Source: Streptomyces sp. UNOC14_S4
Lineage (GTDB): Bacteria > Actinomycetota > Actinomycetes > Streptomycetales > Streptomycetaceae
Reading direction: 5' to 3'
Assembly: GCF_020740835.1 (NCBI RefSeq)
Contig: NZ_JAINFC010000012.1
Location: forward strand, 1-35,548
Length of the DNA: 35,548 nt
Shown: positions 1-35,548 of the stretch, piece after piece
How the letters are laid out: each line of letters starts with the position of its first letter
How positions within the stretch are numbered: the first letter of the stretch is position 1
Made by a program: the position numbers and the translations under genes
The notes under the pieces: model-generated
Database searches by the model: none
Told to the model about the DNA's origin: nothing
Seen by the model: the letters and a program-made list of their open reading frames with translations, nothing else

Positions 1-40
1 GGTTGGGCGTGACGCCCTCGATCAGCTTCCGCGTGTACAT
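1..40 (-). CDS. Possible 5' end of a gene leaving the window
   Basis: Thirteen codons open from an ATG at 40 and leave the left edge, reading MYTRKLIEGVTPN. An in-frame TAG lies eight codons upstream, so this ATG would be the first start. Nearly all third codon positions are G or C, as in the neighbouring genes, and the frame begins 24 bases after the ATPase stop on the same strand. No convincing ribosome binding site precedes it, and the product cannot be judged from so little sequence. Confidence 0.3.
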   Translation of the reverse strand, partial: MYTRKLIEGVTPN

Positions 41-64
41 CTCGGTGGTGGCCGCGCCTCTTAT

Positions 65-1258
65 CTACAGATCTACCATCGTCGCCGTCACCGCCTCCTC
101 CCCCGCCTCCCTTAACTCCTCCGCCACCTTGCTCACGTCTCCCTGCACCGTCCCCACCAGCCGCACATGCCCCAGCTCGCACATCCGCGCGGCCAGCGTC
201 AGGAGCTCGCGGACCTGCCGCGGGTCCAGGCAGCGGTCGAAACCGTCGGCCAGCACCGTGAGGGCCTGCCGGGCGGGCAGCACCTCGGCGACCGGATCCA
301 TGTCGAGCACGCCGGGCCCGGTCATGAGCACCAGGCACAGCGCCAGATAGCGCAGTTCCCCGTCGCCCAGCCGCTCCAGGGGTGTGGGCACGCCCGCCTT
401 CCGGCCGAGCACGCCCCGCACGAAGCCGCCGTCCAGTCCTTGCACGGACAGCGCGTCCACCGAGCCCCGGCAGCCCGCCCCGACGGCGGCGACGAGCGCC
501 GTGTGCCGGGTGGCGCATTCGTTGCGGGTACGCCCGAGCACGGCGGCCACGTTGTCGCAGGAACTCCGCAGCAGACCGTCGCGCGCGGCGACCGGACTGC
601 GCATCAGCTCCGGCCGTGGGTCGCAGGCGAACGCCGAGCGGAGGGCCACCACTACCTGCTCCGCGGCGTCGAGGACCAGGCGCTGGCCCGCCGTCTTGCC
701 CGCGACGCGCAGCGGCAACAGGGCGGTGCCCAGCCGGTCGTCGGGCAGCGGGGCGCGGGTGACGGGCACCGTGCCCGCCGTGTGCCAGGCGGCCTCGACC
801 GTGCGGAGCCCGGGATCACGCAGCGCGGTGGAGAGCAGCGTCCTCCCCGAGCAGGTCAGCCGTTCCCCGACGACGCGGACCTCGGGTTCCGCCTGGACCG
901 CCACGTCCAACTGGACCGGCCCCACCGGGCCGTCGACGGTGCAGCCGATACGGAAACCGCGCCGCCCCTGGGCGTCCGGCCTCGCCTGGTGCGGTACGCA
1001 GGCGGGGCCTCCCCCGGCCACGGAGGCCAGGGCGCCGTCGAGGCTGTCGCCGCCCGCGAGGCGCGCCAGCGCCTCGTACGCCTGGAGGGCACTGGACTTG
1101 CCGCTGCCGCTCGCACCGCGGAAGAGTGTCAGCGGGCCGAGGCGGAAGACGGCGTTGCGGTGGGACTTGAAGGCGGAGAGCCGGAGTTCGGTCACCACGG
1201 GACGCTGAACGGGGGCGACGAGGGCAGGGGCGACCGGTCGGGCACGGTGAGTGTCCAT
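65..1258 (-). CDS. AAA/RecF-like ATPase, 397 aa
   Basis: Predicted cytosolic P-loop ATPase. After an Ala/Pro-rich N-terminus comes a beta-strand plus FKSHR element (about residues 24-34) typical of RecF/SMC/ABC-ATPase heads, then a Walker A GASGSGKSS at 48-56. Near the C-terminus LGDGELRYLALCL resembles an ABC signature region, and LADGFDRCLDPRQ follows where a Walker B/D-loop would be. No long coiled coil is visible, so it is closer to the single-chain AAA_21 type of predicted ATPases than to a true SMC. It lies 24 bases after the SepF-like gene and is probably cotranscribed with it. No partner nuclease, as in OLD or Gabija systems, is visible, although the downstream gene is cut by the window edge. 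The start is the first ATG; GTG codons near residues 17-22 are alternatives. Substrate and role are unknown. Confidence 0.8.
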   Translation of the reverse strand: MDTHRARPVAPALVAPVQRPVVTELRLSAFKSHRNAVFRLGPLTLFRGASGSGKSSALQAYEALARLAGGDSLDGALASVAGGGPACVPHQARPDAQGRRGFRIGCTVDGPVGPVQLDVAVQAEPEVRVVGERLTCSGRTLLSTALRDPGLRTVEAAWHTAGTVPVTRAPLPDDRLGTALLPLRVAGKTAGQRLVLDAAEQVVVALRSAFACDPRPELMRSPVAARDGLLRSSCDNVAAVLGRTRNECATRHTALVAAVGAGCRGSVDALSVQGLDGGFVRGVLGRKAGVPTPLERLGDGELRYLALCLVLMTGPGVLDMDPVAEVLPARQALTVLADGFDRCLDPRQVRELLTLAARMCELGHVRLVGTVQGDVSKVAEELREAGEEAVTATMVDL

Positions 1259-1282
1259 GCCCGGACCGTACGTGCCGGCCGG

Positions 1283-1690
1283 TCAGCCAAACCGTTTCAG
1301 CTGATCGTTCTTCCTACGATCGGGGTATCCCGACGCCACCTCGGTGCCCTCGGGCGCGAGGAGGAAGACATTGGTGTCGACCCGGTGCATTCCACTGCCC
1401 AGGCCGAAGACGACACCGCTGGAGAAGTCGAGGATGCGCTTCGCGACATCGGTGTCGGCGCTGGTCAGATCCAGCAGCACCGGAATGCGTGCCATCAGGT
1501 GCTCGGCGACCTCGCGGGCGTCCGCGAAGACCTGGACGCGGAGGACGACGAGCTGGCGCCGGTCGGGCTGCGTCTCCTCCTCGGGAAGCGCGCGGTGATT
1601 GGGCCAGGAAGGCCAGGAGTGGTGGCCTCGGAGAGGGACGACCTCGGCGAGGCCCTCCCATTGCTCGTCGGTGGCCTCGGACCTTCTCAC
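1283..1690 (-). CDS. SepF-like protein (SflA/SflB type), 135 aa
   Basis: SepF-family protein. Canonical SepF binds FtsZ and anchors the Z-ring; Streptomyces also has shorter SepF-like paralogues, SflA and SflB. The sequence shows TDEQWEGLAEVVPLRG near the N-terminus and then the SepF core: VFADAREVAEHLMARIPVLLDLTSAD, followed by AKRILDFSSGVVFGLGSGMH and a terminal strand VDTNVFLLAPEGTEV. It lacks the amphipathic membrane helix and long linker of canonical SepF and is not next to ftsZ, which fits an Sfl-type paralogue. The chosen start is a GTG at 1690 because GGAGGGG sits about six bases upstream. An ATG at 1789 would add 33 residues but has no binding site. A 24-base gap to the ATPase suggests one transcript. 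Confidence 0.85.
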   Translation of the reverse strand: MRRSEATDEQWEGLAEVVPLRGHHSWPSWPNHRALPEEETQPDRRQLVVLRVQVFADAREVAEHLMARIPVLLDLTSADTDVAKRILDFSSGVVFGLGSGMHRVDTNVFLLAPEGTEVASGYPDRRKNDQLKRFG

Positions 1691-1982
1691 CGGGCCCCTC
1701 CGGGAAACGTGCTGGCTATGAACATCCCGCAATCCTAGGGACAGGGAGTCGGGGTCCGTCCGAATGACACGCGTGGGGGCTTCCGTCATACGGGGTGCGC
1801 TCCGCTGTCGGGTGGTATGGGGGTGCGGGTTTTGGACATTCGTTCAGGCTAGCAGCACCGTTCTGACTACCCGTCGGGTGAGGCGTCGCCGGTCCAGAAG
1901 GTGCGTCCCTGGACATGGACCTGGACCATCGGGGCTTCTACGCTGACGCAGTCCCCGAGCCCTGGACGGACGGTCCGCAGCC

Positions 1983-2813
1983 ATGTCCGACACCCCTGCA
2001 CACAGTGCCCCTGCACACAGGAAGCTCTCCGACTTCGCCGCCGAGGAGGAGCGCCGGGTGCTGAGCCTCCGGCCGGTCCTCGCGCCCGAGCACCACGCGT
2101 ACGGCGAACACCCCGACCAGGTGTACGACCTATGGCCCGCCGGGAACCCTGACGCGCCTTTGGTCGTCCTGCTGCACGGCGGGTACTGGCGGTACGACCG
2201 GACGCACCTGACGCCGTTCGCCGCGCACCTGGCGCAGAACGGGTTCACGACGGTGCTGCCGGGGTTCCGCCGGATGGGCGGGGCGGGCGGCTGCCCCGAG
2301 ACGTTCGACGACATCGCGCTGCTGGTGGACACCGTCCCGGCGGGCCGCCCGTACGTACTGGCCGGGCACTGCTCGGGCGGTCACCTGGCCCTGTGGGCCG
2401 CCGCGCGCGGGCTGCTGCCCGGGAACTCGCCCTGGTTCACCGCCGCGGGCCTGCCCACGGCCGTGCTGGCCCTCGCCCCGATCACCGACCTGGCCGGGAC
2501 GATCCGCGAGCGCCTCAGCAACGACGCGGGCCTCGAACTGATCGGCCCCGCCGAGCGCGTCGGCTCGCTGCTGCCGCTGGTGGACCCGCTGACGATGCTC
2601 CGCGGCAGGGGCACGACGGGCGTGCCGACCGTCGTCCTGTACGGCGAGGCGGACGAGGAGCTGCCGCACGAGCAGTTCACCGCATACGCGGCCGTGCACA
2701 CCGACGCGGAACTCGTCGCCCTGCCGGGTGCCGGGCACTACACGCTGATCGAGCCCGGTTCCGAGGCGAGCGTGTCGGTGGTCGGGACACTCGCCCGTAT
2801 GACGGCGGCCTGA
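1983..2813 (+). CDS. Alpha/beta hydrolase, kynurenine-formamidase-like, 276 aa
   Basis: Cytosolic serine hydrolase of the alpha/beta fold. The oxyanion-hole motif HGGYW is at residues 65-69 and the nucleophile elbow GHCSGG at 128-133, with Ser131 as probable nucleophile. An acid follows in the strand VVLYGEADEELP, and the catalytic His is in GAGHYTLIEP near the C-terminus. HGGYW together with GHxSGGH is typical of arylformamidase (KynB-like) and related esterases. Kynurenine formamidase activity would connect to tryptophan breakdown, but the gene is 8 kb from the PrnB-like gene, on the other strand, with other genes between, so I infer no link. The start is an ATG with a weak ribosome binding site; a 292-base gap to the divergent SepF-like gene holds its promoter. 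Confidence 0.85.
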   Translation: MSDTPAHSAPAHRKLSDFAAEEERRVLSLRPVLAPEHHAYGEHPDQVYDLWPAGNPDAPLVVLLHGGYWRYDRTHLTPFAAHLAQNGFTTVLPGFRRMGGAGGCPETFDDIALLVDTVPAGRPYVLAGHCSGGHLALWAAARGLLPGNSPWFTAAGLPTAVLALAPITDLAGTIRERLSNDAGLELIGPAERVGSLLPLVDPLTMLRGRGTTGVPTVVLYGEADEELPHEQFTAYAAVHTDAELVALPGAGHYTLIEPGSEASVSVVGTLARMTAA

Positions 2814-2906
2814 GCCGGACCGCTCTCCTCACCACGTTTCCACCGCTCCCCAACACTTCCGCGCGCATGGAGGTTTTCACCCGCTTTATCCACTTATGGT
2901 GAGCGC

Positions 2907-3959
2907 ATGGGTGAGGAGAACAGAACGGACGGCGGGCGCTGGGCGGTGTTCCGGCGGTCGCCGTTCTTTCCGGCTGTCGTGCTCGCGGTGCTCGTGGCCG
3001 CGGCCGCCGGGCTCTTCGCCGGGTCGTACACGTACTGCATGGCCAACCCCACGCCTCGCAGCATTCCCACCGCCGTGACCGGTGTCCCCGCCCCCGATGT
3101 ACAGCGGGCCCGGTTCGTGGAGGGGATGGAGCAGGCACTGGGGGCCTCGCTCGTACTGCACCACTACGCCACGTACCGGGAGGCCCGGGACGCGGTGGAG
3201 GAGCAGCGGGTGTTCGCGATCCTGGAGCGACGGCCGGAGGGGCGTGCCGCGCTGTCCGTGTCGGGCGCTTCGGGTGCCTCGGTCGCGCAGTTGCTGACGG
3301 AGACGGCGCCCCGGGTGGGCGCGGCCATCGGGGAGCCGGTGACGGTGACGGACATCAAGCCGCTGCAGAAGGGCGACCCGCGGGGGCTCGCGCTGTTCTA
3401 CGTCTCGCTCGCCGCGTCGGTGGTCGGCTTCATCGGCGCGATCCAGCTGAGCGTGCACGCGGCCGCGCTGAACCCGGGCGAGCGCATCCTCTTCACCCTG
3501 GCGCAGTCGGCGCTGGGCGGCTTCGCGATCGCCGCGATCGTGGACTGGGGCCTGGGCGCGCTGCGGCTGCCGTTCGCGGAGTCGTGCCTGATCCTGGGGC
3601 TGACGATGTTCGCGTCGGGGATGGTCTTCACGATGTTCAACGCGCTGGTAGGACGCTGGGCGATGCTGCCGACGTGGAGCCTGCTGGTGCTGCTGGGGAA
3701 TCCGTCCTCCGGCGGAGCGGTGTCCTGGCCGCTGCTGCCGTCTCTGCTGGGCACGGTGGGCAGGTGGCTGCCGCCGGGGGCCTCGGTCAACGCCCACCAC
3801 ACGGCCGTCTATTTCGGCGGCCACCAGCACGTCTTCCCGTTCGCGGTGCTCGCGGCGTGGGCGGTCGGGTGCAGCGCCGTCTTCTGGACCTGGCGCCACC
3901 GGCACCCGGGCGGACGGGAGCGGGAGGTCGGCGGGGGCGTCACCCTCCCCAAAGGGTGA
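2907..3959 (+). CDS. Multi-pass membrane protein, YhgE/ABC-2-permease-like, 350 aa
   Basis: Integral membrane protein. One hydrophobic segment lies at about residues 22-42, followed by a soluble, probably extracytoplasmic domain to about 150. Five or so closely spaced hydrophobic segments then follow up to about 335, and the C-terminus is basic and cytoplasmic. This arrangement matches the YhgE/Pip or DUF3533 group related to ABC-2 permeases; no partner ATPase lies next to it. The first ATG is used. The last codons and the stop lie inside the large hairpin at 3929-3970, so the C-terminal GGGVTLPKG is partly dictated by terminator sequence. Transport substrate is unknown. Confidence 0.75.
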   Translation: MGEENRTDGGRWAVFRRSPFFPAVVLAVLVAAAAGLFAGSYTYCMANPTPRSIPTAVTGVPAPDVQRARFVEGMEQALGASLVLHHYATYREARDAVEEQRVFAILERRPEGRAALSVSGASGASVAQLLTETAPRVGAAIGEPVTVTDIKPLQKGDPRGLALFYVSLAASVVGFIGAIQLSVHAAALNPGERILFTLAQSALGGFAIAAIVDWGLGALRLPFAESCLILGLTMFASGMVFTMFNALVGRWAMLPTWSLLVLLGNPSSGGAVSWPLLPSLLGTVGRWLPPGASVNAHHTAVYFGGHQHVFPFAVLAAWAVGCSAVFWTWRHRHPGGREREVGGGVTLPKG

Positions 3960-3970
3960 CGCCCCCGCCG
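3929..3970. terminator. Bidirectional hairpin terminator, 18-bp perfect stem
   Basis: Perfect inverted repeat: left arm 3929-3946 (CGGCGGGGGCGTCACCCT), loop CCCCAA at 3947-3952, right arm 3953-3970. It sits between convergent genes: the plus-strand membrane protein stops at 3959 inside the right arm, and korB ends at 3978 on the other strand. No T-tract follows, which is common for Streptomyces hairpin terminators. Confidence 0.9.
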
Positions 3971-3977
3971 GTCGGCT

Positions 3978-5041
<1,064 letters not shown>

Positions 5042-5045
<4 letters not shown>

Positions 5046-6957
5046 GCTTCCAGTCCTCCGATGACATCGGTCAGTACGCCCTGGAGTTCCTCCGCCGTGA
5101 AGGGCAGGCCGGTGACCTTGGTGTGGCCGACGACGTCCACGAGGTACTTGGCCCTCAGCAGCATCGCGAGCTGGCCGAGGTTCATCTCGGGCACGACGAC
5201 GCGGTCGTAGGCCGCGAGGACCCGCCCAGGTTCTCCGGGAAGGGGTTGAGGTGGCGCAGGTGGGCCTGGGCGATCCGGCCCCCCGCCGCGCGGACCCGGC
5301 GGCGGGCGGCGCCGATGGGGCCGTAGGTGGAGCCCCAGCCGAGCACCAGGACGCGGGCGTCGCCGTCGGGGTCGTCCACGGCGAGGCGGGGCACGTCGAC
5401 GCCGTCGACCTTGGCCTGCCGCAGGCGGACCATCTTCTCGTGGTTGTCCGGGTCGTAGGAGATCGCGCCGGTGCGGTCGGCCTTCTCCAGTCCGCCGATG
5501 CGGTGTTCGAGACCGGGGGTGCCGGGCACGGCCCAGGGCCGGGCGAGGGTCTCCGGGTCGCGGAGGTAGGGCCAGAACGCGCCGGAGCCGTCCGTGGCAT
5601 TGGGTCCGGTGGCGAACTCGACGCGCAGGTCGGGGAGGGAGGCGGAGTCGGGGATCAGCCAGGGTTCCGAGCCGTTGGCGATGGCGCCGTCGGACAGCAG
5701 CATCACGGGCGTGCGGTAGGTCAGGGCGATCCGGGCGGCCTCCAGGACGGTGTCGAAGGCGTCCGACGGCGAACGGGGGGCCACGACCGGCAGGGGCGAC
5801 TCGCCGTTGCGGCCGTACATCGCCTGGAGCAGGTCGGCCTGTTCGGTCTTCGTGGGCAGGCCGGTGGACGGGCCGCCGCGCTGCACGTCGATGATCAGCA
5901 GCGGGAGCTCGGTCATCACGGCGAGGCCGATGGTCTCCGACTTCAGGGCGACGCCGGGGCCGGAGGTGGTGGTCACGCCGAGCGCGCCGCCGAACGAGGC
6001 GCCGAGCGCCGCGCCGATGCCCGCGATCTCGTCCTCGGCCTGCACGGTGGCGATGCCGAACGCCTTGTGCCTGGCGAGCTCGTGCAGGATGTCGGAGGCG
6101 GGCGTGATCGGGTAGGTGCCGAGCAGCACCGGCAGTCCGGAGCGCCGCCCGGCGGCGACGATGCCGTAGGCGAGCGCGGTGTTGCCGGTGATCTGGCGGT
6201 ACGTGCCGGCGGGCAGCCCGGCCGCGGCGACCTTGTAGGTGACCGCGAAGGACTCGGTGGTCTCGCCGTAGTTCCAGCCGGCGCGGAAGGCGAGGATGTT
6301 GGCCTCGGCGAGCTCGGGGCGCCTGGCGAACTTCTCCCGCAGGAAGCGCTCGGTGCCCGCGGTGGGCCGGTGGTACATCCAGGACAGCAGGCCGAGGGCG
6401 AACATGTTCTTCGCCCGCTCGGCGTCCTTCTTCGCGAGCCCGGTCTCCTCCAGCGCGCCCTTGGTGAGGGTGGCCATGGCGACCTTGTGCAGGCGGTAGG
6501 CGTCCAGCGAGCCGTCCTCCAGCGGGTCGGCCGCGTAACCGACCTTGGCCAGGCTGCGCTTGGTGAACTCGTCGGTGTTGACGATGAGCGTCCCGCCCGC
6601 GGGGAGGTCGCCGAGGTTGGCCTTCAGGGCGGCGGGGTTCATGGCGACGAGGACGTCCGGCCGGTCGCCCGGGGTGAGGATGTCGTGGTCGGCGAAGTGC
6701 AGCTGGAAGCTGGAGACGCCGGGGAGGGTGCCCTGGGGAGCACGGATCTCGGCCGGGAAGTTGGGGAACGTCGCCAGGTCGTTGCCGAACTCGGCGGCCT
6801 CGGAGGTGAACCGGTCGCCGGTGAGCTGCATGCCGTCGCCGGAGTCCCCGGCGAATCGGATCACGACGCGGTCCAGGGTGCGGACGTCGCCGCCGCCGGT
6901 GTCGGTGTCGGATACGGGCGTGGCCGCGGGGGCGCCCACGTCGGTGTCGTGGCTCAT
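5042..6957 (-). CDS. korA: 2-oxoacid:ferredoxin oxidoreductase, alpha subunit (frameshifted near 5222)
   Basis: Partner of KorB. The fused gamma-alpha architecture is clear: an N-terminal gamma domain with RFAGDSGDGMQLTG (about 34-47), then the alpha pyrimidine domain with GTYPITPASDI and QAEDEIAGIGAALG, and a C-terminal ferredoxin-oxidoreductase domain. The reading frame from ATG 6957 breaks near residue 579: after NPFPENLG it reads GSSRPTTASSCPR and stops at 5182 (591 aa). In the next frame the expected end appears intact, VLAAYDRVVVPEMNLGQLAM through DVIGGLEA, stopping at 5042 in an ATGA overlap with korB. Restoring one base at about 5221-5223 gives 638 residues, normal for the family. This is a sequencing error or a recent lesion. 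An amino-acid permease lies 50 bases upstream. Confidence 0.9.
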
Positions 6958-7007
6958 GTGAAGGTCGTTCTCTCTTGCTGGACGTGCGGGAAGGACAGGT
7001 GGTTCGG

Positions 7008-8438
7008 CTAGCGGGAGGGCGTCAGTTCCCGCGAGGGGGTGGCGGATTCGGGTCCGGCGGCGCGCCGCCTGCGGCGTACGAGGCCGTAGGAGGCGGTGAC
7101 GAGCAGCAGGAACGGCACGCCGAAGAGCAGGGCGTCGGCGAACCGCTCGGTGAAGGCCATGGTCACCATCACCGCGACGACCATCAGCATGGCGAGGGCC
7201 GTGGTCACCGGCGTACCGGGCAGCCGGATCGGCGAGGGGCCGAGCTCCTGGGCGCGGCGGCTGCGGCGGAACGCCCACTGCGTGGCGAAGATCAGCAGCC
7301 AGGTGACGAGCGCCCCGAAGGTCGCGATGCCGACCAGCAGCGCGAAGGCGGACTCCGGCGCGGTCACGGACAGCACGGTGGCCAGGGTGAGGCCGACGGC
7401 GGAGAACAGCAGCGCGTTGCCGGGCGCGCCCTGGGAGTTGAGCCGGGCGAGGCGGCGGGGCGCGTAGCCGTCCCGGGCGAGCGAGTGCACCATGCGGGCG
7501 CTCACGTAGAGGTTGGTGTTCATGGCGGAGAGCGCGGCGGTGAGGATCACGAAGTTCATCACGGTGACGGCGCCGGGGATCCCGGCCGTGCTGAACAGCC
7601 GGACGAAGGGGCTGCCGGCCGCGGAGCCGTCACCGTCGCCCGTGAGCGGGACGACGGTGACCACGACGGCCATCGCGAGCAGGTAGAACAGGGCGAGCCT
7701 GAGCACCATGCCGCGGGCGGCGCGGGGGATGTCGCGCAGCGGGTCGCGGGACTCGGCGGCGGTGAGCGCCACGGCCTCGGTGCCCATGTAGCCGAAGGTC
7801 ACCACGGTCATGGCGAGCCACAGGCCGGTGAGGCCGCCGGGCGCGAAGCCGCCGTGCTCCGTCCACGCGCCGAGGCCGACGGGCTCGCGGCCGGGCAGTC
7901 CGACGGTGATGCAGGCGAGGCCGAGCAGGACGAACACCACGATCGTGACGACCTTGATCATCGCGAACCAGTACTCGAACTCGCCGAAGAACCGCACCGA
8001 GGCCGCGTTGACGAGCAGCATCGCGAGGGAGAAGAACACGACGGGCACCCACAGCGGGAGTTCCGGCCACCAGAAGCGGACGTACATGCCCGCGGCGGTG
8101 ACCTCGCTGCCGATGTTGACCACTTGGGCCACCCAGTACATCCAGCGCTGGACGAAGCCCGCCCAGGGCCCGAGGTAGGTGTGTGCGATGGCGCCGAAGC
8201 CCCCGGCCCGGGGGTGCACCACGGTCATCTCCGCGAGGGCGTAGGCGAGGGCGAGCGCGAGGACCGCCCCGGCCGCGTACGCGAGGATCACCGATGGCCC
8301 GGCCATGGACATGGCCAGCCCGGAGCCCAGGAAGAGCCCGGTGCCGATGGCGCCGCCGAGCCCGATCATGCGGACGTGGCGGCCGCTGAGGGCCGTGCGC
8401 AGGCCGGGACTGCCGTCCGTGCCGCCGTTGCCGTTCAA
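7008..8438 (-). CDS. APC-family amino-acid permease, 476 aa
   Basis: Cytoplasmic-membrane amino-acid transporter of the APC superfamily (AAT family, as in GabP/AnsP/CycA). About twelve hydrophobic segments run the length of the protein. The family signature follows a short cytoplasmic N-terminus: MIGLGGAIGTGLFLGSG in TM1, then EMTVVHPRAGGF between TM2 and TM3, and FGYMGTEAVALTAAES near the middle. The start is TTG at 8438, preceded by GGGGGAAACGG; no better ATG exists nearby. It lies between the FrnE-like gene (37-base gap) and korA (50-base gap), all on one strand, so it may be read through from cluster A, but nothing in the sequence ties it to that pathway. Substrate unknown. Confidence 0.9.
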   Translation of the reverse strand: MNGNGGTDGSPGLRTALSGRHVRMIGLGGAIGTGLFLGSGLAMSMAGPSVILAYAAGAVLALALAYALAEMTVVHPRAGGFGAIAHTYLGPWAGFVQRWMYWVAQVVNIGSEVTAAGMYVRFWWPELPLWVPVVFFSLAMLLVNAASVRFFGEFEYWFAMIKVVTIVVFVLLGLACITVGLPGREPVGLGAWTEHGGFAPGGLTGLWLAMTVVTFGYMGTEAVALTAAESRDPLRDIPRAARGMVLRLALFYLLAMAVVVTVVPLTGDGDGSAAGSPFVRLFSTAGIPGAVTVMNFVILTAALSAMNTNLYVSARMVHSLARDGYAPRRLARLNSQGAPGNALLFSAVGLTLATVLSVTAPESAFALLVGIATFGALVTWLLIFATQWAFRRSRRAQELGPSPIRLPGTPVTTALAMLMVVAVMVTMAFTERFADALLFGVPFLLLVTASYGLVRRRRRAAGPESATPSRELTPSR

Positions 8439-8475
8439 ACCGTTTCCCCCTTGTGTTGCGTGCGCGCCCGGTCGG

Positions 8476-9153
8476 TCAGGCGCGGTCGGCGGCCTGCCGG
8501 AGTGCTCGCAGGAAGGTCGCCTCGTCCTGTGCGCCCACGAGCGTGGTGCCGTCGCCGAGGACGAAGGCGGGCACGGTCGCCACCTGTTCGCGCGCCGCGG
8601 CGACGGCGGCCCTGACCTCGGCGAGCTCCTCGTCGGAGGCGAGGTACGCGGCGGCCTCCGCGCCGTCCATCCCGGCGCGCACGGCGCGGTCGACGAGCAG
8701 CTCCGGGTCGGACACGTCGCCGTTCTCGGTGAAGTAGGCGGCGAAGAGCAGTTCCTCCAGCCGGGAGCGGACCGCGGCGCCGTGGCGGCGCCCGGCGAGC
8801 CACAGCAGCCGGTGGGCCCGGAGGGTGTCGACGGCGTAGCCGCTCGCGTTGCGGAAGGTGATGCCGAGCGCCTTGCCCGCCTCGGTGACCTCCTCGCTCA
8901 TGGCCGTGGCCTTGGCGGTGCCGTACTTCCCGGCCAGCCATTCGAGCATGGGCATGGCGTGCTCGGGGTGTTCGCCGTCGATCTGGTACGGGTGGGGCAC
9001 GAGCTCGACGCGGTCCGCGCCGAAGGCCGCGACGGCCTTCTCCAGGTTGCGCTTGCCGATGTAGCACCAGGGGCAGGAGATGTCGGAGTAGACGTCGATT
9101 CTGATGCGGTCCCCCATACGGGAACTCACGGGATGACTCACGGGGTGGCTCAC
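8476..9153 (-). CDS. FrnE/DsbA-family oxidoreductase
   Basis: Thioredoxin-fold protein of the DsbA/FrnE group, which includes the frenolicin-cluster FrnE and 2-hydroxychromene-2-carboxylate isomerases. Counting from the ATG at 9117, the CPWC redox motif is at residues 15-18 in VYSDISCPWCYIGKRN. The helical insert follows, and the cis-Pro loop is in ATVPAFVLGDG. No signal peptide, so cytosolic. Two starts are possible: GTG at 9153 overlaps the upstream stop as GTGA and has GAAGG seven bases before it (225 aa, used here), while ATG at 9117 gives 213 aa but no binding site. The three in-frame GTGs come from a 12-base near repeat. It is the last gene of cluster A and is coupled to a flavin monooxygenase gene, so a role in an oxidative or isomerising step is plausible but unproven. 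Confidence 0.85.
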   Translation of the reverse strand: MSHPVSHPVSSRMGDRIRIDVYSDISCPWCYIGKRNLEKAVAAFGADRVELVPHPYQIDGEHPEHAMPMLEWLAGKYGTAKATAMSEEVTEAGKALGITFRNASGYAVDTLRAHRLLWLAGRRHGAAVRSRLEELLFAAYFTENGDVSDPELLVDRAVRAGMDGAEAAAYLASDEELAEVRAAVAAAREQVATVPAFVLGDGTTLVGAQDEATFLRALRQAADRA

Positions 9154-10430
9154 GCGCTGACCTTCACCACTCGGGCCCGGCGGTCCGGGCGCTGGTTCAC
9201 GGTGTCGGTGTCGAAGGCACCGACCTGGGCGTACCGGGCCGAGATCTCCTTGAGCTCGGCCTCGCTCATCACGTCGTGGATGGAGGCGAAGCCGTCGGGG
9301 GCCCGCTCGTGGGCGATGTTGATGACGATCTCGGGGCCCATCTGCCGGTTCTTCGCCTGCAGTTGGGTCATCGCCGGGCGGCGGCGCTCCTCGTAGGCCG
9401 CGAGCGCCTCCTCGGGGTCCGCGTGCCGGGCCAGGCACTGGGCGAACACCCGGGCGTCCACGATGGACTGGGTGGCGCCGTTGGAGCCCATCGGGTACAT
9501 CGCGTGCGCGGCGTCGCCGAGGAGGGTGACGCGGCCGGCGGTCCAGAAGGGCAGCGGGTCGCGGTCCACCATGGGGTACTCGAAGGCCGTGTCGGCGGTG
9601 CTGACCAGGCCGGGGAGGTCCAGCCAGTCGAAGCCCCAGTCCGCGAAGTGCGGGAGGAACTCCTCGGGGCGGACCTCGCGGTTCCAGTCGGCGCGGTCGG
9701 GCACCTCGCCGCTGTCGGCCCGGCGGGCCACGGCCCAGTTCATCAGGACCGGCTCGTCGGGCGTGGCGCCCATGGTCATCGGGTAGACGACGCCGCGGCG
9801 GCGGTCGTCCCCGGCGATGATCATCGTCCGGCCGTTGAGGAAGGGCTTGGCCCAGGTCGCGCCGCGCCAGACGACGAGCCCGTTCCAGCGGGGCGGGGCG
9901 GCGTCCGGGTGGAGGGCGGCCCGCACCGCGGAGTGGATCCCGTCGGCGCCGAGCAGGACGTCGGCCTCCGTCTCGGAGGTGGCCCCGGTGGAGGGGTGGG
10001 CGACGGACACCCGGAGCCGTCCGGCGGGCATCGACGTAAAGCCGGTGACCCGGGTGTCCGTCACGATCGAGTCCGGTCCGAGCCGCTTGCGCACAGCGTC
10101 GGCCAGCACCATCTGGAGCCGTCCGCGGTGGATGGAGAGCTGGGGCCAGTTGTAGCCCGCGCCGAGACCGCGCGGCTCGTTCCAGATGAGGCTGCCGAAC
10201 CGGTTGTAGTACGACAGCTCGCCCGTGCGCACCGAGACGGCGGCGAGGTCCTCGTAGACCCCCAGCTCGTCCAGTTCGCGCACGGCGTTGGGGAGGATGT
10301 TGAGGCCGACGCCCAGGGGACGGATCTCCCGGACCGTCTCGGCGACGGTGATGTCGGTGAAACCTTCGGCGTGCAGGCTGAGGGCGGCGGCGAGGCCGCC
10401 GATGCCCGCTCCGGCGATCAGGATCTTCAC
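9150..10430 (-). CDS. FAD-dependent aromatic monooxygenase, PhzS-like (copy 1)
   Basis: Class A flavoprotein monooxygenase of 426 residues. It shows GAGIGG (Rossmann FAD site, about residues 6-11), EIRPLGVGLNILPNAVREL, the SIHRGRLQMVL segment, the DG motif LLGADGIHSAVR and the GD motif LLGDAAHAMYPMGSNGATQ. From memory these blocks closely match PhzS (5-methylphenazine-1-carboxylate monooxygenase), rather than the more distant polyketide hydroxylases. Such enzymes hydroxylate activated aromatic rings using NAD(P)H and O2. The start GTG at 10430 follows AGGAAGG and overlaps the PrnB-like stop as GTGA, so the two are probably translated together. A close paralogue lies at 17325-18584. The actual substrate is unknown; there are no phenazine genes in the window. 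Confidence 0.9.
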   Translation of the reverse strand: MKILIAGAGIGGLAAALSLHAEGFTDITVAETVREIRPLGVGLNILPNAVRELDELGVYEDLAAVSVRTGELSYYNRFGSLIWNEPRGLGAGYNWPQLSIHRGRLQMVLADAVRKRLGPDSIVTDTRVTGFTSMPAGRLRVSVAHPSTGATSETEADVLLGADGIHSAVRAALHPDAAPPRWNGLVVWRGATWAKPFLNGRTMIIAGDDRRRGVVYPMTMGATPDEPVLMNWAVARRADSGEVPDRADWNREVRPEEFLPHFADWGFDWLDLPGLVSTADTAFEYPMVDRDPLPFWTAGRVTLLGDAAHAMYPMGSNGATQSIVDARVFAQCLARHADPEEALAAYEERRRPAMTQLQAKNRQMGPEIVINIAHERAPDGFASIHDVMSEAELKEISARYAQVGAFDTDTVNQRPDRRARVVKVSA

Positions 10431-11533
10431 GAGGCGGCCTTCCTCTCCTCGGCGGTGCCACGGGTCAGGTTGGCGTTGTCGCGGGTCAGGTCGAGGATCT
10501 GCTTGAGCAGCTCGACGCTGGCGCCGCCGCTGCCGACCGGGAAGAGCCGCAGGTCCTCCTGGTAGGCCTTGCGGGCGATGCCCAGGTGCCGCCCCCGGAA
10601 GACCATGATCACGCGCAGCAGGCGGAGCAGGGCCTCCGCGCTCTCCACGAGGTGGGGCTCGGAGCGCTCGGTCTCGGCGGGGTCGGCGCCGAACGCGGCC
10701 ACGAGCCGGGTCACGAGCGAGGGGCCGTGCAGCCAGGAGTCGTAGAGCTCGCGCCAGCGGGGCAGGCTGTAGGGGATCGAGTGGGCCAGGAACTCCTGGT
10801 ACTCGGGCCTGCTGTGGTCGGAGGCCCAGACGGACAGGTCGATCAGCCACAGTGGCACCTGGGCGGCGGCGGGGCCCAGGTAGGTCTCGCCGCCGATGGT
10901 GACGTTCTCGTAGTACGGGCGCAGGATGCGCGCGAAGAAGGCCGGGCCGACCTCCTTCACCACCATGTCGATGGATTCGACCATCGCGCCCATCAGGTCG
11001 GTGAGTTCGTCGAGGACGACGGCGAACTTCTGCTCCGCGGGGTCGGTCCGGGACAGCATGTCGCACAGTTCGAGGCCCTGGCGCAGCTGCGGGAAGACCA
11101 TGCGCACGGATTCCTGGAGGACGTACTCCTGGGGGTCGCCGGTGTACGTGCGCTGCCGCTCGTCGGTGGGGTTCCAGGTGGTGTAGTGGTGCACGGTGTC
11201 CCGGGGGATCATGCCGGTGCGGCGGCCGAGCTCCTGGAGCACGGGGACGACCTCGGGGACGACGGCCGCGGGCTCGGTGTCGTGGCGCTTGAGGGAGCCG
11301 AGCAGCATGCCCAGGTCGCGCATCGCGGCGAGGCACTCGTCGGTGGAGTAGAGGGCCACCGCGTCGAGGCCGGGCGTCAGAGCGCGGAGCATGGCGGTCA
11401 GCTCGGCCACGGCGGCGCGGGAGTTGAGCTCGGGGAGGCGGCTGAGCGGCCCGTCCGCGAGGAGTGGGTCCAGGGCTCTGACTTTTTCTGTCTGCAGAGG
11501 GTTGCCGTGGTCCATGAAGAGGTCAGAAGTCAT
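10427..11533 (-). CDS. PrnB-like heme enzyme (IDO/TDO superfamily), 368 aa
   Basis: I recognise this as a homologue of PrnB, the pyrrolnitrin enzyme that rearranges (7-chloro)tryptophan to an aminophenylpyrrole and belongs to the heme indoleamine/tryptophan dioxygenase superfamily. Shared blocks include CLAAMRDLGMLLGSLKRH (about 67-84), EPAAVVPEVVPVL, HHYTTWNPTDERQRTYTGDP (115-134), VTIGGETYLGPAA (211-223) and FRGRHLGIARKAY (312-324), where His316 matches the PrnB axial heme ligand. The length is close to PrnB's ~360 residues. The start is the ATG at 11533, with TGGAGA seven to eight bases upstream; the ATG at 11557 has none. It is coupled to the flavin monooxygenase downstream. No tryptophan halogenase (PrnA/PrnC) or PrnD is present, so an unhalogenated Trp or other aromatic substrate is likely. 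Confidence 0.85.
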   Translation of the reverse strand: MTSDLFMDHGNPLQTEKVRALDPLLADGPLSRLPELNSRAAVAELTAMLRALTPGLDAVALYSTDECLAAMRDLGMLLGSLKRHDTEPAAVVPEVVPVLQELGRRTGMIPRDTVHHYTTWNPTDERQRTYTGDPQEYVLQESVRMVFPQLRQGLELCDMLSRTDPAEQKFAVVLDELTDLMGAMVESIDMVVKEVGPAFFARILRPYYENVTIGGETYLGPAAAQVPLWLIDLSVWASDHSRPEYQEFLAHSIPYSLPRWRELYDSWLHGPSLVTRLVAAFGADPAETERSEPHLVESAEALLRLLRVIMVFRGRHLGIARKAYQEDLRLFPVGSGGASVELLKQILDLTRDNANLTRGTAEERKAAS

Positions 11534-11592
11534 GAATTGTCTCCAGAAAGTGGGCATGACGCCGCCCGCGGCGGTGTGGGGAAGGCGGACGG

Positions 11593-11630
11593 ACCTGCAC
11601 TGCGGCGGCGGCAGGTGCCGGGCGCCCGGC
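11593..11630. repeat. Tandem hairpins between KS and PrnB-like genes
   Basis: Two inverted repeats lie back to back: ACCTGC (11593-11598) with GCAGGT (11611-11616), and a perfect 14-base palindrome GCCGGGCGCCCGGC (11617-11630). They occupy the 149-base gap after the KS stop and before the PrnB-like start. They could weaken read-through or protect a processed mRNA end; they are not a standard terminator with a T-tract. Confidence 0.5.
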
Positions 11631-11682
11631 GTCAGCGGTGGAAGAGCAGAGCGGCAGCGGTGGGCGGGGCGGCGCGGTCCGG

Positions 11683-13053
11683 TTAGTGGCGGTGGCCGGT
11701 GCCGGGCGTCCGCGGGGCCTGTGCGAGGACGAGGTGGACGTTGGTGGACGAGATGCTCTGTCCGTTGACGGCCGCGATCACGGGGCGCCCGTCCTGCGAG
11801 GGCAGGGGCTGCGACCGGGTAGGGACGACCAGGGGCAGCGCGTCCCAGTCGACGGCGGGGTGCGGCGTGGTGAAGTGGAGGCTGGGCGGCACGGTGCCGT
11901 GTTCGAGGGCGAGCACGGTCTTGATGACCCCGCCGACGCCCGCGGCGGCCTCGGTGTGGCCGATGTTGGTCTTGAGCGAGCCGACGAGGCAGGGGTGGCC
12001 CGCGGGCCTGCCCTCGCCCAGCACGTCGGTGAGCGCGCCGAGTTCGACGGGGTCGATGCGGGTGCCGGTGCCGTGGGCCTCGACGTACGCGACCTCGCCT
12101 GGGACGACCCCGGCGTCCTCGTAGGCCCAGCGCATGGCGGCGGCCTGGCCCTCCCGCGAGGGGTCGGTCAGGCGGTCCTTGGCGCGGCCGTCGTTGCTGA
12201 CGGCGCTGCCGAGGATCACGGCCCGGACGCGGTCGCCGTCGGCGAGCGCCCGGTCCAGCGGCTTGAGGACGACGACGCCCGCGCCGTCGGAGCGGACGAA
12301 GCCGTCGGCGGTCGCGTCGCCGAACTTGCAGCGGCCGTCCGTGGAGAGCGCGCCCGCCCGGGAGAGCATGACGTTCGCCGCGGGGCCGAGGACGAGGCTG
12401 ACGCCGCCGGCGAGTGCCATGTCGGCCTCGCCGCCGCGCAGGCTGCGCACGGCCAGGTGCAGGGCGACGAGGGAGGACGCCTGCGCGGTGTCGACGGTGA
12501 CGCTGGGGCCGCGCAGGTCGAAGGCGTACGAGAGCCGCCCGGCCAGCAGGCCGCGCTGGTGACTGCCGCTGAAGGAGTCGAGGTCCAGGGTGTCGAGGCC
12601 GCGGTCGCGGAGGGCGTCCCAGTGGTCGGAGTGCGACTGGCCGACGAACACGGCGGTGCGGCTGCCCGCGTGGCGCCCGGGCGGGAGCCCGGTGTCACGG
12701 AGCGCGGCGCGGGCGGTCAGCAGGAGCAGCCGCTGCTGCGGGTCCATGTCCGCGATCTCGCGGGGCTCCACACCGAACTCCTCGGCCGGGAAGGCGTCCG
12801 GCCCGATGGCCTCGGCGAGCCCGTCGAGGAAGCCGCCGCGGCGGCTGGTGCTCTTCCCGGGCGTGCCCGGGTCCGGTGCGTGGAACTCCTCGGTGTCGTA
12901 CCGCGATTCCGGGATGTCGCCGATGGCGTCCACGCCGTCGGCGAGGAGCTCCCAGAGCTCGTCGGTCCCCCATGCGCCCGGATAGGCGCAGCCCATGCCG
13001 ATGACGGCGACAGGCATTCGTGTGTCAGGCCCGTGGCGGTGCTGCCCGGTCAT
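11683..13053 (-). CDS. Stand-alone ketosynthase with Cys-to-Gln active site (KSQ), 456 aa
   Basis: Beta-ketoacyl synthase of the type I modular fold: VAVIGMGCAYPGA at the start, then DPQQRLLLL (104-112), a full N-terminal half, EAHGTGT with His327 and KTNIGHTEAAAG with Lys361 and His366. The nucleophile position reads VDTAQASS: Gln191 replaces Cys, encoded by CAG, which cannot arise from TGC or TGT by one substitution. KSQ domains in polyketide loading modules decarboxylate malonyl-ACP instead of condensing. Here the domain is a separate protein with no AT, ACP or other module. The C-terminal NGQSISSTNVHLVL departs from the usual FGxSGTNAH. The start ATG at 13053 follows GGGGGGAAGCAGG. It probably works with an ACP or substrate encoded elsewhere; a non-catalytic role is also possible. 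Confidence 0.9.
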   Translation of the reverse strand: MTGQHRHGPDTRMPVAVIGMGCAYPGAWGTDELWELLADGVDAIGDIPESRYDTEEFHAPDPGTPGKSTSRRGGFLDGLAEAIGPDAFPAEEFGVEPREIADMDPQQRLLLLTARAALRDTGLPPGRHAGSRTAVFVGQSHSDHWDALRDRGLDTLDLDSFSGSHQRGLLAGRLSYAFDLRGPSVTVDTAQASSLVALHLAVRSLRGGEADMALAGGVSLVLGPAANVMLSRAGALSTDGRCKFGDATADGFVRSDGAGVVVLKPLDRALADGDRVRAVILGSAVSNDGRAKDRLTDPSREGQAAAMRWAYEDAGVVPGEVAYVEAHGTGTRIDPVELGALTDVLGEGRPAGHPCLVGSLKTNIGHTEAAAGVGGVIKTVLALEHGTVPPSLHFTTPHPAVDWDALPLVVPTRSQPLPSQDGRPVIAAVNGQSISSTNVHLVLAQAPRTPGTGHRH

Positions 13054-13080
13054 CCTGCTTCCCCCCGTTGGTGCTTCGTC

Positions 13081-13113
13081 CGGGGTGTGCCGCGGTGGTC
13101 GCGGCACACCCCG
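13081..13113. terminator. Strong hairpin between NmrA-like and KS genes
   Basis: Perfect 13-base stem: CGGGGTGTGCCGC (13081-13093), loop GGTGGTC, right arm 13101-13113. It lies 28 bases upstream of the KS start, inside the 210-base gap after the NmrA-like stop. A smaller hairpin GCGCCCC/GGGGCGC is at 13215-13231, closer to that stop. Together they suggest termination or attenuation between the two halves of cluster A, with the KS-to-FrnE half possibly having its own promoter. Confidence 0.65.
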
Positions 13114-13263
13114 TCCGTCGTGCTGAGCGCTCTGCCGGAAGTCCGGCGAGTCGTCCGCGGGTGCGTCGTGGCTTGCCCTGCCCACGCGGCGGAGCCGCAT
13201 GACGCGGCGGCCCCGCGCCCCCTCGGGGCGCTGCCGGACCGCGCCGGGCTTCCCCGGGCCCGC

Positions 13264-14181
13264 TCAGTCGTTCTTCTTGGCCCAGATGTGCCAGGGCTGA
13301 GCGGATATCCACTCGCCGATCGGCGTCAGACGGATGCCGAGCCGCTGCTCGGTGGCCTTCGGGTCGGCGGCGAAGAGCTCCGGCTCCCGGCCCTCGGCGG
13401 CCCAGCGGTAGATGCCCGCGACACCCGCGGCGGCGTCGGCGCCGACGACCTGGCCGAGGCCCGCCTCGAACTCCGCCGGGTCCAGGGCGAGGTAGGTCAC
13501 CTCGCGGCCCAGGGCCCTGGCGAAGGCGGCGGCGAGCTCTGGGCCGGTGACGGCCTCGGCGCCGCCGATCTCCAGGGTCTCGCCCTCCAGGCCCTCGGCG
13601 CCGAGCGCGGCGACGACGGCGGCGGCGAGGTCGGTGTGGGACAGCCAGGCCACGCGCCGGCCGGCGGGCAGCGGGTAGGCCAGCACACCGTCGTCGACCA
13701 GCGCGGGGCCGTTCCAGGGGCTGAACAGGTTGTCCAGGTAGACCGGCGGGCGGACGACGACCAGCGGCACGCCGCTGTCGCGCAGGATGCCCTCGACAGC
13801 GCGGCGCGTCTCGAAGGAGGCGTACGGCGTCTTCTCGCCCGGCAGCGGGGTGTTGACGTTGTACACCAGGCGGCGGACACCGGCGGCCACGGCGGCCTCG
13901 GCGACGTTCCGGGCGTAGGTCTCGACGGTCTCCTGGTCGTAGACCAGGGGCATGACCAGGGCGGCATGGGTGATGCCCTCGAAGGCCGCGCGGACGGCGG
14001 CGGCGTCGGCCAGGTCGCCCTGGACCATCGTGACGCCGCCTGTGGCCTTGTCCGCCCCGACCTCGCGGCGGGCGAAGCCGCGCACCGCGTGGCCCTGCTC
14101 CGCCAGGAGGCGGGCGACCGCGCCGCCCTGGAATCCGCTGGCCCCGAATACCAGGTACCGGTGCCCGTTCGTGTCAGTCAT
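13264..14181 (-). CDS. NmrA-like NAD(P)-binding protein, 305 aa
   Basis: Atypical short-chain dehydrogenase of the NmrA/HSCARG group. The Rossmann motif is near the N-terminus as LVFGASGFQGGAVARLL (about residues 10-26), followed by GFARRE and VQGDLADAAAV. The substrate-side part includes RPPVYLDNLFSPW and the conserved WLSHTDLAAAVVAAL. The usual Tyr-x-x-x-Lys pair of SDR catalysis is not evident, which is normal for NmrA-like proteins that sense NADP(H) or reduce specialised substrates. The start ATG at 14181 has GAGGAAA upstream. A tandem 11-base repeat precedes it at 14206-14227, so it may begin a separately controlled transcript. It could reduce an intermediate of cluster A or act as a redox sensor; the sequence does not decide. 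Confidence 0.85.
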   Translation of the reverse strand: MTDTNGHRYLVFGASGFQGGAVARLLAEQGHAVRGFARREVGADKATGGVTMVQGDLADAAAVRAAFEGITHAALVMPLVYDQETVETYARNVAEAAVAAGVRRLVYNVNTPLPGEKTPYASFETRRAVEGILRDSGVPLVVVRPPVYLDNLFSPWNGPALVDDGVLAYPLPAGRRVAWLSHTDLAAAVVAALGAEGLEGETLEIGGAEAVTGPELAAAFARALGREVTYLALDPAEFEAGLGQVVGADAAAGVAGIYRWAAEGREPELFAADPKATEQRLGIRLTPIGEWISAQPWHIWAKKND

Positions 14182-14205
14182 CGTGGGTGTTTCCTCGCAG
14201 AGAAT

Positions 14206-14227
14206 ATGCGTTGTACATGCGTTGTAC
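14206..14227. promoter_or_regulatory. Tandem 11-base repeat upstream of NmrA-like gene
   Basis: Two perfect adjacent copies of ATGCGTTGTAC on the plus strand (14206-14216 and 14217-14227). On the minus strand they read GTACAACGCAT twice and run into TATTCT, a fair -10 element, about 20-25 bases before the NmrA-like ribosome binding site. The position over a core promoter suggests a regulator-binding site; the cluster AraC protein is one candidate. Confidence 0.5.
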
Positions 14228-14296
14228 AGACGGATCCGAGCCTGTCAGCCGTGCCGCGGCCGCTTCAATTAGCAGCCGGGCGGAGGTACTTAACAA

Positions 14297-15727
14297 TCAG
14301 CCAGAGGCGCCTTCGGCGACGCTTTCGACGGCGGGCGCGGGCGGCACGGCCGCGGGTGTGCGCAGGGTCAGGCTCAGGAGCGCGGCCACGGCGGATATCG
14401 CGGCGGCGACCAGGAAGGCCGCCTGGAAACCCGACGTCAGCGCCACGGGGCCGTCGGACGTGCCCGTACGGGCCGAGGCCACCGCCGTCAGCACCGCCAG
14501 CCCGAGCACGGAGCCGATCTGCTGGCTGGTGTTGATGAGCCCGGACGCCAGGCCGACCTCGTCCGTGCCCGCGTCCATGGTCGCCGCCACATTGGTGGTG
14601 ACCGCGGCCAGGGGCAGGCCCACGCCGAGGACGATGCTGGGCGCGAGGACGTCGTCGGTGAAGGAGCCGTGCGCGGAGAGCGCCGACAGCCAGGCGAGGC
14701 CCGCGGCGATGAGCACGAAGCCCGCGGCCATCACCGTCCGCAGCCCGAACCGGCCGATGAACCGGTCCGTCGCCCCCGCGACCACCACGACGACCAGCGA
14801 CAGCGGCAGCAGCCCCAGCCCCCCGGCCACCGGCTCGAAGCCGAGCACCGCCTGCATATACAGGCTGACCAGGAAGAACATCGGGAACAGCGCCATCTGC
14901 GCGAGCCCGCCGAGCACATTGGCCAGGCGCAGCGTGGGCCGCCCGAGCACCTTCAGCGGCACGAGCGGCTGAGCGACGCGCGACTCGATCACGGCGAAGG
15001 CCACGAGCAGGAGCACGGCGAGGGCCGCCGGGACCAGCGTGGTGGCCGCGGTCCAGCCCGCCTCCCCCGCGTTGACCAGGGCGTAGGCGAGAAGCCCCAG
15101 GCCACCGGTGACGGTGAGGGCGCCGCTGATGTCGAAGCCGCGCCCGCCGCCCTCCTCCCGCGCCTCCGGCAGCACGCGCCAGGTGCAGGCGATGAGCACG
15201 ACGCCGACGACGACGTTCAGCGCGAAGGTGGAGCGCCAGCCGAGCCAGCTGGTGAGCACGCCGCCCAGCACCGTGCCCGCCGCGCCGCCCGCGCCGGCCA
15301 TCGCGGCGAAGATGCCCAGCGCCTTGTGGCGTTCGGGCCCGTCGGCGAAGAGCGTGAGCAGCAGGGCGAAGGCGGAGGCCGCGGCGAGCGCGGCGCCCAC
15401 GCCCTGCACGGCGCGGGCCGTGATCAGCCAGGCCGCGCCGTCGGCGAGGGCTCCGGCGAGCGAGGCCGGCACCAGGACGGCGAGGCCCGCCGCGAACAGC
15501 TTCCTGCGGCCGAACAGATCGGCAGCGCGGCCGCTGAAGAGCAGCAGGCCGCCGAAGGTGATCAGGTAGGCGTTCGCCACCCAGGACAGGCCGCTGGGCG
15601 AGATGCCGAGCTCGGCGCCGATCGACGGCACGGCGACGTTGATGATCGCCGTGTCGAGGATCAGCAGGAACTGGGTACAGGCGAGCAGCGCGAGCGCGAG
15701 CCGGCGGTGGGATGCCATGGACGTCAC
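14297..15727 (-). CDS. MFS drug/metabolite exporter, DHA2 (14 TM) family, 476 aa
   Basis: Proton-driven efflux pump in the cytoplasmic membrane, EmrB/QacA-like. TM1 carries FLLILDTAIINVAVPSI, the cytoplasmic motif A is GRAADLFGRRKLF, and the antiporter motif C region is GAGGAAGTVLGGVLTSWLGWRSTF. About fourteen hydrophobic segments are present. The GTG start at 15727 overlaps the stop of the HpaB-like gene as GTGA; the ATG three codons later (15718) is an alternative. Translational coupling to a biosynthetic gene makes it the probable exporter, and perhaps self-resistance determinant, of the cluster A product. Confidence 0.9.
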   Translation of the reverse strand: MTSMASHRRLALALLACTQFLLILDTAIINVAVPSIGAELGISPSGLSWVANAYLITFGGLLLFSGRAADLFGRRKLFAAGLAVLVPASLAGALADGAAWLITARAVQGVGAALAAASAFALLLTLFADGPERHKALGIFAAMAGAGGAAGTVLGGVLTSWLGWRSTFALNVVVGVVLIACTWRVLPEAREEGGGRGFDISGALTVTGGLGLLAYALVNAGEAGWTAATTLVPAALAVLLLVAFAVIESRVAQPLVPLKVLGRPTLRLANVLGGLAQMALFPMFFLVSLYMQAVLGFEPVAGGLGLLPLSLVVVVVAGATDRFIGRFGLRTVMAAGFVLIAAGLAWLSALSAHGSFTDDVLAPSIVLGVGLPLAAVTTNVAATMDAGTDEVGLASGLINTSQQIGSVLGLAVLTAVASARTGTSDGPVALTSGFQAAFLVAAAISAVAALLSLTLRTPAAVPPAPAVESVAEGASG

Positions 15728-17226
15728 GCGGCGAACCCTGCGGGCTCGTCGGCGAGTTCGTACCCGTCGAGGCAGGACTGGGCGAGGCGCTCACAGAGGT
15801 CCGGGCTGCCGTCGCGGACCATGGACGGCAGGTAGATGTGCGGGGCGCCGTGGTAGAAGCGCTCGTACTGCTCGTGGCGCCCGGCGAACTCGGAGCCGAG
15901 GGCGTCCCAGGCGAGCTTGAAGAGCTTGACGCGCTTCTCCGGGCCGGCGCCGGGCGAGCGAACGTACTTGGCGACCAGGTCGCCGATCACGGGGTGGCGG
16001 AGGTCGAGGCCGGAGGCCGGGAGCTGGATGAGCCCGCCGCCCGCGAGCGTCTTGATCTCCTGGAGGACCTTGGGGTAGACGTCGGCGGCCATGAAGCGGT
16101 GCGCCGAGGCGATCTCCTTGTTGATCTGCACGGCGCCGTCGCCGCCGGGCACGGCCTCGTAGGAGGCCTCGGCGGCCAGCAGCATGGACTTGGCCATGTT
16201 CAGCCAGCCCATGAGGCGGCCGATCTGGATCTGCACGGGCGGCAGTTCGTAGGTGCCGTTGGCCTTGGCGATGAGGATGCCGAGGCCGACGAGGAACTCC
16301 AGCTTGGTCCAGAAGCGGGTGGCCGCCTGGTGGACGAAGTTCCAGTACGCGGGGGTCACCCACCACTGCTTGAAGGATGCCTCGACGTCGCGGTAGACGA
16401 GCACGTTCTCCCACGGGACGAAGACGTCCTCGCAGATGAGCATGGAGTCGTTCTCGTCGAAGCGCGAGGACAGCGGGTTGTCGAAGACGGTGCGCGCGGC
16501 GGCCTCGTAGGAGGTACGCGAGATGAACTTCAGGCCCGGGGTGTCCAGCGGGATGGAGAAGCTGAGCGCGTAGTCGGCGTCCTTGGCCGGGAGGGGCTCG
16601 ATGGTGCCGACGATGATCTCGTTGCCGAAGATGGCCGCGGTGCCGATCATCTTCGCGCCGCGCACGACGATGCCGCCGTCGAGCTCCTTGACGACCCTGA
16701 TGTAGAGGTCGTCGCGCTCCTGCTCGGAGGCGGCCTTGGTACGGTCCGCCTGCGGGTTGGCGAGGGTGAACGACTGGTAGAGGTCGCCCTGGGACATGCG
16801 GCGGTAGTAGGCGTCGAGGTTGGCGGTGCCGTCGAACTCCGCGCCCGCGAAGACGCCGGGCAGGGCGGCGAAGCCGGCGATGCCGGAGGCCATGTAGTCG
16901 GGAGAGCGGCCGAGGAAGCCGTAGCTGGCCTCCGACCAGGTCTTGAACGCCTTGCGGCGGGCGACCAGATCCTCGTGACTGCGCGGGATCGCGTAGGCCC
17001 GATGGATCCGGGCGTCCGCCCCCTCCGCCCTCTCCGGCCCTTCCGGCCGCACGGTGAGGACGTCGCGGAACGCCGGGTCGTGCGTCATGTCGTACAGACC
17101 GGCGATCGAGCGGACCGTGTTGCGGAATGCCGGGTGCGTGGTGACGTCCTTGACGAGTTCACCATCGAGCCAAATTTCGCGTCCGTCACGCAGGGACTCG
17201 ATGTACTCCTGGCCAGCGCGGGTCAT
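15724..17226 (-). CDS. HpaB-like FADH2-dependent phenol monooxygenase, 500 aa
   Basis: Two-component flavin monooxygenase of the 4-hydroxyphenylacetate 3-hydroxylase family, with the acyl-CoA-dehydrogenase fold. The N-terminus GQEYIESLRDGREIWLDGE is diagnostic. The central region has RDDLYIRVVKELDGGIVVRGAKMIGTAA and LICEDVFVPWENVLVY, and the helical C-terminal domain includes SGLDLRHPVIGDLVAKYV and HIYLPSMVRDGSPDL. Such enzymes ortho-hydroxylate phenols, including free or carrier-bound tyrosine-type substrates, using reduced flavin from a separate reductase. No HpaC-like reductase is in the window, so one must be supplied from elsewhere. The ATG at 17226 has AGGAG six to seven bases upstream. 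It lies 98 bases downstream of a flavin monooxygenase gene and is coupled to the exporter. The substrate in this cluster is unknown. Confidence 0.9.
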   Translation of the reverse strand: MTRAGQEYIESLRDGREIWLDGELVKDVTTHPAFRNTVRSIAGLYDMTHDPAFRDVLTVRPEGPERAEGADARIHRAYAIPRSHEDLVARRKAFKTWSEASYGFLGRSPDYMASGIAGFAALPGVFAGAEFDGTANLDAYYRRMSQGDLYQSFTLANPQADRTKAASEQERDDLYIRVVKELDGGIVVRGAKMIGTAAIFGNEIIVGTIEPLPAKDADYALSFSIPLDTPGLKFISRTSYEAAARTVFDNPLSSRFDENDSMLICEDVFVPWENVLVYRDVEASFKQWWVTPAYWNFVHQAATRFWTKLEFLVGLGILIAKANGTYELPPVQIQIGRLMGWLNMAKSMLLAAEASYEAVPGGDGAVQINKEIASAHRFMAADVYPKVLQEIKTLAGGGLIQLPASGLDLRHPVIGDLVAKYVRSPGAGPEKRVKLFKLAWDALGSEFAGRHEQYERFYHGAPHIYLPSMVRDGSPDLCERLAQSCLDGYELADEPAGFAA

Positions 17227-17324
17227 TGTTCTCCTGAAAATGGTTCGGTGTGCCGACGGGAACGTCGCCGTTCCGCGGGAATTCGATGTGGCCGCGGCGC
17301 GGCGGCCGGGCGGCGGGTTGGGGG

Positions 17325-18584
17325 TCAGACGGTCCAGGGCGAGCCGGTACTGGCGGCCACGGGATCGAAGGCACCGATTTCGGCGTGGCGCCGTGCGACA
17401 TCGGCCAGTTCGGCCGCGGGTATCACATCGCTCGCCCGCCGGAATCCTTCGGGCGCCCGGTCGTACGTCATGTCGATGACGATTTCCGGGCCCATATTGC
17501 GATTGGCGAGCTGGAGTTCGGTCATGGCGGGGCGGCGGTGTTCCTCGTACGCGGCGAGCGCGTCCTCGGTATTCCCGCCCGTTGCCAGGCAATAGGCCAG
17601 GGCCCGTGCGTCGATGATGGCCTGGGTGGTGCCGCCCGAGCCCATCGGGCACATGGCGTGCGCGGCGTCCCCGAGCAGCGTGGTGTGCCCGAAGGACCAG
17701 CGGGGCAACGGTTCCCGGTCGAGCATCGGGTACTCGAATGCCCCGGCCGAGTCCGCGAGCAGTGCGGTGACGTCGAGGAAACCGAGGTCCCAGCCCTCGA
17801 AGTGGGGCAGGAACTTCGTCTGCGGCACTGGCCGGTTCCAGTCGCTGCGGTCGCCGTCCGCCCCGCCGTCCACGGGGCGTGAGGCGGCCCAGTTGACGAG
17901 GACGCGGCCCTCGGCGTCGGACTCCGATGACATCGTGTACGCGACGACCTTCTGGGTGCCGTCGCCGGTGACCAGCATCGCGTTCCCACCGAGGAACGGA
18001 GGCGCCCAGGTGGTGCCCCGCCACACCGTCGAACCCCGCCACGAAGGCGCGCCCTCGTCCGGGTGGAGCGTGGCGCGCACGGCCGAGCGGATGCCGTCGG
18101 CACCCACGAGGACATCGGCGCGCTGCGTCGAGGACGAGGCACCGCGACCGTGGTCGAGGGCCGCTTCGAGCCTGCCGTCCGGCAGTTCGGTGAAGCCCGT
18201 CAGCCTCGCGTCGGTGACGATGGCGTCCGCGCCGAGACGAGCCCGCACGGCCTCGGCGAGCACCGTGTGGAGACGGCCCCGGTGGAGCGACAACTGGGGC
18301 CAGCGGTGGCCGGATCCGGCGCTCCGGTCGTCCCGCCAGATCAGCCCGCCGGTGCGCGCGTAATAGCGGATTTCGTCGGTGCGGGCGGAGACGGTGACGA
18401 GTTCGTCGAAAAGCCCGAGCGCGGCCAGCTCACGTACCGCATTGGGCAGCAGATTGACCCCGGCGCCCAGCGGACGCAATTCGGGCGCCGCCTCGACAAT
18501 ACGCACCCTGTCGAATCCGACATGGTGCAGACTCAGCGCGGCCGTGAGCCCGCCGATTCCAGCCCCTGCTATCAGAATTTCCAC
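17325..18584 (-). CDS. FAD-dependent aromatic monooxygenase, PhzS-like (copy 2)
   Basis: Paralogue of the monooxygenase at 9150-10430, 419 residues. It has the same layout: GAGIGG at the N-terminus, ELRPLGAGVNLLPNAVREL, QLSLHRGRLHTVL, the DG motif VGADGIRSAVR, YPMLDREPLPRW and GDAAHAMCPMGSGGTTQ. Both copies also share a C-terminal MGPEIVI..RAP.GF region. The two probably arose by duplication and act at different positions or on successive intermediates. The start is GTG at 18584, preceded by GGGGGG; the frame stays open to 18704 upstream, but that stretch is the repeat-rich promoter region. This is the first gene of the cluster A minus-strand run, divergent from the AraC gene, so its promoter lies in the 243-base space between them. 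Confidence 0.9.
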   Translation of the reverse strand: MEILIAGAGIGGLTAALSLHHVGFDRVRIVEAAPELRPLGAGVNLLPNAVRELAALGLFDELVTVSARTDEIRYYARTGGLIWRDDRSAGSGHRWPQLSLHRGRLHTVLAEAVRARLGADAIVTDARLTGFTELPDGRLEAALDHGRGASSSTQRADVLVGADGIRSAVRATLHPDEGAPSWRGSTVWRGTTWAPPFLGGNAMLVTGDGTQKVVAYTMSSESDAEGRVLVNWAASRPVDGGADGDRSDWNRPVPQTKFLPHFEGWDLGFLDVTALLADSAGAFEYPMLDREPLPRWSFGHTTLLGDAAHAMCPMGSGGTTQAIIDARALAYCLATGGNTEDALAAYEEHRRPAMTELQLANRNMGPEIVIDMTYDRAPEGFRRASDVIPAAELADVARRHAEIGAFDPVAASTGSPWTV

Positions 18585-18635
18585 GGAACCCCCCGTTCCA
18601 ACTGTTCCGAACATGCCATAGCAGATCCCCGTGCG

Positions 18636-18675
18636 GTTCCGCGGTTCCGTAGTTCCGCAGCTCCACGGTTCCGCA
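18636..18675. repeat. Five 8-base repeats, GTTCCGNN, in the divergent promoter region
   Basis: GTTCC occurs at 18636, 18644, 18652 and 18668, with a variant GCTCC at 18660: exactly eight-base spacing over five units. Two further GTTCC copies lie at 18595 and 18604, nine bases apart. The array sits 50-90 bases upstream of the flavin monooxygenase start and 150-190 bases upstream of the AraC start. It may bind a regulator cooperatively or be a simple replication-slippage repeat. Confidence 0.65.
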
Positions 18676-18784
18676 AAGGGTTGTACGCATGTGGGGATCT
18701 TCACCTGTGACCTGCGACTCGCAGTTCGACCCCCCGGCCGATCCGGTGACTATCCCTGCCAAGAAGTCTGGTCGGCCCCTGGTT

Positions 18785-18807
18785 AGGATTCAACTATCAA
18801 GAATCCT
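18785..18807. promoter_or_regulatory. Inverted repeat just upstream of the AraC gene
   Basis: AGGATTC (18785-18791), nine-base spacer AACTATCAA, GAATCCT (18801-18807). The perfect 7-base half sites end 20 bases before the AraC start codon and just before its AAGGA ribosome binding site. Position and symmetry suit an operator for autoregulation; a short mRNA hairpin is the alternative. Confidence 0.5.
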
Positions 18808-18827
18808 GCCGCTTTTAAGGATCGTCC

Positions 18828-19805
18828 ATGAGTCGCGTCGACGACACTTTGAGTGACCTGCTGATGCCGCTCCGTTTGCACAGTGTTTTTCACAGCAGAT
18901 GGCTTGCCCGTGGACCCTGGGCGATTCAGGGGGAGGACGAGAGCTGCGCGATCATCCATTACATCCTGCGCAACGACTGCTGCGTGAACTTTCCCGGGGA
19001 TTCCTCGCCCGTGACCCTGCGCGAGGGGGATCTCGCGGTGTTCCCGCACGGCACGGGCCACACCATCGCGGACCGCGCGGTGCCGCTCGCCCCGTCCCTC
19101 GACACGGTGCTGCCGGAACGCCGTCCCGGCGCCTCGGGCATCGTCGAGATCGGCACGTCCGGCCCCGAGACCGAGCTGATCTGCGGCAGCCTGCACTACG
19201 ACGCCGTCAGTAAACCCCCGGTCTACGCGGCCCTCCCCGACGTCATCGTCCTGGAGCGCGACACGCTGGCGAAGGAACCGCTGCTGACGCGCACCCTGGA
19301 GAGCCTCACCGCGGAGACGGCCCGGCAGGATCCCGGCAGCCAGCTCATCGTGACCCGTGCCTTCGAGATGGTCTTCGTACTGTCCCTGCGGGTGGCGCTG
19401 GAGCAGCTGGCGGAGAGCTCCCCCGACCTGCACGCGCTGCGCCACCCCGGCATCAGCAAGGCCCTTCTGGCGATCTACCGTGAGTACGCGGAGCCCTGGA
19501 CGATCGACTCCCTCTCCCGGCAGGCCGGGATGTCCCGGTCGGCGTTCACGAAGACCTTCCGCGAGCTGGTGGGCGAGGGACCCGGCCAGCATCTGACGAA
19601 GCGCCGGATGCAGAAGGCGGCGACGCTGCTCGCCGAGACCACGGTCCCGCTCACCACGATCCCCGAGCTGGTCGGCTACCAGAGCTCCGTGGGTTTCCAT
19701 CTGGCGTTCCGCAAGATGTTCGACCTCCCTCCAGGAGAGTTCCGACGACAGGCACAGGATTCCGAGGGCCCCGGCCGCGTACTGGCGGGCGCCGGGCGGC
19801 GGTGA
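18828..19805 (+). CDS. AraC-family transcriptional regulator, 325 aa
   Basis: DNA-binding regulator with an N-terminal cupin (AraC_binding_2/Cupin_6 type, with VTLREGDLAVFPHGTGHTI at about residues 61-79) and a C-terminal pair of helix-turn-helix motifs. The first HTH is IDSLSRQAGMSRSAFTKTF and the second TTIPELVGYQSSVGFHLAFRKMF, followed by the usual LPPGEFRR. Length 325 is normal for the group. The ATG has AAGGA six bases upstream. It is transcribed away from cluster A across 243 bases holding the 8-base repeats and the inverted repeat, so it is the likely pathway-specific regulator of that cluster. Its ligand is unknown. Confidence 0.92.
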   Translation: MSRVDDTLSDLLMPLRLHSVFHSRWLARGPWAIQGEDESCAIIHYILRNDCCVNFPGDSSPVTLREGDLAVFPHGTGHTIADRAVPLAPSLDTVLPERRPGASGIVEIGTSGPETELICGSLHYDAVSKPPVYAALPDVIVLERDTLAKEPLLTRTLESLTAETARQDPGSQLIVTRAFEMVFVLSLRVALEQLAESSPDLHALRHPGISKALLAIYREYAEPWTIDSLSRQAGMSRSAFTKTFRELVGEGPGQHLTKRRMQKAATLLAETTVPLTTIPELVGYQSSVGFHLAFRKMFDLPPGEFRRQAQDSEGPGRVLAGAGRR

Positions 19806-19815
19806 CCCCCGCCGC
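19796..19815. terminator. Short hairpin between convergent AraC and VTC genes
   Basis: GCGGCGG (19796-19802), loop TGACCC containing the AraC stop codon, CCGCCGC (19809-19815). The gap between the two convergent genes is only 27 bases, so this 7-base stem is the best candidate terminator for either one. Confidence 0.45.
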
Positions 19816-19832
19816 GGCCGCGGCCACCACGG

Positions 19833-20915
19833 CTACGGGACCGCCGTGTCCGGAGCCGCACCCGGCCGGGAGGCCGGAGCCGCACCCGGTTGGGGCGGCT
19901 CGCCGAAGGCGCGGGCCGCGGCACGGCGCCAGCGGTTCGCGGGCAGGGACGGACGCAGTGCGGCGAGCCCTCCGCAGTATTTGGTGAAGACGGCGGGGCG
20001 CATCCCGCACCCGTGCAGGAGGCGGTCGGCCGCGCCGAGATGACCGGCCGTCTTCACCTCGACCAGGACGAGGGCCGGGTCGCACCGCACGGCCCGGCCC
20101 GTCCGCAGATCGGAGCAGACCAGCCCCGCGTCGCACGTGACGCGCTCCCCGTCGGCGACCAGCGTCACGCGCAGATAGCCGGTGCCGAGGGAAGGGGTCA
20201 GCCCTTCCGGCGCGTCGATGCCGTACGCGTGACGCAGGGTCCGGGCGAGGAAGGCCCGGCAGTCCGCGTCGGGCCGGGCGCCGCGCCCGGCCCGCGAGAT
20301 GCCGGGCACAGCCAGCGCGTGGCGGTGCTTCACCGTGTCGCCGCGGCCGCCCTTGAGCTTGATCTCGAACTGCCGCTCGCCGGTGTCCTCGTACACCCGC
20401 TCGCGGATCTTGAAGCGAAGACGGCGCCCCTGCCGGTGATCGTGAAAGGACCGCAGGCCCGGTGTGTCGTAGTAGGTGGAGTGATAGCGGAAGGCACGCC
20501 GCCCGTCGATCGTCAGGGCCCGGAAGCCTCCTCCGGCGCACCGGGAGTCGGTGAGCTGCTCCGCCAGACGCAGGAAGGTCCGTACCGGCACCAGATAGCT
20601 GCGGTCGAAGCGGGCGAGGAGAGCGGAGCGCTCATTGACCTCGCCGAGGGAGATGGGCACAGCAGCGTGGGCGGCGTCGGTGACGGCCTGTCGGGCGTCC
20701 GAGCCGACTCGGGGTCCGGGGGCCTGCTGGGCGTCGGTGACGGCCCTGGCTTCGGTGGACCGGTGGACGCCGACGGACCGGCGGACGTCGGTGACGGCCT
20801 GACCCCCGACGGACAGGCGGGCGTCGGTGACGGCCTGGACCCCAGCAGATCGGCGGGCGTCGGTGACGGCCGCGCCCGCTGCCCGTCGAGCGAGCGGCAC
20901 CCGTGCGGCCGTCAC
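19833..20915 (-). CDS. VTC-domain protein (CYTH-superfamily fold), 360 aa
   Basis: The region from about residue 100 is a VTC domain, related to the polyphosphate polymerase core of yeast Vtc4 and to triphosphate-tunnel enzymes. Visible blocks are FDRSYLVPVRTFLRL, RYHSTYYDTPGLRSFHDHR, RRLRFKIRERVYEDTGERQFEIKLKGGRGDTVKHRH, LRVTLVADGERVTCDAGL and VLVEVKTAG, carrying the alternating charged residues that line the tunnel. The first ~85 residues are a low-complexity extension with five AVTDA-type repeats. GTG at 20915 is chosen because it overlaps the DUF4956 stop as GTGA; GTG at residue 86 would remove the repeats but has no binding site. VTC and DUF4956 genes are often paired in Streptomyces, commonly with a CotH-like gene, which is absent here. 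Polyphosphate synthesis or signalling is a family-based guess. Confidence 0.85.
   Translation of the reverse strand: MTAARVPLARRAAGAAVTDARRSAGVQAVTDARLSVGGQAVTDVRRSVGVHRSTEARAVTDAQQAPGPRVGSDARQAVTDAAHAAVPISLGEVNERSALLARFDRSYLVPVRTFLRLAEQLTDSRCAGGGFRALTIDGRRAFRYHSTYYDTPGLRSFHDHRQGRRLRFKIRERVYEDTGERQFEIKLKGGRGDTVKHRHALAVPGISRAGRGARPDADCRAFLARTLRHAYGIDAPEGLTPSLGTGYLRVTLVADGERVTCDAGLVCSDLRTGRAVRCDPALVLVEVKTAGHLGAADRLLHGCGMRPAVFTKYCGGLAALRPSLPANRWRRAAARAFGEPPQPGAAPASRPGAAPDTAVP
20674..20870. repeat. Five copies of GCGTCGGTGACGGC within the VTC gene
   Basis: Copies begin at about 20674, 20731, 20786 (variant ACGTCGGTGACGGC), 20821 and 20857, spaced roughly 57, 55, 35 and 36 bases apart. Each encodes AVTDA or a close variant on the minus strand, mixed with RRSxGV-like residues. 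The repeats confine themselves to the N-terminal extension and not the VTC domain. Confidence 0.8.
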
Positions 20916-21640
20916 GCCGGGCCCCAGGCGGGTGCGGGGCGGCGCGTGGGCTCGGCGGGCGCGGCCGGGCAAGCCGCTTTCGGGTCCAGGGCCCCGAGCA
21001 GGAAGCCGGTGTCCACGTCCCGGGAGACGGCCCTGGCCTCCCGGATCTCCCGGGCCTCTCGGGCCTCCGATGTGTCCGGCCCGGATTCGCGGTAGCGCAC
21101 GTCGACGACCATCAGGTCACGGACGAAGTCCACCTCCATGACCGTCCAGTGGAGCGGCTCGCCCAGTCGGCGGGCCAGGTCGGCGCGCAGCGCGTCGGAG
21201 CCGGCGTGCACGGTGTCGATGGTCACGACAGCCCGGCGGGAACGCGCCAGAAGCCGGGGGTTGTCGGCGGCCCAGACGGTCAGGAGCAGCACGGCCGCGA
21301 GCCCCGCCCCGACGGGGAGCGGCAGACGCGGCAGCCCGCACACCAGGCCGAGGACGAGCGTGGTGAAGTAGTACGCGACCTCCTCGTGCTGCACGGCGTC
21401 CGACCGGAGCCGGACGATCGACAGCACTCCGAAGAGGCCGAAGCCCAGCACCGCCCCGCCACCACCGCCGCCGACTTCGGCGAGGGCGGCGACCACGGTG
21501 AACAGGCCGATGTTCAGAGCCAGATAGGCCGGTACGAGGTCGCGGCGCCGGCGCCGCCGCCAGTAAAGGGCGAAGGTCAGCAGGCAGACCGCGACGAGGT
21601 CGAGCGCCAGATGAGGGGCGATGTGCCGCAGTGCGTCCAT
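20912..21640 (-). CDS. DUF4956 membrane protein, 242 aa
   Basis: Membrane protein with about four hydrophobic segments in its first half (residues ~10-28, 38-55, 62-75 and 90-125) and the family-typical block GFGLFGVLSIVRLRSDAVQHEEVAYYFTTLVLGL. The cytoplasmic C-terminal half contains a small alpha/beta region (RRAVVTIDTVHAG, then LGEPLHWTVMEVDFVRDLMVVDVRYRE), followed by an EAREAREIREARA stretch. This gene is coupled to the VTC-domain gene by a GTGA overlap, a conserved arrangement in actinobacteria, so the two probably form one complex at the membrane. The ATG at 21640 is the start; GGGA lies some ten bases upstream. Function unknown. Confidence 0.88.
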   Translation of the reverse strand: MDALRHIAPHLALDLVAVCLLTFALYWRRRRRRDLVPAYLALNIGLFTVVAALAEVGGGGGGAVLGFGLFGVLSIVRLRSDAVQHEEVAYYFTTLVLGLVCGLPRLPLPVGAGLAAVLLLTVWAADNPRLLARSRRAVVTIDTVHAGSDALRADLARRLGEPLHWTVMEVDFVRDLMVVDVRYRESGPDTSEAREAREIREARAVSRDVDTGFLLGALDPKAACPAAPAEPTRRPAPAWGPA

Positions 21641-21780
21641 GATTCGATTCCCATCCCTCCGTGTGCCGTTACGACTACAGAGAGTAGGTGCACCAAAATC
21701 GAACATGCATGTGCCTGTGGAGAAACAATTCTGCGGCGGCGCGCCCTCCCCAGCCGCCCAGCCACCCCGCACAGTCGCCA

Positions 21781-23508
21781 TCAACTCCCGCGCCCCGCCC
21801 GCAAGAAGCGCCGCAGGCGTTGCAGTGGCCAGGCGTTGATGACATCGTCCTTCGTCAGCCAGCCGCGCTGCGCCGTGCCCACGCCGTAGCGCATGTACGG
21901 GAGATGGGTGGTGGCGTGCGCGTCGGTGTTCACCGCGAACTTCACCCCGTACCGCTTGGCGCGCAGGATGTCCTCGTCGCCCAGGTCGAGGCGCTCGGGG
22001 TGCGCGTTGATCTCCAGGGCCGTTCCGGTCCGCGCGCACGCCTCGAAGACCGCGTCGAAGTCGGCGTCGATTCCCGGGCGTTTGCCGATCAGCCGCGTCG
22101 TGGGGTGTCCGATCACGGCCACGTAGGGGTTCTCGCAGGCGCGTACGAGCCGTCGGGTCAGCTCGTCGCGGCTCTGGTTGAAGTGGGAATGCACGGAGGC
22201 CACACACAGGTCGAAGTCCGCCAGGAATTCGTCCGGCCAGTCCACTTCCCCGTCCGGCCCGATATTGAGTTCCGTGCCGTGCAGCACCCTCATCCTGCGG
22301 TGTTTTCCGTCGAGTTCCCGCACCCGTTTCCGCTGGGCGAGCATCTTCGCGTCGGTCATGCGCTGCATATAAAGGTCGGGGGCGTGGTCGGTGACCGCGT
22401 AGTAGGCATAGCCGCGCCGCGCGGCGGCGGTCACCATGTCCTCCAGGGAGGCCAGGCCGTCGGTGAGGTCGGTGTGGGTGTGCAGGTCACCGCGGATGTC
22501 GTTCTCCTCCAGCAGCTCGGGGAGTTCACCGCGCAGTGCCGCTGCGATTTCGCCGCGGTCCTCACGGAGCGTCGGCGGGATCCAGGGCAGCCCCAGCCGC
22601 TCGTAGATTCCCTCCTCGGTGGCCGACGTGATCTTCCGTCCGCTCTTGGCGTGGAAGAGGCCGTATTCGGAGAGCTTGTACTTGCGGTGAACAGCGATCT
22701 CGCGGATGCGGATGTTGTGCGCCTTCGAGCCGGTGAAATAGAGAAGTCCCGCTCCCCAGGCGGACGGCGGCAGCACGCGCAGATCGATCTGCAGTCCCTT
22801 CGTATTGCGCACCGAGGTCTTCTTGTGTCCGCTCACGATGGTTTCCGCGATGTCCGGGAGTTCGCGGAACGCCTCCATGAAAGGGGCCGACCGCTCGGCG
22901 GCGACGAGGATGTCGATGTCCCCGATCGTCTCGCGCATACGTCGCAGCGACCCGGCGAAGGCGCACCCTTCGCAGCCCTCCACCTGGGACAGCTCGGCGA
23001 CGATCTGTTCGGCGGTGTCCATCGCGGCGCCGAGCAGGATGCGGTCACCAGCCTTCTGCAGGAGCTCGATGCCGTGGCGGATGTTCGCCTCGGTCTTCTC
23101 GCCGAAGCCCTTGAGGTCGCGCAGCCGCCGGTCGTCCAGGGCCTGGAGCAGCTGCGTCACGGAGGAGACACCGAGCTCCTCGTACAGGACCAGGGCCTTC
23201 TTCGGCCCGAGGGTGGGAATGGCGATGAGCTCCCGGACCCCGGCGGGGACGGCCGTCCTGGTCTCCTCGATCTCGGAGACGTGACCGGTGCGCAGGTACT
23301 CCTCGACCTTCTCGGCGATCGACTTGCCCACGTTGGGGATGTCGCGGAGAGCCTTGGCGTCGAGCCCCGACACGTCGGCCGGGTGCCCGCCGATCGCCCG
23401 CGCGGCCTTTTCGTAGGCGCGCACCTTGAAGGCGTCACCGCCGGTGATCGCGACGAGGTCGGCGTACTCCTGGAGCAGCGCCTCGACCTCGGCATTGCGC
23501 CGGGCCAT
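21781..23508 (-). CDS. polX: Family X DNA polymerase / 3'-5' exonuclease
   Basis: Bacterial PolX, 575 residues, the usual length. Domains in order: an N-terminal 8-kDa-like helical region with KVRAYEKAARAIGG; helix-hairpin-helix segments (IPNVGKSIAEKV, IPTLGPKKAL, LKGFGEKTEANI); the nucleotidyltransferase palm with GSLRR at 186-190 and the catalytic DID at 197-199, then LQIDLRVLP; and a C-terminal PHP phosphoesterase domain with GDLHTHTDLTDG, AVTDHAPDLYM, GTELNI, ASVHSHFNQS, EINAHPERLDL and NTDAHA, keeping its metal ligands. These enzymes fill short gaps and trim 3' ends in base-excision and end-joining repair. The ATG at 23508 (MARRNAEVEALLQEYADL) is the conserved start; nine more codons are open upstream. 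It is unrelated to either biosynthetic cluster. Confidence 0.95.
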   Translation of the reverse strand: MARRNAEVEALLQEYADLVAITGGDAFKVRAYEKAARAIGGHPADVSGLDAKALRDIPNVGKSIAEKVEEYLRTGHVSEIEETRTAVPAGVRELIAIPTLGPKKALVLYEELGVSSVTQLLQALDDRRLRDLKGFGEKTEANIRHGIELLQKAGDRILLGAAMDTAEQIVAELSQVEGCEGCAFAGSLRRMRETIGDIDILVAAERSAPFMEAFRELPDIAETIVSGHKKTSVRNTKGLQIDLRVLPPSAWGAGLLYFTGSKAHNIRIREIAVHRKYKLSEYGLFHAKSGRKITSATEEGIYERLGLPWIPPTLREDRGEIAAALRGELPELLEENDIRGDLHTHTDLTDGLASLEDMVTAAARRGYAYYAVTDHAPDLYMQRMTDAKMLAQRKRVRELDGKHRRMRVLHGTELNIGPDGEVDWPDEFLADFDLCVASVHSHFNQSRDELTRRLVRACENPYVAVIGHPTTRLIGKRPGIDADFDAVFEACARTGTALEINAHPERLDLGDEDILRAKRYGVKFAVNTDAHATTHLPYMRYGVGTAQRGWLTKDDVINAWPLQRLRRFLRAGRGS

Positions 23509-23601
23509 GGGTTCAGCGTGCCACCGCCTGCCCATGAGCGCGCGTCCACGGGCGACCGGCCGGGGTACGCGGGTGGTGGACGGCGCCTCTCGGTCAGGGG
23601 G

Positions 23602-24195
23602 TCAGTCGGCGACGTCACCGAGACGTTCGGCGAGCCGGAACAGCGCGGGCAGCGCGGTGCGGACGGCGGCGCGCTCGTCCTCGTCCAGGGTCGCGAGGGC
23701 GGCGTCGAGACGGCGCTCGTGGGCCTCCGTCCAGGCATCGAGCTGGGCGCGCCCCCTGTCGGTGAGCGTGACGGCGGAGGCCCGGCGGTCGTCGGGGTCG
23801 GTCGTGCGGGCCACGAGTCCGGCCGTCGTCATCTGACCGATGAGCCCGCTGACGGTGCTGGCGGCCAGATGACGGCGCGCGGCGAGGTCGCTCACGCGGG
23901 CCGGTGACCGTTCGGCGAGCACCTGAAGCAGTTCGACCTGGGCCATGGGGAGTTGTTCCCACGGATAGTCGGTGCGGATGGACACGCGCAGGGCGCGGCG
24001 CAGGCGCGTGACGGCCTCGGTGAGCATGCGGGCGTCGGTCGTCCTGCTCGTGTCACCGGCGTCGGCCGTGGCACCCGTGGCACCCGCGCCGGTCACGTCC
24101 GTCGCGGTCATGTCCGTCGCGGTCATGTCCGTCACGTCCATCGCATCCGTCACGTCGGCCATGCCGGTCGTGTCGTCGGTCGTGTCGTCGGTCAT
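23602..24195 (-). CDS. MarR-family transcriptional regulator
   Basis: Winged-helix repressor. From about residue 58: MLTEAVTRLRRALRVSI, then QVELLQVLAERSPARVSDLAARRHLAASTVSGLIGQMTTAGLVART and the wing DPDDRRASAVTLTDRGR, followed by dimerisation helices. The ATG at 24195 gives 197 residues with an unusual ~55-residue Asp/Thr/Met/Ala-rich head (MTDDTTDDTT, MTATDMTATDV) built on 12- and 15-base DNA repeats. Codons in this head keep high GC at the third position in this frame, so it looks translated, although a start at 24027 (MLTEAV) would give a normal-sized MarR. It overlaps the end of the upstream exporter gene by up to 143 bases and is probably cotranscribed with it, acting as its repressor. 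Confidence 0.88.
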   Translation of the reverse strand: MTDDTTDDTTGMADVTDAMDVTDMTATDMTATDVTGAGATGATADAGDTSRTTDARMLTEAVTRLRRALRVSIRTDYPWEQLPMAQVELLQVLAERSPARVSDLAARRHLAASTVSGLIGQMTTAGLVARTTDPDDRRASAVTLTDRGRAQLDAWTEAHERRLDAALATLDEDERAAVRTALPALFRLAERLGDVAD

Positions 24196-25681
24196 GGATT
24201 CGCTGGACGGGTGCCCAGGGGTGCAATGCTGCGGCGCGGCCATGGAGGCAGCGTATCCGCCGCCCCTCGCGGGGCCCGGCGGAGGTGACCGTGGGCCCCG
24301 CGGAGGCGACCGTGAACAGGGAGACGGCGAGCAGGGTCAGCGCCGCCCAGCGGTCGCCGTGCGCACCGCCGAGGAAGAGGGCCAGGCCGACGAGCGCGAC
24401 ACCGAGCGCGGTGCCGAGGCCGCGGGCCATGTTGACCAGCCCTCCGCCGGTCCCGGACGCGTTCGCCGGGACCGCGCCCATGATCAGCGCGTTGTTGGCG
24501 GGGGTGAACAGGCCGAGCCCGAGCCCGAGCAGCGTCAGCGGGAGCACCGGCCAGGGCACGGCCATCGGAAGCACCACCAGGGCGGCCAGGGCCCCGGCGG
24601 CCAGCAAGGCTCCGCCCAGGCAGCGGGCCCGGTCGGACAGCCCGCTCGGCAGCACCCTGTCCGCGCCCGTCGCCGCGAGGGCGAAGCCCACAGGCAGCGC
24701 GGTGAGCACGAACCCGGCCGTCAGCTCGGACGTCCCGTCCCGTGTGAGGGCGACGGGGACGAGCACCAGGGGGCCGAACAGCGTCAGGTAGCCGCACAGC
24801 GCCCCGAACAGCCCGGTGGACACGGCCCGTACGCGCAGCAGCCGCAGGTCGAGCAGCGGGGAGGCGGCCCGGCGCTGCCGTACGACGAACCCGCGGGCCG
24901 CCGTCGCGGCGGCGACGGCCAGTACGGCCACCGCCCAGCCGGGCACGTCGAGCCCGGACGCCGTGGAGAGTGCCAGCAGCAAGCCGGACGTCGCGGCGGC
25001 GAGCAGGACCAGGCCCGGCCAGTCGAAGTCCCCCACAGGGGTACGGGCACGGGTACGCGGCAGCAGATAGTGCCCGGCGATCAGCGCCGCGAGCCCTATG
25101 GGCACATTGATGCCGAACACCCAGCGCCAGCCGACCGTGGACACGAGGGCACCGCCGACCGTGGGCCCGAGGGCCAGCCCGAGCGCCTGGGCGGCGGCCT
25201 GCGCGCCAAGACCGGCCCTGGCCTTCCCGCGCGGCGCGGTGGTGGTGACGAGCGCGACGCTGTTGGCCTGCATCAGCGCGGCCCCGGCGGCCTGCGCCAC
25301 CCGGCAGCCGACCAGCAGCACGAGCGAACCGGCCAGCCCGCAGACCGCGGACGCCGCGGTGAACAGCAGGAATCCGTAGAGGTAGAACAGCTTGCGGCCG
25401 TGCGCGTCCGAGAGTCTGCCCGCCGGTATCAGCAGCGCGACCAGTGTCAGCAGATAGGCGAGCGAGACCCATTCGACGGCGGCGAGCGACGCCCCGAAGT
25501 CCTCACGCAGGCTCCCGTAGGCCAGCGTCACGATGCTCGCGTCGAGCTGTCCCATGAACGCGCCGAGACACACGGTCGCCACGGCGAGCCGCCAGGCGTA
25601 CGCCCGTCTCCGCACACACTCGGGCCGAGCCCGCTCCCGGTACAGGAAGCCGAGCGTCTCCGCTTCCACGCGCCCTGTCAT
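24053..25681 (-). CDS. MFS multidrug exporter, DHA2 family, 542 aa
   Basis: Membrane efflux transporter with about fourteen hydrophobic segments. TM1 carries FMGQLDASIVTLAYGSL, motif A is GRLSDAHGRKLFYLYG and motif C GLALGPTVGGALVSTVGWRWVFGINVPIG. The recognisable protein ends near VASAGPTVTSAGP. The frame then continues for about 70 residues of Arg/His/Asp-rich sequence (RRHDRRHDRHGRRDG) that lies opposite the MarR head in another frame and has poor third-position GC, so this tail is probably incidental read-on. The start ATG at 25681 has AGGAGG four bases upstream. It is cotranscribed with marR and not linked to either cluster by position. Confidence 0.88.
   Translation of the reverse strand: MTGRVEAETLGFLYRERARPECVRRRAYAWRLAVATVCLGAFMGQLDASIVTLAYGSLREDFGASLAAVEWVSLAYLLTLVALLIPAGRLSDAHGRKLFYLYGFLLFTAASAVCGLAGSLVLLVGCRVAQAAGAALMQANSVALVTTTAPRGKARAGLGAQAAAQALGLALGPTVGGALVSTVGWRWVFGINVPIGLAALIAGHYLLPRTRARTPVGDFDWPGLVLLAAATSGLLLALSTASGLDVPGWAVAVLAVAAATAARGFVVRQRRAASPLLDLRLLRVRAVSTGLFGALCGYLTLFGPLVLVPVALTRDGTSELTAGFVLTALPVGFALAATGADRVLPSGLSDRARCLGGALLAAGALAALVVLPMAVPWPVLPLTLLGLGLGLFTPANNALIMGAVPANASGTGGGLVNMARGLGTALGVALVGLALFLGGAHGDRWAALTLLAVSLFTVASAGPTVTSAGPREGRRIRCLHGRAAALHPWAPVQRIHDRRHDRRHDRHGRRDGCDGRDGHDRDGHDRDGRDRRGCHGCHGRRR
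24096..24192. repeat. Short tandem repeats in the MFS/MarR overlap
   Basis: Two adjacent 15-base units, N-GTCCGTCGCGGTCA, at 24096-24110 and 24111-24125, with a third partial unit after them, and two perfect 12-base units CGTGTCGTCGGT at 24169-24180 and 24181-24192. They encode the MTATD and DDTT repeats of the MarR head. Slippage-prone sequence of this kind could vary the head length between strains. Confidence 0.75.
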
Positions 25682-25982
25682 ACGCCCTCCTGCACTACGG
25701 TGGCGCCCTTCACCTCCAGATTACATCGGTGACCGAACTATTCGGAGTCCGACGTTTGTCGCGCACTGCACGTCGAAAGACGAACACGACAGGTGACGAA
25801 GCAGCGGGCAGGCACAAGCGCCGTCGCTGATCGTCGACGTCGACGATCAGCCTTTCGGCCACCCACCTCCGGCCGGAAGAACGAGGCGCGTGCGGCCGTG
25901 CTCCTGGTTGGCTGGCGTGGTTGTGCGCTGGGTCGAGGGTGCCCCTGCCGAAGTCATACGCGTCATCCGGTGGGAGGCAGCC
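25682..25982. promoter_or_regulatory. Divergent intergenic region with two palindromes
   Basis: This 301-base gap between the minus-strand exporter and the plus-strand TRIC gene has no credible gene. It holds CCGAACTATTCGG at 25733-25745 (5-base arms), next to a possible -10 TGTAAT for the exporter, and the long palindrome at 25828-25853. Both are candidate operators; the near one suits the MarR protein encoded in the same operon. Confidence 0.6.
25828..25853. promoter_or_regulatory. Perfect 26-base palindrome
   Basis: Left half GCTGATCGTCGAC at 25828-25840 is followed directly by its exact complement at 25841-25853, with no spacer. It lies 147 bases upstream of the exporter start and 130 bases upstream of the TRIC start. 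With no loop and no T-tract, an operator is more likely than a terminator. Confidence 0.7.
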
Positions 25983-26633
25983 GTGGTCCTGTACGTGCTC
26001 TACCTGATAGGGATCGCGGCCTTCGCCGCCAGCGGTGTGCTCGCCGCCCACCAGGCGCGGCTGGACCCGTTCGGCGGCCTGGTCCTCGCCTTCGCCGCGG
26101 CGATCTCGGGCGGCACCCTGCGCGACCTGATCCTGGACCGGCATCCGCTGTACTGGACGCACGACTGGGTCCTGCTCACCGTCATCGCCGCCACCGCCGT
26201 CGCCACGATGGCCCTCCTGCGCCACCGGCGGCTCCCACACCGCAGCCTGATGACCGTGGACGCCGTGGGCCTGTCCGTCGTCACGGTGATCGGCGCCCGC
26301 GCCGCCGCCGACGTGGGCGCCACCCCGCTCGCCGTCATCATGCTGGCCGTACTGACGGGCGTGACCGGCGAAGTCGTACGCGACCTGCTATGCGGGCAGT
26401 TCCCGCCCCTGCTGCTGCGCGAGGACATCTACGCCACCGCTGCCGCCGCGGGCGCGGGCGTGTATCTGCTCCTGCGCTGGGCGGGTGCGGCTCCCACCCC
26501 CACCACGATCGCCGCGGCGGCGACGGTCTTCGCGATCCGTATGACGGCGCTCCACTTCGACCTGCACTTCCCGAGGCTCGCCGCACGGGGCACCGCGACT
26601 CCACCGCCGCCCGAGCCGCCGGCTGCCTCCTGA
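25983..26633 (+). CDS. TRIC-type cation channel family protein (UPF0126), 216 aa
   Basis: Seven-helix membrane protein made of two tandem TRIC repeats. The first repeat has AAISGGTLRDLILDRHPLYW and the second VLTGVTGEVVRDLLCGQFPPLLLREDIYATAA, the Gly-rich kinks and Arg-Asp signatures of prokaryotic TRIC channels, which conduct K+ and other monovalent cations. GTG at 25983 is chosen because GGAGG lies five bases upstream and the protein then begins directly with TM1 (VVLYVLYLIGIAAFAASG) and has the normal 200-220 residue length; the frame is open to 25890. The C-terminus is Pro-rich. It is followed by a repeat array and terminator. Confidence 0.9.
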   Translation: MVLYVLYLIGIAAFAASGVLAAHQARLDPFGGLVLAFAAAISGGTLRDLILDRHPLYWTHDWVLLTVIAATAVATMALLRHRRLPHRSLMTVDAVGLSVVTVIGARAAADVGATPLAVIMLAVLTGVTGEVVRDLLCGQFPPLLLREDIYATAAAAGAGVYLLLRWAGAAPTPTTIAAAATVFAIRMTALHFDLHFPRLAARGTATPPPPEPPAAS

Positions 26634-26710
26634 GCACATGCGCAGGGGCACATGCGCAAGGGGCACATGCGCAAGGGCGCATACGCAAGGGCCTGGCGCA
26701 TGCGCGAGGG
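26634..26710. repeat. Five imperfect 15-base repeats, GCACATGCGCAAGGG
   Basis: Units begin at about 26634, 26649, 26664, 26678 and 26695, directly after the TRIC stop codon. The first three match closely, the fourth reads GCATACGCAAGGGC and the fifth GGCGCATGCGCGAGGG. Each unit contains the small palindrome TGCGCA or a variant. The array ends in the terminator stem at 26708. Confidence 0.8.
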
Positions 26711-26736
26711 CCCGCACGCGGTGTGCGTGCGGGCCC
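26708..26736. terminator. Bidirectional hairpin terminator
   Basis: Perfect 12-base stem GGGCCCGCACGC (26708-26719), loop GGTGT, right arm 26725-26736. It lies between the convergent TRIC gene and the end of the cluster B operon (26787) and can terminate both. Confidence 0.85.
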
Positions 26737-26786
26737 CTGTGCGAGAGCCGCGCCCCGGGGGTAGGCGGCGGCTCTCCGAGCGGGTG

Positions 26787-27350
26787 TCAGCGACCGGAGT
26801 CCGCCGACACCTCCTCGCTGACGGCGAGCTCCTCGCTGATGGATTCCACCCGCGGCTCGGCCAGCCGGACGTAGTCCTCGGTGTCCAGCGCCAGGGAGCG
26901 GTCCAGCTCGATGTTGAAGAACATCTCCTCGTGCGCGAGCAGGGCCGGGTCCACCACGAGTTCCAGGGCCGGGTCGAAGGTGAACGGGACGATGGCACCG
27001 CTGGTGCACCCCGTCAGCCGTTCGGCCGTCGGCTGGTCCGCGAACATCGCGTGGCGGGCTTCGCACAGCTCGGCGATCCGGCCCAGGTCCACGCGCCGGT
27101 CGCCGGGGACGGTCGCCAGGACGTAGTGCGACGTCTTCTTGGTCTTCTTGACCCGCACCACGACGCACTTGGCCGCCTGGGCGAGGTCGTTCCCGCGCAG
27201 CGCGCTGACGACGTCGGTACGCCCCTCGGCCTCGTGCTCGATCCGGCGGAAGCGGGCCCCGCCCTCCTCCAGCAGACGCAGGAGCCTGCCCGAGGCGGGT
27301 TCCTGCGTGAAGGCGGGCTCCCCGGTCTGCTGTGCCGATCCCCCGGTCAT
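26787..27350 (-). CDS. YbaK/ProX-type aminoacyl-tRNA deacylase, 187 aa
   Basis: Stand-alone editing-domain protein of the YbaK/EbsC/ProXp superfamily, which hydrolyses wrong amino acids from tRNA in trans. The fold signature is present: RRIEHEAEGRTDVVSALRGND leading to AAKCVVVRV with the conserved Lys61, then a central strand HYVLATVPGDRRVDLGRI, and the substrate-loop GCTSGAIVPF at 114-123. It has an N-terminal extension of ~20 residues and an acidic C-terminal tail. The ATG at 27350 overlaps the oxygenase stop as ATGA, making it the last gene of the cluster B operon. Within a pathway encoding amino-acid ligases and an oxygenase, trans-editing self-protection against a product or intermediate that mimics an amino acid is the attractive inference; catalytic use in biosynthesis is an alternative. 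Confidence 0.88.
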   Translation of the reverse strand: MTGGSAQQTGEPAFTQEPASGRLLRLLEEGGARFRRIEHEAEGRTDVVSALRGNDLAQAAKCVVVRVKKTKKTSHYVLATVPGDRRVDLGRIAELCEARHAMFADQPTAERLTGCTSGAIVPFTFDPALELVVDPALLAHEEMFFNIELDRSLALDTEDYVRLAEPRVESISEELAVSEEVSADSGR

Positions 27351-28156
27351 CCCCACACCACCGCCGAGCCGAGCTCCTCGTCGGCGAAGCCGAGGAAGAA
27401 GCCCATGGTGATCCGGTCGGAGCCGGAGACCCGCTCGATCGAGTGGTACTGCATCGGGTTGATCACGTAGACGTCGCCGGCCTGCGGCTTGAACTCGTGA
27501 CCGGGGTGGCCCTCGACCACGCCCTCGTCGTAGCCGAGACCGCCCTCGATCTTGAAGGTCTCGTCCTCGGGCTGCCACGGCCGCCGGTAGATGCGCAGCT
27601 CGCCGCCCTCGTCGCACTCCTGCACACAGACGACGCAGCTGAGCTGCTGGGCGAGGCCGGCCAGCACGATGCCCGTGTCGGCCGCGTCCCGCATGATGTT
27701 GTCGTTGTGCAGCGGGTTGCGCACGCCGTCCGCGTGGATGCGGACGACCGAGGCCGCGTACTCCCGGCCGTCCGGCTCGCGGGCCGGCTCGAGCGAGTCG
27801 AGGCCGAAGGCCTTGCGCAGGCCCTCGCGCACGCGCTCGGCGAGGTCGAAGGAGACGCCGTCGAGCATCGCCTGCGCGTCCTTGCTCTCCTGGAAGTACG
27901 TGTCCAGGTCGGACAGGTGCTTGGCCAGGTACGGGCCGATCGTGGTGAGCGTGCCGTTGGAGTAGCTCGTCGTGGAGGCGTTGGCGAACAGTTCCCCGAT
28001 GCGCTCCCGGTTCTTGGTGAACGCCTCCTCGGGCAGCAGGTTGCGCAGCACGACCACGGCCACCTCCCCGGTCGCCAGCTTGCGCAGCAGCTCGTGGCCG
28101 GGCTGCTCGGTGGCCGCGTCGATGACCACGCGGGCGAAGGTGTCAGTGCTGGACAT
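27347..28156 (-). CDS. 2-oxoglutarate/Fe(II)-dependent oxygenase, 269 aa
   Basis: Predicted non-heme iron hydroxylase. The double-stranded beta-helix iron ligands appear as HND at residues 150-152 (NPLHNDNIM) and His238 in NPMQYHSIERVSGSDRITMGFF, with Arg248 as likely 2-oxoglutarate carboxylate ligand. These enzymes couple decarboxylation of 2-oxoglutarate to hydroxylation, desaturation or cyclisation, often of amino acids. The ATG at 28156 has AAGGAG eight bases upstream; both lie inside the 3' end of the amidotransferase gene, which overlaps it by 14 bases. Downstream it is coupled to the deacylase. Cys-rich VVCVQEC strands suggest a buried core. Substrate unknown; an amino acid or peptide of cluster B is the natural candidate. 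Confidence 0.85.
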   Translation of the reverse strand: MSSTDTFARVVIDAATEQPGHELLRKLATGEVAVVVLRNLLPEEAFTKNRERIGELFANASTTSYSNGTLTTIGPYLAKHLSDLDTYFQESKDAQAMLDGVSFDLAERVREGLRKAFGLDSLEPAREPDGREYAASVVRIHADGVRNPLHNDNIMRDAADTGIVLAGLAQQLSCVVCVQECDEGGELRIYRRPWQPEDETFKIEGGLGYDEGVVEGHPGHEFKPQAGDVYVINPMQYHSIERVSGSDRITMGFFLGFADEELGSAVVWG

Positions 28157-28910
28157 GAAGGGCTTCTCCTTGACGTGCTGTGCTGCTCGTGCTGCTCGTG
28201 CTGCCGTTGAGAGGGATTTCGATGAGGCTGTCGGGAGCGAGGGGCTCCCACTGGTCCAACGGCGCCAGATCGGGTATCCGCTCCGACGCGATGACCGTGT
28301 ACCGGTCCGTGCGCAGGCGGAACATGCCGAAGTAGACGGGCGAGGCGACCCCGGGTGAAGTCCAGTGGATGACGTACGCGACGTCGGAGTTCACCGCGAT
28401 GGCGTTGCCCGAACTTCCCCCGGCGGGAATCGCCCGCAGCCGTTCGAGCGTCTGCTGCTCGTCGAGCCTGCGGCTTCCCTCGGGGATGATGTAGTCGAAG
28501 TATTCCCGCGAGTCGAACTCGGACTCCGGAAGGCCGAGTTTCTGGTGGACCGTGGGCAGGAAACCGTTGTGCATGAAATGCCAGGTGGTCTCGGCTTCCC
28601 GCGTCAGGGGATGCGTGAACTGCAGCCCGTGGTTCTTCGGGAGCGTCGCGTGCCTGGCGTGGACGGCCAGGAAATCGGTGTCGAGCTCCGCGACCGGGGA
28701 TTCGTGATGGCTGTCCGTGAGCGGCCGCACGTCGCGGTGCAGCGCGATGCCCTGCGGGGCATCGGGGTCGCGCCAGAGCGCTCCCCAGCCGTTGGGGTGC
28801 ACATCGGTGGGCCCGTCGTGGTCGGCGGTGCGGCCACAGCTCATCGCCTCGGCGGCTTTGAGGATGTCGTTCGCCGAGAACTGCCCGGAGGCCAGGATGA
28901 GTCGGCACAT
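28143..28910 (-). CDS. Class II glutamine amidotransferase-like (Ntn hydrolase), 255 aa
   Basis: Stand-alone class II glutaminase fold, like YafJ/EgtC and the N-terminal half of asparagine synthetase B. It starts MCRLILASG, so Cys2 becomes the N-terminal nucleophile after Met removal. HARHAT (84-89), N93, THP at 99-101 and HNG (114-116) form the glutamine pocket and oxyanion hole. The C-terminus ends in a Ser/Thr repeat (STSSTSS) encoded by two GCTGCTCGT units at 28182-28199, probably slippage-derived. It lies six bases after the ATP-grasp gene and overlaps the oxygenase start. Two roles fit: feeding ammonia to the PP-loop ATPase of the same operon, as a split asparagine-synthetase-type pair, or removing a gamma-glutamyl group, as EgtC does. 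Confidence 0.88.
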   Translation of the reverse strand: MCRLILASGQFSANDILKAAEAMSCGRTADHDGPTDVHPNGWGALWRDPDAPQGIALHRDVRPLTDSHHESPVAELDTDFLAVHARHATLPKNHGLQFTHPLTREAETTWHFMHNGFLPTVHQKLGLPESEFDSREYFDYIIPEGSRRLDEQQTLERLRAIPAGGSSGNAIAVNSDVAYVIHWTSPGVASPVYFGMFRLRTDRYTVIASERIPDLAPLDQWEPLAPDSLIEIPLNGSTSSTSSTARQGEALHVQH

Positions 28911-28916
28911 GGTCGG

Positions 28917-30263
28917 TCAGGCTCGCCTTCGGTTGTCGGCCAGGAATGAGAGAACGGAGCGGACGTCGCCGCCTTGGTCGCTGGTGACGACGACCCGTCC
29001 GACGGAGCCGCCGTGGCGTGCGATGTCGGACGCGAGCGTGGTCCGCTCGTCGTCGGTGAGCCCCGCGGCAGAAGGGGCCGGGCCCGCGGGGACGATGTCC
29101 AGCGAGCATCCGGCCGGGGAAAGCCCGGCCGCCGCGGCCAATTGCTCCTCGGAAGTGGCACGGATCTGTCCGGCGGTCGCGGCGGTCGCCGTCCCGGACG
29201 TGCCGATCAGCTCCCGCGGGTCCGCGCCGTCCAGGTGGACACGGAATGTCAGCTCGGCCCAGTTCAGGCCGGTCGCCCGCTCGATGAGCGCCACCAGGGC
29301 GCCGCCGGAGAGCCGGAATCCCATCTCCACGAGCACGGGTCCGTCCGCGCCGAGAATGGCGTCGATGTGGAACGGGCCTTCGTGATATCCGGCGGCGTCG
29401 ACACAGGACTGTGTCAGCTCCAGGAGTTCCGCGGTGGCGGTGCTCCCGTGCCGGGCGATGTGGCCCACCTCGCGGAATCCCGCGGGCTCGTCCGGCTCGC
29501 CCTCGGTGCCGCCTTCGGTGCCGTCCTCGACTGCGGTGAATTTCTCGCAGACGCTCAGCAGGACCGCGTTCCCGTCATGGGCCACGCCCTGCAGGGAGAC
29601 TTCGGGTCCCTTGACGAATTCCTCCGCGATGACCCCGGTGAACGCGCCGCCTCCGTAATTGGCCAGCCGCTCGATGTGCCGGAGCGCGTCACGTCGTTCT
29701 TCGGCTCCTTGGACGAGAAAGACACCGAGGCCTCCCCCGCCGTCCACCGGCTTGATCACCTGCGGATAGCCGAGCTCCTCGGCCTCCTCGCCCGCGTCGC
29801 CCTCGTCGGCCGACGGGCCCAGGAGTTGCTGCCGCGGCTGCGGAAGGTGACCCGCGACCTCACGGACGGCGGTCCGCAGTTCGTGCTTGTCGAGCGGGCG
29901 GAATTCCTCCCCCACCGACGGCCAGGGCAGCGTGCGCAGCGACTGCGCCAGGGCGAAACCGGCGTACACGTAGCGCTCGAAGCCCGACAGGAGCAGCACC
30001 GGACGCACCTGCGCGTCGGCGAGCGCCTTGCGCACCTGCTCGGGGTCCTGCGGCTCCTCGACGCCGATCTCCAGGTCGAACGGCCGGCGCCCCAGCAGCC
30101 TGCGCCAGCGCAGATACGCGGGCGTCTCCACCAGCACGGCGCGCAGTGACCGCCGTCGGGCGCAGTCCAGATAGGGATCGAGTCCGTCCCGGGTCGCGCC
30201 CAGTTGTACGAAGTCGCCTGCGACGGCGGCCCCTTCCACGGCTCCCTCCGCGGACCCCTCCAT
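28917..30263 (-). CDS. ATP-grasp ligase B2, about 448 aa
   Basis: Carboxylate-amine/thiol ligase of the ATP-grasp superfamily. The N-terminal pre-ATP-grasp domain includes VLLLSGFERYVYAGFALAQSL and the nucleotide-binding core IKPVDGGGGLGVFLVQG. The second subdomain has VIAEEFVKGPEVSLQGV, and the metal-binding region is FHIDAILGADGPVLVEMGFRLSGG. Such enzymes activate a carboxylate as acyl phosphate and join it to an amine. The ATG at 30263 is preferred for its AAGGAGAGG six bases upstream; an ATG at 30287, one base after the PP-loop stop, adds eight residues but has no binding site. A C-terminal 70-residue extension follows the ligase core. It differs clearly from the other ATP-grasp protein of the operon, implying two different ligation steps. 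Confidence 0.88.
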   Translation of the reverse strand: MEGSAEGAVEGAAVAGDFVQLGATRDGLDPYLDCARRRSLRAVLVETPAYLRWRRLLGRRPFDLEIGVEEPQDPEQVRKALADAQVRPVLLLSGFERYVYAGFALAQSLRTLPWPSVGEEFRPLDKHELRTAVREVAGHLPQPRQQLLGPSADEGDAGEEAEELGYPQVIKPVDGGGGLGVFLVQGAEERRDALRHIERLANYGGGAFTGVIAEEFVKGPEVSLQGVAHDGNAVLLSVCEKFTAVEDGTEGGTEGEPDEPAGFREVGHIARHGSTATAELLELTQSCVDAAGYHEGPFHIDAILGADGPVLVEMGFRLSGGALVALIERATGLNWAELTFRVHLDGADPRELIGTSGTATAATAGQIRATSEEQLAAAAGLSPAGCSLDIVPAGPAPSAAGLTDDERTTLASDIARHGGSVGRVVVTSDQGGDVRSVLSFLADNRRRA

Positions 30264-30288
30264 GGACCTCTCCTTGTCCCCCTCCATG

Positions 30289-31824
30289 TCAGCGGCCGGA
30301 GAGGAGCTCGGGGACCAGCGGGCCGTCGGCGCTCTGCCGCGTCTGGATGACGGCCTTGTGCGGGTCGCCCTCGAGGATGGCGTCGATCAGCTGGGTGCTC
30401 TGGGGCGTGGTGGAGGGCAGTCGCAGGGAGCTGCGGTAGAGCACGCGGAGCTGGCTCAGCTTCAGGCCGGTGATCTGCTCCAGCCGGGCGGCCACCGCGG
30501 TCTCGTCCCCCTCCTCCGGATCGAAGCTGCCGCCCAGGAGGGTCTCGATGACCGCCGTGCGCTCCAGCAGGTCCGGCTGCTCCTTGCGGAGGTAGTCGTC
30601 CAGGCCCAGGCCCTTCTCGGTGAACGGGGCGTAGACCGCGGCGACGAACTGCTCCTCGGTCACGCCGTACGCCTCGGCGGCGTACGCGTTCATGGCCTCG
30701 CGCATGCGCTCCGCGGCGCCCTCGCCCGCGTACCGCTCGCGCATCATCTCGACGAGCTGGGGCGGGAATTCCTTCTTGTGCATGAGGGAAATCGCGAAGT
30801 CGACGTATTCCGCCAGCCCCTCGGCGTACGTCTGGCCGTAGCGCCGCTCGCACTTGAGCGCGCGCAGGTGGGCCATGAGCGCGGGGTTTCCGCAGTCGGA
30901 CTCCGTGAAGCTGAAGGCGATGTCGTCGAAGAGGAAGCCCAGGTAGTCCGTCAGCAGCTCCCAGTGGTCGCCGGACGCGTAGGCGGTGTCCTGGTAGATC
31001 GAGAAGAATTCCAGACCCGTGCGGACGTCCGAGTGGACGGAGTGCTCGGCGATGGTGTCGACGGCCTCTTCGCCGTGGATGTCGGCGAAGTACGCCTGGG
31101 AGATGTTGTCGAGCGCGGTGAGGAAGCCCTGGAAGGTGCCTCGCATCTCACGCGGCGGCTGCAGCCCGAACTTCCGGGCGAGTCGCGAGACCCACAGGTA
31201 GTAGTCGCGCTGCTCCTGCTTGGAGTCGCCGGTGATGATGAGGTCGACACCGCCGTCGTAGCCCGCCGCGAGCCCGAAGGCGTTGAGCATGCTGAGGTTG
31301 CACGCGTTGCAGAAGGTGGGGCGGGCGTCGGCGGCGGTGCGGTGGCCGGTCATGAGGATGTCGGTGCGGTTCCGCCCCACGACATCGCTGGTCTGCGGCA
31401 GGTTCGCGTCGAAGTTCCGCACCAGTCGGCCGTCGATCAGGAGCAGTTCGGTGCTGGGGTCCCCGTAGAGGTGGAGAGCCCGGTAGGCACGGTCGATGTT
31501 GTCCATCACGGCCTGCGGCATTCCCGCGTGCCGGTTCGTCGCGACGCGCATGCGGAACGTCGATCCGTGGGCCTGCGAGATGATCAGCTGCATCGTGCGG
31601 ACGAAGGCCAGCGTGTAGGAACTGTCCTTGCCGCCGCCGTACGCGACCAGCACCACATTGCGGTCCAGGTTCTCCTGGTCCGGAAGCGCGCCATGGAGCC
31701 GCATGGCGCACTTGACCGCACCCTCGTAGTTTTCCTTGGACAGCACTTCACGGAGCTGCCGAAGGGCTTCCGAGTGCTCGACCTCCCGCGGCATGTCCAT
31801 GTACATGGGTGTGCTGTGCGACAT
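30289..31824 (-). CDS. PP-loop (adenine nucleotide alpha-hydrolase) ATPase, 511 aa
   Basis: Predicted ATP-pyrophosphatase that adenylates a carbonyl, carboxylate or base for attack by ammonia or sulfide. The PP-loop is VLVAYGGGKDSSYTLAF (about 58-73) and is followed by a nucleotide-binding alpha/beta region. A CNAC motif at 172-175 precedes LAAGYDGGVDLIITGDSKQEQ, a layout like TtcA/Ncs6-type thiolases or WbpG-type amidotransferases, where such a CxxC binds metal or an Fe-S cluster. The C-terminal 250 residues are helical and unrecognised. The ATG at 31824 has AAGGA eight bases upstream; the frame is open further to 32040 but only through repeats. Located between the exporter and an ATP-grasp gene. 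The separate class II glutaminase in the operon suggests a two-subunit asparagine-synthetase-like enzyme; sulfur transfer is the main alternative. Confidence 0.8.
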   Translation of the reverse strand: MSHSTPMYMDMPREVEHSEALRQLREVLSKENYEGAVKCAMRLHGALPDQENLDRNVVLVAYGGGKDSSYTLAFVRTMQLIISQAHGSTFRMRVATNRHAGMPQAVMDNIDRAYRALHLYGDPSTELLLIDGRLVRNFDANLPQTSDVVGRNRTDILMTGHRTAADARPTFCNACNLSMLNAFGLAAGYDGGVDLIITGDSKQEQRDYYLWVSRLARKFGLQPPREMRGTFQGFLTALDNISQAYFADIHGEEAVDTIAEHSVHSDVRTGLEFFSIYQDTAYASGDHWELLTDYLGFLFDDIAFSFTESDCGNPALMAHLRALKCERRYGQTYAEGLAEYVDFAISLMHKKEFPPQLVEMMRERYAGEGAAERMREAMNAYAAEAYGVTEEQFVAAVYAPFTEKGLGLDDYLRKEQPDLLERTAVIETLLGGSFDPEEGDETAVAARLEQITGLKLSQLRVLYRSSLRLPSTTPQSTQLIDAILEGDPHKAVIQTRQSADGPLVPELLSGR

Positions 31825-31908
31825 GATGAATTTCCTTGCTGACGTGCGAATGTGCCACCGCAGCCGTGCGCCGTGACCCCCGTCGTGGCTCCGAACACGC
31901 CGACGGCT

Positions 31909-31980
31909 GCGGGATGGTGAATTGAGGTCAGGGGAGCGGGACAGGTAAGCGGGATGGTGAATTGGTGAATTGAGGTCAGG
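31909..31980. repeat. Direct duplication in the leader of the PP-loop gene
   Basis: GCGGGATGGTGAATTG occurs at 31909-31924 and 31949-31964, and GGTGAATTGAGGTCAGG at 31916-31932 and 31964-31980, the second copy reaching into the exporter stop codon. Inverted CCGCAGCCGT (31858-31867) and ACGGCTGCGG (31903-31912) flank the adjacent stretch. The 151-base gap is the largest inside the operon and looks like an expanded intergenic leader. Confidence 0.7.
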
Positions 31981-33220
31981 AAACGGGCTGCGCGGGAACC
32001 GGGGTGTCCGCGTCCGTGTCCGCGTCGGCATCCGCGTCACGGATCAGCCAGTGCAGCAGTCCGCCCAGCACCGCCACGAGAACGGCGAGTACGAGCAGGA
32101 TGGCGCGGACCGACACCGCGTTCCCCGCGATGCCCACCCAGGCGACGAAGGAGAGCTGCACCGCGGACGACGCCACGAAGACCGCGCTGAGGATCTTGCC
32201 CAGGTCCGCGTCAGGGGCGTCACGCTGGATGTACGCGGGGAACATGATGTTGGCGCAGCTGAGGAAGAACCCCAGCAGCACACCCGCGGCCAGACCCGAG
32301 CGGAAGCCGGGAGCGAGGGCGAAGAGAATCGCGAACAGGCCGGTGAGCAGGAGCGATCTCGACAGGTTCGCGTGCTTCCGCTCACCGAAGAGCCGCGACA
32401 CGAGCAGACCGGCCGCCAGGGCGCCGATGCCCCAGGTGCTGTCGAGCACGCCGAAGCCGGAGGCGTCCGTGCCCAGGTCGTTCTGGGCGAAGGGGGCGAG
32501 CAGGGTGTTGGCGGCGGCCAGGAAGCCCACCGGCACCGCGGAGAACACGGTCACCAGCAGCAGCTTCCGGTCGGTCCGCAGGACCGTGAAGGCCGTACGG
32601 AACTCCGCGGCCAGGCCCGCCTTCGCCGCCTTCCGCGCCGGCCGCACCGCGGGGACGAGGAAGAGGAGCGACGCCGCTCCCAGGTAGGCGGCGGCCGGCA
32701 TCCAGAGGGCCGATCCGCCCCAGGCGTCCACGAGGGGCCCGCCGGCGAGAGCGCCGACGATGGTGCCGATCTGCGTCATGATCTGCCACTGCGCGTTGGT
32801 GCGGACGAGACGGTCGTCCACGGAGACGGCGGGCAGCAGCGCCCCGTAACACGGGAGGGTGATGGCGTTCCCGACGCCGATGACCAGGGTGGCGAGGAAC
32901 AGGTGCCACATCCGCAGCTCCCCGGCCGCGGAGCAGAGAGCCAGCCCCGCGGCCGCCGCCGCCCTGAGCACCTCGGCGCACTGGGCGAGCGTGCGCCGTT
33001 CCCACCGGTCGATCAGGAGGCCGCCGTAGAGACCGAGGACCAGGGAGGGCACGGCGAGGGCCCCGGCCAGCAGCGCCTGCCCCCGTGTACCGGCCCCGCA
33101 CTGCAGCGCGAGCCAGGAACTCAGGATGAAGTAGGCCGCCACGCCGATGAACGAGACCATCCTGGTCGCCATCAGCGCGACGAGCGGCCCTCTCCCGGCA
33201 GCCGTCGGTTCCGGCGTCAC
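31976..33220 (-). CDS. MFS exporter, 12-TM type, 414 aa
   Basis: Membrane transporter of the MFS_3/transmembrane-secretion-effector type, related to macrolide and enterobactin exporters. About twelve hydrophobic segments; motif A between TM2 and TM3 is GGLLIDRWERRTLAQ, and the tail is an Asp/Ala repeat (DADADADTDAD). The GTG at 33220 overlaps the ATP-grasp stop as GTGA, so export and ligation genes are coupled. It is the probable efflux pump for the cluster B product. Smaller and unrelated in detail to the two DHA2 pumps elsewhere in the window. Confidence 0.88.
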   Translation of the reverse strand: MTPEPTAAGRGPLVALMATRMVSFIGVAAYFILSSWLALQCGAGTRGQALLAGALAVPSLVLGLYGGLLIDRWERRTLAQCAEVLRAAAAAGLALCSAAGELRMWHLFLATLVIGVGNAITLPCYGALLPAVSVDDRLVRTNAQWQIMTQIGTIVGALAGGPLVDAWGGSALWMPAAAYLGAASLLFLVPAVRPARKAAKAGLAAEFRTAFTVLRTDRKLLLVTVFSAVPVGFLAAANTLLAPFAQNDLGTDASGFGVLDSTWGIGALAAGLLVSRLFGERKHANLSRSLLLTGLFAILFALAPGFRSGLAAGVLLGFFLSCANIMFPAYIQRDAPDADLGKILSAVFVASSAVQLSFVAWVGIAGNAVSVRAILLVLAVLVAVLGGLLHWLIRDADADADTDADTPVPAQPVS

Positions 33221-34479
33221 GAGAGTAGAAATATCCGGTCCTTAAGCTGCTGGATGCGCTGGTAGTCATCCAGGATGGCGGCACGGGACTCGTGCGCCAT
33301 AAAGATGCGCAGCGGGCTGCTGGAAAGGTCCTCGGTCGGGATGAGCTGAGCCCCGGCCGATGGCTTCACAATCATCTTGAAGACCGCTTCGAGGGAGTTG
33401 ACCGCCTCGATCGCGGCCCTGTCGAAGCCCTCGATCTTGCCGTTCAGGGTCGTGCTCGCGTTGTGCACGATCGCCTCGGTGCGCTTCTGGTACTTCCGCC
33501 CGCCGTATTCCTTGATGAATGCGTCGGGATCGACGGCGGCCAGAGCGACGAGATCGGCCTGGTTGGCGTCCATGCACGCGCTGTGGAACTCCGGGTGGGA
33601 ATTCCCGTTCATCCGTGCGGCGACTTCCACGAGCATCGGGCCGGAATCGGTCATCATGACCTCGGCGTGCGCGGCACCGTAATCGATGCCCAGCGCGTCG
33701 AGGACCGTGTAGACATAGGACGCGAGTTCCTCGGCGGGCTCCTCGTCGGAGGCGAGGAGGACGTCCTTGTCGTAAATACGGCGGCCCGACTCCAGCATGC
33801 GCTTCTCGTAGCGCCAGACACCGGCCAGGAAGCGCCGGCCCCGGCCGCTCACCGCGTCCACGATGTACTCGGTGCCGTCCATGCGCTCCTGCACGAGCAC
33901 CTCGGCGTTGCGGCGACCGAAGAGATCGGCGGAACTCTGAATGCTCTGAGCTGCGGCGACAACGGCCGCCCGGTCCGCGCAGAAGTGCACTCCGTCGGAG
34001 CCGGTGGAACTCATCGGCTTGACGACGACCGGATAGGAAGCCAGCCGCTCCGCCCAGTCCGCCAGCTCATCGGGGTCGGAACCCTTGAACTGCTGGACGC
34101 AGCGGATACCGGCGCGGCGCAGCGCCTCCAGCATTTCGTATTTGTCGCGCCGGGCCGCCGAGAGGGCCGTACCGTTCCCCTCCAGGCCGAGCTTTTCGCT
34201 CAGCCGGTCGGACATCTCGACACCCATTTCACTGCCGGTCGTCACGCATATGGGCGACCACTGGCGGAGCTCCGCCACGAGTGCGTCCTCGTCGCCATCG
34301 GCGTCGAACGACGCGAGATAGGCGGAGAGGTCCGGAACGGCCAGCACGTTCTGCACGGACCGGTCACTGAATACATGAATGACCTGGACACCCTGCCGCG
34401 CGAAAGCCGCGGGCAGGTAATTTCCCATCGCATGGCCGTCCACGATGACGGCCACGGGGCCATTTTTCGAATGGTCCAC
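33217..34479 (-). CDS. ATP-grasp ligase B1, L-amino-acid-ligase-like, 420 aa
   Basis: ATP-grasp enzyme of the BacD/carnosine-synthase-like carboxylate-amine ligase type. The pre-ATP-grasp domain begins VAVIVDGHAMGNYLPAAF. The ATP-binding lobes have VVVKPMSSTGSDGVHF (151-166) and VLVQERMDGTEYIVDAV (194-210). The metal site region is YGAAHAEVMM (267-276) with LVEVAARMNG (283-292), including the conserved Glu and Asn ligands. It likely forms an amide from an amino acid carboxylate and an amine. The start is GTG at 34479, preceded by AGAGGG; no better ATG is nearby. First gene of the cluster B operon, divergent from the LysR gene. Substrates are not predictable from the sequence alone. Confidence 0.9.
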   Translation of the reverse strand: MDHSKNGPVAVIVDGHAMGNYLPAAFARQGVQVIHVFSDRSVQNVLAVPDLSAYLASFDADGDEDALVAELRQWSPICVTTGSEMGVEMSDRLSEKLGLEGNGTALSAARRDKYEMLEALRRAGIRCVQQFKGSDPDELADWAERLASYPVVVKPMSSTGSDGVHFCADRAAVVAAAQSIQSSADLFGRRNAEVLVQERMDGTEYIVDAVSGRGRRFLAGVWRYEKRMLESGRRIYDKDVLLASDEEPAEELASYVYTVLDALGIDYGAAHAEVMMTDSGPMLVEVAARMNGNSHPEFHSACMDANQADLVALAAVDPDAFIKEYGGRKYQKRTEAIVHNASTTLNGKIEGFDRAAIEAVNSLEAVFKMIVKPSAGAQLIPTEDLSSSPLRIFMAHESRAAILDDYQRIQQLKDRIFLLS

Positions 34480-34652
34480 AAAACCCTCTTGATCACTTGC
34501 GGGGCGGAATGGGCGAATGCAAACAAAAAGGCAATAAGGGGCCCAGCGCCGACTTTCTGGGAACTCGTGGCGACGACGTTACTACAGCAATGCACACCGA
34601 GTAACTGATTGCCCTGTGAAATATCCTGAAGGGCAGGTATTAGCATGGCTTC
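34480..34652. promoter_or_regulatory. Divergent control region of cluster B
   Basis: The 173-base region between ligase B1 and the LysR gene is visibly richer in A and T than its surroundings. It contains GTTAC (34578-34582) with GTAAC (34601-34605) and GCAAT (34587-34591) with ATTGC (34608-34612), interleaved dyads of the spacing LysR proteins often use. This is the likely LysR-controlled promoter pair. Confidence 0.55.
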
Positions 34653-35548
34653 ATGCTCGACATCAACAGGCTGCGGGCCCTGCACGCCGTGGCCGTGCAC
34701 GGCTCCATCAGCGGCGCCGCGACGGCCCTGGGCTTCACCCCGTCCGCGGTCTCCCAGCAGATCACCAAGCTGGAACGCGAGACACGGACCGCGCTGCTCG
34801 ACCGGCACGCCCGGCATGTGACGCTCACCCCGGCGGCCGAGGCCCTGGCCGAAACCGCGCGCCAGGTCGTCGCCCTGCTGGAGCAGGCGGAAACAGGCCT
34901 GGAGGCCCAGCGCCGCACCCCCTGCGGCACCCTGCGCCTGGCGGCCTTCCCCACCGCGTGCCGCTCCCTGGTGCCGGGCATGCTCGCCGACCTCACCCGC
35001 CGGTACGAGGAACTCGACTGCCGCCTGGTCGAGGCCGACCCGTCCCACGCGCTGGGCCTGGTCACCGAGGGCGAGGTCGACATGGCGATCGTGCACGACT
35101 GGCACAACGTCACCCTGGTCGTGCCCAGCGCGCTGGCGACGTACGAGGTCGGTGAGGACGTGGGCGACGTCCTGCTCCACGAGGACCACCCGATGGCGGA
35201 CCGCCGCGGCCTGACCCTGGACGACCTCCTGGACCAGCGCTGGATCAGCCACTCCCCCGGCGCCATGTGCCACAGCTGGCTGGAACGCACCTTCACCGAC
35301 CGGGGCCTTCGCCCTGATATCGCCTACTACGCGGACGAGTTCCAGTCCCAGATAGCCCTGGTGGCCGCGGGCCTCGGAGCAGCCGTCGTCCCGAGACTGG
35401 GCCGCGGGCCCCTGCCGCCCGACGTCCGGGCCATCCCCCTGGACCCGGGGCCGCATCGCAAGATCTACGCGGTCTGGCGCAGGCAGACGGGGAGCCGGCC
35501 TTCGATTCGGGCGGCGTTGGGGGCGTTGCGGATGCCGGAGGAGGGTGG
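34653..35548 (+). CDS. LysR-family transcriptional regulator, 3' end outside window
   Basis: The open frame from ATG 34653 runs off the right edge after 298 codons. The N-terminal winged HTH is clear: LRALHAVAVHGSISGAATALGFTPSAVSQQITKLERE followed by RHARHVTLTPAAEAL. A periplasmic-binding-protein-like effector domain follows (GTLRLAAFPTA, then VDMAIVHDWHN, and LVAAGLGAAVVPRL). It appears nearly complete, lacking only a few C-terminal residues. Transcribed divergently from the cluster B operon, it is the likely activator of that operon, responding to an unknown small molecule. The ribosome binding site is weak. Confidence 0.92.
   Translation, partial: MLDINRLRALHAVAVHGSISGAATALGFTPSAVSQQITKLERETRTALLDRHARHVTLTPAAEALAETARQVVALLEQAETGLEAQRRTPCGTLRLAAFPTACRSLVPGMLADLTRRYEELDCRLVEADPSHALGLVTEGEVDMAIVHDWHNVTLVVPSALATYEVGEDVGDVLLHEDHPMADRRGLTLDDLLDQRWISHSPGAMCHSWLERTFTDRGLRPDIAYYADEFQSQIALVAAGLGAAVVPRLGRGPLPPDVRAIPLDPGPHRKIYAVWRRQTGSRPSIRAALGALRMPEEG

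Follow-up and report, generated by a model that had tools for sequence, protein, structure and literature searches.

A PrnB-lineage heme enzyme with a PhzS-like monooxygenase partner in a non-halogenating Streptomyces gene cluster family

PrnB, the heme enzyme of the pyrrolnitrin pathway, catalyzes one of the oddest heme reactions known. The enzyme works in fresh crude extract but yields no product when purified, and partner proteins are named among the elements that the purified enzyme may be missing (accessible text of PMC11791213, 2024). Rapidithrix naturally produces the unhalogenated 3-(2′-aminophenyl)-pyrrole, which has also been proposed as a theoretical pyrrolnitrin intermediate (accessible text of PMC2630848). 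The PrnB homologue described here is encoded within a 35,548-nucleotide stretch of Streptomyces sp. UNOC14_S4 (contig NZ_JAINFC010000012.1; the whole of this stretch is referred to as the window).

The gene (10427..11533, minus strand) lies in a frame open from 10427 to 11557, of which the ATG at 11533 was taken as the start, giving a protein of 368 aa. An earlier note on this DNA had called this protein a PrnB homologue and proposed a profile comparison with the PrnB family and a tree against IDO/TDO, and that assignment was borne out. The protein matched PF08933 (PrnB) with 138.3 bits (E 3.8e-40; cut-off 27), while a PDB sequence search returned PfPrnB (Pseudomonas; 2v7i, 2.1e-59) and FbPrnB (9dfg, 8.2e-49), followed by SO4414 (2.4e-5). 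Identity over aligned columns was 37% to PfPrnB and 30% to FbPrnB. The PF08933 match alone was rejected as proof of a PrnB, since this family also includes SO4414-type enzymes, one of which (in locus L098) is encoded beside a kynureninase-like gene. Moreover, an AlphaFold model built on 26 aligned sequences (mean pLDDT 83) matched the PrnB crystal structures with Z-scores of 39–40 (40.0 for 2x67) and an rmsd of 1.8–2.1 Å over 333–346 residues, as opposed to Z-scores of 28.5 (15% identity) for SO4414 and 26–28 for IDO. TDO, TyrH and MarE were absent among the structure matches listed for the model, which excludes nothing. In a PrnB tree of 99 rows (L023, L073 and L025 having been dropped), the proteins of the three locus types detailed below (A, B and C) and of a gammaproteobacterial MAG (L079) grouped with PfPrnB (support 0.998). 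No NCBIfam model matched the protein, such proteins bear the name "monodechloroaminopyrrolnitrin synthase PrnB family protein" in the four RefSeq records opened, and the nearest named relative was from Streptomyces griseocarneus (L031, 95%). By sequence, tree and model, the window protein thus belongs to the PrnB lineage and not to that of SO4414 or IDO.

The IDO fold of the model would also suit an IDO/TDO-like dioxygenase that produces N-formylkynurenine on the way to a hydroxyanthranilate-type metabolite, as would the kynureninase-like neighbor of the SO4414-type protein in L098 and an alpha/beta hydrolase encoded at 1983-2813, which we presume to resemble kynurenine formamidases. Nevertheless, the E-values of PrnB and SO4414 differed by 54 orders in favor of PrnB, and no kynureninase-type gene was found among the ten cluster proteins scanned, so that neither the closest solved relatives nor the gene context are those of the IDO/TDO/SO4414 group. 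We therefore consider a dioxygenase role improbable.

The genes around prnB run on the minus strand in the order FMOb, HpaB, MFS, NmrA, KSQ, PrnB, FMOa and DSBA, with AraC divergent. FMOb (17325..18584, minus; 3c96, E 7.7e-91) is another PhzS-like monooxygenase that shares 57% identity with FMOa, and is followed by an HpaB-type flavin monooxygenase (15724..17226, minus; PF11794 6.4e-93, PF03241 1.2e-49) that matched 4-hydroxyphenylacetate 3-monooxygenase structures at 1e-95. Next are an EmrB-like MFS transporter (14297..15727, minus; PF07690 2.3e-46), whose best NCBIfam model (TIGR00711) stayed below its cut-off, and an NmrA-family NAD(P)-binding oxidoreductase (13264..14181, minus; PF05368 2.1e-28). 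The standalone ketosynthase (11683..13053, minus; PF00109/PF02801) carries the motif VDTAQASSL, in which Gln replaces Cys, and keeps both His, in agreement with its earlier designation as a KSQ. The same Gln and both His were found in all 12 type A rows, among which the same species may in some cases be represented twice. No carrier protein was present among the ten cluster proteins scanned, small frames being outside the scan. At the far end lies a DSBA-family thioredoxin-fold protein (8476..9117, minus; PF01323 1.4e-32), which we take to be FrnE-like and whose CPWC motif recurs in 13 of 13 rows (one row being the window again). The divergent AraC-family regulator with a Cupin_6 domain (18828..19805, plus; PF12852, PF12833) is adjoined by a VTC-domain protein (19833-20972).

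This locus belongs to a large conserved cluster family. A PF08933 survey of the genus gave 50 places (six not fetched) in 49 of 392 genomes, the window's own included. These comprised 35 genomes with a PrnB-type protein (40% or more to that of the window), eight with a distant one and six left unfetched, which puts the share of sampled genomes of the genus that carry the PrnB lineage at roughly one in ten (35 to 41 of 392). Across a phylum sample of 396 genomes, PF08933 was found besides the window's own only in G502, the protein of which was SO4414-type. Scanning of genome contigs yielded 54 named loci, i.e., 7 of type A, 46 of type B and the single MAG locus. Type A consists of AraC, FMO, HpaB, MFS, NmrA, KSQ, PrnB, FMOa and DSBA, with a BBE oxidase in six of the seven loci; one of them (L036) lacks HpaB, MFS and the second FMO. 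Type B has NmrA divergent from AraC, HpaB, MFS, PrnB and FMOa, and no KSQ or DSBA. AraC and NmrA are each present in 7/7 type A and 43/46 type B loci (the three others being cut by contig ends), HpaB in 6/7 and 43/46 (L050 being one type B locus without it), and MFS in 6/7 and 40/46, with six uncut type B loci lacking it at the thresholds used. The MAG carries PrnB and FMO, with the DSBA gene on the opposite strand. A minimal type C, found in three other genomes of the genus, consists of PrnB, FMO and a 282-aa gene. The latter encodes an LCM-family methyltransferase in L100 and looks similar in L086, whereas in L093 it was recognised solely by its place and length.

Further PrnB homologues were seen outside these types. 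On a Streptomyces plasmid (L112, 9950-15435), PrnB and FMO are accompanied by a carrier protein, a ketosynthase with its Cys intact and, by eye, a possibly broken KSIII-like frame; the intact Cys beside PrnB and FMO suggests that the KSQ descended from a normal ketosynthase. Another plasmid (L113, 9980-11973) encodes a PrnB homologue (34%) with a GNAT acetyltransferase, and not the monooxygenase, behind it. Eight loci of the same genus (L087-L092, L099, L102) encode distant homologues (28–32% identity by tblastn), all with Arg for Trp120. A GHMP kinase and a methyltransferase neighbor those in L088 and L090, with a PLP decarboxylase as well in L088, and no known pathway was recognised from the neighbors scanned at these two loci. 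At the stronger PF08933 place in G344 (319 bits), no match to the window PrnB was obtained by tblastn.

Residue roles in PrnB were taken from the accessible text of PMC11791213, and residue numbers were matched to the window protein by our own alignment. The presumptive heme ligand put forward in the earlier note, His316, was found in place within FRGRHLGIARKAY and aligned with the heme ligand His313 of PfPrnB. Loss of the heme site, which that note had named as a finding that would speak against a PrnB, was not seen: of the 102 aligned rows, which represent 84 different sequences and include the two crystal structures, 101 kept His316, and the one exception (L025) looks frameshifted near its end, just before this position. 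Apart from L025, every row of types A, B and C and that of L079 had His316 and Ser335, and Trp120 was found throughout. Ser335 aligned with the carboxylate-binding Ser332 of PfPrnB and Ser319 of FbPrnB, and Tyr117 with Tyr104 of FbPrnB (Val117 in PfPrnB), while the position of Gly210-Gly211 in FbPrnB reads Ala-Ala in the window and Ala-Val in PfPrnB. Types A and B share clade residues in the pocket region (Trp229 for Phe, Asp112 for Glu, and His115 for Leu/Tyr), and such sequence changes could give rise to chemistry other than that of PrnB. The loop of residues 330–335, including Ser335, had a pLDDT under 50 in the model, and the equivalent loop has been described as disordered in PfPrnB.

The kept residues bear on the main alternative, according to which the PrnB homologue would be a tryptophan (indole) hydroxylase and the FMOs would oxidise hydroxytryptophan further, with no rearrangement. 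Retention of the heme and carboxylate residues of PfPrnB and FbPrnB weighs against it, although a hydroxylase might retain them too. His-ligated heme tryptophan hydroxylases, which Shi is said to have reported in 2023, would provide a precedent, and several of the cluster neighbors are likewise oxygen-adding or redox enzymes. For PdnC, a PrnB homologue, hydroxylation of tryptophan in paenidepsin has been predicted, but the protein does not clade with Luz15, so that this second precedent is itself unproven (accessible text of PMC13036774). Hydroxylation without rearrangement therefore seems a possible but distinctly less favored role.

The absence of PrnA/PrnC halogenases and of PrnD, also noticed earlier, held among the 20 window proteins scanned (ten in the cluster, ten others), and the pair of flavin halogenases and the Rieske oxygenase that accompany prnB in a pyrrolnitrin gene cluster was not found at the window. 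FMOa did match the Trp_halogenase profile (23.5 bits; cut-off 21), over its residues 2–64 and thus with its FAD-binding part only. An ordinary pyrrolnitrin pathway with halogenases encoded elsewhere could work with scattered genes, given that PrnB accepts unchlorinated tryptophan (accessible text of PMC11791213). However, a genome-wide search revealed no full-length flavin halogenase, its sole Trp_halogenase match (25.5 bits) covering profile positions 1–62, and halogenase, PrnB, halogenase and Rieske genes are grouped in both of the proteobacterial plasmid prn loci that were opened, out of four, making this scenario very unlikely. Trp_halogenase also matched in 5 of 14 control genomes, a halogenase-bearing positive-control genome not being among the tests, and FMOa was left unlisted by the genome search, so that weak matches can escape it. 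PF19112 occurs in one gene elsewhere in the genome, and the absence of PrnD is claimed for the scanned window proteins.

A WelO5-family 2-oxoglutarate oxygenase (27347-28156) was considered as pathway halogenase but set aside, since it starts ~7.5 kb beyond the regulator among other genes and, by eye, has HxD rather than HxG. It is part of a second, unrelated-looking gene group (27347-34479), together with a class II glutamine amidotransferase, two ATP-grasp enzymes, an MFS transporter and a protein without Pfam match in which a GGGKDSSY PP-loop-like motif was seen by eye.

Directly downstream of prnB, FMOa (9150..10430, minus) encodes a PhzS-like FAD monooxygenase (2rgj, E 1.6e-103), and the prnB stop codon and the FMOa GTG start overlap by 4 bases (the common GTGA), in support of the coupling proposed earlier. 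An FMO was located directly downstream of PrnB in 87 of 92 loci with a PrnB at 40% or more (where the window and the corresponding locus of its genome are both counted, as are some genomes more than once), and in 53 of the 54 named loci. The exception among the latter, L046, has a run of 100 Ns at this position; the other misses were L020 and L095, which represent one genome with an aminotransferase-like gene (by eye) in place of the FMO, and L073 (Streptomyces sp. Root1304) and the identical L023, where a single 841-aa frame spans PrnB and the PhzS-like FMO. A lost stop codon could explain this frame, and separate translation is possible because a ribosome-binding-like stretch and an ATG are still inside. 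The PrnB and FMO trees concur, i.e., (C,(A,(B,L079))), and PrnB and FMO distances over 65 loci were correlated at 0.915, with 0 of 999 permutations as high. Shared descent alone explains such a correlation, which indicates that the genes travel together and is no proof of protein contact. In three type A loci FMOb could be separated, and there it grouped with the type B FMO. The near-constant partner of PrnB is the PhzS-like monooxygenase, and not the KSQ.

Tentatively, PrnB and this FMO may constitute an obligate two-enzyme unit, in which the FMO would act on the PrnB product or an unstable intermediate (e.g., by decarboxylative hydroxylation) to yield an undescribed hydroxylated aryl-pyrrole or pyrrolinone scaffold, and the FMO may even be the partner that purified PrnB is missing. 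The two pyrrolnitrin operons opened have no such FMO, which makes it less likely as a general PrnB partner.

Tryptophan as precursor, as suggested in the earlier note, found support in relatives of the cluster, where trp genes adjoin four loci, but not in the window itself. TrpC and TrpD were present in four of seven type A loci, and TrpG and TrpE in three. In L032, L033 and L035, the cluster continues with BBE, TrpC, TrpD, a GntR/PdxR-like regulator (by eye), TrpG and TrpE (Pfam assignments from L033), whereas in L034 the contig runs out past TrpD, within the regulator. In L033, TrpC begins at the final base of the BBE stop codon. TrpC and TrpD act after anthranilate and would thus supply indole or tryptophan; having trpD and trpC would make little sense if anthranilate were all that the pathway requires, a further argument against the dioxygenase. 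The presence of these genes next to the cluster in four relatives suggests tryptophan as the precursor. The TrpE site that presumably reads LLES in feedback-sensitive enzymes reads LLEN in L033 and L035 (two readable of three). In L072, a BBE is present and the remainder of the locus is free of trp genes; L036 stops immediately behind its BBE, and the window and L031 have neither at the locus. No close copy of the L033 TrpE was found in the window's genome (best 32%), while a 48% BBE is encoded on another of its contigs.

The analysis shows the PrnB lineage with its predicted fold and conserved residues, the operon, a conserved partner, and trp genes in relatives; on this basis we infer the substrate, the rearrangement, the order of steps, and the roles of HpaB, KSQ (catalysis included), NmrA, DSBA and MFS. 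The most likely product, at roughly even confidence, is a hydroxylated, unhalogenated aminophenyl-pyrrole. The PrnB-lineage enzyme would bind tryptophan or hydroxylated tryptophan by heme-amine coordination and rearrange it to an unhalogenated aminophenyl-pyrrole-type product, which would pass to the co-inherited FMOa to be oxidised next. HpaB would add an ortho hydroxyl and, in type A, FMOb a further oxygen, while reactive products of quinone- or quinone-imine-like kind may be dealt with by NmrA and the DSBA-family protein. Export of the compound would fall to the MFS pump, with AraC in control.

That purified PrnB gave no product could be due to the lack of a partner, among other explanations (accessible text of PMC11791213). 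Because the PrnB lineage is tied to one flavin partner, once in a single frame, it provides a concrete partner and homologues to try, the FMO being the obvious candidate. The cluster family points to a class of tryptophan-derived metabolites for which we know of no product, and hydroxylating enzymes stand where pyrrolnitrin clusters have chlorinating ones, in an apparently undescribed kind of cluster from a soil bacterium. No description or product of a Streptomyces PrnB cluster was found among the open-access papers searched, most subscription papers and MIBiG being outside the scope of this search. The non-halogenating cluster, its spread and its near-constant PhzS-like partner appear to be new, while the enzyme family itself is known and named.

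Compared with known systems, SO4414 (1zee/2nwb), a putative 2,3-dioxygenase, shares the IDO fold but differs in its lower likeness to the window PrnB (Z 28.5, 15% identity) and in the kynureninase-like neighbor of its close relative in L098 (525 bits in PF08933). Producers of marinoquinoline and 3-(2′-aminophenyl)-pyrrole resemble the proposed pathway in their unhalogenated aminophenyl-pyrrole, which a PrnB homologue makes in Rapidithrix thailandica; to our knowledge, the marinoquinoline pathway has no PhzS-like or HpaB enzyme. PdnC, compared by description only, is likewise a PrnB homologue outside pyrrolnitrin, but is a predicted tryptophan hydroxylase beside an NRPS gene in Paenibacillus (accessible text of PMC13036774). 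Finally, the pyrrolnitrin PrnB enzymes (2v7i/2x67, 9dfg) share with the window PrnB the fold, the heme His, the equivalent of Ser332/319, the Tyr104 of FbPrnB, and Arg111, Trp120 and Asn121, whereas the latter is set apart by its limited identity (37%/30%), by its Trp229, Asp112 and His115, and by having, instead of PrnA, PrnC and PrnD neighbors, a PhzS-like monooxygenase next to it.
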